Shown here: positions 1 through 64,000 of the stretch, piece by piece
Layout: every line of letters starts with the position of its first letter
Numbering within the stretch: position 1 is the stretch's first letter
NCBI GenBank assembly: GCA_022825885.1
Contig: JAJDVY010000048.1
Location: 1 to 64,000 of the forward strand
Length of the DNA: 64,000 nt
Direction of reading: 5' to 3'
DNA from: Nitrospirales bacterium
GTDB taxonomy: Bacteria; Nitrospirota; Nitrospiria; Nitrospirales; UBA8639
Notes under the pieces: model-generated
Database searches by the model: none
The model's input: only the letters and a program-made list of their open reading frames with translations
Told to the model about the DNA's origin: nothing
Position numbers and translations under genes: made by a program

Positions 1-169
1 TGTGTCCGCTTACTTGGGTTGCCGCCAGCTCTATGGCCGTGTGTGGCAGGATCCGAGCATCGTTAAGCGTAGGTGGGGGGGGGGGGGGGGGGGTACTTCC
101 GCCGCCCCAACCGCCCAAGGCCAGAGACCCGATTGCAATCATGGTATGGAGTAAACGTTGTTTGTTCAT
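1..169 (-). CDS. Partial secreted or lipoprotein-like gene with a poly-proline tract
   Basis: Reading leftward from an ATG at 169 the frame stays open to the window edge. A good ribosome binding site (GGAAAGGAG, then GAGG) lies just before it. The product starts with a basic n-region and a hydrophobic stretch ending in LALGGWGGGS, followed by about seven prolines encoded by a 19-base homopolymer, then a segment beginning TLNDARILPHTAIELAATQ. The LALGGW context looks like a lipobox (LALGGC) in which the lipidated cysteine is replaced by tryptophan, so it may be an ordinary signal peptide or a mutated lipoprotein. Function is unknown. The gene is divergent from the tRNA methyltransferase at 290. 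Confidence 0.55.
   Translation of the reverse strand, partial: MNKQRLLHTMIAIGSLALGGWGGGSTPPPPPPPTLNDARILPHTAIELAATQVSGH
75..93. repeat. 19-base G homopolymer inside the 5' end of a secreted-protein gene
   Basis: Nineteen consecutive G on the plus strand encode the poly-proline stretch of the minus-strand gene starting at 169. The frame is open at this tract length. Such tracts slip during replication and are also prone to sequencing error. Confidence 0.9.
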
Positions 170-289
170 GATGTGCCTCATCTCCTTTCCGAAAAGATAA
201 TATGGAAGAAGCAAGTAAAACTAGACTAGCATACCTTGTCGTTGCAAGGCACGTCGGATAAGTTGCAACATCAGGGGCAGGCTCCTAGA

Positions 290-1174
290 ATGCGGGCCAT
301 GCCCACCTTCCAACCAGGCCAACGCGTCCATCTTGTCGATAAAAAAGGGCGGCAGTATGCCCTCACGCTCAAGGCCGGCGACCGGTTTCAATACAGCGGG
401 CAAACCATTCCGCATGACGACCTCATCGGACGGTCCGACGGGACCATGGTTTGTCTTTCCGGCGGAAAGACCATGATGGCTTTGAGTCCCACCTTGGCGG
501 AGTATACGCTGAAGATGCCCCGTGGGGCGCAAGTCCTCTACCCCAAGGATATCGCCATGATCCTCATGTGGGCCGACGTGTACCCCGGCGCCTCCGTGTT
601 CGAAGCGGGGGTCGGTTCCGCGGCGTTGACGCTGGGTTTGCTGCGCGCGGTCGGCGACTGCGGGCGGGTCGTGAGCTATGAAAAACGGGAAGACTTCGCG
701 CGGACCGCGATGAAAAATATCGAGCGCTTCCTGGGTCCCGTGGCTAATTTCCATTTGGTGCAACGCGATGCCCATGAAGGTATCGGCTGGGAGATGGACG
801 GCGTGCCCCACGGCTTCGACCGGGTGATCCTGGATTTGCCGGAACCCTGGAACGTGGTGCCGCACGTGCCCGTTGCGCTCAGGTCCGGCGGCATTTACCT
901 GAGCTTTGTCCCGACGGTGCCTCAAGTGGTCCGGACGGTGGAGGCCCTTCAACGGACCAGGGCCTTCGGACTGATCGAAACCTTCGAAACTCTCGTGCGT
1001 CATTGGAACATCGATGGGCGTAGCATACGGCCGGACCTGCGGATGATCGCCCATTCGGGATTCATCACCGTGGCCCGGCGCATGGAAAAGGGCGACGCTC
1101 CTGCGGAGCCGATCCCTATCGTCGTATCCGGCGATGAAAGCGAAGCCGAAGATCCGGTATGTGACGGAGGCTGA
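290..1174 (+). CDS. trmI: tRNA (adenine-N1)-methyltransferase, TrmI family
   Basis: Predicted S-adenosylmethionine-dependent enzyme that makes m1A at position 58 of the T loop of tRNA. The N-terminal part (to about residue 85) is the small beta domain of the family. The Rossmann-type domain follows with the SAM loop VFEAGVGSAALT and the catalytic-region motif DLPEPW, both typical of TrmI/Gcd14. The length (294 residues) fits, with a short acidic tail. I chose ATG 290 over an upstream TTG at 236, because the extra 18 residues do not look conserved; ATG 299 is also possible. The gene is followed 65 bases later by a receiver-domain gene. Confidence 0.88.
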   Translation: MRAMPTFQPGQRVHLVDKKGRQYALTLKAGDRFQYSGQTIPHDDLIGRSDGTMVCLSGGKTMMALSPTLAEYTLKMPRGAQVLYPKDIAMILMWADVYPGASVFEAGVGSAALTLGLLRAVGDCGRVVSYEKREDFARTAMKNIERFLGPVANFHLVQRDAHEGIGWEMDGVPHGFDRVILDLPEPWNVVPHVPVALRSGGIYLSFVPTVPQVVRTVEALQRTRAFGLIETFETLVRHWNIDGRSIRPDLRMIAHSGFITVARRMEKGDAPAEPIPIVVSGDESEAEDPVCDGG

Positions 1175-1239
1175 TGCCGGTCGATTGTATGCGAACCTGC
1201 CGAAGCAGGTTGTAGGGGCGGTGCCCGCCCTGTGAGGCC

Positions 1240-1620
1240 ATGCAAACACTGCTCATTGCGGATGATGATCCCGACCTTCGGTTGCTGCTGCAAACCACGT
1301 TGGAAAATCCGGCCTATCGCATCCTGGAAGCTTCGGACGGAGAATCGGCCTTGCATCTGGTCCGTCAGGAACAGCCCGACGTGGTGATCCTGGACCGGAT
1401 GATGCCCAAGCTCGATGGCCTTGACGTGGCCCAGGCCGTGCTGGCCGATCCGGCCATCCGGGACATCCCCCTGATTCTCCTGACGGCTATGGAACAGTCC
1501 GCGGCCGTTGGCGGCGAACCGGTGCCCGCAGTCTTTGCTTATCTGGTCAAACCGTTCAGTCCCCTGCAATTGCTTGAAACCGTCCGGCAGGCGCTCGACG
1601 GGGCGCCATCGTCAACGTAA
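1240..1620 (+). CDS. Single-domain response regulator (CheY-like receiver)
   Basis: A 126-residue protein that is only a REC domain. Visible are the acidic pocket ADDDPD near the N-terminus, the phospho-acceptor aspartate in VVILDRMMPKLDG (about residue 51), the conserved LLTA Thr/Ser position and the lysine in LVKPFSP. It has no DNA-binding or enzymatic output domain, so it probably acts by protein contact, possibly with the HD-GYP protein encoded 240 bases downstream. That partnership is inferred from proximity only. No dedicated histidine kinase is present nearby. Confidence 0.9.
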   Translation: MQTLLIADDDPDLRLLLQTTLENPAYRILEASDGESALHLVRQEQPDVVILDRMMPKLDGLDVAQAVLADPAIRDIPLILLTAMEQSAAVGGEPVPAVFAYLVKPFSPLQLLETVRQALDGAPSST

Positions 1621-1653
1621 GCCAATGAATCCGCTGGTTGTTGATACGAAAAT

Positions 1654-1740
1654 AAACACATTTGTCATTCCGGGAAACACAATTTGTCATTCCGGGAATA
1701 AATGCCCATTCCGAGAAACACATTTGTCATTCCGAGCGAA
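1654..1740. repeat. Degenerate tandem repeat of about 22 bp
   Basis: Three to four imperfect copies of AAACACATTTGTCATTCCGGG lie between the receiver gene and the HD-GYP gene. The last copy merges into the dispersed repeat that follows. Confidence 0.6.
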
Positions 1741-1824
1741 GCGAGGAATCCCTCACCAACCGAGCGTCATAACGACGAGATCCTTCGCAGGCCCTTCACT
1801 TCGTTCAGGGCAAGCTCAGGATGA
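1725..1824. repeat. Dispersed intergenic repeat with inverted GTCAT/ATGAC ends
   Basis: The segment starts GTCATTCCGAGCGAAGCGAG and ends CTCAGGATGAC. This is the layout of short interspersed palindromic repeats seen in many environmental bacterial genomes. Shorter related motifs occur at 4180-4220, 59912-59940 and 61332-61428. No coding capacity was seen. Confidence 0.5.
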
Positions 1825-1860
1825 CCACTTGGACGCGCACGATTTAGCCTTTGGGTGCCG

Positions 1861-2700
1861 ATGAAACTCTCTCAGGATTTTGTCCCGGATGATGATCTCA
1901 ATGCACAACTGCGTTCGGCCAAATCGCAACTGGCCCTGTATGCCAAGGACCTGAAGGCCCTGTTGTCGCGTGAACGCAAAAAGACAGACAAACTGGAAAC
2001 AACAAACAAGCAGTTGCAGGCCTATGCCCAGGATCTGAAAGCGGCCTATGCGGCCCAACAACAGAAAACCCGGGAACTCGAAAAAGCCTATGCGGATACC
2101 GTGGTCCGCCTGACCTTGGCGTCCCGGTACAAGGATGAAGAAACCGGCGCACATATTCAGCGTTTGAGTCACTACAGCAAAATCCTGGCGCTGGTCATCG
2201 GTCTTGATGAACAGGACGCCCAATTGATTTTCGACGCGGCGCCCATGCATGACGTGGGGAAGGTCGGCATTCCCGACAAGATCATGCAGAAGCCGGGACC
2301 GCTGGATGAAGAGGAATGGGCAATCGTCAAACGGCACCCGGTCCTGGGGGCCAACCTGCTGGCCGGTTCACCCTCGTTGCTTTTGCAGACTGCGCGGGAC
2401 ATCGCTCTCACGCATCATGAACGGTGGGACGGGAGCGGCTACCCGCAGGGGTTGAAAGGCGAAACCATTCCCTTGGGCGGGCGGATGGTCATGTTGGGGG
2501 ATACCTATGACGCGCTTCGAAGTGAGCGACCGTATAAACCGGCCTTTTCCCATGAGAAGGCGTGTGACATCATCCTGAGCGGCAACGCGCGCACCCAACC
2601 CGGGCATTTCGATCCGACGCTCCTCGAAGCCTTTCGGGACAAGCACCTGGAATTCGACCGGGTTTTTGCGGAAATCAGGGAGGAAGAAGAGACGCCGTAG
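1861..2700 (+). CDS. HD-GYP domain phosphodiesterase with coiled-coil N-terminus
   Basis: Predicted cyclic-di-GMP phosphodiesterase. Residues about 15-80 are a charged heptad-like coiled coil (repeated AQDLKA, QQQKTRELEK). The HD-GYP domain follows with the metal-binding HD in AAPMHDVGKVGIPD, the HHE of LTHHERWDGSGYP and the GYP signature. There is no transmembrane segment and no REC domain in the same chain, so the small REC protein at 1240 may supply the input (inference). ATG 1861 was chosen; a GTG two codons upstream is possible and neither has a strong ribosome binding site. The preceding 240 bp contain only repeats. Confidence 0.9.
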   Translation: MKLSQDFVPDDDLNAQLRSAKSQLALYAKDLKALLSRERKKTDKLETTNKQLQAYAQDLKAAYAAQQQKTRELEKAYADTVVRLTLASRYKDEETGAHIQRLSHYSKILALVIGLDEQDAQLIFDAAPMHDVGKVGIPDKIMQKPGPLDEEEWAIVKRHPVLGANLLAGSPSLLLQTARDIALTHHERWDGSGYPQGLKGETIPLGGRMVMLGDTYDALRSERPYKPAFSHEKACDIILSGNARTQPGHFDPTLLEAFRDKHLEFDRVFAEIREEEETP

Positions 2701-2853
2701 CTCGGCATCGAATTCTCGACACCGTCGGGAGAAAGCCTGCCCCGATACCTGTCCTCGACATTTTTAATCGAGGATCTATTTGGGGACTCATCTGGGGGCA
2801 AGATGGTAGGGCATATCATTGCCATGATGATGGCGTGCAAGCGGTAAGAGGTG

Positions 2854-3330
2854 TCAGGTGTTCCTGTGTCGCCATGCTCTTGGGTCGTAGGTTACGTCAT
2901 AACCCCAAAGCCCGCGTCTCGCGTTGCGGGCCTCGTGTTCGATGTGTTTATATCGGTCTTCGTATGCAGAGATTGCGAGTCCGTTTCGGACAAGCCATTC
3001 TCCAACGTCTTTGTCGTTGCACGTTACGCTGCCCAACACACGACCATATTTGTCGTATCCCTCGATTTTGACTCGTACATGTTTACCGCCGAGGGCTTCG
3101 ATCAATTTACTCTTAACGTGCTTTCCGTGACAGAACCAGTCGCCGCCTTGGTGTCTCGCCGGCTGATCCCACTCCGGTGCGTCGAGACCGGCAAGGCGGA
3201 TGTCATATCCGGATACCCTGATTCCGTCGGCATCGGTCACGTATGCCTTGCCGGTGATCGTGCGTTTCCTGAACAGAAATCTGAAGAGAAGGAAAAATAC
3301 CGTAATGAGAAGTAGGGCAAGAACTTCCAT
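2854..3330 (-). CDS. Membrane-anchored thermonuclease-like (SNase) protein
   Basis: A 158-residue protein with one N-terminal hydrophobic helix (about residues 3-18, followed by basic residues) and a staphylococcal-nuclease-like fold. Family motifs are RLAGLDAPE (catalytic Arg and Asp region), a central YDKYGRVLG that matches the second active-site region, and GEWLVRNGLA before the C-terminal helix. It probably faces the periplasm, tethered by the helix, and cleaves phosphodiesters with calcium; activity is inferred from the family. The next gene on this strand, a rhodanese, ends 21 bases away at 3351 and is read first, so the two could be cotranscribed. Confidence 0.8.
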   Translation of the reverse strand: MEVLALLLITVFFLLFRFLFRKRTITGKAYVTDADGIRVSGYDIRLAGLDAPEWDQPARHQGGDWFCHGKHVKSKLIEALGGKHVRVKIEGYDKYGRVLGSVTCNDKDVGEWLVRNGLAISAYEDRYKHIEHEARNARRGLWGYDVTYDPRAWRHRNT

Positions 3331-3350
3331 TGCTGGAGCAGTTCAACCGT

Positions 3351-3779
3351 TCAACGCCCGGGGAAATCAACCGGATATCCGGCTTCGGTCCAGGCGTTCA
3401 TGCTGCCTGCGACGTTATAGACGTATTGGTACCCGAGTCCGGCCAGAGTTTCCGCGGCGATGTTGCTCCGGTGACCGGATTGACAATACACGACAATATG
3501 CTCGTCCAGCCTCGCGCCGACTTCCGTGTGGCGGCGGCCAATCTCCCGAAAATCGATATTGTAATCGGTACCGGGAATAAAGCCCGTCATGTGTTCATCT
3601 CCGGTACGGACGTCAATCAGAATAAACCCCTTCTGCTGGAGATTCGGGGCTTTCTGGAGTCCCCGGTTCAACTCCTGGACGGTCAGCACGTACGTGTGTT
3701 GGGCCGAGACGGAACCGCCCAGCATCACCAACGCGAGTGAGAGACCCATGAGGCCACTGAGAATTGTCCGGATTTTCAT
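3351..3779 (-). CDS. Exported single-domain rhodanese-like protein
   Basis: A 142-residue protein with a cleavable signal peptide (hydrophobic LSGLMGLSLALVMLGGSVSAQ, likely cut after SAQ or SVSA). The rhodanese domain carries the ILIDVRTGDEH motif and the catalytic cysteine loop VVYCQSGHRS, with the C-terminal AGSMNAWTEAGYP segment typical of the family. It should act in the periplasm in sulfane-sulfur transfer, but no substrate can be assigned. ATG 3779 was chosen because GAGGGAGG lies just upstream; an in-frame TTG two codons earlier overlaps that site. Confidence 0.88.
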   Translation of the reverse strand: MKIRTILSGLMGLSLALVMLGGSVSAQHTYVLTVQELNRGLQKAPNLQQKGFILIDVRTGDEHMTGFIPGTDYNIDFREIGRRHTEVGARLDEHIVVYCQSGHRSNIAAETLAGLGYQYVYNVAGSMNAWTEAGYPVDFPGR

Positions 3780-3837
3780 GCACAACCTCCCTCTGCTCGA
3801 ATATGTGTGGAGGAGAATCAGAACTCAATGCCTGTCT

Positions 3838-4188
3838 ATGAAATATCCTATGCCCACTTTCGGAATCCGGTCAAGAGCCGGCGCGGCCCTTATCGTGGCA
3901 CTGGGGGGCGTGGTGGGGGGGTGTGGCGGCGGCGTTCAGATCATTCGGGAGAGCCCTGATTCCGGAGTCGTCCGGTACCTGTACAAAGGAACCGACGGAC
4001 ACCTGTATACCTCCAAGCGCCAAGAGGCGCTTGACAAGATCGACGAGTTTTGTGGCGGCCCGCACCGGGTGCTCAAGGAAGGAAAAACGAAAAGCCGTCA
4101 ACGGGTGGTTGAGGGCATGGGAGGCGCGGAAGTCGTGACCGAAGACTGGTGGGGTATCCGGTTTCAGTGCCTGCCCCGCCTGTCCTGA
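3838..4188 (+). CDS. Small putative lipoprotein
   Basis: A 116-residue product with a basic n-region, a hydrophobic stretch and a clear lipobox-like LGGVVGGCGGG, so it is probably lipidated at that cysteine. The mature part is short and includes RYLYKGTDGHLYTSKRQ and two further cysteines (DEFCGGPH and RFQCLP) that might form a disulfide. I do not recognise the family. Its start is divergent from the rhodanese gene with about 60 bases between them. ATG 3838 is chosen from the signal peptide; GGAGGAG lies rather far upstream (about 25 bases). Confidence 0.65.
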   Translation: MKYPMPTFGIRSRAGAALIVALGGVVGGCGGGVQIIRESPDSGVVRYLYKGTDGHLYTSKRQEALDKIDEFCGGPHRVLKEGKTKSRQRVVEGMGGAEVVTEDWWGIRFQCLPRLS

Positions 4189-4272
4189 GTCTGCCGAAGG
4201 AAGCCCAGTCGAAGGGTACGAAGTACACGATAGAGGTCATTGCCTCACGATTCTAACAAGGATGGAGGCTGC

Positions 4273-4572
4273 ATGATGACAGAAGAGCGTTCCTTGCCGG
4301 ATGACGTGGAACCTCATGGCAAAACACGTCTGTTTACGAATGATACCGTTCCCGATGCACTGCTCAATCATCATGATTTACAAGCCGGCAAGTGGGGGCT
4401 TCTCACGGTTGAAGCAGGCACGGTGAGCTTTTTCCGGCAAGGCGACACTGAACCGCTTGCGGTGATTGCACCGGGAAAGCCTTTCGTTATTTTGCCGGAA
4501 GAAATTCACTATGTGCGTGTGTCCGAGGATGCCAGATTTTTCGTGGAGTTCTATATGCGGGCCAGGAACTGA
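4273..4572 (+). CDS. DUF1971 / TehB-like cupin protein
   Basis: About 99 residues that match the DUF1971 pattern: LFTNDTVPDALLNHHDLQAGKWGLLTV, then an APGKPFVILPEEIHYV segment and a final RFFVEFYMR. Family members are small cupin-fold proteins, sometimes found as the N-terminal domain of TehB tellurite-resistance methyltransferases. Here the methyltransferase part is absent. ATG 4273 follows GGATGGAGGCTGC, a good ribosome binding site. The role is unknown. Confidence 0.8.
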   Translation: MMTEERSLPDDVEPHGKTRLFTNDTVPDALLNHHDLQAGKWGLLTVEAGTVSFFRQGDTEPLAVIAPGKPFVILPEEIHYVRVSEDARFFVEFYMRARN

Positions 4573-4620
4573 CCTGCAAGAACAAGAATCAGGCGTATCG
4601 ACGCATCACGGCAGGTCGCG

Positions 4621-5859
4621 TCATTCTGCCGGAATGGAAAAGATGATGACGTACGCCAGGACGAGGGCGAGGCCTGCGAACAGGATTTCATTGACCAGCG
4701 TCATTTTCGCCATTGGCGGACAATCCTTGTAATTGTAGATGAGGGCAAGCAGCGTCTGGAGGAAATAATAGGTCGCAAACGCTCGGGAAGCCAGCGTGAT
4801 AATTTCTATAAGGTCAACGGCCCACACCAGCAGAATTGAGCAGACGGCGACCGAGACATATCCCAGCCCGGTCGACAGACGGTGATGGCTGTTTTCCCGT
4901 AGCAGGCCTCCACCGCCACCCAGATCCGCCACTGCCGCGCTGAACTGACTCATGAGAGCGGCTACCATCAACATCAATGGCAGAATGACGGCCACCGGCT
5001 TCATGGCATTGATGATCTCCGCCATCTTAAAGTCCAGGAGATCTATTTGTTGGACGACCGGCAGCAACAGCATCACCGAGACGATATAGAGGATGCCGGA
5101 GATGATTTGAGCATTCCGCATGCTCGCCACGCGAATTTCTCTGCTGTATTTGTCCCCGAGAAAGCGGGACGTCTCGAATCCCTGGACGATCAGGAGCACC
5201 CCGGCGAGCATCCGGGATTGTGTCGAGACGTCTCTTTTCGGGTAGTCCAAGTGTAGCTCCCTCTCCAGCAGGAAATCCATGCTGAACAGAAACAGTCCGA
5301 TGATCAGGGAAAAGATCACGGCAAGTTGGATGTTTACGGAGAACGATTCCAGCCGTTCGAGGCCGCTCAGCCCCTTGAAATAGCCGATTCCGGTGATGAA
5401 GAGAATGATGGTCGTCGTGACCAGGCGTTCAAGATTCGGATCGGAGATATTCAGGTAGTTCAGGAGAAAATTTGAAAGCAGTGAGAGGTAGAAGGCGACG
5501 GCAACCACATAGGCCAGGACGAGGGCGATGCATGAGAGATATTCAATTTCCTGTGAGTGCCTGGACAGTTGTCCGCCGGCGATACGGGGTTCAACGTGTA
5601 AAATATTGAACCTGATGACATGGCCGATGGCATAAGCCAAGGCCACAATACCCAGTATGGCGACCGGTGCCCCGATCCCTACGATACTGGCGAGCAGGGG
5701 GGCCATGATCAGGAATCCGCTCCCGATAATAGAGGAGAGAGGCGTCAGGGTTGCCTGCCAGAGTTCACCCTTCAGCATTCGTGAGCGCATCAGAACGAAG
5801 CCCAGGACAAGGCACGAAACGAGAAGGAAGGCATTGAAAGCGAGGCTTGAAGCGGTCAT
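4621..5859 (-). CDS. APC-superfamily permease-like membrane protein
   Basis: A 412-residue hydrophobic protein with around eleven to twelve predicted helices. The N-terminal part contains SSIIGSGFLIMAPLL, which resembles the unwound first helix (GSGF) of amino-acid/polyamine/cation permeases, and a VQGFETSRFLGDKYS segment resembling the helix 6 region of the fold. It should sit in the inner membrane and take up a small organic solute or cation. The substrate cannot be read from sequence. It converges with the DUF1971 gene and is not obviously in an operon. Confidence 0.7.
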   Translation of the reverse strand: MTASSLAFNAFLLVSCLVLGFVLMRSRMLKGELWQATLTPLSSIIGSGFLIMAPLLASIVGIGAPVAILGIVALAYAIGHVIRFNILHVEPRIAGGQLSRHSQEIEYLSCIALVLAYVVAVAFYLSLLSNFLLNYLNISDPNLERLVTTTIILFITGIGYFKGLSGLERLESFSVNIQLAVIFSLIIGLFLFSMDFLLERELHLDYPKRDVSTQSRMLAGVLLIVQGFETSRFLGDKYSREIRVASMRNAQIISGILYIVSVMLLLPVVQQIDLLDFKMAEIINAMKPVAVILPLMLMVAALMSQFSAAVADLGGGGGLLRENSHHRLSTGLGYVSVAVCSILLVWAVDLIEIITLASRAFATYYFLQTLLALIYNYKDCPPMAKMTLVNEILFAGLALVLAYVIIFSIPAE

Positions 5860-5900
5860 TTCCGATTATGACTACCAGGATGAATGGTACGAAGTAAGTT

Positions 5901-6311
5901 TCACGCTTTCGGCTCCCATCGCCTCACGTCGTCAAATTGCTCAAAGTCCTTGTCAAAGGTTGCCACGTGGTCTCCGGAGGCCGAAGCCAGGGAAGCCAGA
6001 TAGCAATCCAGAAAGTCGCATTTTGTTGAGGCAAAGCGATCCAAGGCATCGAGCATTTCGTCACGCTTCATGCAGCGGACGCCGGCACTCAGGATAACCT
6101 TGCTTAGATATTCTGTAATCGGGTTCCGCTTGATGTTGTAGAAAGAATGCAGTACCCACACCGCCTCGGCCACAGCCACTTCGGTCAGGATCAACACACA
6201 TTTTCCATCACAAGCTTCGCCAAACAGTTTCCGGGCTGCCGGGGAGAGTGTGTCATGGTCGCCGAGGATGAAGCGGATCAGGACGTTGGTGTCCAGGAGA
6301 TATTTGGTCAT
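5901..6311 (-). CDS. PIN-domain toxin (VapC-like)
   Basis: A 136-residue PIN-domain protein. The acidic residues that bind the catalytic metal are visible: Asp in YLLDTNVLIRF near the N-terminus, Glu in LTEVAVAEAVWVL, and Asp in KCDFLDCYLA and in the final VATFDKDFEQFDD. It is predicted to cleave RNA and to be held inactive by the AbrB-type partner encoded immediately upstream (start and stop codons overlap by four bases). The pair is the first element of the accessory island. Confidence 0.88.
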   Translation of the reverse strand: MTKYLLDTNVLIRFILGDHDTLSPAARKLFGEACDGKCVLILTEVAVAEAVWVLHSFYNIKRNPITEYLSKVILSAGVRCMKRDEMLDALDRFASTKCDFLDCYLASLASASGDHVATFDKDFEQFDDVRRWEPKA

Positions 6312-6550
6312 GTATATCTCGGAACCCTTGCTTTGCGTGCCGCCGCTCGCTCCTCGGATTTGGAGGCAGGCGGCCGGTTGCTAGCAAGACAGCCATACAG
6401 ATCCTTGAGCGTTTCGGGCTGGGGCTTCACCACAACGGCACCGTCAACCATTTCATAGATGAGCTGCTGCCGAGGCTTGAGGTGGAGCGCCTTGCGGACT
6501 TCGGCGGGGATGGTGGTTTGCCATTTATCGGTTAACGTTGACTTGATCAC
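6308..6550 (-). CDS. AbrB/SpoVT-type antitoxin
   Basis: An 80-residue protein with an N-terminal swapped-hairpin DNA-binding motif (KWQTTIPAEVRKALHLKPRQQ) and a C-terminal basic segment likely to bind the PIN toxin. I place the start at GTG 6550, because GGAAGGAGGT ends six bases upstream of it. An ATG at 6568 is in frame but would put the Shine-Dalgarno sequence inside the coding region. Such antitoxins normally repress their own operon; the AT-rich stretch at 6570-6610 is the probable promoter region. Confidence 0.85.
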   Translation of the reverse strand: MIKSTLTDKWQTTIPAEVRKALHLKPRQQLIYEMVDGAVVVKPQPETLKDLYGCLASNRPPASKSEERAAARKARVPRYT

Positions 6551-6729
6551 AGACCAACCTCCTTCCATTGTTTTTATAAATTCATTGCATTAAATATAAC
6601 AATGAAAGATAGGTTGCGCAAGCATGGTTCTACCACGGCGTCTTGGCCTCGGATTATCGCAGATGAAAGGAATACATGGATCAAATCCGTACAGCCTGCG
6701 TCATGCTGGTTCAGCCGTTGGTTCCTGGT

Positions 6730-7236
6730 TTAAATTTTGTTCCAAGAGGGCAAGAGATGCGCCACGGGATTTATCGGCGGGTAGCTCTCGTAGAAATTCT
6801 CATCGTTGCTCAACTGGGTGTCCAGCGCGGCGATCAGCCTCCACGCGGCGTGCGTCGGGTCCTCCTCGCTGAGGAGACTTTCCGCGTCGATCATCGGTTC
6901 CTCCGGTGGACCTTGGAGGAAGCGGAGAAACTTATGCTGGTTCTGCATGAGGTCGAATTCCATGAGATAGGTCCGGAACATCTCGGTGTGTTCGGGGTTG
7001 GGGTAACGGGGATTCTCTCCATCCAGGCGCAGCCCCGCTTTCTCCAAGCCCCATTGCATTAGTTGGATGACGTACTGGCTTTCCCTATTGAGCGGGTGTG
7101 CCCACCCGTCTGGGTCGCTGATCTTGCGCACCCACTTCAGGGCCGCTTGGTTCAGCGGCTCTTGGTTGAGTTCCTGCACCTGTCGGTACCGCTTCGCCTG
7201 TTGATCGAGTATGCGGTCCTGTTGGTCTTCTGGCAT
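6730..7236 (-). CDS. Hypothetical protein
   Basis: A 168-residue soluble, charged protein without recognisable motifs; it is rich in Gln, Pro and Glu and ends in HLLPSWNKI. It has no signal peptide and no membrane segment. It lies in the island between the toxin-antitoxin pair and the defence operon, on the same strand as both. I do not recognise its family. The start ATG at 7236 follows GAAAGAAGTTTGAG, a weak binding site. Confidence 0.6.
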   Translation of the reverse strand: MPEDQQDRILDQQAKRYRQVQELNQEPLNQAALKWVRKISDPDGWAHPLNRESQYVIQLMQWGLEKAGLRLDGENPRYPNPEHTEMFRTYLMEFDLMQNQHKFLRFLQGPPEEPMIDAESLLSEEDPTHAAWRLIAALDTQLSNDENFYESYPPINPVAHLLPSWNKI

Positions 7237-7343
7237 CTCAAACTTCTTTCAATATAGTGAGGGCATCTTCCGGAAACATACCGTCCAGATCCGCACTTGA
7301 TCGACCAGTTGAGCCTGTGACTGGAAATATGGAGCAAGCTACA

Positions 7344-7505
7344 TCAGGAGCTTGTATCGGGATTGCTCACCCGGGCACGAGGATTCACCTCAGGCCTGAC
7401 CCCCGGTGGTTTTTGTTCGTTCATGGGGACTTGAGGCCCGACTCGTTTTTCCGAGGCCCCTTCCTTTATGTATTCCTTGTCCCTGTTGAATATTTTCCCT
7501 ATCAC
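7344..7505 (-). CDS. Possible small basic protein (53 residues)
   Basis: A GTG-initiated frame in the otherwise gene-free 7237-7605 interval. The product begins VIGKIFNRDKEYIKEG, continues with a KPPGVRPEVNPRARVSNPD segment, and is hydrophilic and proline rich. GGAAGGG lies about eight bases upstream of the GTG. Only the reading frame, binding site and protein-like composition support it. Nothing else was seen in the interval. Confidence 0.3.
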   Translation of the reverse strand: MIGKIFNRDKEYIKEGASEKRVGPQVPMNEQKPPGVRPEVNPRARVSNPDTSS

Positions 7506-7605
7506 CAAATTTCCCTTCCATTCTCATCTAAATTTGGATTACTGCCAAGAAGAACTATATCATGACACACCGGCGCAAGTTGTTCCATGTTGACAGCGTT
7601 AATCA

Positions 7606-8829
7606 TTACTGGACATCACCTTCCATTATTGCACCTCCACCGTCAGGTGGCGGTAGTTCGTCTAACAATTTTCGAGCAGCCTGAGCCAACTCTTGCTTGC
7701 CTTGTTCCGTTGCTAATTCAAAGGTGCGTTGAAAGTCGGCACGTGCCTTTTTGTACTCTCCAATTTCTTTATTGGCGATTCCCCTGTTGCAGTAGGCTTC
7801 GGCATATTGTGGATTGATGTCGATAGCTTCATTGAAATCCGTAATCGCATTCTCGTGCCTATCAAGCATGCCCTTGGCGGTTCCCCGGTTGTAGTAGGCT
7901 GCGGCAAATTGTGGATTGAGGTGAATTGCCCGGTCACAGTCGGCAATTGCGTCATGGTGCAAACCAAGGGCAAGTTTGGCGGCTCCTCTGTTGTAGTAGG
8001 CTGCGGCAAATTGTGGATTGAGGTGAATTGCCCGGTCGCAGTCGGCAATTGCGTCACGGTACAAGCCAAGGGTAAATTTGGCGTTTCCTCTATTGTTGTA
8101 GGCGTCAGCCTCTTGCGGGTCGCTGCGGATTGCCTTGTCATAATGCTTGATTGCTTCTTCGTATTCGCCCTTGTCTTGAAAGGTTAAACCGATATAAAAC
8201 TCGGTATAGGCGGGCTGGTGTTTTTTCTGATTTTGGATGTAACCGAAAATATCGTTGTAAATGGTATACTTCGTAATGCCATGGTATTTTCTCAGGTAGT
8301 CTAAAGTAGGCTGTTTCATCTCTTTGGGAATCGGGATAACGGCATAATCCTCTTCGTCGAGATAACCCTTTGGGGATTGAAAAAAGATGCTTTTCTGCGA
8401 GATGACCCGATTGTTCAAATTTTTCTTTGGAGAGGTGATTATCCCTTGGTTGGATTTTTTGTTTAAGAGGATAAGCCTACCATCTTCGTAGGGTAAGATA
8501 TCGCAGGCAAAGAATAACGCTATGAGATAATCTGTGGTGAAGTCGATGAGATTGGTTTTGCCTCCGTAATGTTGCAGTTCAGTAAGTACGTCGGTTTCGT
8601 CGGTAAAATCGGTATAGTTTTTTACGTATTTCAGCATTTCTTTTTGGGCTATTTGAATGTCAAATTCCTCCGCTTCAATTTCATCTGCGTACTCTCGGTA
8701 AAGCGTGGATGCAATCTTGTCATATTGTTTTGGTTCGCCCCTATAGATGTACTCGCCTTGCGCGGATTTTTCTCTAATCCTTTGGAGCAGGTTTTGTACT
8801 TTTGAGTCGTCGGTTTCAGGTTCGCTCAT
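7606..8829 (-). CDS. FRG-domain protein with C-terminal TPR repeats
   Basis: A 407-residue protein. Residues about 25-130 form an FRG domain, named for the Phe-Arg-Gly core; here the core reads YIYRGEPKQYDKIASTLYRE, followed by TELQHYGGKTNLIDFTTDY. The C-terminal half holds about five TPR units (repeated AAYYNRGTAK and DAIADCDRAIHLNPQ), two of them nearly identical and so recently duplicated. FRG domains are common in defence islands and their activity is unclear. The start codon overlaps the stop of the methylase pseudogene as ATGA, so this gene was translationally coupled to it and probably belongs to the same defence system. Confidence 0.85.
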   Translation of the reverse strand: MSEPETDDSKVQNLLQRIREKSAQGEYIYRGEPKQYDKIASTLYREYADEIEAEEFDIQIAQKEMLKYVKNYTDFTDETDVLTELQHYGGKTNLIDFTTDYLIALFFACDILPYEDGRLILLNKKSNQGIITSPKKNLNNRVISQKSIFFQSPKGYLDEEDYAVIPIPKEMKQPTLDYLRKYHGITKYTIYNDIFGYIQNQKKHQPAYTEFYIGLTFQDKGEYEEAIKHYDKAIRSDPQEADAYNNRGNAKFTLGLYRDAIADCDRAIHLNPQFAAAYYNRGAAKLALGLHHDAIADCDRAIHLNPQFAAAYYNRGTAKGMLDRHENAITDFNEAIDINPQYAEAYCNRGIANKEIGEYKKARADFQRTFELATEQGKQELAQAARKLLDELPPPDGGGAIMEGDVQ

Positions 8830-9538
8830 TTCTGTTTCTCGATAATCGCAATCTCTTCAGGGGTTAGTTGATAGAGTTTAGACACCAGCCGGTCGATTTC
8901 TGCTTCCTGTCCGGTGGTGTCTGCTTTCGGGTTGGCGGTTTTGGCCTTCAGGATGCGGTCAACCAAGCGGATGAACGGGTGCTGCTCGGCGGCGGGGATG
9001 TCGGGGATGGGGATGGTTTCCACTGAAATACTAAACCACCGGGTTACGCCCATTCCAGAAGTAACGGCTGTGTTCCTCATAAACCAAGTTATCAGGTTAG
9101 AGTTGAGTATGGCGCATAGATATTTGATTGACTGCCCAGACACCAATAAACAGTGTTGACGCAGAACATTTCATTCTCGTCATAGGAAAAGCGCCCTTCC
9201 TCTGTAAGATCCATCCAGAACAGCTTTTCCTTGGTGAATTCCTCGTAGTAGGCGCAGTTGCGGAGGTTATACGGTGTCTTGCCTTTGTCCTGTCGTCTTT
9301 TCAGTTGGGGATAGAACCTGTTCAAATGGTTTTTGATAGCGGGGTAGTCGTCAATGTTGACGGCGGGAATACCGCCATACCCATTATGCGTGTCAATCAA
9401 GTATAGATTGGCCCATTTTGCCCGGTAGCGCTGAATGTCCCTGCCGCGTAGCACCGGCTTGATGATTTCAGCGGACTTGCGGTTTGTGGCAATCAACGCC
9501 TCTTTGGTCTCGTCGTCGATGATGAAGGCGGAAGGTGG
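8826..9538 (-). pseudogene. C-terminal part of the disrupted Eco57I-like methylase (specificity region)
   Basis: This is the continuation of the methylase whose N-terminal part is 10563-13173. After the insertion element the frame resumes with AFIIDDETKEALIATNRKSA and RGRDIQRYRAKW, the usual start of the target-recognition region in type IIG enzymes. Near 9146-9148 the frame breaks. Adding one base there joins NTVYW to VSGQSIKYLCAILNS, an expected continuation, so one G appears to be missing (true mutation or sequencing error). The last part ends ELTPEEIAIIEKQK-like and overlaps the FRG gene start. Confidence 0.8.
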
Positions 9539-10523
9539 ATTCACATTTGAAGTGCAACAGATGGTTTCTAAACACCTCGGCGGGGGTCTGATAGTCGAGG
9601 CACTTGCGTGGAGTATTATTGTACGCTTGGACGAGGCGTGTAAAGCGCTCGTCCGACAGAGTTGCCAAGTCGGTCTTGCGGGGCAAGGTCCGGCGCAGCC
9701 GCCCAATGGCATTTTCGATGCCGCCTTTTTGCCAGGGCGAGTAGGTGTCACAGAAGAACGTCTCGAGGCCGAGCGCATGGAGGTCGTGATGGCGGGCGAA
9801 TTCGGTGCCGTTATCGAAGGTAACCGTTTGGCGCCACGTGGGGGGCAAGGGAGCCAAGAGGGTGGCGATGGCGTGGGCGATGGGCGCGGCGGCTTTGCCG
9901 GGCGGGCGAGCAGCGAGCAGCAAGCGGGACTGGCGTTCTTGGAGGGTCAGGAGGGCTTGGCCGTAGGTCCGGAACAGCATCAGATCGGCCTCCCAATGGC
10001 CGGGGGTCTGGCGCGTGGCGACCTCGTCCGGTCGCTCGGTCAGGGGGCGGCGCTGGGTGATGCAGCGGGCGGCGCTACTCCGTTTCCGCCGTCGCCGGCC
10101 GCGCTTGGTTTTGGCTTGGGGCAAGTAGTGCCGCCACGAGTAGTCTTTTGTGCGGGCGATTTGGGCATAAATAAAGCGATAGATCGTTTCGTGCGAAACG
10201 CCTGGCTGGGCGGGCGCCTGGGCAAGGCGGCCAGCTACCTGTTGCGGGGACCAGCCTTGTTGAAGCCGGGCTAGGACCGTGGCGCGGAGGTCGGGATCGC
10301 GGGCCAGCTTGGAGCCCTGCCAGCGCCGGGCCCGGGCCTGCTGGTCGGCATAGCCGGGGTGGTAGCCCTGGGGGCGAGCCGCATTGCGTTTCAGTTCTCG
10401 AGCCACGGTCGATGGCGCGCGATCCAAAGTTGCCGCGATTTGGCGGATCGAGTGTCCCGTGGTGTGTAAGTAGGCCATTTGACAGCGGGCTTCAAGGGTG
10501 AGATGTGTGTATGAGCGTCCCAT
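9468..10523 (-). CDS. IS30-family transposase
   Basis: About 350 residues with an N-terminal helix-turn-helix (HSIRQIAATLDRAPSTVARELKRN) and a DDE integrase domain. The three catalytic positions fit HWEADL, TFDNGTEF and KGGIENAIGRLRR. The reading frame has no stop inside the element. It runs through the left inverted repeat and about 70 bases into the methylase, so the last 24 or so residues come from the host gene. Translation starts at ATG 10523, just inside the right inverted repeat. Confidence 0.93.
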   Translation of the reverse strand: MGRSYTHLTLEARCQMAYLHTTGHSIRQIAATLDRAPSTVARELKRNAARPQGYHPGYADQQARARRWQGSKLARDPDLRATVLARLQQGWSPQQVAGRLAQAPAQPGVSHETIYRFIYAQIARTKDYSWRHYLPQAKTKRGRRRRKRSSAARCITQRRPLTERPDEVATRQTPGHWEADLMLFRTYGQALLTLQERQSRLLLAARPPGKAAAPIAHAIATLLAPLPPTWRQTVTFDNGTEFARHHDLHALGLETFFCDTYSPWQKGGIENAIGRLRRTLPRKTDLATLSDERFTRLVQAYNNTPRKCLDYQTPAEVFRNHLLHFKCESTFRLHHRRRDQRGVDCHKPQVR

Positions 10524-10562
10524 GGCAACACCTTAACAAAGTGTTGCACTTCGTTTGTGAAT
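9539..10562 (-). mobile_element. IS30-family insertion sequence inside the methylase gene
   Basis: About 1024 bp. Inverted repeats of 21 bp with three mismatches lie at 9539-9559 and 10542-10562; both ends read ATTCAC outward to inward and share GAAGTGCAACA. One transposase gene fills the element. It interrupts the methylase in the linker before the target-recognition domain. I could not define a target duplication with confidence by eye. Confidence 0.9.
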
Positions 10563-13173
10563 TTAGGGGATTGTAGCCGGTCTTGATGCCGTAGTTGATG
10601 GATACGTCCCACTCTTTCAGAGGCGTGCCGGCAGCCTCGATCTTGTCCATAATGGATTGTTCTATGGTGGAAAGCGTGCTCCAGGGTTTTTCTCCTTGCG
10701 GTTGAAACGTTCCCCAGTAATGCTCGGCAGGTGGGAAATCTTTTTCGGACATATGGTCCATATCCACCGCCCGTCCGGTTTCACCGTGTTTGCCGTGACG
10801 CGCGATCAGGATACTGCTGTCAACGATGGCGCTTTCAAAAATGTCTTTACCCAATTCAATCAGGCGTAGCGTCGTATGGTTGTCTGAGAAGTAGCGGCGG
10901 GTGCCTTTGCCGTATTCTGCTTTCAGCCAACTGTTGGACGTGATGTAGGCAAGGAGACCGGAGGGCATCAGCAGTTGGCAGCCTTTTTCATAGAAAAGCT
11001 GGTAAACGTCGCCGGTGCGGGCGAAGGTGGTAAAGCCGGCGTCCTTATAGAGCCGCCCCAGTTCACCGCCGTTTTTCTGAAGTGCAACATACGGCGGATT
11101 GCCGATTGTCACGTCAAAACCCTGCTTTTCATGGAACACTTCCGAGAAATACACTTCAAAGTCAAAGTCCTTGTGTCCGTTCGTCATTTGGCTGATGAGG
11201 TCGTCAATCTGTTTTTTGTGTTTCTGCTTTTTGACGGCGCTGATTTCGTTAAAATACAAGGGTTTTAATACTTCGAGTTTCTTCAATGACTTGTGATTGA
11301 AAAGCTTGTTTACGCCCAAAAGAGAATTACCGCAGACGATCTTGTAATCCAGATTCGGCAATGGCTGGATGCTTTCGCGTTCTTCTTCGTCCACGACAAG
11401 CGACAGCCACAGGCGGAGCTTGGCGATTTCCACCGCTCCCGAATCAATATCCACGCCATATAGACAGTTTTGAATCGCATGGCGTTTAAAATCGTACGGT
11501 GTGCGGTTTTCATTCTCATTGACGTGCGGCGTCAGGGTGCCTCTTGCCCTGATGATTTCATTCATCATTCCCACCACAAACGCGCCTGAACCGACGGCCG
11601 GGTCACAGACGCGGACGCTGGCCAGTTTTTCATCGATACGCGATGCGTTGGCGCGGACACTCTCCGGGAGTTTGAATGCATAACGGTCGGTTTCCCGTCC
11701 TTCATTGACCACGCGGCGTTCGTGCTCAACAACGGACTCCCCATGGCGTATCAGTGTCTCAATGTCCTTTTTGTCTATAAGAGATTGCCGGCGATGCTCG
11801 ATGGTCAGATCAAGCTGTTCTTTTTTGGATTCGTTCCCGAATATCGCCATCTGGTGATCGCCAATTGTTTCATAAGCCACTATTCCGGGATTGAATTCCC
11901 CGTACAGATATTCAATCAGGCTTTCCTGACACATGTAATGGACGATCTCGCGGGGAGTGTAGTAGGTGCCTTTGGATTTGCGATTTTTGATCTCAAGAAG
12001 GTTCTCAAAGACTTTTCCGAGCATCTCCGGATCAACCGCCACTTCTTTTTCAAGTGGCTCGTCCTCCTTGACCGTAAAGTTGTAGCGGTCAAAAACGTCA
12101 AGAATGCCGTCACCGACGTCGCCTTCTTTTGTCTTGCGGTCGTTCGAGAACAGCTCATCTGGCAAAAGGATTTCCGTTTCTATCCAGTCGTAATCATTGA
12201 TCGGATCGAACAATCCCCCGTTCAGGAAAGGAATCCGGCAATCAAAACGGCTGTAATAATCACCTGGGCGTTCCAGACGCAGGGCTTCGTAAAACAGGGG
12301 CTCTAGAATATCGTTGAAAAAGTTTTTGTAGTCGCCGTGTTTCTTATCGAACAGTTCTCGCAGGAAGTGCTTTGAACCACTCCCCCACAAACGGCCGCGC
12401 TGGACCCCAAACCACCCTTTCTTTTGCAGGAAGTAGAGAAAGACGATCTGCCCCAGGAGCTTTTTGGCGAAATCGACCACGCTGACTTGTTTGTTTCTAA
12501 ACTCGACTCGTATCTTTTGTTCCTTTCCCACGATTCTATCCAGGTCCTCTTGGAGCCGCACGAACAGGTCGCGGTATTTCTCAAAGAACTCTGTGGTGGC
12601 TTTCTCAACGCTGAAGGCGTCTTCCAGGTCCTTGAGTGTCGGTTGTCCTTCGTCGTCCAACAGAAGTGGAAGAAGGCGGCTTTGGGCTGTGTGGCTGGTT
12701 TCGTTCTTGCCGACTAAAAAGGAGTAGCGGCGGGCAGAAGTAAATTCTTCTTTTACTTTGCCTTTTTCATTGAACCTGTACTCCATTTTGATGAACGAGA
12801 ATCGCCAATCCTCGCCGTCCGGTGCGACGAATGCCACCAGCGCCGCGTCTTTCAGCACGCCGCCTCGACTGCCTTTCAGGTACTTGGCAATAAAATTTCT
12901 CTGCTTGGTCCTGGCGCGTTCCAGGACGGTTTCTTTTTGCAGATGGACGACGAGAATATCAAAAAGCTTCTCGTCCGAGCCTTTATACTTGCCTATACGC
13001 TCGACCAGTTTGATTGAGTCTTGAAAATCAGAAAAGATGTACTGGCCTTTGTAGGTGAACGGCGCTTCCTCAACGTGATTGAGTAGATTTTTGATCAAAG
13101 ACACAAAACGTTCCTTGTTAAAGGAACTTTGGAGCGTTTCCCGCAACAGTCTTTGAGCAGCGACTCTATCCAT
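10563..13173 (-). pseudogene. N-terminal and catalytic part of Eco57I-like DNA methylase, truncated by IS30
   Basis: About 870 residues of a large type IIG-like adenine methyltransferase. The SAM motif VCDPAVGSGAFVVGMMNEII and the catalytic TIGNPPYVAL (NPPY, N6-adenine type) are intact. The region before them may hold a nuclease or helical domain; the segment near DEKLFDILVVHLQKETVLERARTKQ is conserved in proteins of this type, as far as I recall. The reading frame continues into the insertion and stops at 10492, so a stable truncated protein lacking the DNA-recognition part could still be made. The gene lies 85 bases after the Fic gene in the same operon. Confidence 0.85.
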
Positions 13174-13258
13174 TATTCACTGATGAGATATTCGGATAAG
13201 ATGATTTCTCTCGGTCCGAACGTGCGCGCGCGGATAATACCCTTATTGCTACCCTTAT

Positions 13259-14320
13259 TTAAGCGTTACTACCCTTATTCTTGCAGAAACGCCAGCGAGC
13301 CCCCGGCCCTCGGCCCGTGCATGCCATGTCGCCGGATTTCTTCAATTCGGCCAGGAGGGTGCGAATCCATTCTCGGCCGACACCGGGGCAGGCGCGTTCC
13401 AGGTCGCTCAGACGAAATTCGTCCGGTTGTGCACGAATGGCGGCGAGCACCCGCTCGGATTTGGCGCCCCGCGGGGCTTTGATCTGTCCAGCGCGTTCTT
13501 CCAACTCGACGTACGCGCGGCGGATGGTCGCGAGCAGAAAATTGAACCAAGGCATCGGTTCGTGTTTGCCGTCGTGCCAGCGAGCGGAGCTGAGCCGGAG
13601 GTATTCGTAGTAGTCCTCCCGAGATTCCTCGATGAGGCGTTCCAGGCTGATGTAGCGACCAACCTCGTAGCCGTGCTGATAGAGTGCCAGTAGCGTGAAC
13701 AGCCGGGACACGCGGCCGTTGCCGTCCCGGAATGGATGAATGCAGAGAAAATCCAGGACGAGAGCGGAGATGGCGATAAGCGGCGGGACATTTTCCTGAT
13801 CGATGGCGTGTTGGTAACGCCAGCAGAGTTCTTCGACGGCCCCAGGCGTCTCCTTGGCCTTCACACAGCGAAACCGGACCACCGGAGCTTGTCCTGGCGG
13901 GAATTCCATGATTTCGTTATCGACTCGTTTGAATTGGCCCGCGTCACCGCTTGTGGATTGGCAAAGGGCATGCAGGCGTTGCAAGGTATCCGGCGTGATG
14001 GAAAGATCGGCGTGGTGGGAGTGAATCTTGTTCAAGGCGCGGCGATAGTCTTGAACTTCCTGCTCTGAGCGGTCACGGGGTTTCGATTGGCCGAGCACCA
14101 ACGGGTACAGACGAGCCGGGGCGACCGTCACCCCCTCAATGCGGTTGGAGGATTCAGCGCTCTGAATGATGGCCGTATCGCGGAGTGCTTTGAGGGCTTG
14201 GGGTGACTGCCGCGTGAATAAAGCCTGTTTTCCCTTCGCCTCGGCGATATCGTTGAGCAGCCACACCGTGCTCATGGGTATGGCATGGTCGCGCAGGCGG
14301 TTGTTGCGGAACGAATTCAT
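13259..14320 (-). CDS. Fic-family AMP transferase (class II, N-terminal inhibitory motif)
   Basis: A 353-residue protein with the complete Fic motif HPFRDGNGRVSR (catalytic His, anion-binding GNGR). The N-terminal SAESSNRIEGV matches the inhibitory helix motif (S/T)xxxE(G/N), so it should be self-inhibited. The middle contains the usual Fic_N region, and the C-terminus a winged-helix-like segment (FRLSDLERACPGVGREWIRTLLAELKKSG). Its ATG overlaps the stop codon of the helicase gene as ATGA, showing coupling. In this context it probably modifies a component of the defence system or a host target, which is an inference. Confidence 0.92.
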   Translation of the reverse strand: MNSFRNNRLRDHAIPMSTVWLLNDIAEAKGKQALFTRQSPQALKALRDTAIIQSAESSNRIEGVTVAPARLYPLVLGQSKPRDRSEQEVQDYRRALNKIHSHHADLSITPDTLQRLHALCQSTSGDAGQFKRVDNEIMEFPPGQAPVVRFRCVKAKETPGAVEELCWRYQHAIDQENVPPLIAISALVLDFLCIHPFRDGNGRVSRLFTLLALYQHGYEVGRYISLERLIEESREDYYEYLRLSSARWHDGKHEPMPWFNFLLATIRRAYVELEERAGQIKAPRGAKSERVLAAIRAQPDEFRLSDLERACPGVGREWIRTLLAELKKSGDMACTGRGPGARWRFCKNKGSNA

Positions 14321-17300
14321 TGTTCTGCTTCGCCAATCAGATATTCGGATAAAATGACTTCCCTCGGACCGGCGAGGTGGGCGGCACTTTCCACGATGTG
14401 ACTTTCCAGAAATTCGTCAGGGACGTTCTTTTGGAGAAGCGCGAGCACCTTGAGCGGGTTTGGCTGTCCTGTTTTGGATTCTTTTGCCAAGGCCTTGAGT
14501 ACGGTCTTGGCCGTCTGCTTCGGCAATGCGCCTTCTTCAAGCCGATTCATCACCCGTTTGAGATATACTTCCTGCGCTTCGGTATATTGGCGAAAGTCTC
14601 TGACCGCCTTGAGAAATTTGAGCACTTGTATGGCACTGTCGCTGCCGCCGCGCGGAGCTTTGAGTTCCACGTCTTCTTCGGTTGTTGCAAAGACGAATGC
14701 CTGCTTGTTTTTCTCGAGTTTGTCATAGAAGTCGGGAGGCAGTTTTTCACGCGGCGTTTTCGCTTCGGATTCAAGCTGCCCGGCCGCCCGGATCAAATCG
14801 ACTTCTTCCGATTGGTCCTTGCCGACAATGTAAAACTTCTGAAGTTTTCCTTTTCTGAAGTAAGTCAGTAACTGGTTTTTTTTGCCTCCGTATTTCCTGG
14901 CCGTTCGTGCCTTTTTCGGTAGTCGCTTGATTGTTTCAAACAAATCAGGATTGTTATCTCGGATGCCCCGGATAACTTGCAGGTACTTCAGTTCACTTTC
15001 CTCGCCATCGTCTTCACCGGTAATGGTCTTTCTGGAAATCAGGCGGTTGAACAACTCGTGTGACTCGACATCCTCACCTTCGGTCAGCAACCGCGCATCG
15101 GCACCCAACAGCGTGATAAACGCGTGGATTTTGGCCTCCGCTGCCTCTTTGAGTTTTATCTGTTCGTTGGACTGTTCGGTCGGGAAGAAGTTGAAACTGT
15201 AAATTCTATCAAACTCCGTATCCACGCGGTTAATACGGCCCACCCGCTGCATCAGACGGGTTGGATTCCATGGAATGTCGTAGTTGATAACCACGTTTGA
15301 GCGGTGCAGGTTCACGCCTTCGGACAATACCTCCGTCGTGATGAGAATCCTGTATTCGTCTTTGGTGGTACGGGTGCGGGCGTCGAAGTTTTCAATCACC
15401 GTTTTTCGGACGTTCACGCCGGATGTGCCGGTGAAGGCAAGAACCTCATGGGGGAAGTGATCCTCCAGTTTCTTTGCCAGATAGTTCGCGGTTTCCCCGG
15501 ATTCGGTAAACACGATCAACTTGTTTTCTTTCAGGACGGGGCGGGAAGAAAGCATATCGACACAAGCAAGCAGTTTGGGATCACGCGTCACCTTGAGCCA
15601 CATTGTCTGTATTTCATTCAGGGTTTTCAGGTCGTTCTCCAGGTCTTTCCTTAGTTCGTCATTGAAATCTTCAGCCGGATACTTTCTGGCTCTGTCGCTC
15701 TCAAGCAGTTGTCGGATGGCCTCTTCATCAGGATCGTTGTCCAAAAGCTCGAAGATTTTATTTGTGTATTTTTTGCTGATGTACACGTTGCCGTTATCAA
15801 GTTCTCTCAGAAATCGTTCGTGAATTGAAATGAAGCGGGCAATCGAGTTCCGGAACGCGTAAAAACTGCTGTCCAGCCGTTTGACCAGCAGGATTTTTAT
15901 GAAGCGTCCCATGTTCTTTTGGGCCTGTATCTCCGACTGGTCGGGAGTGTCTTCCCCCGTGTAATAGAGCATGGGCGTATACCGTGCGTATTTGAGCCTT
16001 TGTGTGAGGAACTCGACGGTCCGGTTGAAGATGTCATTTTCTTTCCCGTTCAACTGGTAGAACAGAGGTTCGGGGTCTTCCACCGCCGGGAAGCTGAGAT
16101 TTTGGTTGTTCAGGTCGTCGGCAAAGTAGTTTTCGATTTCTTTCCTTGTTCTTCTAACCATCAGGTACTTCAAAATGGACGTGCGAATCCGGTGCGCGTT
16201 TTCTCTGGCGGTCCGCATGTATCCTGTGCGCTCTTCTTGCCTGTCGAATTGCCTGATCCTCTTTTCGAGGTTGCCAAAGAACTCTTCGAGATTGGTGACG
16301 TTCGGGATCGTGCTTTTCTTTACGTTCTGAAACAGCTTGATCTGGCTCAGGATATCTTTAGGGGAATTATTGAATGGGGTTGCCGTGACCAGCACGACCC
16401 TTTTGCCCCTGCAGATCTGCGCGATCTTTTCGTAGGTGACGTTTGATTCGGTTCTGAAACGATGCGCCTCGTCGATGAAGACGTTTTTGTATTTTTCCGC
16501 ACCGTGCCGGATGCGTTGGTCCAATTTGCCCAGCGATTCAAAATCTGCAGGCACGCGAAAATCCGAAAAGACGTTACGCCACGAGCCGGGGTTCGCCTGA
16601 TCCAACAGCACGGGTGGGGCCAGAACCAACGTTCGACCGTCGAGCCGGCTTGCCAGCATGGCGGAAACGTAGGTTTTTCCAAGGCCTACTACGTCTGAAA
16701 TGAATACCCCGCCGTATTCATCCAGAATCTTCTTTGCGTTCAGGACGGCCTGCTCCTGGTATTCGAGTCGCTTGAATTCTTCGGGGAGGTAGCCGGACGT
16801 GACTTCATCGGTTTGATAGAGATCGTCCTTGAAATACTCGTAGAGAAATTTCAGGTAGAGTTCGTAGGGGGTGATCGTGTCGTTCAGCCACGTCTTTTCC
16901 TTGATGGTCTCAATGTATTTGTTTTTCACGTCAACGGCGTTTTCCCAAAGTTCCTCAAACTTTGTCCTGGCGAATTCGTAGTCTGCACGGCTTTTCAATT
17001 CCACGTTGAATTCAAGGTTATCCACCAACCCTGATTGCGTGAAGTTGCTGGAACCGGTAATGACTCTGCCTGCGTCCCTGTCTTTCTTATCGAAGGTCAT
17101 GATGTACAGCTTGGCATGGATGGTCTCCGTTGGATACGCCTTGATTTCAAGCTTTCCGTTTTGCAGCCACTCCAGAAATGTCACCACTCCCTCTTCAACG
17201 TGCCTGCTGTCTTCGGCCCGAGTCATTTCATCGACGAGCAATCCGGAAAAATGTTCCTTGGTTTCTGCGTGGGAAAATTGCAACTCCGTCCGGCGCGCCT

Positions 17301-17523
17301 GTTTGATGAAGTCCAGGGTGCTCTTGTTTGTGCTGATGCCGATGAGGATTCGGATCTTTCTCGTTTTTTCCAGGGCCTGATAAAGTGCGTGGAACCCGCT
17401 TGTGTAGAAGTATCCGACGAGGACGTCGAAGCATTCGGTGTCCTTGATCAGTACCTTGAACCGCTCAAGGAGATTTTGCCCGTTTTCGTTTGTGATGAAC
17501 GTCAGGTCGGAATGAGGAGCCAT
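14317..17523 (-). CDS. PLD-like nuclease fused to SNF2-type helicase
   Basis: About 1068 residues. The N-terminal domain is phospholipase-D-like (HAKLYIMTFDKKDRDAGRVITGSSNFTQSG, the HxK...GSSN part of an HKD motif). It is followed by a superfamily 2 helicase: Walker A DVVGLGKTYVSAM, Walker B IDEAHRF, motif III VTATPFNN, and motif VI RLMQRVGRINRVD. The order nuclease-helicase recalls helicases linked to restriction-like defence systems; DISARM also carries both activities but on separate genes. The start at ATG 17523 is chosen because the PLD domain begins soon after; the frame is open upstream to 17658, whose 45 extra residues look non-native. It is the first gene of the operon. Confidence 0.9.
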   Translation of the reverse strand: MAPHSDLTFITNENGQNLLERFKVLIKDTECFDVLVGYFYTSGFHALYQALEKTRKIRILIGISTNKSTLDFIKQARRTELQFSHAETKEHFSGLLVDEMTRAEDSRHVEEGVVTFLEWLQNGKLEIKAYPTETIHAKLYIMTFDKKDRDAGRVITGSSNFTQSGLVDNLEFNVELKSRADYEFARTKFEELWENAVDVKNKYIETIKEKTWLNDTITPYELYLKFLYEYFKDDLYQTDEVTSGYLPEEFKRLEYQEQAVLNAKKILDEYGGVFISDVVGLGKTYVSAMLASRLDGRTLVLAPPVLLDQANPGSWRNVFSDFRVPADFESLGKLDQRIRHGAEKYKNVFIDEAHRFRTESNVTYEKIAQICRGKRVVLVTATPFNNSPKDILSQIKLFQNVKKSTIPNVTNLEEFFGNLEKRIRQFDRQEERTGYMRTARENAHRIRTSILKYLMVRRTRKEIENYFADDLNNQNLSFPAVEDPEPLFYQLNGKENDIFNRTVEFLTQRLKYARYTPMLYYTGEDTPDQSEIQAQKNMGRFIKILLVKRLDSSFYAFRNSIARFISIHERFLRELDNGNVYISKKYTNKIFELLDNDPDEEAIRQLLESDRARKYPAEDFNDELRKDLENDLKTLNEIQTMWLKVTRDPKLLACVDMLSSRPVLKENKLIVFTESGETANYLAKKLEDHFPHEVLAFTGTSGVNVRKTVIENFDARTRTTKDEYRILITTEVLSEGVNLHRSNVVINYDIPWNPTRLMQRVGRINRVDTEFDRIYSFNFFPTEQSNEQIKLKEAAEAKIHAFITLLGADARLLTEGEDVESHELFNRLISRKTITGEDDGEESELKYLQVIRGIRDNNPDLFETIKRLPKKARTARKYGGKKNQLLTYFRKGKLQKFYIVGKDQSEEVDLIRAAGQLESEAKTPREKLPPDFYDKLEKNKQAFVFATTEEDVELKAPRGGSDSAIQVLKFLKAVRDFRQYTEAQEVYLKRVMNRLEEGALPKQTAKTVLKALAKESKTGQPNPLKVLALLQKNVPDEFLESHIVESAAHLAGPREVILSEYLIGEAEQ

Positions 17524-17667
17524 CGTTGTTTCGTTCAATGATTGGGGGAAAGGTCGAGTCTGTCTACAGTGAGGCAGGTCGGGTTCGCGCGGTGTGTCCT
17601 GACGGTTAGTTGGTGCCGTGAAAACCGTCTGATGCGTTTTTCGTGACAGGGTGGACATTTCCGCACA

Positions 17668-17730
17668 TTTTGTACGTTTTGCACATTTTGTAATGTTTGC
17701 AAAGTTTTGTACAATATGTACATTTTGTAC
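17668..17730. promoter_or_regulatory. Iteron-like array of TTTTGTAC motifs upstream of the defence operon
   Basis: TTTTGTAC or TTTTGTAA occurs at 17668, 17686, 17705 and 17723, a spacing of 18, 19 and 18 bp, each unit preceded by ACA or AAG. A palindrome (TGTACAATATGTACA) overlaps the third and fourth unit. The array is 145-207 bases before the helicase start and in an AT-rich stretch, so it may bind a repeat-recognising regulator that controls the operon. Confidence 0.5.
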
Positions 17731-17764
17731 AATTCATGACAAATTTTACAATTCTTGTTGTTAC

Positions 17765-17967
17765 GGCGGAGAGGGTGGGAAATTCGAAGTCGCGCGGCAG
17801 CCGCGCTCCCGCTAGGGGGCCATGCCCCCTCGCGCCTCCGCTTCGCTCCGGTCACCCCATGAAGGGGATCCATCCCCTTCAGAACCCCTGTTCGAATCCC
17901 ACCCTCTTCTTCGGCTAGCGGATGAGATCTTGGCTCCATTCTGCATGATACGCCCTTTTTTTATGGT
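17765..17967. repeat. First 203-bp tRNA-Ser-derived tandem unit
   Basis: Begins with GGCGGAGAGGGTGGG, the complement of the tRNA-Ser 3' end. It ends its core with GTTCGAATCCCACCCTCT, so its two arms are complementary over about 17 bp and can form a long stem. Between them are three smaller hairpins (GCGCGGCAGCCGCGC, AGGGGGCCATGCCCCCT, AAGGGGATCCATCCCCTT). It has no credible coding capacity. Confidence 0.7.
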
Positions 17968-18171
17968 GGCGGAGAGGGTGGGGTATTCGAAGTCGCGCGG
18001 AGTCCGCGCTCCCGCTAGGGGGCCAGGCCCCCTCGCGCCTCCGCTTCGCTTCGGTCACCCCGTGAAGGGGGCACACCCCCTTCAAAACCCCCGTTCGAAT
18101 CCCACCCTCTCTCATACGGCTAGTGGATGCTGTTGTGGCTCCGCTCTGCATCGTACAGCTTTTGACGTTAT
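17968..18171. repeat. Second 203-bp tRNA-Ser-derived tandem unit
   Basis: Near copy of the preceding unit with the same arm and hairpin layout; direct copies of GGCGGAGAGGGTGGG start at 17765, 17968 and 18172, the last inside the tRNA gene. The loop sequences of the internal hairpins vary while pairing is kept (for example GGGGGCCAGGCCCCC against GGGGGCCATGCCCCC), which suggests selection on structure or palindrome-mediated copying. Confidence 0.7.
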
Positions 18172-18258
18172 GGCGGAGAGGGTGGGATTCGAACCCACGG
18201 ACCGTTGCCGGTCAACGGTTTTCGAGACCGCCCGATTCGGCCACTCTCGCACCTCTCC
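18171..18258 (-). tRNA. tRNA-Ser (anticodon CGA)
   Basis: An 88-nt class II tRNA on the minus strand, with a GGAGAGG acceptor 5' strand pairing with CCTCTCC and an encoded CCA end. The anticodon stem GCGGT/ACCGT encloses loop CTCGAAA, giving anticodon CGA (codon UCG). The long variable arm and T arm GGGTTCGAATCCC are typical of serine tRNAs. Its 3' end faces the accessory island. Confidence 0.95.
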
Positions 18259-18274
18259 GTCTGTCGGTAAGCGT

Positions 18275-18778
18275 TTAGGTCATGGTGAGGGGCGCGTCGT
18301 GCCTGAGCCGTTGAAAGAATCGTTGCAGCAGGTCACGACTCTCGTTTTCCAATATGCCATAGGTGACGTCGATCTGGTGGTTCAAACGGGTATCCTCATG
18401 GACCGCAAACAGGGACCCGCATGCCCCGGCTTTGGGGTCCCTGGCGCTGAAAACCAGGCGAGGAATCCGTGCTTGCAGCATGGCCCCGGCGCACATGAGA
18501 CAGGGTTCCAGCGTGACGTACAAGGTTGTGCCAGTTAATCGCCAGGATTGCAACTTGTCGGCGGCTTCCCGGATCACGATGAGTTCCGCGTGAGCCGTTG
18601 GATCCTGTCGGTCTTCCCTGGCGTTTCGGCCCCTGGCCACGATGTCGTTTCCATGCACAAGTATCGCTCCCACGGGCACTTCGCCGTCGGCAGCGGCTTG
18701 TTCCGCTTCCCGCAGGGCTTCGTGCATGAAGGCTTCGTCGGCCGGGAATTCTTGTCTCGTTGTTGTTTTGATGACCAT
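18275..18778 (-). CDS. tadA: tRNA-specific adenosine deaminase TadA
   Basis: Zinc deaminase that converts the wobble adenosine of tRNA-Arg(ACG) to inosine. The zinc ligands and catalytic Glu are visible in TAHAELIVIREA (HAE) and EPCLMCAGAM (PCxxC), with GEVPVGAILV before them and the GACGSLF and NH-rich C-terminal segment typical of TadA. It has 167 residues, normal length. ATG 18778 was chosen (AGGAAC eight bases upstream); the frame extends further to 18817 without conserved sequence. It is located directly upstream of the tRNA-Ser on the same strand. Confidence 0.95.
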   Translation of the reverse strand: MVIKTTTRQEFPADEAFMHEALREAEQAAADGEVPVGAILVHGNDIVARGRNAREDRQDPTAHAELIVIREAADKLQSWRLTGTTLYVTLEPCLMCAGAMLQARIPRLVFSARDPKAGACGSLFAVHEDTRLNHQIDVTYGILENESRDLLQRFFQRLRHDAPLTMT

Positions 18779-18869
18779 GATGTTCCTGTGAAAATGGGAT
18801 GTCGGGTTGCGCGGCAATCATGGTACCATAGCATGGTCTCAGACTCCATGAGGACCTGTGTTGAGGAAC

Positions 18870-19544
18870 ATGGCGCTTCGCTCTTCAATCAACGTTCCCC
18901 TTTCCGTCGAGCACCTTCAGTCGATCTGGCAAGCGTTGAACGAGTCCTATTTCGGGAACCGGCTGCCGGCCATTGAGATTCAGTGGAGTACCCGCCTGAC
19001 GGCGTCGGCCGGACTGTTTCGGAGCCGAACGGGTCCGCGTACCTCCTGGGTGGCTTCCGAGGAACGGCATGGCACGGGGCGAGTCATTCGTTTGTCGGTC
19101 CCGCTCCTTTCCGGGCAGTCCTTTGAAGAAATACGGGGAACCCTGGCCCATGAGATGATTCATCAATGGCAGTTCGACGTGAAGAAATGGTGCCCGTCGC
19201 ATGGACGGGAATTTCGACGAATCATGGCCCTGATGAACGCTGATGGTTTGGGGATCACGATTTATCATACCCTGACTGCGGGGGCTTCGGCCTCCGTGAA
19301 GTTTACGTGGCGCTGTACGTGGTGCGGGTACGCGTATCATCGCCAACGCAACACCCTCTCGACGCAACGGCATCGTTGCGGGTTGTGCCGGGGACCTCTT
19401 ATTGCCCAGGAGGAGGCTATCCGGTCTTCACCCCAACCCTTTCCAGGCGTGAGCGGGAGCAAGAGGGAGGATGAGAAGCGCTCTCCCGGCGGGAGAAGGA
19501 GCGGCAAACAGGCCGGACCTATTCAACTGGCCTTTCATTTTTGA
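18870..19544 (+). CDS. SprT-like zinc metallopeptidase
   Basis: About 224 residues. The HExxH zinc motif is in LAHEMIHQWQ, with a further histidine in CPSHGREFRR, matching the SprT/Spartan family. A C-terminal zinc ribbon has CTWCGYAY and CGLCRG. The tail after about residue 180 is basic and low complexity. Family members include the DNA-protein-crosslink protease Spartan, but the bacterial role is not established. ATG 18870 follows GAGGAAC. It is divergent from tadA. Confidence 0.85.
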   Translation: MALRSSINVPLSVEHLQSIWQALNESYFGNRLPAIEIQWSTRLTASAGLFRSRTGPRTSWVASEERHGTGRVIRLSVPLLSGQSFEEIRGTLAHEMIHQWQFDVKKWCPSHGREFRRIMALMNADGLGITIYHTLTAGASASVKFTWRCTWCGYAYHRQRNTLSTQRHRCGLCRGPLIAQEEAIRSSPQPFPGVSGSKREDEKRSPGGRRSGKQAGPIQLAFHF

Positions 19545-19756
19545 GCGTCCCGGGCCGCCGTGTGGACGCGGCCTGAGTGTGCTTTCCTTATTCGCGGAGG
19601 CGGGCAAGGCGTTGTTGAGACAGCGTTCCGCTTGCTGCAAGAGACCGGCGGGCTTACGACTCGATGCAACGTCAAGCTCGTGGCGTTGCCAAACCAGGCC
19701 GGGGTTTGATACCTACGGGTGCGAGCCCGTCCCCGCCCCCGAGTTGGAATGCCATC

Positions 19757-19909
19757 TCATCGGCGAAAGGCGTCTTTGCCTTTCACAATGTTGGAGAGCA
19801 GTGCATCGGCTTGTTTGGCCGCCTTTCGATGGCGCCACCACCGGATCCCGAAACGGCAGGCAAGAAGTCCGGCCAGACAACCCACGACGATTCCCATCTC
19901 GTCACTCAT
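19757..19909 (-). CDS. Possible small membrane protein (50 residues)
   Basis: A short frame begins MSDEMGIVVGCLAGLLACRF, continues with a basic WWRHRKAAKQ segment and ends KGKDAFRR. It predicts one helix with a positive tail, a plausible small inner-membrane protein. It sits in the 19545-19995 gap, where nothing else was seen. Only composition and frame support it, with no clear ribosome binding site. Confidence 0.35.
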   Translation of the reverse strand: MSDEMGIVVGCLAGLLACRFGIRWWRHRKAAKQADALLSNIVKGKDAFRR

Positions 19910-19995
19910 GACGATAGTGTAGTGCACCCGCACGCCGTGAGCAAGGCTCATCGCACCACGTGGCGGATGGCGGTTCGTCAGGGAAACCTCTTGCT

Positions 19996-21000
19996 ATGGA
20001 ATTGTGGATTCTGTTCATTTCGTTGATTGTGATCCTGGTCGGCGCGGAGACGTTTACCAACGCGCTTGAACATTTCGGAGAACGGTTGCGCATTTCCGAG
20101 GGGGTCACGGGGTCGGTGTTGGCGGCCGTGGGCACGGCTTTGCCCGAGGCGATGATCCCTGTGGTGGCGGTGTTGGCCGCTTCCGGGGATTTATCGGTTC
20201 GACATGACGTCGGGGTGGGAGCGATTTTGGGCGCGCCGCTTATGCTGTCGACCATTACGTTTTTTTTAATGGCAACGTTTGCCGCCCAGCGTCGAGGGTG
20301 GGCGCAAGCTCTTCGTCCCGAGCCTACCGGCGTGCACCGGGACCTGGATTGGTTTCTCTTTGCCTTTGCCTTGGCGACCCTCGCGATCTTTGTGCCTCCG
20401 GAATGGCAATGGGCCCGTGTGTCGTTGGCGTTGGTTTTGACCATGAGTTACGTCGTCTATTTGCTGTTGACCATTCGCGCATCCGGGAAGTTGGTTGAGC
20501 AGGGCCATGGCACCGAGGCGGACCACCCACTGTTTTTGAGCCGGTTGCGGATTCCCGAGAACCTTGCCACGATCCTCTTGCAATTGCTCGTCGGATTCGG
20601 ATTGATCGTCGGAGGAGCCAAGGGCTTCGTGTACGGCGTGGAGCATTTGGCCGCTTGGCTGGGTCTTTCCACCTTGGCCCTGTCGTTGTTGATTATCCCG
20701 GTGGCGACCGAGTTGCCGGAAAAAGTGAATAGTATCATTTGGGTACGGCGCGGCCGGGATACCCTGGCTTTCGGCAACATCACCGGGGCGATGGTGTTTC
20801 AAGGGAGTCTGCTTCCGGCTTTGGGACTCTTGTTGACGCCATGGGTTCCGCGAAAAGAAGCCTTGTGGGGCATCGGATTGACGTTCCTTGCCGCGGGGTA
20901 CCTGAAACTGCGTTTACGGTCCCATACCTTGAGGCCCTATCACCTGGTTTTCAACGGCCTGTGCTATCTCGCTTTCGGTTTGCTCATTGCCTTTGGGTGA
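19996..21000 (+). CDS. Calcium/cation antiporter (CaCA family)
   Basis: A 334-residue membrane protein with two homologous halves of about five helices. The alpha repeats are recognisable as AVGTALPEAMIPVVAVLAAS and PVATELPEKVNSIIWVRRGR, in which the conserved acidic residues (PEA, PEK) bind the cation. It should exchange Ca2+ or another divalent ion for Na+ or H+ across the inner membrane. A hydrophilic loop (about residues 100-115) separates the early helices. ATG 19996 was chosen because the upstream 12 residues are non-hydrophobic and AGGGAAA precedes the ATG. Confidence 0.88.
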   Translation: MELWILFISLIVILVGAETFTNALEHFGERLRISEGVTGSVLAAVGTALPEAMIPVVAVLAASGDLSVRHDVGVGAILGAPLMLSTITFFLMATFAAQRRGWAQALRPEPTGVHRDLDWFLFAFALATLAIFVPPEWQWARVSLALVLTMSYVVYLLLTIRASGKLVEQGHGTEADHPLFLSRLRIPENLATILLQLLVGFGLIVGGAKGFVYGVEHLAAWLGLSTLALSLLIIPVATELPEKVNSIIWVRRGRDTLAFGNITGAMVFQGSLLPALGLLLTPWVPRKEALWGIGLTFLAAGYLKLRLRSHTLRPYHLVFNGLCYLAFGLLIAFG

Positions 21001-21146
21001 GGGAGCGAGCCCCTGGTTGTCGAAGCCATCCCGGATAAAAGGTTTGTAGTCTCGCTCCGTTTTTTATACAATAACCATCTTTCTATCATTCTTGCCGTGT
21101 TATCCTTTTACTTTTCATCCGAAACGTGCACGTTGTTAAGGGGCGT

Positions 21147-21767
21147 ATGAAATCACCCGTAGTGACCTGTTTGGATATGGAGGGCGTGTTAACTCCGGAG
21201 ATCTGGCTGGCATTGGCCGAGAAAACGGGGATCGCCGATTTGAACGTCACCACCAGGGACATTCCCGACTATGACGAACTCATGAAGCTGCGCTTGGACG
21301 TTCTGGCGAAATTCGATCTCAAGCTGTCGGACGTCACGGAGGTCGTGGCCGGGCTGAAACCCCTGGCCGGCGCCGTGGAATTTTTGACGTGGTTGCGAGA
21401 GCGTTGTCAGGTCATTATCTTATCGGACAGCTATTATGATCTGGTCAGTCCTCTGATGAAGCAACTGCGCTATCCTTCCATCTTTTGTCACACCCTGGAC
21501 ATTGACGAAGCAGGCTACATTCGGAATTATTCGCTCCGGCAACAAGACCAGAAACGGCACGCCGTGGCCGCGGTCAAGAGTCTGAACTTTCGCGTGTTGG
21601 CGGCGGGCGATTCCTATAATGACGTGTCGATGTTGCAGGAAGCCGATGCCGGATTTTTCTTTCGTCCGCCGGATTCGATTTGTTCCGACTATCCTCAATT
21701 TCCGGTTACCCGCTCATATCCCGAGCTGATGGCCCAGCTTGTGAGTGCCGGCGGGTTGAGTCACTGA
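21147..21767 (+). CDS. thrH: Bifunctional phosphoserine/homoserine phosphatase-transferase ThrH
   Basis: A 206-residue HAD-superfamily enzyme. The nucleophile motif is CLDMEGVLTPEIW (ThrH has DLEGVL), then ILSDSYYDL (motif II) and GDSYNDVSM (motif IV), with family residues TTRDIPDYDELM and LRQQDQKRHAV. ThrH-type enzymes hydrolyse phosphoserine in serine synthesis and transfer phosphate to homoserine. ATG 21147 with AAGGGG upstream is preferred over the frame start 21 bases earlier. The upstream 146 bases (21001-21146) include an AT-rich putative promoter. Confidence 0.92.
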   Translation: MKSPVVTCLDMEGVLTPEIWLALAEKTGIADLNVTTRDIPDYDELMKLRLDVLAKFDLKLSDVTEVVAGLKPLAGAVEFLTWLRERCQVIILSDSYYDLVSPLMKQLRYPSIFCHTLDIDEAGYIRNYSLRQQDQKRHAVAAVKSLNFRVLAAGDSYNDVSMLQEADAGFFFRPPDSICSDYPQFPVTRSYPELMAQLVSAGGLSH

Positions 21768-21884
21768 TGGCGCGCCGTCCACCGTTCAACGTGATGGTTG
21801 TGGCCAAAGGCGAAGTCGCGGTCGTCCATGCATTACCAATCATGGCAACGGTTGGAAACTGTTGCCTGCCAAAGGAGGCAAGAT

Positions 21885-22628
21885 ATGCGTCGCCTGTCTG
21901 TCCCGCATAAGGCGTGCGGTGTTCTTCTTATCGTGTCATTGACGATAACGGGTTGCTTGGGCTCACGGGATTGGGAGTATCCGCCTCCTCCGGAGAACGC
22001 GTATCTGGACGTGTCGGCTGACCAGAAGGTTGATGGCAGTCTGGTGGTTGTCCCGCTCGACGATAAGCGTGGCACGGAGATGCGTGAAGAATATTGGGCG
22101 GCCGTGATTCCCTTCACGACCCATGCCACCGCGGTCTATGACCGGCCCGAGACGGTTTCATCCCCCAGTCCCGCCGATGAAGTGTCCTTTTCCCCGTCGC
22201 GCGATTTTGCGCGCGCCCTGGCCGAGGAAATTCGAAAGACCAACATTTTTTCTTCCGTGACGTTTGTTGACAAGGATCAACCCTTGCCTCCCAGCGATTT
22301 TGTCTTGGCGGGACACCTCTATTCGACGCGATGGGAGCGGAATATTTCCACGTATCTGTTAGGGCCGGCCGGGACGGTGTTGTGGGTGGCCGGTCTGCCG
22401 TTGGGCACCACCGAGATCGACGTGGAAATGTTCGCGCAAATCACCCGGACGGGGGAGCCGGACAACGTGTTGTGGGGCTTTGCCATGGAATTTGATGCCA
22501 AGGAAATGGACAGTCTCTATCGTGGACTGGATGATTCCGTCACGAATTACCCGAAAGGTCTGCAGGAAGGACTGAGGCTCGCCATTAAAGATTTGGTGGA
22601 AAAAGCTCCATCGCGTCTCAAACCCTGA
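21885..22628 (+). CDS. Putative lipoprotein of unknown function
   Basis: About 247 residues with lipobox LTITGCLGS after a hydrophobic helix, so probably an outer or inner membrane lipoprotein. The mature chain begins with a proline-rich linker (WEYPPPPENAY) and contains segments resembling lipoproteins that bind outer-membrane partners (KTNIFSSVTFVD, VLAGHLYSTRWERN). I do not recognise a specific family. ATG 21885 is set by AGGAGG six bases before. The next gene, cutA, is 33 bases on. Confidence 0.7.
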   Translation: MRRLSVPHKACGVLLIVSLTITGCLGSRDWEYPPPPENAYLDVSADQKVDGSLVVVPLDDKRGTEMREEYWAAVIPFTTHATAVYDRPETVSSPSPADEVSFSPSRDFARALAEEIRKTNIFSSVTFVDKDQPLPPSDFVLAGHLYSTRWERNISTYLLGPAGTVLWVAGLPLGTTEIDVEMFAQITRTGEPDNVLWGFAMEFDAKEMDSLYRGLDDSVTNYPKGLQEGLRLAIKDLVEKAPSRLKP

Positions 22629-22661
22629 GCCGGCAAGCGGTTTCGAAGGGGGACCTGTCAG

Positions 22662-22997
22662 GTGGGTGTCGCTCAGGAAGCGCTGGTTGTCCTGGTCACG
22701 GCCTCGAGCCAGGAAGAAGCACTTCTGATCGGGCGTGGCGTCGTGCAAAAAAAACTGGCAGCGTGCGTCACGGTCGTGCCTAACGTGACCTCCATTTTTG
22801 AATGGGAAGGCGCAGTCTGCGAAGAACGTGAATGGCTGCTGATCATCAAATCCCAGGCCCACGTTTACGATGCCCTGGAATCCGAAGTGAAAGCGCTCCA
22901 CGGCTATGAGGTGCCTGAAATTATCGCCCTATCAGTGACGACGGGGTCAAGCGAATATCTCGCGTGGGTCAAGGCCGTGACCCACGTTTCCGATTAG
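22662..22997 (+). CDS. cutA: CutA1 divalent-cation tolerance protein
   Basis: A 111-residue protein with the complete CutA1 pattern: ALVVLVTASSQEEALLIGRGVVQKKLAACVTVVPNV, EWLLIIKSQAHVYDALESEVKALH, and HGYEVPEIIAL followed by SEYLAWV. CutA1 forms very stable trimers. Its proposed link to copper tolerance is debated. Translation starts at a GTG. It is on the same strand as the lipoprotein. Confidence 0.93.
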   Translation: MGVAQEALVVLVTASSQEEALLIGRGVVQKKLAACVTVVPNVTSIFEWEGAVCEEREWLLIIKSQAHVYDALESEVKALHGYEVPEIIALSVTTGSSEYLAWVKAVTHVSD

Positions 22998-23173
22998 TTG
23001 TCCCACCGGCCCTTTTTCGTGGATGATGGGCGGCAGCCCGGTTGTAAAAAGCAGTATTCGCCCTAATTGACCATGCATGATTGTGTTTCGTAAGGTAGAG
23101 TCCTCAAATTTCGTATTCACCAGTGCATCTCACCCAAATTCACTGAGGCTGATCCGAAGATCCGGCTGAACCC

Positions 23174-24151
23174 GTGAATCCCTCTGACGACAAATGGACA
23201 ATCGTGCTTTTTCGGGGAACGACCGGGGTCCCTTCCAGGATCTCTTTGCGTAAGAGAACGGTTAAACGAGTGCTGCTCGCGGTCGTGTTGTTGTCGGTGG
23301 CGCAGATGGGGGTGATGGCGCATTACGTGGTGCAGACGGGCCAAGTGACGAACCAGGTTGCCGAACTCAAAGGATTGAAGGAGGAACTCAGCCAATCCAA
23401 AGGACAAGTGGTTGAATTTTCTGAAGCCATCGGCAAGATGCGGCAGCGTGTCCTGACGATCCAATCAATCAATGAAAAGTTGCAAGTCATGTTTGGGCTG
23501 GAACCCGAGCAAACGGACAATGCTGACGTCAACGGACGGGGCGGTGAAGAGGTTCCATTTGAGGCTGTCCTTGATGGTGGAACAGGGGTCCCGGATTTTG
23601 AATATCTTGCCGAGCCTGGCGAAGGTGAGAATCCCGAGCCCCCCATGGCGACAGACGTCAAGCATGGGCTGTTTTGGCTTGATCAGCAGACCGTCCGGCA
23701 ACTCCGTTTGCTGGACCGGTTGGAAAAAGTGGCGGGAGAGCGTGTTGGCCGTTGGGCTGCCACACCCTCCATCTGGCCCGTCAAGGGACCCGTTTCATCA
23801 AAGTTTGGGCCGCGCATATCGCCGTTCACTGGAAAGAAGGCGTTCCACGCAGGCGTGGACATTAGTGCGCCGCGAGGGGAAGAGATTTTCGCCCCTGCCA
23901 AGGGGAAAGTGGTCGTGGCAGCCTATGATTCCAAGATGGGAAATTTCATTCGAATCAATCATCGAAATGGAATCGAAACGACCTACGGTCACCTGTCCAA
24001 AATTCTCGTTCGGTACGGCCAAGAGGTGAAAAGAGGCGACGTGTTGGGCAGGGTCGGCAGCACGGGCCGGTTTTCGACCGGACCCCATCTTCATTACCAG
24101 GTGGCCGTGAACGACAAAGTCGTTGATCCTCTCCAGTATATTTTGGATTAG
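23174..24151 (+). CDS. Membrane-anchored M23 (LytM-like) peptidase
   Basis: A 325-residue protein with an N-terminal transmembrane helix (RVLLAVVLLSVAQMGVMAHYVV), then a short coiled coil, an acidic linker, and a C-terminal M23 domain. The zinc ligands are in FHAGVDIS and GPHLHYQV, and the sequence PVKGPVSSKFGPRISP before them is typical. It likely cleaves peptidoglycan cross-links or activates an amidase. It begins with GTG 23174. Downstream, 24152-24564 (413 bases) holds only the probable promoter region of the oxidoreductase operon; I saw no gene there. Confidence 0.9.
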   Translation: MNPSDDKWTIVLFRGTTGVPSRISLRKRTVKRVLLAVVLLSVAQMGVMAHYVVQTGQVTNQVAELKGLKEELSQSKGQVVEFSEAIGKMRQRVLTIQSINEKLQVMFGLEPEQTDNADVNGRGGEEVPFEAVLDGGTGVPDFEYLAEPGEGENPEPPMATDVKHGLFWLDQQTVRQLRLLDRLEKVAGERVGRWAATPSIWPVKGPVSSKFGPRISPFTGKKAFHAGVDISAPRGEEIFAPAKGKVVVAAYDSKMGNFIRINHRNGIETTYGHLSKILVRYGQEVKRGDVLGRVGSTGRFSTGPHLHYQVAVNDKVVDPLQYILD

Positions 24152-24564
24152 TGCGGGCATGTGCTGATCCGTCTGTGCGCTTCTTTTGCCGATCATCCAA
24201 CCGGACGCGTTGTTCCTTCGTTGAGGCAAAACCGGACCATGGGGCCAAAGGCCTAGCATCAAAATTCCCGCATAGGGCTTCTTTTTAAAGCGGTGGGTCT
24301 TCTTTTTTGTTGCCTTCTTCCGCTGTTCGGCTTTAGGATAAATGCGTGGAGTTTGTCTCAAGCTGCCTGGGAGGGTGTGCCTGTCGCAAAATCATGAGAG
24401 GTCTTTACTAGGAAGCCTGATCTACGCTAAGGTTGCCGAAATAGAGGGGCAGTGTTCCGAACAAGACAAAGATCGTGAAGGGGTACGTATAAGTGTTACA
24501 GGCATACTGCCGATCGGCTGAATGCCTAACGTCATAACAACGTCTCAATGAAGGGGGATCCGCG

Positions 24565-25455
24565 ATGAGCCTCGATTACGTCAAGTTTACACCAGGATTC
24601 GGAAAGTTCATGCCGAAAGAATATCGGGACATGGTGGAGCATGGTCCGTTTGGGAAAAAAGTCTCGGTGTCCCAAGTGGGCACCTTCAAGGAGATTTTGG
24701 AAGAGCACCCGATGTGTGCGGGATGCGCCATGACCTTATTTATCCGGCTGGCCATGGTGGCGTTCCCGAATCCGGAAGATACCATCACGGTCGGGACGGC
24801 CGGTTGTGGCCGGTTGGCCATTTCGCAGGCAGCCATCCCATTCGTGTACGGCAATTATGGGGATCAGAACGGGGTCGCCAGCGGATTGACCCGTGGCCTT
24901 CGCCTGCGGTTTGGCGATAGGCCCAAAGACGTCGTTGTGATGGCCGGAGACGGCGGCATGGCTGATATCGGGTTCGCCCAAACCCTGCATTCGTGGTTCC
25001 GCAAAGAAAAATTCACCACCATTATGCTGGACAATGAGGTCTATGGAAACACCGGTGGCCAGGAAAGCGGGATGACGAACCGGAACCAGGTGTTGAAAAT
25101 GGCGCCGCTCGGGAAGAAGTTCGAGAAAATGGATATGCTGGGTATGGCAAAAGTCTCGGGTTGTGCATACGTGGCGACGGTGGTCCCCAACAATCCCCGG
25201 CGCGTGGAAAGCGTCATCAAGAAGGCCGTGTTGGTCGCCAGGGAAATCGGTCCCAGCTATATCCAGGCCTACACGTCCTGCAACATCGAATACGCGATCC
25301 CGACGGATAAGGTGATGGAAGACGCCAAAACCGTGGAGAACGACCGCTACAAATTCTCGGAATATATTACGGATGAAGCCAAGGAGTATTTGTCCCAGTT
25401 GTACGGGTACAAAGAATATCTGCCGAAACCTGCCGCTGCCGTGGAAAAGCAGTAA
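24565..25455 (+). CDS. porB: 2-oxoacid:ferredoxin oxidoreductase, beta subunit
   Basis: A 296-residue TPP-binding subunit. The TPP/Mg motif is GDGGMADIGFAQTLH followed by MLDNEVYGNTGGQ; the [4Fe-4S]-binding region begins with HPMCAGCAMT. Together with the next four genes it forms the five-subunit type typical of rTCA organisms such as Nitrospira and Hydrogenobacter. It reversibly carboxylates acetyl-CoA or succinyl-CoA; which of these (pyruvate or 2-oxoglutarate) cannot be told from sequence. ATG 24565 follows GAAGGGGGATCC. It starts the operon, with short gaps to the others. Confidence 0.92.
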   Translation: MSLDYVKFTPGFGKFMPKEYRDMVEHGPFGKKVSVSQVGTFKEILEEHPMCAGCAMTLFIRLAMVAFPNPEDTITVGTAGCGRLAISQAAIPFVYGNYGDQNGVASGLTRGLRLRFGDRPKDVVVMAGDGGMADIGFAQTLHSWFRKEKFTTIMLDNEVYGNTGGQESGMTNRNQVLKMAPLGKKFEKMDMLGMAKVSGCAYVATVVPNNPRRVESVIKKAVLVAREIGPSYIQAYTSCNIEYAIPTDKVMEDAKTVENDRYKFSEYITDEAKEYLSQLYGYKEYLPKPAAAVEKQ

Positions 25456-25516
25456 GGGTGGTCGATTGAGCGAAGAAAGATTGTTGTGTACGTGACGAGA
25501 TAGGAGGGCGAAGATC

Positions 25517-26221
25517 ATGGCGATTCGTTATAACATTCGTATGGCGGGAGTCGGAGGCCAAGGGGTCGTGACGGCTTCTCATATCTTCAGCACGGGGGTG
25601 ATCAATGCCGGAGGGGAAAGTACCATCGTCCCGTTCTATGGGTCCGAAAAACGAATGGCGCCGGTAGAGAGTTACGTGAGGGTTTCCGATGAGCCGATTT
25701 ATGAAATCGGCGAAATCACGTTCCCCCACATTATCATGATCTTCCACCCACAGGTGATTACCCATGGGAAAAGCTACACGAATCCGTTTTATTTCGGGTT
25801 GAAAAAGGACGGGGTCGCCTTGATCAACAATGATGGGCCCATGAAACTCGAGCCTGACCAGGAACGGGAGCTCGCCGAATTGAACGCCAAATTGTTCTAC
25901 CTGCCCGCCACCAAACTCTCGCTTGAGGTGGCCGGTATCGACTTGGCCACCAATATGGCCATGGTGGGCGCCATCGGCGCCATTACGGGTCTCTCGAACA
26001 TGGAGGCCCTGGCGCAAGCGGTGAAAGACCGGTTTTTGGGCAAAGGCTTCGTGGTGTCCGGTGGGACCGCGGCCTTGGATAGCGTAGTCGAGAGAAAATT
26101 CAAGAAGAAACAGGAATTGATCGAGAAGAACCTGGCGGTGGTCCAGGCGGCGTGGGAGTTTGCCGTCGAAAACAACTGGGTTCAAGCGAAACAGGAATCC
26201 ACCACTCCAGCCATGGCGTAA
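25517..26221 (+). CDS. porG: 2-oxoacid:ferredoxin oxidoreductase, gamma subunit
   Basis: A 234-residue subunit beginning RYNIRMAGVGGQGVVTASHI, the usual N-terminal GxGGQG of the gamma subunit, with FYGSEKRMAPVESYVRVS later. The C-terminal part (from about residue 175) is more variable and ends in a charged segment. It provides part of the CoA-binding region of the complex. A 61-base gap separates it from the beta gene and 26 bases from the ferredoxin subunit; AGGAGG precedes the start. Confidence 0.93.
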   Translation: MAIRYNIRMAGVGGQGVVTASHIFSTGVINAGGESTIVPFYGSEKRMAPVESYVRVSDEPIYEIGEITFPHIIMIFHPQVITHGKSYTNPFYFGLKKDGVALINNDGPMKLEPDQERELAELNAKLFYLPATKLSLEVAGIDLATNMAMVGAIGAITGLSNMEALAQAVKDRFLGKGFVVSGGTAALDSVVERKFKKKQELIEKNLAVVQAAWEFAVENNWVQAKQESTTPAMA

Positions 26222-26247
26222 TGCTTTAACCGACGAGAGGGGCCTCT

Positions 26248-26577
26248 ATGTATTTAGTTGCGAATATCGAAACCGAAATATGTGCGGCTACGAGTTGCAA
26301 ATTGTGCACGCAGTACTGTCCCGAGGCCAATACCATCCTCTATGACAACGAGGCCGGCCAGGATAAAGGGTTCAAATATGGAGCCGCCTACGTTGCCGTG
26401 GATCGCTGCAAGGGATGTGCTCAGTGCGTCTGGGTGTGCGACAATATGGCCAAGCATAATGCCATCAAAATGGAAATGATCGATCAAATTGGTGACACGG
26501 CCCTGACGGAAAACGTTACCTATGGAGAAAAAACGAGTTCTGCGGTTTTAGCCAATCCCGTTCGAGGACAAGGTTGA
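26248..26577 (+). CDS. porD: 2-oxoacid:ferredoxin oxidoreductase, ferredoxin-like delta subunit
   Basis: A 109-residue protein with two cysteine clusters, CAATSCKLCTQYCPEAN and CKGCAQCVWVCDN, each binding a [4Fe-4S] cluster. It passes electrons between the catalytic centre and external ferredoxin. The spacing of the first cluster (CxxxxCxxCxxxC) differs from the classic CxxCxxC pattern, as in the Nitrospira-type enzymes. The gene lies within the operon, with GAGAGGGG upstream of the start. Confidence 0.92.
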   Translation: MYLVANIETEICAATSCKLCTQYCPEANTILYDNEAGQDKGFKYGAAYVAVDRCKGCAQCVWVCDNMAKHNAIKMEMIDQIGDTALTENVTYGEKTSSAVLANPVRGQG

Positions 26578-26644
26578 GGGACGTTGTTCGAACGGCAAGG
26601 ACGGTATTCGTCTCAACCGGATAAGTCCAGAGTGGAGGAATAAG

Positions 26645-27400
26645 GTGGGAGCAACAGAGTTGGAGAGAATCGTTGAGCCGGGTCCGGCGGGATTTCATCC
26701 GCCCTCCGCGGCCGAATTGGGTGTCCTTCCTCCGTTGCCGGAGCATGGGCTGACGTTCGGTCATGAAGTGCCGGAAGAGAAGGCGATGGAAGAAATGGCC
26801 AAGTCCATGTTCACGAGAAAAAATGCGACGATTTTCCCAGGTCCCCTGGTTTTGTGGAATTGGAACGACCACGCGGCCGAGAAGGCCAGGGCCGTCTTGG
26901 AACTCGCGGCCCAGATCCCGGAAGTCCTCATCATCCCAATGCCCGACTATCGTCCGAAATACCCGAAGATTGAGCCCGAGGAAGTCATCAACCCCAATCA
27001 CCCCAATCTGACGATCTGGGGGAATAAAATCGAAGCCTGCATTTTTATCGGGGTGCATTGTCATTACGCCAACCTGACCCTGAAAATGATCCGGGCCGGC
27101 ACGAATTGCTGGACTTCGGCGATCTGTGCCGAGCAGGGGCACGAAGATGCCATGTTTACGGTCCGGGATTCCGATGCGGCCAAGATTCGAAAAGCGGCTC
27201 AGGTGTTCAAGCGCGTTCGTGAGGAAATGGGAATTGCCTTGCCGGAGAACGGCGAGAGCGTCCGTTTCACGGGGTTGCAGTCCCGTGTGCATGACGGCAA
27301 AACACATACGAATCCTTTGAACGTTCCGCTGGGAGAAGGAGGGACGGCAAGTGCCGCGGCATTTGGGCATAAAGCCGAAGATATGCAGCGCGAGGGCTAA
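26645..27400 (+). CDS. porE: 2-oxoacid:ferredoxin oxidoreductase, epsilon subunit
   Basis: A 251-residue protein, GTG start with AGGAATAAG before it. It has the pattern of the small extra subunit found only in five-subunit oxidoreductases; the central NHPNLTIWGNKIEACIFIGVHCHYANLTLKMIR resembles a carbon-monoxide-dehydrogenase-associated fold. It has two conserved cysteines (IEACIF, GTNCWTSAICAEQ). Its exact job is not established. The gene order beta-gamma-delta-epsilon-alpha is preserved on one strand. Confidence 0.85.
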   Translation: MGATELERIVEPGPAGFHPPSAAELGVLPPLPEHGLTFGHEVPEEKAMEEMAKSMFTRKNATIFPGPLVLWNWNDHAAEKARAVLELAAQIPEVLIIPMPDYRPKYPKIEPEEVINPNHPNLTIWGNKIEACIFIGVHCHYANLTLKMIRAGTNCWTSAICAEQGHEDAMFTVRDSDAAKIRKAAQVFKRVREEMGIALPENGESVRFTGLQSRVHDGKTHTNPLNVPLGEGGTASAAAFGHKAEDMQREG

Positions 27401-27472
27401 GTCTATTATGATCGACCATGCAATCCCGGAACCGTTGCTCCGGGATTGTCGCCACCCTGGAGGGGGGAAGCC

Positions 27473-28819
27473 ATGAGTGAAGCATTAGAGACGGAAACAA
27501 AAACCAATCCGCAAGGTGACCCGATTACGAGTGCCGCTCCGCCACCGTCCAGTCAAGCAGGGAGAAAAGATCCTCATGCTGAGGCCAAACGGCAACAGGA
27601 GGTTTCCCCGGAGTATATGTTTTCCGAAGCGCCGCGTGAGCGGGAATTCATTACGGGGAGCGAAGCCGCCAAGGAAGCCGTTCGCCGGTCCAACGTCGAT
27701 CTTTCCATCGCCTATCCGATTACCCCTCAAAGTGAAACCATGCAGTTGATCGGGGTGTTGTACGGAGAAGGGTACGTCAAAGAATATTATCGGGGTGAGG
27801 AGGAATACGGCGTCATGTCGGCGATTGCCGGCGGATCCCGTGCCGGTGTGCGGTGTTTCACGGCCACGGCCGGACCGGGTACGTTGCGGGGGCTTGAACC
27901 CATCGCCTCCTGGCCGGGCCACCGCCTTCCCGCCGTGGCCATGTTTACCTGCCGGGTGGTCAATGCTCCGTTGGCCATTCAGCCGGACAATATCGAAGTG
28001 TCGTACCTGTTGAATTGCGGCATGATCGTCTTTCACGCCGAAAACCAGCAGGACTTGTTCGACTTTATTATGAAGGGGTTTATCATCAGTGAAAAGAACG
28101 ACGTGACGTTGCCGGTCGGGGTGTGCTGCGACGGCTTTTTTGTGACCCATGCCCGGGGCTATTGCTCCATGCAGGACCGCGGACTCAAATTGCCGGAGCG
28201 GGATTCCTGGAGAGGCGCGGTTCCGGTCCTGGATGCGGAGAATCCTCCGGCCAGGTTGTCCCGGGATGCGCCGGTGCAAAAGTCGAATTTCATGGCCTAT
28301 AACATCCACGCCGTATGGCAACAGGAGGTGTGGGCGGCAGTGGAGCGGTCACGAAAATACATCGACCTGTACATGGACGGCCTGATCGAGACGCAAGACG
28401 TGGAAGGAGCCGACGTGCTGTTGATTTCATCGGGGAGCGCCGCGGCCCAGTCACGCGAGGCCATTCGGATGTGCAAAGACAAAGGCATTCACGCGGGATT
28501 GATCAAGGTGAAGTCGCTTCGTCCGTTCCCCACGCGGGAGTTGCGGCAACTGTGCGCCAAGGCCAAACTGATTGTGGTGCCGGAGTTCAATTACGTCGGG
28601 TGGTTGGCCAAAGACGTGGCCACGGCCATTTACGGGTACTCGAACGCCAAAATCGTGGCTGGCCCGCACGTCTATGGCGGCATGTCCATGCCTGTGGAAA
28701 TGATTTTCGACGAGATTGAATGCGGGCTGACGGGGAAAAAGTCGGCGACGGTTCCTTCTTCCGCCATCATGGGCGCCGTGGACCAGGAAGCCGTGACGCA
28801 TTTCATGCAAAATATTTGA
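27473..28819 (+). CDS. porA: 2-oxoacid:ferredoxin oxidoreductase, alpha subunit
   Basis: A 448-residue subunit. After a variable, proline-rich N-terminus the pyrimidine-binding domain starts REFITGSEAAKEAVRRSNVDLSIAYPITPQSET, with GAxAG-like GGSRAGVRCFTATAGPGT and the transketolase C-terminal-like domain near the end (GLIKVKSLRPFPTRELRQL). It completes the complex. ATG 27473 is set by GGAGGGGGAAGCC; the frame is open upstream for nine codons. A strong terminator follows 23 bases after the stop. Confidence 0.93.
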   Translation: MSEALETETKTNPQGDPITSAAPPPSSQAGRKDPHAEAKRQQEVSPEYMFSEAPREREFITGSEAAKEAVRRSNVDLSIAYPITPQSETMQLIGVLYGEGYVKEYYRGEEEYGVMSAIAGGSRAGVRCFTATAGPGTLRGLEPIASWPGHRLPAVAMFTCRVVNAPLAIQPDNIEVSYLLNCGMIVFHAENQQDLFDFIMKGFIISEKNDVTLPVGVCCDGFFVTHARGYCSMQDRGLKLPERDSWRGAVPVLDAENPPARLSRDAPVQKSNFMAYNIHAVWQQEVWAAVERSRKYIDLYMDGLIETQDVEGADVLLISSGSAAAQSREAIRMCKDKGIHAGLIKVKSLRPFPTRELRQLCAKAKLIVVPEFNYVGWLAKDVATAIYGYSNAKIVAGPHVYGGMSMPVEMIFDEIECGLTGKKSATVPSSAIMGAVDQEAVTHFMQNI

Positions 28820-28841
28820 ACGCGCCGTTGCGTGTTTCCCG

Positions 28842-28879
28842 AAAAAGCCTACCTCAATTCCGTTGAGGTAGGCTTTTTT
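28842..28879 (+). terminator. Rho-independent terminator of the oxidoreductase operon
   Basis: A 13-bp stem AAGCCTACCTCAA/TTGAGGTAGGCTT around a four- to five-base loop, followed by a run of T. It ends the five-gene operon before surE. Confidence 0.92.
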
Positions 28880-28905
28880 GTGGCATCTGCGTATCATGAT
28901 CCGGC

Positions 28906-29676
28906 ATGAACATCTTAGTGACCAATGACGACGGCGTTGAATCTTCCGGGATCCGCACCCTTGCGAAACACCTGAAGAAGCTCGGCAACGTTTGGATCGT
29001 GGCCCCCGAACGCCCGCAAAACGCCATGGGCCGGGCCATTACCCTGCATAAGCCCATCCGGTTAAAGCGACTCGGCCGACAGGTCTTTTCGGTGAATGGC
29101 ACGCCGTCGGATTGCGTCATTGTGGCCGCGGGACGGGTGCTCCGCGACTGCCCGATTCATTTGCTGGTGTCGGGGATCAATAAAGGGTTGAATCTCGGCG
29201 ACGACGTGACCAATTCCGGAACCGTCGCCGCGGCGCTCGAAGGTGCGATCCGTGGAATTCCCTCTATGGCCGTCTCATTGGAAGGGGTGAAACGCTTTCG
29301 ATTCACCGTGGCGGCCCGGGTCGCGGTCGAGGTGGCCACCCTGATCCTGCAGGATGGCTTGCCGACCGATACGCTATTGAACGTCAACGTTCCCGACGTT
29401 CCGGCCGAGTCCATGACGGGGATCCGGATCACGTCGTTGAGTCGGCGGCAATATCGGAATTCCGTCATTGAAAACGTCGATCCCAGGGGGGGCGCGTATT
29501 ATTGGATCGCGGGAGAACAGGTGACATGGAATCGAAGCAAAAATTCCGACGCGGATGCTATTGCCGCCAAAAAGGTTTCCCTGACGCCGCTGCATTTTGA
29601 CATGACGCAGTACCACGCCATGAAGAAACTAGCGGCCTGGGAATCCGTGCTGTCAAAGCGAACGCGGTCATCCTGA
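28906..29676 (+). CDS. surE: 5'/3'-nucleotidase SurE
   Basis: A 256-residue phosphatase. The N-terminal MNILVTNDDGVESSGIRTLA contains the metal-binding DD, followed by APERPQNAMGRAITLHKPI and the NGTPSDCV and SGINKGLNLGDDVTNSGTVAA loops of the active site. It removes phosphate from nucleoside monophosphates. Family length and order are normal. It lies 20 bases before a DedA-type membrane gene. Confidence 0.95.
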   Translation: MNILVTNDDGVESSGIRTLAKHLKKLGNVWIVAPERPQNAMGRAITLHKPIRLKRLGRQVFSVNGTPSDCVIVAAGRVLRDCPIHLLVSGINKGLNLGDDVTNSGTVAAALEGAIRGIPSMAVSLEGVKRFRFTVAARVAVEVATLILQDGLPTDTLLNVNVPDVPAESMTGIRITSLSRRQYRNSVIENVDPRGGAYYWIAGEQVTWNRSKNSDADAIAAKKVSLTPLHFDMTQYHAMKKLAAWESVLSKRTRSS

Positions 29677-29695
29677 GAGGCGGGAGCCGGACGCC

Positions 29696-30304
29696 ATGTT
29701 CCAGGACCTGTATCAGTGGATGGTCTCGTGGTCGGAATCGTCATACGCGGACCTCGCGTTGTTTGTGTTGGCGTTTGCGGAGTCCTCCGTTTTTCCCGTT
29801 CCCCCTGACGTGTTATTGCTGGCGTTGACCATGGGGAATCCCTCGTGGGGCCTGTATTACGCCGCGATTACCACGGTTGGCTCGGTGCTGGGAGGCGCGT
29901 TCGGCTATCTCATCGGGTGGTGGGGAGGGAAGCCGCTTCTGTTGCGGTTGGTCGGACAGGATCGCGTCTCCAGGGTCCACGACACGTTTGAACGTTATGA
30001 AGGCCGGGCGATTCTAATTGCGGGCTTGACGCCTGTTCCGTATAAAGTGTTTACAATCGGAGCCGGCGCGTTTTATGTTAATTTCCGCGTGTTTGTCGTC
30101 GCGTCGCTGGTCAGCCGGGGCGCCAGATTTTTTCTGGTCGCCGGGACGTTACAGCTATTGGGGCCGTGGGTCAAAGACGTCCTGGAACACTACTTCAATC
30201 TGTTCACCGTTGTCTTGGCGGCGTGCGTCGTTCTGGGATATTGGATCGTCAAACGGCAAGCGAATAGGGCCTTGGGTCCTTCCGCTTCGCCGACCGCTAA
30301 ATGA
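29696..30304 (+). CDS. DedA/YqaA-like membrane protein
   Basis: A 202-residue protein of the VTT (DedA) fold with ESSVFPVPPDVLLLALTMG and the GRAILIAGLTPVPYKVFTIGAGAF re-entrant motif. These are proposed lipid (undecaprenyl phosphate or phospholipid) scramblases or transporters; the substrate here is unknown. Translation stops just before cysS, with a seven-base gap to its GTG start. Confidence 0.85.
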   Translation: MFQDLYQWMVSWSESSYADLALFVLAFAESSVFPVPPDVLLLALTMGNPSWGLYYAAITTVGSVLGGAFGYLIGWWGGKPLLLRLVGQDRVSRVHDTFERYEGRAILIAGLTPVPYKVFTIGAGAFYVNFRVFVVASLVSRGARFFLVAGTLQLLGPWVKDVLEHYFNLFTVVLAACVVLGYWIVKRQANRALGPSASPTAK

Positions 30305-30311
30305 ACGCTTC

Positions 30312-31772
30312 GTGAAGATTTTCAACACCCTGACGAATCACAAAGAGCCGTTCGTCCCCCTCGCGCCGCCCCGCGTGGGCATCTACGTTTGCGGGGTCAC
30401 CGTGTACGATGAATGTCATTTGGGCCATGCTCGCAGTGCGATTGTCTTTGACGTGCTCCGGCGGTATCTCGAGTATCGGGGCCATAACGTGACCTACGTG
30501 AAAAACTTCACCGACGTGGATGATAAGATCATCAACCGGGCAGCGGAGGACGGCATCGCGTGGGAAGGAATCGTTGAAAAATACGTGCAGGCGTATAGCC
30601 GTGATATGAAACGGTTGGGCGTCGTCACCCCGGACGTTGAACCGCGGGCCACGGAACACATGCCGGAGATTCTTGAGATGATACGCACAATCCTGGAGAA
30701 GGGATTCGCATACCAGGTCGAGGGCGACGTCTATTATCGAGTAGCGGCTTTTCCGGAGTACGGCCGGTTAAGCAAACGGCATCTCGACGACATGCAAGCC
30801 GGGGCGAGAGTCGAAGTGGATGAACGAAAACAGGATCCCATGGATTTTGCCTTGTGGAAAGCGGCCAAACCCGGGGAGCCGGCTTGGGAGAGTCCATGGG
30901 GACCGGGTCGGCCTGGTTGGCACATCGAGTGTTCGGCCATGTCCGTGCGCCATTTGGGCGAAACCTTCGACATTCACGGAGGGGGCAAGGATTTGACCTT
31001 TCCCCACCATGAAAATGAAATTGCGCAATCCTGTGCCGCAACGGGGCAGGCATTTGCCCGGTATTGGGTGCATAACGGATTCGTCACCATTGATGAAGAA
31101 AAAATGTCGAAGTCGCTGGGAAACTTTTTTACCGTAAGGGAGATTTTCGATCAATCGAATTGTCCTGAACCCGTGACGGCTGAGGCGATACGCTATTTCC
31201 TGCTTTCGACCCACTATCGTGGAGACGTGAATTTTTCCAACTTGGCCGTGGTGGAAGCCAAATCCGCATTGGATAACGTGTATGACCTCTTCAGCCGGCT
31301 CGCCGAAAAGTCCGGGTCCGGTTCTCGCTCCGGGAGTGCTTTGGGAGCCGTCTTGACCCAATTTCGTCAGGCGTTCGAAGAGGCCATGGATGATGATCTG
31401 AATACCCCCAAAGCGTTGGCTGCATTCCAGCAGCTTCGGGCTGAGGCCAATCAAGTCCTTCGAACGGGGTTGTCCGGGAAGGACCGGCAAGAAGTCCTCA
31501 GCATGTTTCGGCAATGCGGCGCGTCATTGGGTTTGTTTCAACTCAACGAAACCGAGTGGGTGTTTCGCGAGTTGGAGTTCGGCCCGGAGCATTGCCGGAT
31601 GCGCACTGAGCAGGAGGACACCGATGAATGGATTCAAGACCAGATTCGACAAAGGACCGAAGCGCGGGCGCGGAAAGACTTCGCCGCCGCCGACCACATT
31701 CGAGAAGCCTTGGCGGCCAAAGGGATCCTCCTCGAAGACCGTCCGGACGGGAGCACCCGGTGGAAGCGATAG
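30312..31772 (+). CDS. cysS: Cysteinyl-tRNA synthetase
   Basis: A 486-residue class I synthetase that charges tRNA-Cys. The HIGH-like CHLGHARSAIVFDVLRRYL and the KMSKSLGNFF motif are present, and GIYVCGVTVYD, with the zinc cysteine, begins the core. The frame is open to 30075, but the conserved N-terminus VKIFNTLTNHKEPFVPLAPP shows that GTG 30312 is the real start (an ATG at 30301 is out of frame). The last 149 bases overlap the N-terminus of the rlmB gene in another frame. Confidence 0.95.
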   Translation: MKIFNTLTNHKEPFVPLAPPRVGIYVCGVTVYDECHLGHARSAIVFDVLRRYLEYRGHNVTYVKNFTDVDDKIINRAAEDGIAWEGIVEKYVQAYSRDMKRLGVVTPDVEPRATEHMPEILEMIRTILEKGFAYQVEGDVYYRVAAFPEYGRLSKRHLDDMQAGARVEVDERKQDPMDFALWKAAKPGEPAWESPWGPGRPGWHIECSAMSVRHLGETFDIHGGGKDLTFPHHENEIAQSCAATGQAFARYWVHNGFVTIDEEKMSKSLGNFFTVREIFDQSNCPEPVTAEAIRYFLLSTHYRGDVNFSNLAVVEAKSALDNVYDLFSRLAEKSGSGSRSGSALGAVLTQFRQAFEEAMDDDLNTPKALAAFQQLRAEANQVLRTGLSGKDRQEVLSMFRQCGASLGLFQLNETEWVFRELEFGPEHCRMRTEQEDTDEWIQDQIRQRTEARARKDFAAADHIREALAAKGILLEDRPDGSTRWKR

Positions 31773-32505
31773 GACCGGTGATTTCCTGTTCGGGGTTCAG
31801 GCGGTCACGGAGGCGCTCCGGTCGGGTTCGCGAACGTTCATAAAGATTTTCCTGTCACATCGACATCGCCAATTTTCCCAGATCATTCGCTTTGCCAAAA
31901 TCCAAGGCGTGCCCTTGCAGGTTCAACCGCGTGAACGACTCGACCGGCTGGTCCCTGCCGCAAATCATCAAGGCGTGGTGGCGCTGGTCGCGGCCAAAGC
32001 CTATGCTTCGGAAGACGAGATCCTGAGGTATGCCGCGGAACAAGGGGAGCCAGGGTTTTTTCTTGCGCTTGACGGGGTGGAAGACCCGCAGAATTTCGGG
32101 GCGGTTCTCAGAACGGCTGCCACGGCTGCGATGCATGGAGTCTTTATTCCCGACCGCCGGTCCGTTGGGTTGACGGCGAGTGTGGCAAAAGCCTCCGCCG
32201 GCGCCGTCGAGCACGTTCGGGTGGCCCGGTGCGCGCATATCGGCAAACTGATCGATCGCTTGCAGGACCGTGGCGTGACCACCGTGGCGTTGGATCCTCG
32301 CTCTCCCAGACTCTATACCGAATTGGATTTCACGGGACCGACGTTATTGGTATTTGGAGGAGAAGGCCGAGGACTCAGGTCGAGGATTGTCGAACACTGT
32401 CATGCCCACGCCCGCATTCCCATGCGCGGGGAAGTGCATTCACTCAACGTCTCGGCAAGTGTTGCCGTGGTCGCGTATGAAGCGGTTCGTCAACGGATGT
32501 CGTAG
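31624..32505 (+). CDS. rlmB: 23S rRNA 2'-O-ribose methyltransferase (SpoU/TrmH family, RlmB-like)
   Basis: A 293-residue protein. The N-terminal 52 residues are a basic low-complexity extension; the substrate-binding domain begins DFLFGVQAVTEALRSG, and the SPOUT knot contains LALDGVEDPQNFGAVLRTA, LVFGGEGRGL and RIPMRGEVHSLNVSAS. The only good start is ATG 31624, preceded by AGGAGG with perfect spacing, so the gene overlaps cysS by 149 bases. No GTG or TTG occurs in frame before the conserved core. The methylated site (G2251 in E. coli) is assumed from the family. Confidence 0.9.
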   Translation: MNGFKTRFDKGPKRGRGKTSPPPTTFEKPWRPKGSSSKTVRTGAPGGSDRTGDFLFGVQAVTEALRSGSRTFIKIFLSHRHRQFSQIIRFAKIQGVPLQVQPRERLDRLVPAANHQGVVALVAAKAYASEDEILRYAAEQGEPGFFLALDGVEDPQNFGAVLRTAATAAMHGVFIPDRRSVGLTASVAKASAGAVEHVRVARCAHIGKLIDRLQDRGVTTVALDPRSPRLYTELDFTGPTLLVFGGEGRGLRSRIVEHCHAHARIPMRGEVHSLNVSASVAVVAYEAVRQRMS

Positions 32506-32584
32506 CCGGCTCTTCCTGTAAGCGCGGGCATTCAAACCGTTCGTGACCGGACGGAGTTGTCAACGGAAGGAAGGCGTGAACGTC

Positions 32585-32848
32585 TTACCGGATTGCAATC
32601 AATCCTTCTTGAATAGCCGCGTTCAGGAGTTGGGCGGCATTCGAGACGCGCACTTTCTTCATCATGTTGGCACGATGCGCTTCGACGGTTTTGACGCTGA
32701 TTGCGAGACGTTCGGCGATTTCTTTATTCTTGAGGCCGGACCAGATCAGTTGCAGGATTTCCTGTTCCCGTTCGGTGAGCGACTCCGGGCGTTTCCGTCG
32801 CATGGGGAGGAGGTCTCTCTTTTTGTTCGTTCTTGCCTGAACGGGCAT
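32585..32848 (-). CDS. LuxR/GerE-type helix-turn-helix regulator
   Basis: An 87-residue protein that is almost only a GerE DNA-binding domain (SLTEREQEILQLIWSGLKNKEIAERLAISVKTVEAHRANMMKKV). No receiver domain is present in the frame, so input may come from another protein such as an orphan kinase pair. An ATG also occurs at residue 16. It lies upstream of and divergent from the prepilin peptidase gene. Possible targets are unknown. Confidence 0.85.
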   Translation of the reverse strand: MPVQARTNKKRDLLPMRRKRPESLTEREQEILQLIWSGLKNKEIAERLAISVKTVEAHRANMMKKVRVSNAAQLLNAAIQEGLIAIR

Positions 32849-32979
32849 CCTGCACCGAAATTTCTCTCAAGATGAATTATGTAGGTAATACTAGCAGGGT
32901 GTTCATTGAAAAGTAAAGTGGAATAGACGTTCCAGGCCCAAAAAACGAGGGTTTTTGCAGGGTCACGACATATAGAGCA

Positions 32980-33756
32980 ATGGATATTTCAGGCTCCTAT
33001 ATTTTGTTGTTTGTGGTGGGATTGGTCATGGGGAGTTTCCTCAACGTCTGCATTCTGCGAATCCCACGCGGCGAATCCGTTATGCGGCCGGGGTCTCGTT
33101 GCCCGCAATGCGAGACGTCCATTCGCTGGTTCGACAACGTTCCGCTCTTGAGTTTTTTCTGGTTGAGAGCGCGGTGCCGATGGTGCGGGGGAAAGATCTC
33201 ATGGCGCTATCCTTTGGTCGAATGTCTGAACGGAGTAAGCTATCTCGGGATCGTCTACAAGTTCGGCTGGACCCGTAGCGCCCTCGTGTATGCGCTGTTT
33301 CTGTCGTTGCTGTTGGTCGTGACAATGATCGACGTCGATCATTTCGTGATCCCCGATGTCCTCTCTCTCCCGGGTCTGGCTTTCGGCTTTTTTGCGGCGT
33401 CATTCATCTTGCCCGTGGGCTGGACCGGTTCCTTGCTGGGCATTGCATTGGGAGGAGGGATCCTGTGGATGCTTGCGGCTGCCAGTCCCTACTTGTTTGG
33501 AAAGGAGGGGATGGGTGGAGGCGACATCAAATTCCTGGCGATGATCGGCGCGTTCCTGGGTTGGCAGCACGCATGCATGACCTTGCTTCTCGCGTCATGC
33601 GCAGGGGCAACGTTCGGCATCGGCCTGACGGCCTTTCGCTACATGGAGCGTGGTCAGTACCTCCCTTTTGCCCCGTTTTTGGCGGCGGGAGCGGTGGCAT
33701 CGCTGTTTTTCTATCGGGAACTGTTCGGTCTGTATGAAACCATGTTTGCGTCATGA
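32980..33756 (+). CDS. pilD: Prepilin peptidase (A24 family, PilD/TadV-like)
   Basis: A 258-residue membrane protease-methylase that processes type IV prepilins. The N-terminal MGSFLNVCILRIPRGESVMRPGSRCPQCET contains the zinc cysteine pair (CPQC and CRWCGG). The catalytic aspartates are in MIDVDHFVIPD and GGGDIKFLAMIG. Length and number of helices match. It opens a set of pilin-like genes (33833-35316). No clear ribosome binding site precedes ATG 32980. Confidence 0.93.
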   Translation: MDISGSYILLFVVGLVMGSFLNVCILRIPRGESVMRPGSRCPQCETSIRWFDNVPLLSFFWLRARCRWCGGKISWRYPLVECLNGVSYLGIVYKFGWTRSALVYALFLSLLLVVTMIDVDHFVIPDVLSLPGLAFGFFAASFILPVGWTGSLLGIALGGGILWMLAAASPYLFGKEGMGGGDIKFLAMIGAFLGWQHACMTLLLASCAGATFGIGLTAFRYMERGQYLPFAPFLAAGAVASLFFYRELFGLYETMFAS

Positions 33757-33832
33757 AAACCAGGGCCGCGCATTGAACTGCCATGCTTGTGAACACGGGC
33801 GTACCCGTTTGAGGCGTTCCTCATCCGGGCCG

Positions 33833-34306
33833 ATGGACACGTGCGCCTGTCCGGTTCATGGACCACCGGGATATACGTTGACGGAATTGATGGTGGTCCT
33901 GGGTATTTTGGGGGTCGTGTTGGGGTTGGGCGGTCTCTGGTTTTCCTCCCAATTGCCGTACTATCGTCTGAATGGAGTGGTCCGACAAATACGTGCGGAC
34001 CTCTTGGCAGCGAGAGCCCAAGCCGTTAAGAAGGGCAATGAAGTTCGTGTCTTTTTTACGGATGCGCAGCATTATGATATTTTGAACGATGTCAACAATA
34101 ATGGAAGGGCCGATCCCGGGGAACCCGTCGAACCCCGCTCGATCCTGGAGGAGTTTCCGGGCGTGGCAATCGAGTCCAACAATAATCCGATTTTTTATCC
34201 AAGAGGCACGGCCTCCAGTCTTGCCACAATCAGGGTTTCCAACGTTTCCGGAGAGAAGGCGATCACGATCGGCATTACGGGCCGCGTGAAAGTGGCTGCA
34301 CCTTAG
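33833..34306 (+). CDS. FimT/GspH-like minor pilin
   Basis: A 157-residue protein with a type III signal sequence: a short leader, then GYTLTELMVVLGILGVVLGLGGLW with the GspH prepilin pattern (cleavage before YTLTEL-like, Glu at +5). The C-terminal half is beta rich. It is an initiation or minor subunit of the type IV pilus. The ATG at 33833 is chosen from the leader; the frame is open further upstream with no leader. It is 18 bases from pilV. Confidence 0.85.
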   Translation: MDTCACPVHGPPGYTLTELMVVLGILGVVLGLGGLWFSSQLPYYRLNGVVRQIRADLLAARAQAVKKGNEVRVFFTDAQHYDILNDVNNNGRADPGEPVEPRSILEEFPGVAIESNNNPIFYPRGTASSLATIRVSNVSGEKAITIGITGRVKVAAP

Positions 34307-34324
34307 TATGCCCATTGTTTCCAT

Positions 34325-34702
34325 ATGAGCCACGTGACAAACCATAGAGGCCTGACCCTCCTGGAAGCCGTCATTGCCATGGCGCTTTTTTTTATCGCCG
34401 TCTTGGCCTTCTCGGGAGTGGCGGTCACGGCGAGTAAGGGCGCAGCAGCGAGCAAACATCTGACCACGGCCACCACCTTGGCCCAGAGTAAACTGGAGCA
34501 GGTAAGGAGTGCCGGCTACGACCCGGCGGCTGCCCGTGAAACGACTGAAGCCTATGGCACCATACCCGGTTCTGACCTCTATCAACGTGTCGTCAGGATG
34601 GAAACCGGCCGTCCCGTTCCCGGCTTGCAAACGGCGACGGTCACGGTATGGTGGGCGGACGACCGGCACTCCGTGACCGTCTCCACGATTCTTGCCCCGT
34701 AG
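34325..34702 (+). CDS. pilV: Minor pilin PilV
   Basis: A 125-residue pseudopilin with leader MSHVTNHRGLTLLEAVIAMALFF (cleavage before LTLLEA, Glu at +5), the PilV hydrophobic helix, and a TLAQSKLEQVRSAGYDP segment after it. It is short compared with some homologues. Located between FimT-like and pilW genes on the same strand, it should be part of the type IV pilus priming complex. Confidence 0.85.
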   Translation: MSHVTNHRGLTLLEAVIAMALFFIAVLAFSGVAVTASKGAAASKHLTTATTLAQSKLEQVRSAGYDPAAARETTEAYGTIPGSDLYQRVVRMETGRPVPGLQTATVTVWWADDRHSVTVSTILAP

Positions 34703-34722
34703 CAACCAATGAGGCTCAACCC

Positions 34723-35316
34723 GTGACTGACCAAAGAGGAGTCACCTTGACGGAACTGCTGATCGCCTTGGCCTTGGGGCTGTTCACCGTTGGCGCGGTC
34801 TATGGCGTGCATCTGAATCAGGTCAAAAAACAGATCGTTCAGGAGGACGTCTTGGCTATGCAACAAACCGCTCGTGCCGCATTGGACATGATGGCCAGGG
34901 AGATTCGCATGGCCGGTTATGATCCCATGGGGGTCAATCGCGACGCCGTTTCATCGAATGATTTTTATGGGCTCAGTTATCATCCCACGGAATTGCACGT
35001 TCGAGCCGATTTGAACGGAAACGGCGTGCTCACGGACTCGAAAGAATCCATTGTCTATTTGTATGACGACTCGACTTCCACGTTGCGACGCAAAGTGGGA
35101 ATGGGTGGACGACAACCCATGGCGGAACATATCGAGTCCTTGACCGTTTCCTATCGCGATGCCCTGGGGCATCCGACGACGCACTCGCCGAGTATCCGGG
35201 CCGTTGACGTGCAGGTCACCGCTCGAGCCGCCCACGCCGATAGCCAATATCCCGAGAACGAAGGCTATCGGACGTTGACTCTTCGATCCCGCATCGTCCC
35301 GAGAAACCTGCCGTGA
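34723..35316 (+). CDS. pilW: Minor pilin PilW
   Basis: A 197-residue pseudopilin. Its leader VTDQRGVTLTELLIALALG has the prepilin cleavage site before VTLTEL, followed by the helix and the AARAALDMMAREIRMAGYDPMG segment of PilW. GTG 34723 is the start with the correct leader length; the open frame reaches back to 34648 inside pilV. In most pilus clusters the pilX and pilY1 genes follow; here an unrelated block starts. Confidence 0.87.
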   Translation: MTDQRGVTLTELLIALALGLFTVGAVYGVHLNQVKKQIVQEDVLAMQQTARAALDMMAREIRMAGYDPMGVNRDAVSSNDFYGLSYHPTELHVRADLNGNGVLTDSKESIVYLYDDSTSTLRRKVGMGGRQPMAEHIESLTVSYRDALGHPTTHSPSIRAVDVQVTARAAHADSQYPENEGYRTLTLRSRIVPRNLP

Positions 35317-35446
35317 AGCGTGTCACGTCCGTTCGTCCGGCTTCCTTGACGCTTCGACGGCGCTCTACTAATATCCGCTCCCAATGCGATTCGGTCGATC
35401 ACGTCTTTCACGTTCACAGTTCGCCTACGGCTGGAGGAGCCCGAAG

Positions 35447-36589
35447 ATGAGAACAACGTTGACCCTGGTTTGTGTCATCCTGAGCCTGTGCTATGGCGGG
35501 ATGGCGGTGTCCCAGGACCTGCCCGATGATATTCTGGCGGATCAGTATCTGTTGGAAGCGAAGAAAGCCCTGGAAAGCGGCGAGCCGCAAACCGCGAGGA
35601 GGGCGTTTGAGAAAATCGAAGCGCTGGATACGGAACCCCCGTTGGAGTTTTTCTTTTTCTTCGGGAAACTGTTGGTTGAGCATGGCACGACGGTTGATGA
35701 CGTCCGCCAGGGACAAGCGTCGCTCAAGCAATACGTCGTCAATATCGAAAAGAATTCCGAATACTATAAACCGACCCTGGAGTTGCTTTCCATCGCAGGA
35801 AAAACAATCGAAAAAGCCGAACAACGGCAAACGGAAGAAGCACAACGGCAGGCAGCGGCGAAGGAGCGCGCCGTCACGCTCAAGGACTTGATGCCGTCGT
35901 TATTGGAAAACCTCAAGCGGGAGATGGTTGCCGTCCGGGGTGGCACGTTCACGATGGGGTGTACGGAGGAGCAGAGCAGTTGCGACGATGACGAAACGCC
36001 GGTCCGTCAGGTACAGGTGAAGAGTTTCAGGATCAGCAAGTATGAGGTGACCCAGGATCTGTGGGAGGCGGTGATGGGCAAGAATCCGAGCAAGTTCCGG
36101 AACTGCCCGCGATGTCCCGTCGAGAACGTGGGCTGGGATGCCACCAAGTTGTTTCTCAAGAAATTGAGTGCCCTGACGGGAGAATCCTATCGGTTGCCGA
36201 CTGATGCGGAGTGGGAGTATGCCGCCAGGGGCGGGCAAAAGAGTCAAGCGCACCTCTACGTCGGGAGCGACGACCTGGATTCGGTGGCCTGGTATGACAA
36301 AAATAGCGGGAACAGGGTCCATCGGACCGGGCAGAAGCAACCCAACGGATTGGGCCTCTATGACATGAGCGGGAACGTCTGGGAGTGGGTGGAGGATTGC
36401 TGGAACAAGAAATTTCCGGGTCCCCCGGCCGATGGGAGCGCGTGGAAGAGCAGGAATTGTGCGCGACACATGTTGCGTGGCGGTGCCTGGACCAGCTACC
36501 CGAGATACCTGCGTTCCTCGAATCGCTACTGGAATTTGTCCGCCTTCCTGCGCGACGACGTCGGATTTCGACTGGTCGCGACGCCGTAA
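35447..36589 (+). CDS. Secreted formylglycine-generating-enzyme-like protein
   Basis: About 380 residues. A signal peptide (TLTLVCVILSLCYGGMAVSQ, probably cleaved after AVSQ) precedes a helical, charged region with coiled-coil character (about residues 60-160). The FGE-sulfatase domain follows (MVAVRGGTFTMGC, DLWEAVMGKNPSKF, LPTDAEWEYAARGGQ, GLYDMSGNVWEWVED, GFRLVAT). The catalytic cysteine pair of true FGE is not clearly present, so it may be a binding or structural version of the fold. ATG 35447 follows GGAGGAG. No sulfatase is nearby. Confidence 0.8.
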   Translation: MRTTLTLVCVILSLCYGGMAVSQDLPDDILADQYLLEAKKALESGEPQTARRAFEKIEALDTEPPLEFFFFFGKLLVEHGTTVDDVRQGQASLKQYVVNIEKNSEYYKPTLELLSIAGKTIEKAEQRQTEEAQRQAAAKERAVTLKDLMPSLLENLKREMVAVRGGTFTMGCTEEQSSCDDDETPVRQVQVKSFRISKYEVTQDLWEAVMGKNPSKFRNCPRCPVENVGWDATKLFLKKLSALTGESYRLPTDAEWEYAARGGQKSQAHLYVGSDDLDSVAWYDKNSGNRVHRTGQKQPNGLGLYDMSGNVWEWVEDCWNKKFPGPPADGSAWKSRNCARHMLRGGAWTSYPRYLRSSNRYWNLSAFLRDDVGFRLVATP

Positions 36590-36615
36590 GTCGTGATAAG
36601 GAAAGGAGAAACCAT

Positions 36616-36984
36616 ATGAGTAGCCCAGACCATCCCCATGCGATTACCATTGAGCAAAACCCCAATCGCGTCAAAGTCGCGTTTAACGGAACCGTCATCG
36701 CCGATACCACCCGTGCCTTGATTTTGAAGGAAGGACCGCTCCCGCCGGCGCATTACATCCCGCGGAGTGACGTGCAGATGTCCTACCTGCAGCGGACGGA
36801 TCATTCGACCAACTGTCCGTTCAAAGGCAATGCGTCATATTTCTCCGTCCACGTGGGTGACCAAATAGCCGACAACGCCGTCTGGGCCTATGAAACCCCC
36901 ATCGACGCCGTAGCGCAGATCAAAGATTGCCTGAGTTTTTACGTGGAGAAACTGGACGTGAGTGAAGAATCGCCAAGCGAATGA
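36616..36984 (+). CDS. DUF427 family protein
   Basis: A 122-residue protein with the DUF427 pattern: NRVKVAFNGTVIADTTRALILKEG, YIPRSDVQMSYLQRTDHSTNCPFKGNASYFSV, and NAVWAYETPI. The conserved histidine and cysteine are visible in DHSTNCPFKG. The function of the family is unknown. ATG 36616 follows GAAAGGAGAA. It lies before a transporter gene, on the same strand. Confidence 0.9.
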   Translation: MSSPDHPHAITIEQNPNRVKVAFNGTVIADTTRALILKEGPLPPAHYIPRSDVQMSYLQRTDHSTNCPFKGNASYFSVHVGDQIADNAVWAYETPIDAVAQIKDCLSFYVEKLDVSEESPSE

Positions 36985-37103
36985 TGGAGAAGCTGAATGT
37001 CTCCGCTCTGCCACTGGAAGTGATATGGCGATGATTGGGGTGCGCTTCCGACAGACAACCACCGACGGAACCGGCGGGTTGTAAGCCGCCGGGCAGCCAA
37101 GCC

Positions 37104-39392
37104 ATGAGTGCTGTATTTCTGGAACGCTACACGACATTCATATTACGCTACCGATGGCTGGTCCTGACGCTGGCCGTAGCGGTGATGGTGGGTCTGGCAG
37201 CCGGACTCCAATTCATCATCGTCTCCAACGACTGGCGCGACAACTTCGACAAAGACAATCCTCATCGCGTGGCATTCGAAGCCTTGGAGGATACCTATAC
37301 CGCGACCAACGTGGCATTGATCGCGGTGGCGCCCAAGGGGGGGGAGGTCTTCACCCGCGAGGCGCTGAGCGCCGTGGAAGAGTTGACCGAAGCCGCGTGG
37401 CGCGTGCCTTGGTCCACCAGGGTCGATTCCCTGACCAATTACAACCACACCGAAGCGGTCGGGGACGACTTGAAGGTTGAGCGGCTCGTGGAGGATGCCG
37501 GATCGCTCAATGATGACGACCTCGCCCGGATCAAGGGGATTGCGTTAGGCGAGATCAGTGTCGCGGGCCGGCTCGTCTCCCATGACGGGCGCGTTGCCGG
37601 ACTGGTTATCAGTTTCGCCTTTCCCGAGGACCCTGAGGCTGCCCTGACCGAGGTGATCGACCACGTCCGCGGCCTTCTGGACAAGGCCAGGGCGGACCAT
37701 CCGGATATCACCTATCACATGACCGGCGACGTCTTCGTGAACCGCATCATGACAGACGCGGTTGACGCCGATATGCAGATCCTCGCGCCGGTTGCATTGC
37801 TCGTCATCGTGTCCGTCGCCGCCTTCCTTCTGCGCTCTCTGCTGGGTACGCTGTCCCTTGTCGCCATGCTCATCTTCGTCATCGCCTCGACCATGGGCGT
37901 CGTCGGCTGGACCGGCACGCTGCTTAACGCCGCCAACTCCGGCATTCCGATTATCATCATGACGCTCGCCATCGCAGATTCGGTCCATATTATCGCGACG
38001 ACGATGTCCGGCATGAGGCAAGGCCTGGAGAGGGACGCGGCGATTGCCGAAGCCCTGCGCGAGAATGCCTGGCCGGTGTTCCTCACAACGGTCACGACTA
38101 TGATCGGATTCCTCAGTCTCAACGCCTCGGACTCTCCGCCTTTTCGGGTCCTCGGCAATTTCGTGGCGTTTGGCGTGTTCTGCGCCTTCATGTATTCCAT
38201 GACGCTTCTGCCGGCACTGTTGTTGGTGTTGCCGTTGCGCGCAAATCCCGGACGCGCCGGGCGTTCCGCTTTCTTTGATCGCTTGGGGGCCTTCGTCGTC
38301 GCGCGCCAAACGCTCCTGCTCTGGTCCATGACCACCGTGGCCATTGTTCTGGCGGCGGGTATTCCCCGTATCGAGTTGACGGACAACTGGCTGCAGTATC
38401 TGGATGAGCGTTATGAATTTCGGCGCGATACGGACTTTGTCATTGACAATCTGACCGGCATGGAAAACTTGGAATACTCCCTGAATGCCGGGCGCGATGG
38501 TGGCATCACCGATCTCGGCTATCTGCGCAAGATCGACGCTTTCGCCGAATGGTACCGCGCCCAGCCGGAAGTCGCGCACGTCCAGGCCTTTCCGGACATC
38601 ATGAAGCGCCTCAACAAAAACATGCACGGTGATGACCCGGCCTTCTACCGGATGCCCGAAGACTCCGAGCTTGCCGCGCAGTATCTGCTGCTCTACGAGC
38701 TTTCGGTGCCCTTCGGCAGCGACCTCAATAACCGCATCGACGTCGGCCGATCGGCCACGCGCATGACTGTCACCATGAGCAGATTGAATGCTGAGCAGCA
38801 GCGCAAGCTCGACGTGCGCGGGCAGGAGTGGCTCCGCGCGAACGGGCCGGAACTCGCCACCGGGGGATCGGGGTACAGCCTCGCCTTCGCCCACTTGACC
38901 ATTAGCAACAACAAAAACATGTTGCAGGGCACGGTCATGGCCATGGCTCTCATTTCGCTGATCCTGATCGGGATTTTCCGAAGCCTGCGTCTCGGCCTCA
39001 TCAGTCTCGTGCCGAACTTCATCCCCGCAGCCATGGCCTTCGGCGTCTGGGGCTATCTCTACGTCGAAGTGGGGAACGCCGGATCTCTCGTGACCGCGAT
39101 CGCCTTCGGCACCGTCGTCGACGACACGATTCACTTCATGACCCAGTATCTGAAGGCGCGTCGCGAGGGCCGTTCCGCACCAGAGGCGGTGCAAACCGCC
39201 TTTCGTTCAGTGGGGCATCCGCTGTTTATCACAACCATGATCCTGGTACTGGGTTTCCTGGTGTTCGCGTCGTCGGGGTTTGCGATCAGTTTGATGCTCG
39301 GCCTCCTGGTTGCGCTCACGATCGGCTTCGCGCTGATCTGCGATTTCCTGCTCCTCCCGCCCCTGCTGATCGCCATCGACCGAAAGGCGTAA
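37104..39392 (+). CDS. RND/MMPL-type transporter (possible sterol exporter, BstA-like)
   Basis: A 762-residue inner-membrane permease: one N-terminal helix, a periplasmic loop (about 50-200), five helices, a second loop and five helices. Motifs include NSGIPIIIMTLAIADSVHIIATT (D in TM4) and the matching GTVVDDTIHFMTQYL. This is the hydrophobe-exporting RND subgroup that includes HpnN and BstA. With the sterol genes 6 kb downstream and a secreted TPR protein next to it, I infer sterol transport. ATG 37104 is chosen by topology. Codon usage is strongly GC biased compared with the flanking pilus genes. Confidence 0.8.
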   Translation: MSAVFLERYTTFILRYRWLVLTLAVAVMVGLAAGLQFIIVSNDWRDNFDKDNPHRVAFEALEDTYTATNVALIAVAPKGGEVFTREALSAVEELTEAAWRVPWSTRVDSLTNYNHTEAVGDDLKVERLVEDAGSLNDDDLARIKGIALGEISVAGRLVSHDGRVAGLVISFAFPEDPEAALTEVIDHVRGLLDKARADHPDITYHMTGDVFVNRIMTDAVDADMQILAPVALLVIVSVAAFLLRSLLGTLSLVAMLIFVIASTMGVVGWTGTLLNAANSGIPIIIMTLAIADSVHIIATTMSGMRQGLERDAAIAEALRENAWPVFLTTVTTMIGFLSLNASDSPPFRVLGNFVAFGVFCAFMYSMTLLPALLLVLPLRANPGRAGRSAFFDRLGAFVVARQTLLLWSMTTVAIVLAAGIPRIELTDNWLQYLDERYEFRRDTDFVIDNLTGMENLEYSLNAGRDGGITDLGYLRKIDAFAEWYRAQPEVAHVQAFPDIMKRLNKNMHGDDPAFYRMPEDSELAAQYLLLYELSVPFGSDLNNRIDVGRSATRMTVTMSRLNAEQQRKLDVRGQEWLRANGPELATGGSGYSLAFAHLTISNNKNMLQGTVMAMALISLILIGIFRSLRLGLISLVPNFIPAAMAFGVWGYLYVEVGNAGSLVTAIAFGTVVDDTIHFMTQYLKARREGRSAPEAVQTAFRSVGHPLFITTMILVLGFLVFASSGFAISLMLGLLVALTIGFALICDFLLLPPLLIAIDRKA

Positions 39393-39424
39393 TGATGCCT
39401 GCCTGTCTTACCCGATCAGCATCA

Positions 39425-40174
39425 ATGAACAAGTCCATATCTCTTACCTTTTTGACGATGGTGTGCGTGTTTGTGCCGGTGGGAACCATCGGCGCACAGT
39501 CGATGGAAGAGGCCCGCACTCTCTATGCCGAGGGCCGCTTCATGGAGGCCGCCGATCTTGCCCGGGTTCTGGACACATCCGAAGGCTATGCATTCGCGGC
39601 CAAGTCACTGGCGATTTACGGCTACTACATTGTCCCGGACGGCGAAAAGGAAGATTCGTTCCTGCAGGCCGAAGAACTTGCACGAAAGGCAATCCGCCTC
39701 GACACCTCCAACCCGGAAGCCTATCTCCAATTGAGCCATGCCATCGGGCGCCTTGCGCAAGTGACCGGCATATGGGAGGGGTTGGACGAAGGGTACGTGG
39801 GTCAAGTGCGTGATGCCATTCAAGAGGCGCTTCGGCTGGCTCCGGATATGCCAGCCGCCCATTTGAGTCTCGCCGCCTGGCATGCGGGAGTCGTCAGCGT
39901 CGCCGGATTCATGGGCGGCATACTCTATGGGGCCAACGAAGAGGACGCCCTGGCCCATTTCGAGCGGGCGCTCGAATTGGCACCTCAAGAGAAAATCATC
40001 CTTATCGAGTATGCGCTCGGCCTTCTGAGCCTGAATGAAGAGGAATACGGCGGGAAGGCGCGCAACCTCCTCAAGCGCGCGATCAGTCTGCCGCAGAAAG
40101 ACGCCTACGACCGGATAATACACCGAAAGGCGGTTGAGCAACTGGCAATTTTCGACGACGGACAGCCCGGCTGA
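39425..40174 (+). CDS. Secreted TPR-like protein (BstC-like candidate)
   Basis: About 249 residues with a signal peptide (ISLTFLTMVCVFVPVGTIGAQ) and an all-helical body with TPR-like pairs (EARTLYAEGRFMEAADLARV, AEELARKAIRLDTSNPEAY). It starts right after the RND transporter; an in-frame ATG overlapping its stop (39392) could also be used. In the Methylococcus sterol transport system the outer component BstC is helical-repeat; a periplasmic BstB-type protein is missing here. The assignment is by analogy only. Confidence 0.6.
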   Translation: MNKSISLTFLTMVCVFVPVGTIGAQSMEEARTLYAEGRFMEAADLARVLDTSEGYAFAAKSLAIYGYYIVPDGEKEDSFLQAEELARKAIRLDTSNPEAYLQLSHAIGRLAQVTGIWEGLDEGYVGQVRDAIQEALRLAPDMPAAHLSLAAWHAGVVSVAGFMGGILYGANEEDALAHFERALELAPQEKIILIEYALGLLSLNEEEYGGKARNLLKRAISLPQKDAYDRIIHRKAVEQLAIFDDGQPG

Positions 40175-40322
40175 AAGTGAGTGCCCTCACCGGGACCATC
40201 ATCTCACGCACAACCGGCAAAACCCTGGATGTCGCCCTTGATCGGAGTCGAGGCATGCTCTCGCAGAAATGATGGAGGGAACCTGCCCGCCTTTCCTGCC
40301 AGACCCATTCCGTTCTGGTCCT

Positions 40323-40412
40323 GGAGCCTGCCCCCGCAGTCTTGAGTGGGGGTCCAATGTTCACGACGACTGGGGCTTTCGATTGATTGCGTCGAATGCC
40401 GGTTCGCTCTAA
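40323..40412 (+). pseudogene. Remnant of an FGE-sulfatase-like C-terminus
   Basis: One frame reads NVHDDWGFRLIASNAGSL before a stop, similar to the end of the formylglycine-type domain at 36560 (DDVGFRLVATP). The rest of such a gene is not found in the 302-base gap 40175-40476. It is probably a decayed copy. Nothing else was seen in the gap. Confidence 0.35.
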
Positions 40413-40458
40413 GATTATCTGTTCAGATTCCGCATATGGTGCCTTTACACAACTTTGA

Positions 40459-42711
<2,253 letters not shown>

Positions 42712-42723
42712 CCTGATCCGACT

Positions 42724-42757
42724 CTTGCAGGGCATAACGCTCGTTGTGCCCTGCAAG
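42724..42757 (+). terminator. Hairpin terminator after isocitrate dehydrogenase
   Basis: An 11-bp perfect stem CTTGCAGGGCA/TGCCCTGCAAG with a 12-base loop. No T run follows, so it may stabilise the mRNA end or terminate weakly. Confidence 0.6.
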
Positions 42758-42801
42758 GCACAGGGCTTCCTCCCTGACCCCAAAAAATTCCGGCTGTCCA
42801 T

Positions 42802-42933
42802 CTACGTAAAATCCTTCTCAATCGCCATGTTCGTAGCGGCAACATTCCCGCAATATTGCTTGGGAGTGCAATAAATGGCCTTACCCTGTTTCTGACAAAT
42901 AGAAATGTCCGGTTCTGTAGCACATGTAGCCAT
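42802..42933 (-). CDS. Possible small cysteine-rich protein (43 residues)
   Basis: A short frame encodes a product starting MATCATEPDISICQKQGKA and ending AATNMAIEKDFT, with four cysteines (residues 4, 13, 22, 28). It lies in the 366-base gap between icd and the sterol operon, where it is the only candidate. The weak ribosome binding site makes it uncertain. The rest of the gap (42950-43077) is AT rich and likely contains the sterol operon promoter. Confidence 0.28.
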   Translation of the reverse strand: MATCATEPDISICQKQGKAIYCTPKQYCGNVAATNMAIEKDFT

Positions 42934-43077
42934 TCGGTTCGTCTCATCAGATGTCGCCTTCAGCATCCGATGGAAAACCAGACAGATTATGCAGTATAAG
43001 ACTTTTCAGTATAAATTAATAGTATTATGAATAGCATTATCATTGAAATAATATGCTAATTATGGAAAAATCATTGA

Positions 43078-44250
43078 ATGAGCACGATGTCCATTAAAGG
43101 GTCGAACGCACCCACCGGTTCATCGCCGCCGCCCGTTTTCGTGACCGGTGCGGCCGGACACGTAGGCGCCAATCTCGTGCGCCGGCTGCTGGACGACGGC
43201 ATTCGGGTCCGGGTGCTGCTCAGACACGAGGACAACAATGAAGGCCTGGAAGGTCTTGACGTTGAACGCCGGTTTGGTGATATCCGGGATTTGGATGCAA
43301 CCCGGCGTGAGCTTGAAGGTTGTCAAGGCGTCTACCACGTCGCGGCCAAGATCTCAACCATCGAAGGCAATCGCGCTCATCGCCGGGAAGTGTTCGACTG
43401 CAACGTCGTCGGCACCCGCAACGTGCTGCAAGCGGCGCGGGAGGTTGAAGCCGGTCGGGTAGTGGTGACGGGCTCTTTTAGTGCGGTCGGGTATGATTTG
43501 GATAATCCGTCCGCGCCCGCCAATGAGACGATGCAATTCTATCCCATGGAGCGCACGATGCCGTACGAGCGCAGCAAGTCGCTCGTCGAGCATGAGTGCT
43601 GGCGCGCCGCGGCCAAAGGACAGGATGTCGTAGTGGCAACGTGCTGCGCCGTGGTCGGGCCAGCCGATTTTTTCCCTTCGCGGTTGGGAAGAGCCTTGTG
43701 TGACTATAGCAATCGTAAGCTTCATGCTTACGTTGATGGCGGGTTCGAGTTCGTCGCGGCGCGGGATATTGTCGAAGGTCATCTGTTGTGTATGCGCCAA
43801 GGACGCTCGGGCGAAAAATACATTTTCAGCAGCGAGTACAAAACGATCTCCGAAATCCTGGACCTGTTCGAGGAAGTCTCAGGCGTTCCGCGACCGTGTC
43901 GGCGTATTCCGGCCAACGTGATGCTCGCGTTTTCGGAAATGACGAGCTTCTATCTGAGCCGGTTTCACCCGAGCTTCCCTCAGCGTTTCACCCCCGGCGC
44001 CATTCGCCTGTTACGCAAACGCTTACACGCCGACGTCGGCAAAGCGACACGAGAACTCGGTTATCAGCCAACCGGTATCCGCGCGGCGGTTCATGAGGCT
44101 TATGCATTTCACTACCACCGCAACGCGATCACGAATCCACTTGCGAAACGCCCGCGCGTGAACGTCACGGGGCAAAACGCTATAAGACAAGAGGAAAGTC
44201 TGATGCTGAACCAAAGCATAGAGATCACTCCCGACGGAGGCTCGGTATGA
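43078..44250 (+). CDS. sdmB: SdmB-like 3-beta-hydroxysteroid dehydrogenase/decarboxylase
   Basis: A 390-residue NAD(P)-dependent short-chain-type enzyme. The Rossmann loop is VFVTGAAGHVGANLVRRLL, the catalytic pair is YERSK, and the C-terminal extension is long. In bacterial sterol C-4 demethylation SdmB oxidises the 3-hydroxyl/4-carboxyl intermediate with decarboxylation. Here it directly precedes the Rieske partner, overlapping it by four bases (ATGA). It is the first gene of the operon; AT-rich DNA before it (43000-43077) is a likely promoter region. Substrate is inferred from context, since many epimerase-like proteins share the fold. Confidence 0.85.
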   Translation: MSTMSIKGSNAPTGSSPPPVFVTGAAGHVGANLVRRLLDDGIRVRVLLRHEDNNEGLEGLDVERRFGDIRDLDATRRELEGCQGVYHVAAKISTIEGNRAHRREVFDCNVVGTRNVLQAAREVEAGRVVVTGSFSAVGYDLDNPSAPANETMQFYPMERTMPYERSKSLVEHECWRAAAKGQDVVVATCCAVVGPADFFPSRLGRALCDYSNRKLHAYVDGGFEFVAARDIVEGHLLCMRQGRSGEKYIFSSEYKTISEILDLFEEVSGVPRPCRRIPANVMLAFSEMTSFYLSRFHPSFPQRFTPGAIRLLRKRLHADVGKATRELGYQPTGIRAAVHEAYAFHYHRNAITNPLAKRPRVNVTGQNAIRQEESLMLNQSIEITPDGGSV

Positions 44251-45347
44251 GCCCGGTACCGGGTACCCCACCCGGATTCAAGGAAGCCCGCAACCTGCGT
44301 CAGCAAGCGCGTGCTTCAGGTATGGACCCGAATTATTGGTACGTGGTTGAAGAAGTGCATCGAGTCAAACCGGGGACCGTGGTCGAGGTCATATTCTGGA
44401 AACGCTCCATCGCGCTGTTCCGGGGATCGGACGGCGCGTTTCATGCGATTGAGAATCGCTGCGCGCATCGTCAACTCAAGCTCTCCATGGGCGAGGTGCA
44501 AGGCTGCCGGCTCGTGTGTGCCTATCATGGCTGGCAGTACGATGAAGACGGTCGCTGTGTCGCGATCCCCCACGACTGCTACGGACGAGGTCTCCCGAAA
44601 CTTCCGCTCAGAACCTATCCCGTGAAGGTCCGTTACGGTCTGATCTGGTTGTTCCCCGGGAACCCAGAGCAAGCTGAGTTGCGCCGGGTCCCGGACATCC
44701 CCGAACTCGAAGGCTCTGAACGGTGGGCTTGTGAGCCGCTGGTCTTTACCTGGGCGGCCCACCACTCGATGGTGATCGACAACGTGAGCGACTTCACCCA
44801 CGCCCATCTGCACCGTCGATACCGTCCATTCGAAGAAGGCGCCATCCTCACCCGTTGCGAGACCGTCGGCGACGACGTGCACGTCGCCTATGATACGCAC
44901 GTCGGACGCGGACGTATTTCCGGACTGTTCGTTGATCACAACCGGCTCAACACCAATTACATGGAGCTTTGCTACCAATACCCCTACCAGTGGTCGAACA
45001 CCGATGACGCGATCAAGCACTGGCTTTTTGTCCTGCCGATCGATGAACGGACCACCCGGGCGTTTTTCCTGTTCTACTTCAAGTCGTTGAAATTGCCTAT
45101 GCTGCCGGTGCGTATTCCCCGTTTCGCCATGAACGCGGTGTTGAAGATCTCGAACCGTGTGCTTATCGGTCCGTTACTTGCCCAGGACGGCGTTGCGGTC
45201 GAAGCGGAGCAAGAGGGGTACGAGCGACATTGGGACGCCCCGCCCATCGAGTACAATCCTGTGGTACGGGCTTTTCAAAACGTGACCGTGCGCAAGTGGC
45301 GGGAATACGTGGCGCGTGGGATGGAGAGCGTCAATGCCGGGACCTGA
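44247..45347 (+). CDS. sdmA: SdmA-like Rieske non-haem iron oxygenase (sterol C-4 demethylase)
   Basis: A 366-residue oxygenase. The Rieske cluster is NRCAHRQLK then CAYHGWQYD (CxH...CxxH). The mononuclear iron site is DFTHAHLH in a segment HHSMVIDNVSDFTHAHL. This is the bacterial C-4 demethylase architecture known from Methylococcus. It would remove a C-4 methyl through oxidation, with SdmB completing the reaction. Start overlaps the SdmB stop as ATGA with GGAGG seven bases upstream. It has no electron-transfer partner encoded nearby. Confidence 0.9.
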   Translation: MSPVPGTPPGFKEARNLRQQARASGMDPNYWYVVEEVHRVKPGTVVEVIFWKRSIALFRGSDGAFHAIENRCAHRQLKLSMGEVQGCRLVCAYHGWQYDEDGRCVAIPHDCYGRGLPKLPLRTYPVKVRYGLIWLFPGNPEQAELRRVPDIPELEGSERWACEPLVFTWAAHHSMVIDNVSDFTHAHLHRRYRPFEEGAILTRCETVGDDVHVAYDTHVGRGRISGLFVDHNRLNTNYMELCYQYPYQWSNTDDAIKHWLFVLPIDERTTRAFFLFYFKSLKLPMLPVRIPRFAMNAVLKISNRVLIGPLLAQDGVAVEAEQEGYERHWDAPPIEYNPVVRAFQNVTVRKWREYVARGMESVNAGT

Positions 45348-46434
45348 GCGGAATTTCCTGTTATCCGCACTGTCGGGCGGCACCCTGCTTGAGGCGGCGG
45401 TCATGGTATTGGGGTTTGTCGGCGCGTTGTTTCTGGGTTCAATGCTCCTGCCCGGACGGCGGGTGACGGGACCGGACGTCGAAGGCCCCTCACCTACCTA
45501 CACGCTCAACGGCCTCGCCCTGTTCCTGATGACCATGATTGTCGCCGGTCTTGCCCAAGTCTCCGGCTGGGCTTCTCTTTCAGTGCTGTATACGCACTTT
45601 GCCGCTTTATTCGTGGCGGCCAACGGGTTCGCATTCGCGCTGTCCGGCTGGTTGTATTGGCAGGGAGCCAAGGCCCGGGATGCGCCACCGGGACCGTGGC
45701 GGGGGTTTTTCTTTGGAGTGGAGTTCAATCCATCCTGGTTCGGGGTGGATTTGAAGCTCTTCAGTTACCGTCCTTCCCTCATTGGCCTGGCGTTGCTCAA
45801 CGCCTCGTTTGCCGTCGTGCAGTATGAAACCTACGGCGGGCTGACTTTGTCGATGGCGCTCTATCAGATCTTCACCTTCCTGTACGTGTTCAATTACTTC
45901 CAGTTCGAACATGGAATGATCCACACCTGGGATCTGGTCAGTGAGCGATTCGGATGGATGTTGATTTGGGGAGACTACGTGCTGGTGCCGTTTTTCTACT
46001 GCATCGCCGGCTGGTGGCTGATTCACTCATCGGAACCGCTGTCTCCTATCGCCGTAGCCGCGGTCGTCCTGTTGTTCGTCCTCGGTTTTTGGCTTTTCCG
46101 CGGTGCCAACGAGCAGAAGCACCGGTTTAAGCGTGATCCGGGCATCAGGATTTGGGGGCAACCCGCCCGGTCCTTGGATGGTCGCCTGCTGGTCTCCGGA
46201 TTCTGGGGTATTGGACGACATCTCAACTATACCGGGGAGATTTGCGTCTACCTTGCGTTTACCCTGACCACGGGATTCGCATCCTGGGTGCCCTACCTGC
46301 TACCCCTGTGGCTGACGGGTTTGTTGTGGCATCGCTCGAGACGTGATGAGCGTCGTTGCCACGCCAAGTATGGGAAGCTGTGGGGCCGGTATACACAACA
46401 GGTGCGTTTTTCGATGCTGCCGTTTGTCTATTGA
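45334..46434 (+). CDS. Delta14-sterol reductase (ERG24/lamin-B-receptor family)
   Basis: About 366 residues, eight to ten helices. The family signature is near the C-terminus: GIGRHLNYTGEICVYLAFTL and LTGLLWHRSRRDERRCHAKYGKLWGRYTQQVRFSMLPFVY (NADPH-binding region of sterol reductases), with QFEHGMIHTWDLVSERFGWMLIWGDYV earlier. It would reduce the C14-C15 double bond left by CYP51. ATG 45334 is preferred because GGAGAG lies five bases upstream; it overlaps the Rieske gene by 14 bases. The next gene, CYP51, follows 11 bases later. Confidence 0.88.
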   Translation: MPGPERNFLLSALSGGTLLEAAVMVLGFVGALFLGSMLLPGRRVTGPDVEGPSPTYTLNGLALFLMTMIVAGLAQVSGWASLSVLYTHFAALFVAANGFAFALSGWLYWQGAKARDAPPGPWRGFFFGVEFNPSWFGVDLKLFSYRPSLIGLALLNASFAVVQYETYGGLTLSMALYQIFTFLYVFNYFQFEHGMIHTWDLVSERFGWMLIWGDYVLVPFFYCIAGWWLIHSSEPLSPIAVAAVVLLFVLGFWLFRGANEQKHRFKRDPGIRIWGQPARSLDGRLLVSGFWGIGRHLNYTGEICVYLAFTLTTGFASWVPYLLPLWLTGLLWHRSRRDERRCHAKYGKLWGRYTQQVRFSMLPFVY

Positions 46435-46445
46435 GGAGGGCAAGG

Positions 46446-47855
46446 GTGGAAGATCGGTCTCACGGTGTGGCAATCTTGCGTTCGGCACAGCCGTCGCCGG
46501 CGGCGGCAAAAGCCGTTCCCGAACTTGCGGGCGGGTGGCCGTTGATCGGTCATCTGTTGGCTTTTCTCAAGAATCCGATCTCGATGTTGAGCCGCGGCTG
46601 GCGCGAGCAGGGTGAACTCGTCCGGTTCCGGCTCGGTCCCCGCGAGTTTGTTCTCTTCACCGGACCCGAAGCTCACGACTGTTACTTCAGAGCGCCGGAA
46701 GATCAGCTAAGCGCCAAAGCCGTGTATCAGTTCACGGTCCCCATCTTCGGTCGTGGCGTGGCTTACGACGCCTCCCCCGAGATCATGGACGAGCAGCTTG
46801 GGTTTTTGTTTCCGGCCCTGCGCGAAGCCGCGATGCGCAGATATGCCCGTGTCATGTTCGAGGAGACGATGCAGTTGGTTGACGAACTCGGCGAGGAGGG
46901 GGTCATCGATCTCTCGCACGCACTGAACGAGCTTACCGTCAAAATCGCCAGTCGTTGTCTCATTGGAGAGGAAGTTCGGGAGCAAGTGGACTCGGGTTTC
47001 GCCGAGGCGTATCACGATCTGCAGAACGGCATCAACGTCCTGGGATTTTTTCTCCCCAGGCTGCCTATTCCGGCGCATCGGAGTCGAGACCGGGCCCGGC
47101 GCAAAGTCGCCGAGATCTTTGGCCGGATCATGGCGGCACGCCGGCTTTCCGGGGTTGCGCCCGATGATTTCTTGCAGGCGCTCATGCAGGCCCGCTACAA
47201 GGACGGCCGCGCTTTGAGTGACGACGAGATAACCGGGATCCTGCTGACGGCGTTATTCGCGGGGCAACATACCAGTGCGGTGCTCGCAACATGGACCGGT
47301 CTGGAGTTGCTGAGGGCGCCCTCCTACTTGGCGCAGATAAGAGACGAGATGCAGGACGTCTACCGCGAGACGGGAACCGTGAGCCTCGAAGGTCTCAAGA
47401 GCCAAGTGGCGCTGGAAAACGCCGTACGTGAGAACGAGCGGCTGCACCCGCCGTTGATCATCCTGATCCGCAAGGTACTCAAACCCTTGCGCTACAGAGA
47501 CCATGTCGTGCCCGCCGGCACCCTGGCCGTGGTGTCGCCGGCGGTCGCTCACCGGTTGTCTCACGTGTTCGCCGACCCTGAGCGGTTTGCCCCGGAACGT
47601 TTTGCCTCCCCCGCATGCGAGCACAAACAACACCACTACGCCTTGATCGGTTTTGGCGGCGGCAAACACCGATGCATGGGGGAACATTTCGCGTACCTGC
47701 AAATCAAGGCGATCTGGACCGTGCTGCTTGACCGCTTCGACTTTCATCTCGACTCCGCGTTCCCTGCCCCGAATTACAGTAGCTGGGTGACGGGTCCCAA
47801 GACCCCATGCCGGCTCCGTTATCGCCGCCGCTCACAGCCGAGCGTATTCCGGTGA
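46446..47855 (+). CDS. cyp51: Cytochrome P450 CYP51, sterol 14-alpha-demethylase
   Basis: A 469-residue P450. CYP51 diagnostic segments are YQFTVPIFGRGVAYD (B-C loop), ALFAGQHTSAVLATW (I helix), ENERLHPP (ExxR) and FGGGKHRCMGEHFAY (haem-binding Cys). It would remove the 14-alpha-methyl of lanosterol-type sterols using O2. GTG 46446 is chosen: it lies ten bases after GAGGAGG and after the upstream stop codon at 46434. The open frame upstream sits inside the reductase gene. The stop overlaps the GTG of the next gene by four bases. Confidence 0.93.
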   Translation: MEDRSHGVAILRSAQPSPAAAKAVPELAGGWPLIGHLLAFLKNPISMLSRGWREQGELVRFRLGPREFVLFTGPEAHDCYFRAPEDQLSAKAVYQFTVPIFGRGVAYDASPEIMDEQLGFLFPALREAAMRRYARVMFEETMQLVDELGEEGVIDLSHALNELTVKIASRCLIGEEVREQVDSGFAEAYHDLQNGINVLGFFLPRLPIPAHRSRDRARRKVAEIFGRIMAARRLSGVAPDDFLQALMQARYKDGRALSDDEITGILLTALFAGQHTSAVLATWTGLELLRAPSYLAQIRDEMQDVYRETGTVSLEGLKSQVALENAVRENERLHPPLIILIRKVLKPLRYRDHVVPAGTLAVVSPAVAHRLSHVFADPERFAPERFASPACEHKQHHYALIGFGGGKHRCMGEHFAYLQIKAIWTVLLDRFDFHLDSAFPAPNYSSWVTGPKTPCRLRYRRRSQPSVFR

Positions 47856-50800
47856 GCGACGCGACTTTCGGTCATTACGACGTCGTCATCGTCGGTGCGG
47901 GTCCGACAGGTAGCTTGTGTGCGCTCGCTCACGCACGGAAAGGCGTCCGGGTCGCTCTGCTCGAAGCCAATCCCAACGCTTCCAAACGAATGGCGGGCGA
48001 ATGGTTGCATCCGCCTGCCGTCCGAATGTTGCACGACGTCGGGATCAGGCTCGACACACAGGCCCGCAGCACCACCGGCAAGGGATTCGTGGTGTTCCCG
48101 GAAGACCGCTCGGAGCCGATTGTCCTTCCTTATCGTGATGGGTTTCACGGTTTGGCGTGCGAGCATGCGACGATCGTTTCGAAGCTGCGTGAAGCGATCG
48201 CGCGCAATCCGAACGTCGACTATATTCCCTACGCGCGGGTACGTTCGGTCGAAGACGAGATGGTCACCTTTAGCCGTAACGGCACAGCGGAAACCGTCAG
48301 TGCCGTGCGGATTGTGGGTGCCGACGGACGGGCCTCGGTCGTGCGTCGTTCGTTGGGTTTGTCGATAAAACCGAGGACCTGCTCGCGGATGGTGGGGGTC
48401 ACGATAAGTGGGGTGGACTTGCCGCTGGAAGGTTATGGGCACGTGCTGTGTGGCGGGCCGGGTCCCATTCTCATGTATCGGCTGGGAGAGCAATGCGTCC
48501 GGGTCATTGTCGATGTCCCATCGGACGGCTGGACACCCGGAGACCGGATTGGCTTCCTGTCGGACTCGTATGCCGGTTTGTTGCCGGAAACACTCAGATC
48601 TGCATTTGTGGAAGCGCTGCAGACCGGGCAATTTCACTCCGCGGCCAATGAACTGAGCCCTCGCGTCACGTACGGAAGCCCGCGTCGAGTGCTGATCGGC
48701 GATGCGGCTGGGCACTACCATCCCATGACGGCCGTGGGCATGACGCTCGGTTTCGGCGATGCGCTGACGCTGGCTGAGAGCAAGGACTTTCACGACTTCG
48801 TCTCGAAGCGTTTCCAGGCAACCCACACACCGGAGCTTCTCGCCATGGAGCTCTACGAGGTCTTTGCCGATCACCGGCCCGAGGCAGTGGCGATCAGACG
48901 TGCCATCTACCGGCATTGGAGGACAAGTGCCGCGTTCCGCAACCGAACCATGAGTTTGCTCGCCTGTGAAGACATATCGGTAATCCGTATGAGTTTCGCG
49001 GGTGGCGCGATGGTGTTCCGGGCGTTTGCCGGGATGATTCCGCGATCCTGCAACCAGTTCGCTTGGCGCCGGGCCCGCGACGTCGTTCATGCACTCACCG
49101 TTCGTCTCCTGTGGCTGCTGCGCGGCGTCATGCATCTACACAAGGCGAAAGGCGAGGGCGGAGAAAAAGGCGATCAAACGCGGGATATCTTGGCTCGCGC
49201 GCTTCTGGTCTCCATACCATCGGGCGTGGGTGACTCCCAGCACGTCCGCCCAAAGGAGGTGACTTCACCGGATGCCGGTCCGGCGTTGAGGAGCGCAAGT
49301 GCCCGCCTGTTGAAGCTCCAGGGTGAGGATGGCGCCTGGGAAGGCGAGATGGTTTGGTGTCCCATGCTCACCGCGCAATACGTGTTGTTGCATCACATTA
49401 TGGGGCGGCGGCTCGACCCCGACCGGCGACGTCGTGTGCTGCGCTCCTTTGAGCACACACGTCTCGAAGGAGGCCTATGGAGTCTGCACGAGCACCCGCC
49501 ACCCAACCTGTTTGTCACCACCCTGGTTTACGTCGCGGCAAGATTACTCGGTATTGAACGGGATGATCCGTTAATCGAGCCGGCCGGCCGATTCCTGCAG
49601 GCAGAAGAGGTTCTCGGTATCCCGAGTTGGGGGAAATTCTGGCTGGCACTCCTCAATCTCTACGACTGGCGCGGGGTCAACGCCATTCTCCCGGAACTGT
49701 GGGGCTTGCCGCGCCGGATACCGTTACATCCCTCAAATTGGTACTGCCATACCAGGCTCATCTACATGGCGATGGCGGCGATTTACCCGCACCGGTTTCA
49801 AACGCCCGTCACGTCCGTGATCGCATCGTTGCGAGAGGAACTGTTCCCCCAGGGGTTTGCCAACGTCGATTTTTCCGCGTCCCGCAATCGCTTGCGGGAT
49901 GCGGACCTCTACGCGCGTCCCGGTACGTGGCTCCGAGCCGGATATGGATTGGCGCGGTTGTTTGAACGGTCCCACTCCACGCGCCTGCGCGCCCGGTGCC
50001 TGGACGCAATCATCAAGCAGATTAAATGGGAGTTGCAAACCACCAACCATACGAGCATCTCGCCGGTCAGCGGGTTTCTCAACATCCTGGCCTTATGGCT
50101 GCGTGATCCAAACGATGCCGACTGCCGTCAGGCGCTTGAGCAGTTGGATGGCTGGATTTGGGAGGACGAGGAGCGTGGCGCGCGAGTCACCGGCGCGAGA
50201 AGCAGTTCGTGGGATACCGGCTTCTCCCTGCAAGCCCTGGCAACGGTGCCCGAATTCGACGGGGCTCAATATGCTCTCCGACAAGGAGCCGGCTTCCTGT
50301 GCCGGGAACAGATCGGCACCAGCTTCGAAGGGTTCCGCGAGGCGTATCGGGCCGATCCTAAAGGCGGCTGGTGTTTCCCCGGGGGCTGGCACGGCTGGCC
50401 GGTGAGTGACTGCACCGCGGAAGCGGTGCTGGGGGTCCTTGCCGTCGACCCCAAGGCCATCAGCGAGACAGCGATTAGCGATGCGATTCAATTCATGCTG
50501 CGTAGCCAGAACCGCGATGGCGGTTTTGGCAGCTATGAGGTGCAACGCTCCGCGGTCGGCCTCGAGTGGTTGAATCCGGCCGAGATGTTTGGCGGCTCGA
50601 TGACCGAGCATTCCTATGTCGAGTGCACCACGTCTTGCCTCGCGGCGCTCGCCGCTTGCCGGATGCACTTCCCGCACGTCACGAATCAGGCGGTGCCGGA
50701 TGCGATCTTGAGGGCTGAAGCCTGGCTTCGACGGACCCAATCCAGCGATGGGTCGTGGCGCGGCGTCTGGGGCGTTCAGTTCATCTATGGCACCTTCTTT

Positions 50801-51238
50801 GGCGTCAGGGGGCTGGTTGCCGCCGGGGCCCGTCCCGTCGATCCGGCGTTGCGTTTGGCTTGCCGATGGCTGCTGGATCGTCAGCAGAAAGACGGGGGAT
50901 GGGGCGAACACCACAGCGGGTGTTTGACCGGCCGATACGTTGCGCATGATGAAAGTCAGGTCATCCAAACCGCGTGGGCGTTGATTGCGCTCCTCGAAGC
51001 GGGCGATCCGAATTGGGCCGCGATTTCGCAGGGCGCCCGGTTCTTGCTCAACACGCAGGACGCGGATGGAACATGGCCCAAGCAGGACATGGCCGGGGTC
51101 TTTTTTCGCACGGCGTTGTTGGATTACGTCCTGTATCGAAAGTATTTCCCCTTGCACGCGCTCGGTCTCTACGAGCAGCGTCGCCGGGCCAGGCTGAACC
51201 TGTCGGGTCAAACAAAAACGGATAGGCTCCAGGGATGA
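47852..51238 (+). CDS. Squalene epoxidase-oxidosqualene cyclase fusion protein
   Basis: A 1128-residue fusion (from GTG 47852). Residues about 1-430 are a flavoprotein: HYDVVIVGAGPTGSLCALAH (FAD), and GDAAGHYHPMTAVGMTLGFGDAL (second FAD motif, squalene-epoxidase-like). After a linker (about 440-480), residues about 490-1128 are an oxidosqualene cyclase with the catalytic motif VSDCTAEAVLG (Asp near residue 853) and QW motifs QGEDGAW, QNRDGGF, QSSDGSW, QQKDGGW and QDADGTW. Squalene-hopene cyclases have DDTA instead. It would epoxidise squalene and cyclise the product without release. GTG overlaps the CYP51 stop; ATG 47807 is an alternative. Confidence 0.93.
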   Translation: MSDATFGHYDVVIVGAGPTGSLCALAHARKGVRVALLEANPNASKRMAGEWLHPPAVRMLHDVGIRLDTQARSTTGKGFVVFPEDRSEPIVLPYRDGFHGLACEHATIVSKLREAIARNPNVDYIPYARVRSVEDEMVTFSRNGTAETVSAVRIVGADGRASVVRRSLGLSIKPRTCSRMVGVTISGVDLPLEGYGHVLCGGPGPILMYRLGEQCVRVIVDVPSDGWTPGDRIGFLSDSYAGLLPETLRSAFVEALQTGQFHSAANELSPRVTYGSPRRVLIGDAAGHYHPMTAVGMTLGFGDALTLAESKDFHDFVSKRFQATHTPELLAMELYEVFADHRPEAVAIRRAIYRHWRTSAAFRNRTMSLLACEDISVIRMSFAGGAMVFRAFAGMIPRSCNQFAWRRARDVVHALTVRLLWLLRGVMHLHKAKGEGGEKGDQTRDILARALLVSIPSGVGDSQHVRPKEVTSPDAGPALRSASARLLKLQGEDGAWEGEMVWCPMLTAQYVLLHHIMGRRLDPDRRRRVLRSFEHTRLEGGLWSLHEHPPPNLFVTTLVYVAARLLGIERDDPLIEPAGRFLQAEEVLGIPSWGKFWLALLNLYDWRGVNAILPELWGLPRRIPLHPSNWYCHTRLIYMAMAAIYPHRFQTPVTSVIASLREELFPQGFANVDFSASRNRLRDADLYARPGTWLRAGYGLARLFERSHSTRLRARCLDAIIKQIKWELQTTNHTSISPVSGFLNILALWLRDPNDADCRQALEQLDGWIWEDEERGARVTGARSSSWDTGFSLQALATVPEFDGAQYALRQGAGFLCREQIGTSFEGFREAYRADPKGGWCFPGGWHGWPVSDCTAEAVLGVLAVDPKAISETAISDAIQFMLRSQNRDGGFGSYEVQRSAVGLEWLNPAEMFGGSMTEHSYVECTTSCLAALAACRMHFPHVTNQAVPDAILRAEAWLRRTQSSDGSWRGVWGVQFIYGTFFGVRGLVAAGARPVDPALRLACRWLLDRQQKDGGWGEHHSGCLTGRYVAHDESQVIQTAWALIALLEAGDPNWAAISQGARFLLNTQDADGTWPKQDMAGVFFRTALLDYVLYRKYFPLHALGLYEQRRRARLNLSGQTKTDRLQG

Positions 51239-51303
51239 TCGCCGCGTTCCGACTGGCTACAACATGGAAGCCGGTCTTGGGGAGCACCATGCCGGCAGGG
51301 GCG

Positions 51304-52038
51304 TCAATATCCCAGAATGCTGTAGTTGCCGTCCACAATCAGGTGGATCGAGACATACAAGCCCAGCAGCGCGCACAGCACCCAAAAAGAATTGATCGCA
51401 AGGATGTAGAGGTACAACTCGCGCCGGCTGATCCGGGTTTGCCGTTTGGCTACGAAGAAGCTGACCCAGTAGACCGACGTCACATAGGTCCATTGCCAGA
51501 ACATCATGATCCCGAGAATGCCTGCAAAAAGAGCGGGCAGGAAATCGACCGTATACGCCGCGTACAGGATCAGTGATGGAACCGGAGTCACAAAGCCGTT
51601 GGCAATATCCGCATTGTAGCCGAACGTCCGGCGATCCGCATAGGAGTCGTCGTATTGGGAGTAGGTCGCCCAGACGTCGGCCCAGAGCGTTGGCGACAAT
51701 ACACGTGTAAAAGGGGCCTTTGAGACAAAGAACTCGAAGGCCGGAGTCCGGCCCGATTGACGCAATCGCTCACGCCAATATTCGGCGCGCGTCTCGATAT
51801 GGTTCCGTCGAATGAACAAACACACTTCCCAATAACAAATCAGGAGGTTGATCGAGAAGAACAGGCTCAAAAGAGCATGGATGACGTTCAGGTCCCCGTG
51901 AACGTAGTAGCGTGTGCCGATACCGGACAATGCAAGGGCCGCGACGATCAGTGCCAGGAACAGTCCCACTGGTATCGTTAGGCGGGCTTGGTCCGCGTCA
52001 TGTTCGTGAATCGCTCGATCAGCGCGGGATTCGGGCAT
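51304..52038 (-). CDS. EBP-like (EXPERA) membrane protein, possible sterol delta8-delta7 isomerase
   Basis: A 244-residue protein with four to five helices. The middle aligns by eye with emopamil-binding protein: WATYSQYDDSYADRRTFGYNADIANGFVTPVPSL against human [34 protein letters not shown], and a final INSFWVL matching MNALWLVL (Asn and Trp of the active site). The conserved Glu is Asp here, and the His/Glu pair of the first helix is not obvious (NLLICYWEV), so the activity is uncertain. It converges with the cyclase gene. Confidence 0.45.
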   Translation of the reverse strand: MPESRADRAIHEHDADQARLTIPVGLFLALIVAALALSGIGTRYYVHGDLNVIHALLSLFFSINLLICYWEVCLFIRRNHIETRAEYWRERLRQSGRTPAFEFFVSKAPFTRVLSPTLWADVWATYSQYDDSYADRRTFGYNADIANGFVTPVPSLILYAAYTVDFLPALFAGILGIMMFWQWTYVTSVYWVSFFVAKRQTRISRRELYLYILAINSFWVLCALLGLYVSIHLIVDGNYSILGY

Positions 52039-52168
52039 GTCTCTTGATCCTCACGGACGGCTCAGCCTCGTGGCTCTCCCATTGGACGTTCTGTCATTTC
52101 TGAAAACCTCATCCGTTTGGCTGGAGTAGCTGGCTGGTGAAGTCGAGAAGTGCAAAAACGTGGTCGGT

Positions 52169-53533
52169 TTATCCTTTCGCTTTTCTGAATCTCCAACCAT
52201 GCAAAATACTCCCGTAATAGTTGAAGGCCCGCCTTGCCACGGGGTCGTCGAAGGGATAGTCCGCGCCGATCTGCGTTGCCGCGGCGAGTCCGCTGACAAA
52301 ACAGGTTTCCTGGCTGTTGATCAGCGTGTGGGCGCCGCAGTGCCACGTCTGTTTCTTGCCTTGAATGAAGCGGAATAAAGGAACGAGCAAGGCCACTTGG
52401 CGCACGTCATGGACGATGTGCTGAAACCACCATCGTTCGATGATCTTTTTTTCATCAATTTGGCTGATCGGATTGTAGGTCACCAGACAGGGCTTGTCGG
52501 AGCGATGAGCCCACGGCTGCTGGTTGTGCATGATGTACGTGATTTCGTAATTGTCCGGCCTGGCACCATATTGTTCGATATGATTGCTTCGCGTTGCCAG
52601 GGGCTTCACGTCGTTATCCGGAAGGACAGAGGAGTCGGAGTGGACGATTGTATGGTTGTGGAGTTCGCTCTCGTACCGTATCGACGAAAGGATATAGCGC
52701 TCCAGCATCGTGGGTTGATCGAGCATCATCAGGGTCTGGTTTGCATTGCAGGCAAAAATCACCTCGTCGAACGCCTCCTTGACGCCGTCCTCGTCCTCGA
52801 CTTCAACGTGCGACGACCGGCGGTGTACTTTCCTGACGGGCCGGTTGAGGTATATCTTGTCCCGGAAATTGGCGGACAGGTTCTCGTAGATGCGGCGTGT
52901 TCCCTGATCCCACGTCTGCATGGGCGTGGAAGTTTCGATATCAAAAAATTCCAGGTATCTCGTAAAGAGGGCCGCAGGCATATCGAACACGTTTGTCGCC
53001 ATCAGAAAATTGACGAACATGGGCTTCAGGACCTTGTACCTGAAGTCCCCGGAATAGCCACCCAGATTCAGAACCGTCCGCATGCTGATGTAATTGAACG
53101 GATTGAGGGCGTTTAGAAATTTCGATTGGCAACGGCTCAACCAGCCGAACCAATGGAGCCGTTTCAGGAGTCGTTGAAACTTGACGATCTCGGGTTGTAG
53201 CTGCCCCCTGATGTCGGAATCGAAATCGTGGGCATAGACGTGGCCACGGTACTTCACGCTGTAGCTGAACCGGGTTTCAATCAACTCAATGCCGAACCTC
53301 TTCAGCAGCAACAGAATGTGTCGATAGACCGACGGAATGCAAGCGGTGACGGAGATGTCGAAGGGAATGGTGCCGCCGTCATCCTGCGGCATATCGGCAG
53401 TAATCGCATTTCCGCCGATCCGGTCCCGGGCTTCGAACAGCCGAAAGTCAAATCGCTCCGGGTGGTGATGCAGCCCCCATGCAGCCCCCAGCCCGGATAT
53501 GCCTCCACCGACAATGGCTATGCGTCGCGGCAT
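52169..53533 (-). CDS. COG2907-like FAD-dependent oxidoreductase
   Basis: A 454-residue flavoprotein of the amine-oxidase/phytoene-desaturase fold. The FAD motif is RIAIVGGGISGLGAAWGL and RLFEARDRIGGNAITAD; the C-terminal TWHCGAHTLINSQETCFVSGLAAATQIGAD binds the flavin. Residues like ERYILSSIRYESELHNHTIVHSDSSVLP resemble COG2907 proteins often found with lipid-modifying genes. ATG 53533 is preferred over GTG 53548. It may oxidise a sterol or lipid in this locus; no substrate can be inferred. It lies between the EBP-like and P450 genes on the same strand. Confidence 0.75.
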   Translation of the reverse strand: MPRRIAIVGGGISGLGAAWGLHHHPERFDFRLFEARDRIGGNAITADMPQDDGGTIPFDISVTACIPSVYRHILLLLKRFGIELIETRFSYSVKYRGHVYAHDFDSDIRGQLQPEIVKFQRLLKRLHWFGWLSRCQSKFLNALNPFNYISMRTVLNLGGYSGDFRYKVLKPMFVNFLMATNVFDMPAALFTRYLEFFDIETSTPMQTWDQGTRRIYENLSANFRDKIYLNRPVRKVHRRSSHVEVEDEDGVKEAFDEVIFACNANQTLMMLDQPTMLERYILSSIRYESELHNHTIVHSDSSVLPDNDVKPLATRSNHIEQYGARPDNYEITYIMHNQQPWAHRSDKPCLVTYNPISQIDEKKIIERWWFQHIVHDVRQVALLVPLFRFIQGKKQTWHCGAHTLINSQETCFVSGLAAATQIGADYPFDDPVARRAFNYYGSILHGWRFRKAKG

Positions 53534-53661
53534 GGTCCCTGTCCCCACCGGTTGCTGTTGGCTGTTGGCCGGTTCATGCGACGTTCCTCACGAAGGCTGA
53601 CGTTTGGGGGACGTTGATAGTCTCTCCCCCGTGTCCCGGTCTCATAGGCCATCATGGTACG

Positions 53662-55698
53662 TCAGGCGGGCAGTTTGCGTCTTTGCTCGGCGATTCGGAA
53701 CTTCATCCTCTTGCTCGGGGACATCGACGGAAACGGGTTGAACCGGAGCTTGTAGTTCGCAGGCGACACCTCAAGCGTAAAGTAATGCGCGACCATGAGC
53801 AGGTTGACGGCCAGTTGCAGTTCCACCCACCGGAAGCCGAGGCACGTATGTGTGCCCAGTCCGTATGGCGCGTATCCGGGGCTGAGGTGCTCGTTACGCG
53901 AAGGCAGATAGCGATCGATATCGAATGAGAAAGGGTTCGGGAAGACGTCTTCCATGTAATGCGGGGCCGTCTGAGCAATGAAGACGCGTGTCCCGACCGG
54001 CAGTTCGTAGTCTTCGATTACGCACGAATTCATCACGTTGCGAAGAGACATGGGCACGATGGGATACAGACGCATGCACTCCATGATGAAGCGGTTCGTG
54101 ACGTCGATCTCTGACTTGGCGAAGCCTTTCTTGTCCGGATCGGGGCCGTCGAACAGGGCGTCAGCCTCGCTTCGGATCCGGCTATAGAGTTCAGGGTGCG
54201 ACGCCATGGCGTAAAGCGCGAAGGCCAAAGCATCGCCGAGGTACATGCTGGCAAGCATGGGTGCCGAAAGAGAGAATCCCATGTTCGACTCGGGGAGGAA
54301 TTGCGGGTCGCTGGTGTAGAGGCTGAGCAGGTCATCCGTAAGGGTGCGCGGGCAACCGGCCCGCTGGGCTGGCGTGTGGACGCTCTGGACCCTTTGCACC
54401 GCCACGTCGATAGCCTTGGCAGGGCGTTTCATATCCGGGGTATGCAGCAGGAACTTGGGCAGTATTTTCGCGACGTGGGTGGTGAGCGCCCGCTCCTTGA
54501 ATTTTATCAGGTCTTCCACAATGTCCTGCGAATCTATGTTGAGAACGAGGGGGGATATTTGTGCGTTGATCATGCGCCGGCACAGGCGGACCGCATGCAC
54601 GGAGGAGCCCACTTTCCAATCCCCCATAAATGCGCGGATATGTCCGTAGAGAGGATTCAACGAGCCTTCCAGCCTTTCGCGGGAGTAGCCCGGTTGCATG
54701 GCCTTGCGTAGACGGAAGTGTTCGGCGCCGTCGAGGGCGGGTATCAGCCCTGAGGCGCCGTAGACCTTCTCGATATCGGTGAAATAGTCCCTGGATCTCA
54801 GGTACATGCGTCCGTTCCGGTGGACCCACCGGTTGACCTTGGCCCCGGAGAGGAAGGTCATGGGTTGCTGGAACGGCGGGCGGATCTGAAATACCGGCCC
54901 GTATTTTTTCGTCAGATCTGCAAAGAGCGCGGGAATGTTGCCCTTGCGTACATGCGGATTGATCAGGAGCTTTGGCAGAGAGACGCTCGGAATCTCCTTC
55001 CTGACCAGGGAGGAATGTCGAAACAAGGGGCCGATGAGGGTCTGGGTGACTGCATTGGCGATGGACCGGCCGATCAAATCTGTCTTGCAGATCGTCTGGA
55101 TCCATTTTTCTGACTCGTCATCGAGCTGGAAGATGAAGCGAAAGACGTCACACGTATTAACGAGGCAAATTACGATGATATCTCTCGGATCGGGAATTTC
55201 CTTCGTGAAGATAGCTCTGCTGATACGCGCTTTGATGAATTCGCTGGCAGTGCCTTTTTGGATGGTGCCGTGCAATTCTGTCTGCCACCCCGTACGAGGC
55301 AGCGTCCAGAAATCGCCGTCGTGGTGTTCCAGGATCTTCAAGTCAACCAAGCGGTCCAGAGTCAAATCAATGATTGACTCCGCGCGTGCGGCGAACCGTT
55401 CAATCCAGAACCGGGTGTTCCGTTGAGTTGGTTCGCTGGCAATCTCTTTCAGGATGGGGTCCAGGGTGGGATTGCCCGTTTCGGTCCGGTCCACAAGAAA
55501 CAGGGATTCCATGTCCGTGTCGATGCGCGACAGGAGGGAGAGTTCCGCGAGCACTGCGCCGCCGACGGCACAGTTCAAGTTCCAGCCGGGCACTTGATGA
55601 AAGTAGCCGGTCTCCTGATTAAGGAGCATCAGGATCAACTCTTCGGGCAAACTAAGCGTTGGGGGTGTCAGGCTTTCTTTAGCTTCAGCAATCGCCAT
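53662..55698 (-). CDS. GPP34 (GOLPH3-like) domain fused to a cytochrome P450
   Basis: A 678-residue protein. Residues about 15-215 match GPP34/GOLPH3: LSLPEELILMLLNQETG, GWNLNCAVGGAVLAELSLLSRID, then a helical end DLTLDRLVDLKIL. Residues about 225-678 are a P450 with KYGPVFQI, ExxR as ECMRLYP, and haem-binding YGLGTHTCLGFRW (Tyr in place of the usual Phe). The I helix reads ASMYLGDALAFALYAMASHPE and lacks the usual acid-Thr pair. GOLPH3 proteins bind phosphoinositide-like membranes in eukaryotes, so the fused part may anchor the P450 to a membrane. GGAAGGG precedes the start. Confidence 0.88.
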   Translation of the reverse strand: MAIAEAKESLTPPTLSLPEELILMLLNQETGYFHQVPGWNLNCAVGGAVLAELSLLSRIDTDMESLFLVDRTETGNPTLDPILKEIASEPTQRNTRFWIERFAARAESIIDLTLDRLVDLKILEHHDGDFWTLPRTGWQTELHGTIQKGTASEFIKARISRAIFTKEIPDPRDIIVICLVNTCDVFRFIFQLDDESEKWIQTICKTDLIGRSIANAVTQTLIGPLFRHSSLVRKEIPSVSLPKLLINPHVRKGNIPALFADLTKKYGPVFQIRPPFQQPMTFLSGAKVNRWVHRNGRMYLRSRDYFTDIEKVYGASGLIPALDGAEHFRLRKAMQPGYSRERLEGSLNPLYGHIRAFMGDWKVGSSVHAVRLCRRMINAQISPLVLNIDSQDIVEDLIKFKERALTTHVAKILPKFLLHTPDMKRPAKAIDVAVQRVQSVHTPAQRAGCPRTLTDDLLSLYTSDPQFLPESNMGFSLSAPMLASMYLGDALAFALYAMASHPELYSRIRSEADALFDGPDPDKKGFAKSEIDVTNRFIMECMRLYPIVPMSLRNVMNSCVIEDYELPVGTRVFIAQTAPHYMEDVFPNPFSFDIDRYLPSRNEHLSPGYAPYGLGTHTCLGFRWVELQLAVNLLMVAHYFTLEVSPANYKLRFNPFPSMSPSKRMKFRIAEQRRKLPA

Positions 55699-55785
55699 CA
55701 GCTTTGCCCTTCCTGTATTCCTGCGATATCATAAAAAAGATACCCTCTACTGAAGGGATGATAAGTGTACCCCTATGGCTTGGGC

Positions 55786-55810
55786 GAGGCAAGGCAAGGC
55801 AAGGCAAGGT
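55786..55810. repeat. AAGGC pentanucleotide microsatellite next to a promoter
   Basis: Five units (GAGGC, AAGGC, AAGGC, AAGGC, AAGGT) directly precede the predicted -35 box of the downstream flavoprotein gene, in the divergent intergenic region. Copy-number change would alter spacing of any upstream activator site. Confidence 0.8.
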
Positions 55811-55811
55811 C

Positions 55812-55839
55812 TTGACGGGGACATTGGTGTTGCTAAAAT
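55812..55839 (+). promoter_or_regulatory. Predicted sigma70-like promoter of the flavoprotein-desaturase pair
   Basis: TTGACG (55812-55817), a 16-base spacer, then TAAAAT (55834-55839) with TGC before it (extended -10). Transcription would start near 55846. GGAAAGGA lies before ATG 55875. Confidence 0.6.
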
Positions 55840-55874
55840 GCTATAAGTCTTCGGAAAGGAATAATTTGATATTC

Positions 55875-56960
55875 ATGGATTCACGACGTGAACATGACGT
55901 GTTGATTGTAGGTGGTGGACCCGCAGGGTCTACGTGCGCCCGATTCGCAAGAAAGCACGGTCTGAATGTGGCCTTGATTGAGCGAACTGGCAAATGCCAC
56001 GTGAAGAGGACCAGCGCGGGAATCTTTGATCATACCTGGCCCGCACTCGAACTGTCGCCCCACGAATACCCATACCCAATGCGCTCACCCAATGCTTCCG
56101 TATTCAGAACCCTCAATAACGACAAAGAATTGACGACGATATTTAAGATTATTGTGGACAAACTGAATCGGTACGTCTATTTGCCCAATCGAGATGAATT
56201 TGACAATTGGTTGTTGTCATTAGCCAATCAGGATGGTTGTATCATCATTCGAGATCATACTGTGCGACCCGAAGATATTGAGTTCAACAACAAGTCATAT
56301 GCAGTTCGCGTCGGGAACGAGATCCATACCGCGCCGTTTCTTGTCGGCGCTGCGGGCACCTTCTGTCCTGTCTATCGACGATTTTTTAATAACACGAGTT
56401 CATGGCCCGGTCAAATGACGCTTCTTACGGAAGCAGAAGTACCTGAGCGGGAATACAGCGGCCCATCTTACGTCAGCTATTTTAACTTCATGGGGGGGGG
56501 GGTATTCGGATGGACGTACATCATAGGTGACGGGAGGCTTCACATAGGCACGGCTCGACTTTCGAGACCACCAAAACTTAAAAAGAAAGATATACTGTTC
56601 GATGAGTTTGTGGACTTTATACGTTCGAAAGGGTACTTGGCACGGAACTTTGACCCCAAGCAATACCATGTGAGCAGTGGGATTATTCGAGCGTTCGCTA
56701 ATCGTCCGATGACGACACCTGATGGAAGCTGCCACGTTATAGGGGATGCGGCGGGGCTGCTTCAGAATGATTGCTATACTGGCATAACGAATGCCATCTT
56801 CTCTGGCCGCTATTGTGCCGATGCGATAGCACAGGCTGAAACAAGCCCGCATATCCGAAAGAATCTCAATCGATATTTCTTCCAGGACGTTCTGCAAGAC
56901 ATGATTGGCAACGTTGTACCTGCCTTCAAATATCGCCGGTCGTTTTTGCCTGTCAAGTAA
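55875..56960 (+). CDS. Geranylgeranyl-reductase-like FAD-dependent oxidoreductase
   Basis: A 361-residue flavoprotein of the GGR/UbiH fold: DVLIVGGGPAGSTCARFARKHG (FAD), and VIGDAAGLLQNDCYTGITNAIFSGRYCADAI (second FAD motif and CYTGI loop typical of GGRs). It could saturate an isoprenoid C=C, for example a sterol side-chain double bond, but this is speculation. A G11 run is in the coding region at 56492-56502. The DNA is clearly more AT rich than the cyclase operon, which suggests a different origin. Start chosen by GGAAAGGA. Confidence 0.75.
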   Translation: MDSRREHDVLIVGGGPAGSTCARFARKHGLNVALIERTGKCHVKRTSAGIFDHTWPALELSPHEYPYPMRSPNASVFRTLNNDKELTTIFKIIVDKLNRYVYLPNRDEFDNWLLSLANQDGCIIIRDHTVRPEDIEFNNKSYAVRVGNEIHTAPFLVGAAGTFCPVYRRFFNNTSSWPGQMTLLTEAEVPEREYSGPSYVSYFNFMGGGVFGWTYIIGDGRLHIGTARLSRPPKLKKKDILFDEFVDFIRSKGYLARNFDPKQYHVSSGIIRAFANRPMTTPDGSCHVIGDAAGLLQNDCYTGITNAIFSGRYCADAIAQAETSPHIRKNLNRYFFQDVLQDMIGNVVPAFKYRRSFLPVK

Positions 56961-57046
56961 GTAGAGAAACGAAAAACCATGCTCTCCACAAGTTAGAAAT
57001 CTGCCCAACTGAGGTTTTTTAGAGGATACGTATCCGGTTACTCACT

Positions 57047-58477
57047 ATGGCGATTTCGGGAAATATCCATCTCGGTGGTTCTTCGGCGGATACTCTTTCG
57101 TTGAGTCAAAAACACAAACATATCGTCATCGCAGCACGAAAGACACTTGGTTTTTTATTGACCATTAACTTTCTGGTCTTTTGGGCTGTGCCGATTTTTC
57201 TTCAGGGGTGGGTTTATAAATCTTTTTTACGTCGGTTTATCCACCCGATTTATAATCTGGTTGACAAGTCTGCACGGCTCCGTAAATTTGCGTTTCGATA
57301 TGTATATCGTGAGCAGTTTCTTGTTGATTATTTTGCCACTGCAGTATTCTTTTTGGCGGGTTTTCTCATTTCGTTAACAGTTGTGTTCTCCTGGCAGATT
57401 TCCTTCGGCTCGCTACCCTGGTGGCTTATAGCCATGTATTTTTTCTGGTGGGTAGGTTTTGGTGGTCGGAGCATGGGTGCCGCATATACGTTCGCACACC
57501 GTGAGGGACACGCAGCCGGAGGCTGTCTGTATCGACACTGGATTCGCAAATACATAGGAAACTTTTTCGAGAATTGGATCGGTTCTTTTTACGGAAACGT
57601 ACCTTATAACTTTTCGACTGCACATGTTCTGTTACATCACAGACTGAACGGCGGCAAAGGTGATCCCATCTACATGTGGGACGTCGACCGAACCAAGTTC
57701 GGCGACGTTATGCTCTATCAATGGCGTATTTTCATCTATATGACAGGTTGGGGAGGTCTTCACGAATTTGGAAAACAGAGATATATCCCGGTGATGGACA
57801 AGGCCTATCGTCAACTCCGCAAGGGTATGATCATTTACTGGCTGATACTTCCTTCTACGATAGGCATTTGGCTATGGGCGACAGGCAGTAATCCGGCATC
57901 TATCGGTTTATTCCTGTTTTTTGTTTATTTCCAGAGCCTCTTTGCAATGTCTTTTTTTATGGTCGTCATCAACATAGGTTTTCATGGCTTTATCGAGTGT
58001 GATGCTGACGGGAAATTCATCCCTTGCATTTGCTCAAGCACGATCATTGGTGGCGATGACGACTCATTTGGTGAAAATGATCATATGGCGCATCACAATT
58101 TCGGATACGTCTCACATGATCGTCTATCAGCTCACCAGGCTACGCAGCATTCGTTGTGGGCTCGGCATCAAGCCTCTGTTTTTCAAGGGCTCTCGACTAT
58201 TGAATTCGGAATGAATATCTATTTTGGAAGATTCAAGAAACTGGCTGAACAGCACTATCTGGATTTAACCGGCAACTTGAATGTTGACGAGATTGCGGAA
58301 TTGCTTAAGACACGGGCAACACGAAAAGAAATGGACTACGAGGACTACGAATTTGGGTATCTTTTCAACTTGGAATCCACCGTCAGTCAATTAGTTCGAA
58401 ATAACATTTGCCCGAATGAACAAAAAGCCTACGTTTATCAAGCGTCCCGACACCACTGTCAACTTCCTGGATTATAA
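57047..58477 (+). CDS. Fatty-acid-desaturase-like di-iron membrane protein
   Basis: A 476-residue membrane protein with the three histidine boxes of acyl-lipid desaturases/hydroxylases: TFAHREGHAAG (HxxxH), STAHVLLHHRLNGG (HxxxHH) and ENDHMAHHNFGY (HxxHH). Hydrophobic helices occupy about residues 25-60, 90-130, and 225-290. It should be an O2-dependent desaturase or hydroxylase acting on a lipid or sterol-like substrate in the inner membrane. It follows the flavoprotein by 86 bases, in the same AT-rich block; they may form an operon. Confidence 0.85.
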   Translation: MAISGNIHLGGSSADTLSLSQKHKHIVIAARKTLGFLLTINFLVFWAVPIFLQGWVYKSFLRRFIHPIYNLVDKSARLRKFAFRYVYREQFLVDYFATAVFFLAGFLISLTVVFSWQISFGSLPWWLIAMYFFWWVGFGGRSMGAAYTFAHREGHAAGGCLYRHWIRKYIGNFFENWIGSFYGNVPYNFSTAHVLLHHRLNGGKGDPIYMWDVDRTKFGDVMLYQWRIFIYMTGWGGLHEFGKQRYIPVMDKAYRQLRKGMIIYWLILPSTIGIWLWATGSNPASIGLFLFFVYFQSLFAMSFFMVVINIGFHGFIECDADGKFIPCICSSTIIGGDDDSFGENDHMAHHNFGYVSHDRLSAHQATQHSLWARHQASVFQGLSTIEFGMNIYFGRFKKLAEQHYLDLTGNLNVDEIAELLKTRATRKEMDYEDYEFGYLFNLESTVSQLVRNNICPNEQKAYVYQASRHHCQLPGL

Positions 58478-58561
58478 AACAACCAGGTCATGTTTTTCTG
58501 CTCTTTGTTCAGTTGAGTAACCACCAGCCACGATTACATATGCCGTGGCTGAAATCGCACG

Positions 58562-59860
58562 ATGATCGAAGGTTCGAACGGCAACGTTGCCGGTGGCTTT
58601 GCGCTGGTGGCGGTCCTGTTGCTGATGGCCGTTGTGGGTGTCGTCACGGCGACGGTATTGCAGACGACCTCGACCGAAATCCGGATCAGCGCGAATCATA
58701 AGCGGGCGGTGCAGGACTTGTACGCCGCCGAGGCCGGACTGGCGGAAGCCCGTTCGCGTTTACGGAAGACGAGTGGAACCGAGACCTTTTTTATTGCGGA
58801 CACGGCGGCAACGCCTGATCCGTTGTGGACGGCCTACATTGTGGAATCCGCAGATTGGTCGTTGTCCGTCGATCCGGAATATGCTTCGCATGAGACCAAC
58901 CTGATCCCTGTTCCGGGCAATCCAACCAATACGACGGTCCAGCCGAACAGTTTGCAGACGGGCCTGCCGTACTGGGCGAAGATCCGTCACAAAACCGAAT
59001 ACGATGCCGAGCGGGCCGGGCATAAGACGGCCACGCCTCATTACGTTGATCTCGACGGCAGCGCCTCCCGGCACGGCAAAAACAACCGGGGCAACGTCGT
59101 CTATTTCGGATACCCTTCGCTGACCGACACCATTCCGGTCTCCTTCACGACAAATACCCCCACACCATGGTTGCCCATTGAGAAGATCGCCGCTCATGGG
59201 TCCACGACGGGCGGCACCGTGGTTCTGGAGGAAGAAGTGGTTCACCCGCCCGGGCCGAACCAACTTGGAGCGCTTCATGCCTCGGGGTCCGTCAGCCTGG
59301 CGGGCGTACCGGGTGCGATCAATGGCCATGATGCCTGTGGCGCGGTTGGCAGCCTGCCGCCGGTCGTGTATGGAGGTACCGTCGCGAACGCCCCGACGAT
59401 TCACTTTGACGGAATTCCTGCGAGTCCACAGCATAGTGCCCACGTGCCTGATCCTGCCTCCGCGCTCGCCGCTTTGAGTGCGGACCCGGTCGTATTGAAC
59501 GGAAATCAAATCAATCAACACTTGGGTACCATGGAAGTGCCCATGACGTTTTTTGCGGGAGGAGGGTTATTTCCCCAATCGCAGGGAATCCGCATTCGAC
59601 AGACCAGCGGATTCGGTATTCTCCTGGTGGACGGGAACGCCACCCTGGAAGGCGAGGTCCGGTGGGACGGTATGATCCTGGTGACGGGGACGTTGTTTCT
59701 CAACGGTTTTGGAAACGGCATCGTGATTCGCGGTGCGGTCTGGGCCGGTGAGATCGACCAGTCAACGGGCCCCTTGACCGTCCAATATGATAGTTGCCGC
59801 CTGCAAGCCGCGCTGCTCGCTGTCCCGGCCCGGGTCAGGACGTGGCGGGAAGCGTTCTGA
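58562..59860 (+). CDS. pilX: PilX-like minor pilin
   Basis: A 432-residue protein whose N-terminus carries the PilX-type hydrophobic segment GGFALVAVLLLMAVVGVVTATVLQTTSTEIRISANHKRAVQDLYAAEAGLAEARSRL. The prepilin cleavage would be before FALV, but the residue at +5 is not Glu, as is normal for PilX. The large C-terminal domain is longer than in many PilX proteins. It is separated by about 23 kb from pilW, its usual neighbour. Confidence 0.82.
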   Translation: MIEGSNGNVAGGFALVAVLLLMAVVGVVTATVLQTTSTEIRISANHKRAVQDLYAAEAGLAEARSRLRKTSGTETFFIADTAATPDPLWTAYIVESADWSLSVDPEYASHETNLIPVPGNPTNTTVQPNSLQTGLPYWAKIRHKTEYDAERAGHKTATPHYVDLDGSASRHGKNNRGNVVYFGYPSLTDTIPVSFTTNTPTPWLPIEKIAAHGSTTGGTVVLEEEVVHPPGPNQLGALHASGSVSLAGVPGAINGHDACGAVGSLPPVVYGGTVANAPTIHFDGIPASPQHSAHVPDPASALAALSADPVVLNGNQINQHLGTMEVPMTFFAGGGLFPQSQGIRIRQTSGFGILLVDGNATLEGEVRWDGMILVTGTLFLNGFGNGIVIRGAVWAGEIDQSTGPLTVQYDSCRLQAALLAVPARVRTWREAF

Positions 59861-60074
59861 TGGTGTGGTCAGGGCCGGGCCGCACCGCCGTTTGAAATCC
59901 GGAATGGCATCCTTCGACAAGCTCAGGACAGGCTCGGGACGTTTTCTACTGGGTCTTTCGTGACTCCCCGGCATGGGCCTTTCGATTGATTGCGACCGGC
60001 CCGCATTCTCTTTACAATGCCCCGTTTGATGTCCGGATCTCCGCTTATCATTCAAGACTAACAAAGGTTGCGTT

Positions 60075-61271
60075 ATGGCAAAGGTACTTGAAGGCCCTGG
60101 CATGGGCTTGCTGAGAAAATGGGGGTTGCAAACCCCGAATTATGCCGTGGTCGGTTCTTCTGAAGAACTGGAACAGTTGGCGCAGGCCAATGATTGGTTG
60201 AACAAGAGTTCGTTGGTCGTCAAGGCCCATGAGGCCTTGGGGTCGCGCTTTAAACTCGGTCTCGTGAAGGTGGGCCTGGATCTCAAGGGCGCCAAGGCCG
60301 CGGCGAATGAAATGCTCGGACGGACCGTCGGCACGTTGACCATTCGGGAAGTGATCGTGTCCGAGGCGGTGGACCATAGCGAGGAATACTATGTCGCCGT
60401 GAAGTCGACCCGTGACGGGGCGGACGTGATGGTCGCCAAGTGCGGCGGGGTTGAAGTGGAATCGAATTGGGATCGCGTGAAGCGTTGCTCCGTCGTGGTG
60501 GGGCATGCTCCTTCCGATGCGGCGTTGGAAGCCCTGGCAAAAGAAGCCGGGTTCTCCGGTGAACTGACCGCCAAAGTGGCCGACTTCGCCAGGAAGCTGT
60601 TTCTGTGCTTCGACAATGAAGATGGGCAGTATCTGGAAATTAATCCGGTGGTGCTCAACGCCGCCGGCGAGTTGGTTGCGCTCGACGCCGTGACCCTGTT
60701 GGACGGCGACGCCAAGTTCCGCCATCCGGACTGGACGTTTCCGTTTGCCGCGGAATTCGGCCGGGCTTACACCGAGAATGAAGAAGAGGTCATGGCCGTG
60801 GATTCGAAGGTAAAAGGTTCCGTGAAGCTGATCGAAATTCCGGGCGGCGACACGGCGATGCTGCCGGCGGGCGGCGGGGCAAGTGTGTATTACTCGGACG
60901 CGGTGGTGGCCCGTGGCGGCAAGTTGGCCAATTACGCCGAGTATTCCGGCGATCCTCCGGACTGGGCCGTTGAAGTGCTGACCGACAAGGTCTGTTCCCT
61001 TCCCGGCATCAAGAACATCATCGTCGGCGGGGCCATCGCCAATTTCACCGACGTCAAGAAAACCTTCGGCGGGATCATCAATGCATTCCGTAAAGCCAAG
61101 GCGGAAGGGAAGCTGGACGGTGTGCGCATTTGGGTACGACGAGGCGGGCCCAACGAAAAACAAGGGCTGGCGGCGATGAACGCGTTGAAGGACGAAGGCT
61201 TTGAGATCGAAGTGTTTGATCGCCGGACTCCGTTGACGGACATCGTGGACATGGCCCTGGCCAAGAAGTGA
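60075..61271 (+). CDS. aclB: ATP-citrate lyase, beta (small) subunit
   Basis: A 398-residue ATP-grasp/succinyl-CoA-synthetase-like subunit. LFLCFDNEDGQYLEINPVVL marks the ATP-grasp Mg-binding end, and the C-terminal GPNEKQGLAAMNAL segment the CoA-ligase-like domain. With AclA it cleaves citrate to acetyl-CoA and oxaloacetate, the key step of the reductive TCA cycle. The gene order aclB-aclA matches Chlorobium. ATG 60075 follows CAAAGG; the upstream region 59861-60074 carries a dispersed repeat only. A transposon-derived element now separates it from aclA. Confidence 0.95.
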   Translation: MAKVLEGPGMGLLRKWGLQTPNYAVVGSSEELEQLAQANDWLNKSSLVVKAHEALGSRFKLGLVKVGLDLKGAKAAANEMLGRTVGTLTIREVIVSEAVDHSEEYYVAVKSTRDGADVMVAKCGGVEVESNWDRVKRCSVVVGHAPSDAALEALAKEAGFSGELTAKVADFARKLFLCFDNEDGQYLEINPVVLNAAGELVALDAVTLLDGDAKFRHPDWTFPFAAEFGRAYTENEEEVMAVDSKVKGSVKLIEIPGGDTAMLPAGGGASVYYSDAVVARGGKLANYAEYSGDPPDWAVEVLTDKVCSLPGIKNIIVGGAIANFTDVKKTFGGIINAFRKAKAEGKLDGVRIWVRRGGPNEKQGLAAMNALKDEGFEIEVFDRRTPLTDIVDMALAKK

Positions 61272-61331
61272 TGACGTTACTAAGGAAGCGTTCGCATGAG
61301 TTGACGGAATGGAGGAACTGACTACACCGCC

Positions 61332-61366
61332 AAAGACGCTGGATCCCCGATCAGGTCGGGGATGAC
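61332..61366. repeat. Short palindromic repeat, copy 1
   Basis: Reads AAAGACGCTGGATCCCCGAT... and ends GGGGATGAC; can form a hairpin. A second copy follows at 61390. Both lie in the aclB-aclA gap. Confidence 0.55.
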
Positions 61367-61389
61367 GGAAGGAGAACGGAGGAGAAAGC

Positions 61390-61428
61390 AAAGACACTGG
61401 ATTCCCGATTAAAAATGTCGGGAATGAC
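61390..61428. repeat. Short palindromic repeat, copy 2
   Basis: Matches copy 1 with AAAGACACTGGATTCCCGAT and GTCGGGAATGAC; CCCGA pairs with TCGGG around a variable loop. Confidence 0.55.
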
Positions 61429-61480
61429 AGCAGGGGGTGTCGGGGATGACAGAAGGCAAGAGATTTTTTTGCAAACATAA

Positions 61481-61622
61481 GGAACCCCTGATTTCTTGTG
61501 ATAGCGGGATGCAGGGCAAGGCGTCCCGGAGCGAAACCCGAGGCTTATCACAGAGATAGGTGAGGGTTGAGCGAGGACACAACGCAGCCATGCGCCCGAT
61601 AGTGCAATAAATCAGAGGTTCC
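61481..61622. mobile_element. Miniature inverted-repeat element (MITE) between aclB and aclA
   Basis: A 142-bp element with ends GGAACCCCTGATTT and AAATCAGAGGTTCC (14-bp inverted repeat, one mismatch). It is flanked by ATAA on both sides (61477-61480 and 61623-61626), a four-base target duplication consistent with IS5-family mobilisation. It has no coding capacity. It ends 24 bases before aclA, upstream of its AGGAG binding site. Confidence 0.75.
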
Positions 61623-61646
61623 ATAATTGAGACGCAGGAGAGTTCG

Positions 61647-63473
61647 ATGAGTATTCTGGCAACGAAAGAGACACATGTTGTGATCCAGGGCGGGGTGGCC
61701 GGAGTGAACGCGGCCCGGCGAATGGGCGAATTTCGCCACATGATTCAACAGCCCCTCAACGTTTCGGCGTTCGTGTATCCACCCGATGCCGGGAAAACCA
61801 ATGAAGTCGTGTGTGGAAACCGGCTGCTCACGATACCGGTGTACAAAACCGTAGCAGAAGCCACGGCCAATCATCCGGAAATCAACACCAGCCTGGTCTA
61901 TATCGGTGCGGACCGCGCCTATGCCGGCGCCAAGGAAGCCTTGGACAATGCCGGCATTCACGTGGTGTCCATGATCACGGAAGGCTTGCCTGAAAAAGAT
62001 TCCAAATTGCTCGGGGCGCATGCGCGGAAACTCGGGAAAACGTTCAATGGCCCTTCATCCATCGGCGTCATGTCGGCCGGCGAATGCCGCTTGGGGGTGA
62101 TCGGCGGGGCGTTCGACAACCTGGTGGCCTGCAAACTCTATCGCCCGGGGTCATTCGGGGTGATCACGAAATCGGGCGGCCTCTCGAATGAAATCATTTG
62201 GATTTGTTCGCAGTTCGCCGACGGCATCACGACCGCCATCGGGATCGGCGGGGACGCCTATCCGGGAACGGATTACGTGACGTACCTCGAGATGTTCGAA
62301 AACGATCCGCAAACCAAGGCCGTGGTGATCGTCGGCGAGATGGGCGGCGACCTGGAGGAACGGGCAGCGGAATGGTACGGCGCGAAGAAACGCCGGGTTA
62401 AGCTCCTGTCAGTGGTATCCGGTTTTTGCCAGGAAAGCCTGCCCAAGGGCATGAAATTCGGGCACGCCGGCGCCAAGGAAGGTCTCCAGGGAGAAGGGTC
62501 GGCCCGGGCCAAAGCGGAAGCCTTGAAGAAGTCCGGGGCCATCGTGCCCGAGACCTTCGGCGCCTTGGGGCCGGCGATCAAGCAAACGTATGAAGAGCTG
62601 GTCAAGTCCGGTGAAGTCAAGCCGATCCCCGAACTCAGTGAAGCGGAAAAGCCCAAGCTGCCCAGGACCGTGGAACAGGGTATGAAAGACGGCGATATCC
62701 TGGTCGCTCCCCTGATCAAGTCCACGATCAGCGATGACCGGGGCGACGAGCCCTTGTACGAAGGATATCCGGCGTCCGAACTCATTAACAAAGGCTATGA
62801 CATTCCTCATATCATCGGGCTCCTATGGGACAAGCGGCTGATCTCAAAGCAGGAGGCCGAAATCATCAGGCGAATCATCATCCTGTCGGCCGATCACGGC
62901 CCCTGCGTCAGCGGAGCGTTGACCACGATCATCGGAGCCTGTGCCGGTATCGGGTTGTCGCAAGCCGTGGCGGCCGGGTTGATTATGATCGGACCGCGAT
63001 TCGGCGGAGCCGTGACCGATGCGGGCCGGTACTTCAGTTATGCCATCGCCAACAACATGTCCGTGGACGAGTTTCTGGCCCATATGAAGAAAAACGTGGG
63101 GCCGGTGCCGGGGATCGGGCATCGCGTGAAGAGCCTGCGGAATCCGGATAAGCGCGTGAAGGAACTGGTGGGATACGTGAAGAGTCTGGACTTGGCCACG
63201 CCGCATCTGGACTTTGCCCTGGAAGTTGAAAAGATCACGGCGGCGAAGAAGGACAACCTGATCCTGAACGTCGATGGAACCATGGCGGCTGTCCTCGTCG
63301 ATCTCGGGTTCCCGGTTGACAGTCTGAACGGGTTCTTCGTCCTGGCCAGGACCATCGGATTGATCGGTCACTGGGCCGATCAAAAACGTCAGGGCAGCCG
63401 GTTGATCCGGCTGTTCAACTATCTGGTGAACTACGCGGCGCCCGCGCGTCGGGAAGTGCCGCCACTTCAATAA
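61647..63473 (+). CDS. aclA: ATP-citrate lyase, alpha (large) subunit
   Basis: A 608-residue subunit. The N-terminal CoA-binding domain contains GPSSIGVMSAGECRLG, the phospho-histidine loop MKFGHAGAKEGL, and the C-terminal citrate-synthase-like domain with GLIGHWADQKRQGSRLIRL. It works with AclB in citrate cleavage. Length and order match green sulfur bacteria and Nitrospira. AGGAGAG precedes the ATG. A nested hairpin lies ten bases after its stop. Confidence 0.96.
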   Translation: MSILATKETHVVIQGGVAGVNAARRMGEFRHMIQQPLNVSAFVYPPDAGKTNEVVCGNRLLTIPVYKTVAEATANHPEINTSLVYIGADRAYAGAKEALDNAGIHVVSMITEGLPEKDSKLLGAHARKLGKTFNGPSSIGVMSAGECRLGVIGGAFDNLVACKLYRPGSFGVITKSGGLSNEIIWICSQFADGITTAIGIGGDAYPGTDYVTYLEMFENDPQTKAVVIVGEMGGDLEERAAEWYGAKKRRVKLLSVVSGFCQESLPKGMKFGHAGAKEGLQGEGSARAKAEALKKSGAIVPETFGALGPAIKQTYEELVKSGEVKPIPELSEAEKPKLPRTVEQGMKDGDILVAPLIKSTISDDRGDEPLYEGYPASELINKGYDIPHIIGLLWDKRLISKQEAEIIRRIIILSADHGPCVSGALTTIIGACAGIGLSQAVAAGLIMIGPRFGGAVTDAGRYFSYAIANNMSVDEFLAHMKKNVGPVPGIGHRVKSLRNPDKRVKELVGYVKSLDLATPHLDFALEVEKITAAKKDNLILNVDGTMAAVLVDLGFPVDSLNGFFVLARTIGLIGHWADQKRQGSRLIRLFNYLVNYAAPARREVPPLQ

Positions 63474-63483
63474 CAACATTGAC

Positions 63484-63529
63484 GGTTTCCTTTGTCCCGG
63501 TTCGCAGATCGGAGCGGGACGCGGAAACC
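63484..63529 (+). promoter_or_regulatory. Nested hairpin between aclA and aconitase
   Basis: GGTTTCC pairs with GGAAACC and, inside, GTCCCG with CGGGAC around a 15-base loop. There is no T run, so it may be an mRNA processing or stability element that separates aclA from the aconitase gene. Confidence 0.45.
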
Positions 63530-63545
63530 ATGCGGAGAACGTCCT

Positions 63546-64000
63546 ATGTCGATAGAGCTTGTCAAAACGTTGTATGCCAAAATGCCCGGGGCCGTGGATG
63601 CGGCGAGAAAGCAGTTCGGTCGCGGGTTGACCCTTGCCGAAAAAATTCTGGTGTCTCATGCGGATAATCTCGAGACCCAGGCCTGGGACCGGGGGAAAGC
63701 CATGTTGGCGCTTCGTCCCGACCGCGTGGCCATGCAGGATGCCACGGCCCAAATGGCCATGTTGCAGTTTATCCAGGCTGGCAAGAAAAAAGCCGCGGTG
63801 CCCAGCACCATTCATTGCGACCATTTGATTCGCGCGGAAATGGGGTCGTCCAAGGATTTACTGCGCGCCTGCGATGAAAATCGTGAGGTGTACAATTTCC
63901 TGGAATCGGCCGCCAAGAAATACGGCATCGGGTTCTGGAAACCGGGCGCGGGGATTATTCACCAGGTGGTGTTGGAGAATTACGCCTTCCCGGGCGGGTT
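63546..64000 (+). CDS. acn: Aconitate hydratase (partial, N-terminal)
   Basis: The frame runs to the window edge (about 151 residues). It shows the mitochondrial-type aconitase start: [45 protein letters not shown], and [22 protein letters not shown]. It isomerises citrate and isocitrate in the rTCA cycle. The iron-ligand cysteines are beyond the window. It probably shares a transcript with aclA or starts at the hairpin. Confidence 0.93.

What the first reader, a model, noticed from the sequence alone, without database searches (positions are those of the whole stretch)
53662..55698. GOLPH3-like domain fused to a P450
A bacterial GPP34 domain sits N-terminal to a P450 catalytic domain. In eukaryotes GOLPH3 binds PI4P membranes and glycosyltransferases. 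A fusion to a lipid-modifying P450 in a sterol locus suggests a role in membrane-lipid sensing or recruitment, which has not been assigned to bacterial GPP34 proteins as far as I know.
Basis: partly seen in the sequence, partly recalled or inferred. Interest (0 to 1): 0.85.

Follow-up and report, generated by a model that had tools for sequence, protein, structure and literature searches.

The report
GOLPH3-domain P450 of sponge-symbiont sterol clusters
Bacteria of at least six phyla, apparently sponge symbionts, share an enzyme in which a relative of the animal Golgi protein GOLPH3 is fused to a heme enzyme (P450) that has lost its usual oxygen-activating residues and sits among sterol-modifying genes, so the role of bacterial GOLPH3-like domains can now be tested.

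Summary
The fusion is real. The minus-strand ORF 53662-55698 (678 aa) is GPP34 (residues 17-203, Pfam E 1e-27) plus P450 (241-661, E 4e-37). An AlphaFold2 model of the N-domain matches only GOLPH3 and Vps74 in the PDB (best E 2.5e-9). It lies beside SdmB, SdmA, ERG24, CYP51 and a squalene-epoxidase/oxidosqualene-cyclase fusion. I found 39 more loci in MAGs labelled Nitrospirota, Pseudomonadota, Chloroflexota, Gemmatimonadota, Binatota, Myxococcota and Actinomycetota. 38 of 44 loci examined have sterol-type neighbours within 12 kb. Two features are new here. First, the whole clade (49/49 P450 domains) lacks the I-helix acid-alcohol pair; a Tyr is invariant, while sister fused P450s (8/8) and close unfused ones (3/3) keep it. 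Second, the two domains have conflicting histories: GPP34 halves largely follow host taxonomy, P450 halves do not, and the window gene is a mosaic with a breakpoint near the linker. Best reading: a sterol-tailoring P450 with atypical chemistry, held near the membrane or a partner by an acidic, host-adapted GPP34 docking domain. Substrate and partner are inferred.

The parts
53662..55698 (-). GPP34-P450 fusion protein, 678 aa
55090..55650 (-). GPP34 (GOLPH3-like) domain, residues 17-203
   Evidence: Pfam PF05719 E 1e-27; AF2 model and Foldseek to GOLPH3/Vps74
54934..54996 (-). approximate recombination breakpoint at the domain boundary, about residues 235-255
   Evidence: window-wise identity switches relatives here; conflicting domain trees
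53716..54978 (-). P450 domain, residues 241-661
   Evidence: Pfam PF00067 E 4e-37; Foldseek
54232..54255 (-). abnormal I-helix motif LASMYLGD (residues 482-489): acid-alcohol pair lost, Tyr486 invariant
   Evidence: 43/43 and 49/49 sequences; coordinates checked
54070..54081 (-). ExxR motif (E540, R543), invariant
53836..53865 (-). heme-ligand loop YGLGTHTCLG, Cys619 invariant
52169..53548 (-). FAD flavoprotein of the amine-oxidase fold (nearest solved: LkcE; weaker: P. acnes putative aminooxidase 2b9w); same strand, 113 bp after the fusion; recurrent neighbour (20 of 44 loci)
51304..52038 (-). 244-aa hydrophobic (probably membrane) protein, no Pfam family, same strand
47807..51238 (+). squalene epoxidase fused to oxidosqualene/squalene cyclase (1143 aa)
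   Evidence: Pfam SE and SQHop_cyclase N/C
46356..47855 (+). CYP51 sterol 14-demethylase (canonical I-helix AGQHT)
   Evidence: E 6e-105 to M. capsulatus-type CYP51 structures
45316..46434 (+). sterol C-14 reductase family (ERG4/ERG24)
   Evidence: Pfam E 3e-68
44247..45347 (+). Rieske/VanA_C oxygenase, SdmA-like by position and domains
43078..44250 (+). SdmB-like NAD(P)-dependent dehydrogenase/epimerase-fold protein
   Evidence: NCBIfam NF052578 E 5e-87, below its curated cut-off
37035..39392 (+). MMPL/RND transporter with sterol-sensing-domain similarity
   Evidence: recurrent neighbour of the fusion elsewhere

Best explanation
The protein is a sterol-tailoring P450 whose N-terminal GPP34 domain acts as an acidic docking module. 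It keeps the basic P450 domain next to the inner membrane or a host-specific membrane partner, where sterol substrates are. The P450 keeps the heme pocket but has lost the oxygen-activating acid-alcohol pair, so it probably does not carry out ordinary O2-dependent hydroxylation; a rearrangement, isomerisation, dehydration or peroxide-dependent reaction on a sterol is more likely. It works with a KshA-type Rieske oxygenase, an amine-oxidase-fold flavoprotein, a sterol 24-C-methyltransferase and an MMPL/RND transporter. These form a module that spreads between phyla, mainly by exchange of the P450 half while the resident GPP34 half is kept. Shown here: fusion, folds, heme motif, motif loss, neighbours, transfer and domain conflict. 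Inferred: the sterol substrate, the reaction type and the docking role.
For: Domains and folds. Neighbours: within 12 kb, 38 of 44 clade-A loci have at least one of Rieske-KshA (28), flavoprotein (20), SMT (19), MMPL (14), OSC or ERG24. Loci of sister clades with a normal I-helix have none except one MMPL. Within the genus the fusion occurs in 11 of 14 genomes; the OSC fusion and the flavoprotein are each in 10 of those 11 and in 0 of the other 3. Motif: Thr absent and Tyr invariant in 49/49, while fused sisters (8/8), unfused relatives (3/3) and the Planktothrix P450 keep Thr; heme Cys and ExxR 43/43. Docking: acidic GPP34 against basic P450; GOLPH3 itself recruits enzymes through an acidic membrane-facing surface (PMC12494035; PMC8421267). 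Host adaptation: nine Nitrospira GPP34 halves group together (93/87), their P450 halves do not (AU p 7e-49), and each domain rejects the other's tree.
Against: No biochemical evidence for substrate, reaction or membrane binding. The P450 is closest to CYP51 only in a general way (about 20% identity). 6 of 44 loci have no recognised sterol neighbour. Some P450s without the Thr are still monooxygenases (EryF, own knowledge), so non-oxygenase chemistry is a guess. The GPP34 grouping of Nitrospira is moderately supported (93/87), the phylum-change count differs only 7 against 10, and MAG labels may be wrong.
Confidence: 0.42

Rival explanations
1. GPP34 is a true lipid sensor that binds a bacterial anionic lipid or a sterol and recruits or regulates the P450.
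For: GOLPH3 fold. Trp39 is invariant in the clade and lies two residues from the position of GOLPH3 Trp81.
Against: All four PI4P-site residues are substituted, although stand-alone bacterial GPP34s keep the Arg174 equivalent. Strongly acidic domain. No obviously hydrophobic hairpin.
Confidence: 0.15
2. GPP34 is only an oligomerisation or stability domain for the P450, or an intramolecular cap on its basic proximal face (for example imitating an acidic redox partner).
For: Opposite charges of the two domains; both domains equally conserved in sequence.
Against: A purely intramolecular role predicts co-inheritance of the two halves, but their trees conflict strongly.
Confidence: 0.2
3. An ordinary P450 hydroxylase of sterols or other terpenoids that uses Tyr486 or water in place of the Thr; the GPP34 fusion is a historical accident.
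For: Heme motifs intact. P450s lacking the Thr but still oxygenating are known (own knowledge). Nearest unfused relative outside the group sits in a cyanobacterial triterpenoid-like cluster.
Against: Clade-wide replacement of the pair in 49/49 with an invariant Tyr and purifying selection on both halves.
Confidence: 0.2
4. The P450 acts on a non-sterol compound and its place in sterol loci is linkage by shared transfer.
For: Six of 44 loci lack sterol neighbours. A closed same-genus genome (G011) has the fusion but no oxidosqualene cyclase.
Against: G011 keeps SMT, Rieske, flavoprotein and MMPL beside the fusion, which points to acquired sterols. Recurrence of the same partners across several phyla.
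Confidence: 0.15

Closest known systems
GOLPH3/GPP34 family (human GOLPH3, yeast Vps74)
   Same: Pfam family over cut-off; predicted fold matches only GOLPH3/Vps74; acidic character
   Different: PI4P-site residues not kept; no clear hydrophobic hairpin; no Golgi or COPI; fused to an enzyme
Bacterial stand-alone GPP34 proteins (for example S. coelicolor SCO4440, PMC12402492)
   Same: same domain; many genomes carrying the fusion also carry stand-alone copies
   Different: fused GPP34 domains form their own group (99/97) apart from 31 stand-alone ones; SCO4440 has no assigned molecular function in that paper
CYP51 and bacterial sterol P450s
   Same: best-scoring solved sequences are M. capsulatus-type CYP51 (E 4e-29 with profile); sterol locus
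   Different: about 20% identity; lost acid-alcohol pair; the locus already has a true CYP51
P450s without the I-helix Thr (CYP74, prostacyclin and thromboxane synthases, CYP152 peroxygenases; own knowledge)
   Same: heme thiolate kept, oxygen-activation residues lost
   Different: no sequence relationship tested; Tyr at this place is, to my knowledge, not typical
Clusters of steroid genes (CSGs) of Ircinia symbionts (PMC9531527) and the Melophlus msb cluster (PMC7074536)
   Same: ERG24-CYP51-cyclase order, SdmB-like gene, bifunctional epoxidase/cyclase, SMT nearby, horizontal transfer between phyla
   Different: neither paper names GPP34, and the passages read there do not describe this P450 fusion

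Membership tests
GPP34/GOLPH3 family | Pfam PF05719 match above curated cut-off | tested here: met
   97.9 bits against 29.1
GPP34/GOLPH3 family | GOLPH3 fold | tested here: met
   Foldseek 9qpq, 3kn1, 2zih, 4tu3 only; TMq 0.59-0.66
GOLPH3 as PI4P effector | PI4P-site residues R90, R171, N172, R174 | tested here: not met
   G46, E107, S108, I110 (residues from PMC12494035)
GOLPH3 as membrane-inserting protein | hydrophobic beta-hairpin | tested here: inconclusive
   short hairpin in the domain model, low confidence, variable and polar sequence
GOLPH3 as adaptor | electronegative client-binding surface | tested here: inconclusive
   whole domain strongly acidic; surface map not available
Cytochrome P450 | Cys-ligand loop and ExxR | tested here: met
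   43/43
Cytochrome P450 monooxygenase | I-helix acid-alcohol pair | tested here: not met
   absent in 49/49 of the clade
CYP51 | CYP51-level similarity and I-helix motif | tested here: not met
   about 20% identity; motif ASMY instead of AGQHT
Sterol-pathway enzyme | acts on a sterol | not testable with these tools
   genomic context only

The most novel reading that the evidence does not exclude
A new class of heme-thiolate sterol enzyme, not a monooxygenase, carried on a GPP34 docking domain that stays adapted to the host bacterium while the catalytic half is swapped between phyla inside sponges; in some symbionts (closed genome G011) it modifies sterols that the bacterium cannot make itself.
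Probability: 0.27. Interest if true: 0.85.

Novelty: new variant of a known kind. Interest (0 to 1): 0.68.

Why it matters
Bacterial GPP34 proteins have no assigned molecular role in the papers found here. A fusion to a defined enzyme type in defined loci gives the first handle: the P450 half gives a product to measure, the GPP34 half a localisation to test. If the chemistry is unusual, it adds a P450 reaction to bacterial sterol metabolism, which matters for sponge sterols and for steranes used as fossils of early animals (PMC10070321 shows that symbiont enzymes already complicate this). The domain conflict suggests a general way in which enzymes cross phyla: catalytic half new, docking half resident.

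Tried and rejected
(1) Artefact or contaminant contig: rejected as far as tested; the neighbouring genes 60075-63473 look like the two ATP-citrate lyase subunits used by Nitrospira (own reading of the translations, not scanned), and the same arrangement recurs in same-genus genomes. (2) Rosetta-stone split pair in Planktothrix: the 187-aa neighbour of its P450 is a truncated P450, not GPP34. (3) Split pair in G004 (L062): the reading frames differ, and a near-identical intact fusion exists in G011, so a frameshift is likelier than a natural split. (4) Context of stand-alone GPP34 genes as a clue: STAS, PIN/antitoxin, flavoprotein and ammonium-transporter neighbours, nothing shared. (5) Plasmids: no record covers 80% of the protein. 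(6) Viral contigs: none. (7) Alignment of the I-helix is uncertain by one residue (whether Tyr replaces the acid or the Thr), but the Thr is absent either way.

Full report
OBSERVATION. The ORF at 53662-55698 lies on the minus strand and encodes 678 aa. Pfam finds GPP34 at residues 17-203 and P450 at 241-661, both far above cut-off. It is the only GPP34 in the window's genome. AlphaFold2 on a 35-sequence alignment gives pLDDT 80; its best PDB matches are P450s. Residues 1-227 modelled alone match GOLPH3 and Vps74 and nothing else with E<1e-3. A profile of bacterial GPP34s also finds GOLPH3 by sequence (E 4e-17).

SETTING. Upstream on the plus strand are an SdmB-like dehydrogenase, an SdmA-like Rieske oxygenase, an ERG24-type reductase, CYP51 (E 6e-105) and a squalene epoxidase fused to a cyclase. 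The fusion, an amine-oxidase-fold flavoprotein and a 244-aa hydrophobic protein follow each other on the minus strand. The nearest relatives by full length are in MAGs named Nitrospira sp., and the window's genome has 2.4 Mb.

DISTRIBUTION. A scan of one genome per species found 39 loci with 52-84% identity. Their MAG labels cover Nitrospirota, Alpha- and Gammaproteobacteria, Chloroflexota, Gemmatimonadota, Binatota, Deltaproteobacteria/Myxococcota and Actinomycetota. Some labels look doubtful: L038 (Binatia) and L054 (Deltaproteobacteria) pair closely, as do L028 (Chloroflexota) and L043 (Rhodobacteraceae), so I count at least six phyla with caution. The isolate prefixes RHO, IRC, COS and APA match sponge hosts of PMC8163846, and 'jk' may refer to the Ircinia study PMC9531527; sponge origin is inferred from names, and for the other prefixes it is not established. 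In Nitrospirota, GPP34 above cut-off occurs in 7 of 246 sampled genomes, all of the window's genus, and always in a 674-700 aa frame. In the class of Dehalococcoidia locus L034, 32 of 245 genomes have GPP34; by my count, 25 have both a stand-alone and a fused-length copy, 4 only stand-alone and 3 only fused (not corrected for phylogeny). In the class of alphaproteobacterial locus L025, 28 of 385 genomes have GPP34, mostly stand-alone. Fused-length was judged by open-frame length.

NEIGHBOURS. Using tblastn seeds on loci of at least 9 kb, 38 of 44 have one or more sterol-type genes within 12 kb: KshA-type Rieske 28, flavoprotein 20, sterol methyltransferase 19, MMPL 14, LolA-like 8. There was no random-locus control; the contrast is internal: loci of the sister clades have none of these except one MMPL. 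In the genus, three genomes lack the fusion; these also lack the OSC fusion, flavoprotein, SMT and Rieske gene. The closed genome G011 has fusion, SMT, MMPL, flavoprotein and Rieske in about 10 kb, but only a distant (28%) squalene-cyclase relative and no OSC fusion. Of 31 non-Nitrospira genomes, 14 have the OSC fusion. So sterol synthesis in the same cell is not required, although most are draft genomes.

ACTIVE SITE. The heme Cys, ExxR and the FDIDRY region are invariant or nearly so in 43 sequences. The I-helix reads LAS[VM]YLGD. In the tree of P450 domains the window's clade (49 rows, 100/100) has no Thr and an invariant Tyr, with one residue deleted in that alignment. Eight fused sister P450s read (A/V/S)G-x-(D/H)-T, three unfused relatives read AALDT, and the Planktothrix P450 reads GGMET. 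The loss is therefore derived within GPP34-fused P450s. An ungapped alignment puts Tyr at the Thr and Val/Met at the acid; the Thr is missing either way. The role of the pair in proton delivery is established knowledge (for example PMC9366932, abstract seen).

GPP34 HALF. Sites named for PI4P binding in GOLPH3 (PMC12494035) are not kept; stand-alone bacterial relatives keep only the Arg174 equivalent. The domain is acidic (-18 net) and the P450 domain basic (+7). GOLPH3 holds enzymes by an acidic surface that faces the membrane (PMC12494035, PMC8421267), so an adaptor role is the closest functional parallel, though this is inference and stand-alone bacterial GPP34s are acidic too.

HISTORY. 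All fused GPP34 domains fall together against 31 stand-alone ones (99/97; six rows marked 'sa' inside that group are fused genes cut by contig ends or missed by my motif test), which fits a single fusion. Inside the clade the halves disagree. GPP34 halves of nine Nitrospira form one group (93/87), as do the Gemmatimonadota. Their P450 halves are split and monophyly is rejected (AU p 7e-49, lnL difference 117; a first test with 11 rows gave p 5e-7). Each alignment rejects the other's topology by 349 and 848 lnL units. The window gene shows the switch directly: at residues 151-200 it is 0.85 identical in DNA to L005/L006 and 0.73 to L022, at 351-400 it is 0.59-0.64 and 0.87. Phylum-label changes are 7 on the GPP34 tree and 10 on the P450 tree, so 'host-adapted' is a tendency, not a rule. 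The test group was the host genus, named before the domain trees were built, but after the first P450 tree had been seen.

PRIOR WORK. The steroid gene clusters and their transfer among Ircinia symbionts are known (PMC9531527), as are the bifunctional epoxidase/cyclase (PMC7074536) and symbiont SMTs (PMC10070321). A search for GPP34 with cytochrome P450 gave three unrelated papers. GPP34 in actinomycetes has been noted without a molecular role (PMC12402492). Subscription literature and preprints were not searched, so the fusion may have been seen elsewhere.

VERDICT. Observation confirmed. Interpretation partly supported. A new variant combining two known families, with two unexpected properties (lost oxygen-activation motif, half-gene exchange). 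Function remains inferred.

Noticed in passing
L091:6862-8877, L063:7090-9096, L120, L122-L125, L152: A second group of GPP34-P450 fusions (about 30% identity to the window's) keeps a canonical I-helix and is not found in sterol clusters; substrate unknown.
   Followed up: partly
L127-L129 (G296, G294, G293): Close unfused P450s (46-47% identity to the second group) with AALDT motif; whether they lost GPP34 or branch before the fusion is unresolved.
   Followed up: partly
L062 (G004:C81:3211-5189): GPP34 and P450 parts in different frames, near-identical to an intact relative in G011; likely a frameshift or sequencing error.
   Followed up: partly
L057:12175-14133 and L035:10383-11630: Tandem second copies of the fusion (42% and 55% identity to the window protein).
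   Followed up: partly
L088 (G311:C35): Three stand-alone GPP34 genes in a row.
   Followed up: no
G294:C51 and G307:C28: Stand-alone GPP34 genes within about 14-16 kb of the epoxidase/cyclase fusion, from match coordinates only.
   Followed up: no
window 52169-53548: Flavoprotein related to LkcE and more weakly to a P. acnes putative aminooxidase (2b9w) recurs beside the fusion; a sterol double-bond isomerase role is possible but untested.
   Followed up: partly
L068 (Planktothrix agardhii plasmid p2): Plasmid cluster with squalene cyclase, squalene synthase family, several P450s and a KshA-type Rieske protein, resembling a triterpenoid pathway.
   Followed up: partly
window 55698-55875: Short divergent intergenic stretch between the fusion and a geranylgeranyl-reductase-family FAD protein, if the latter starts at an internal ATG.
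   Followed up: no
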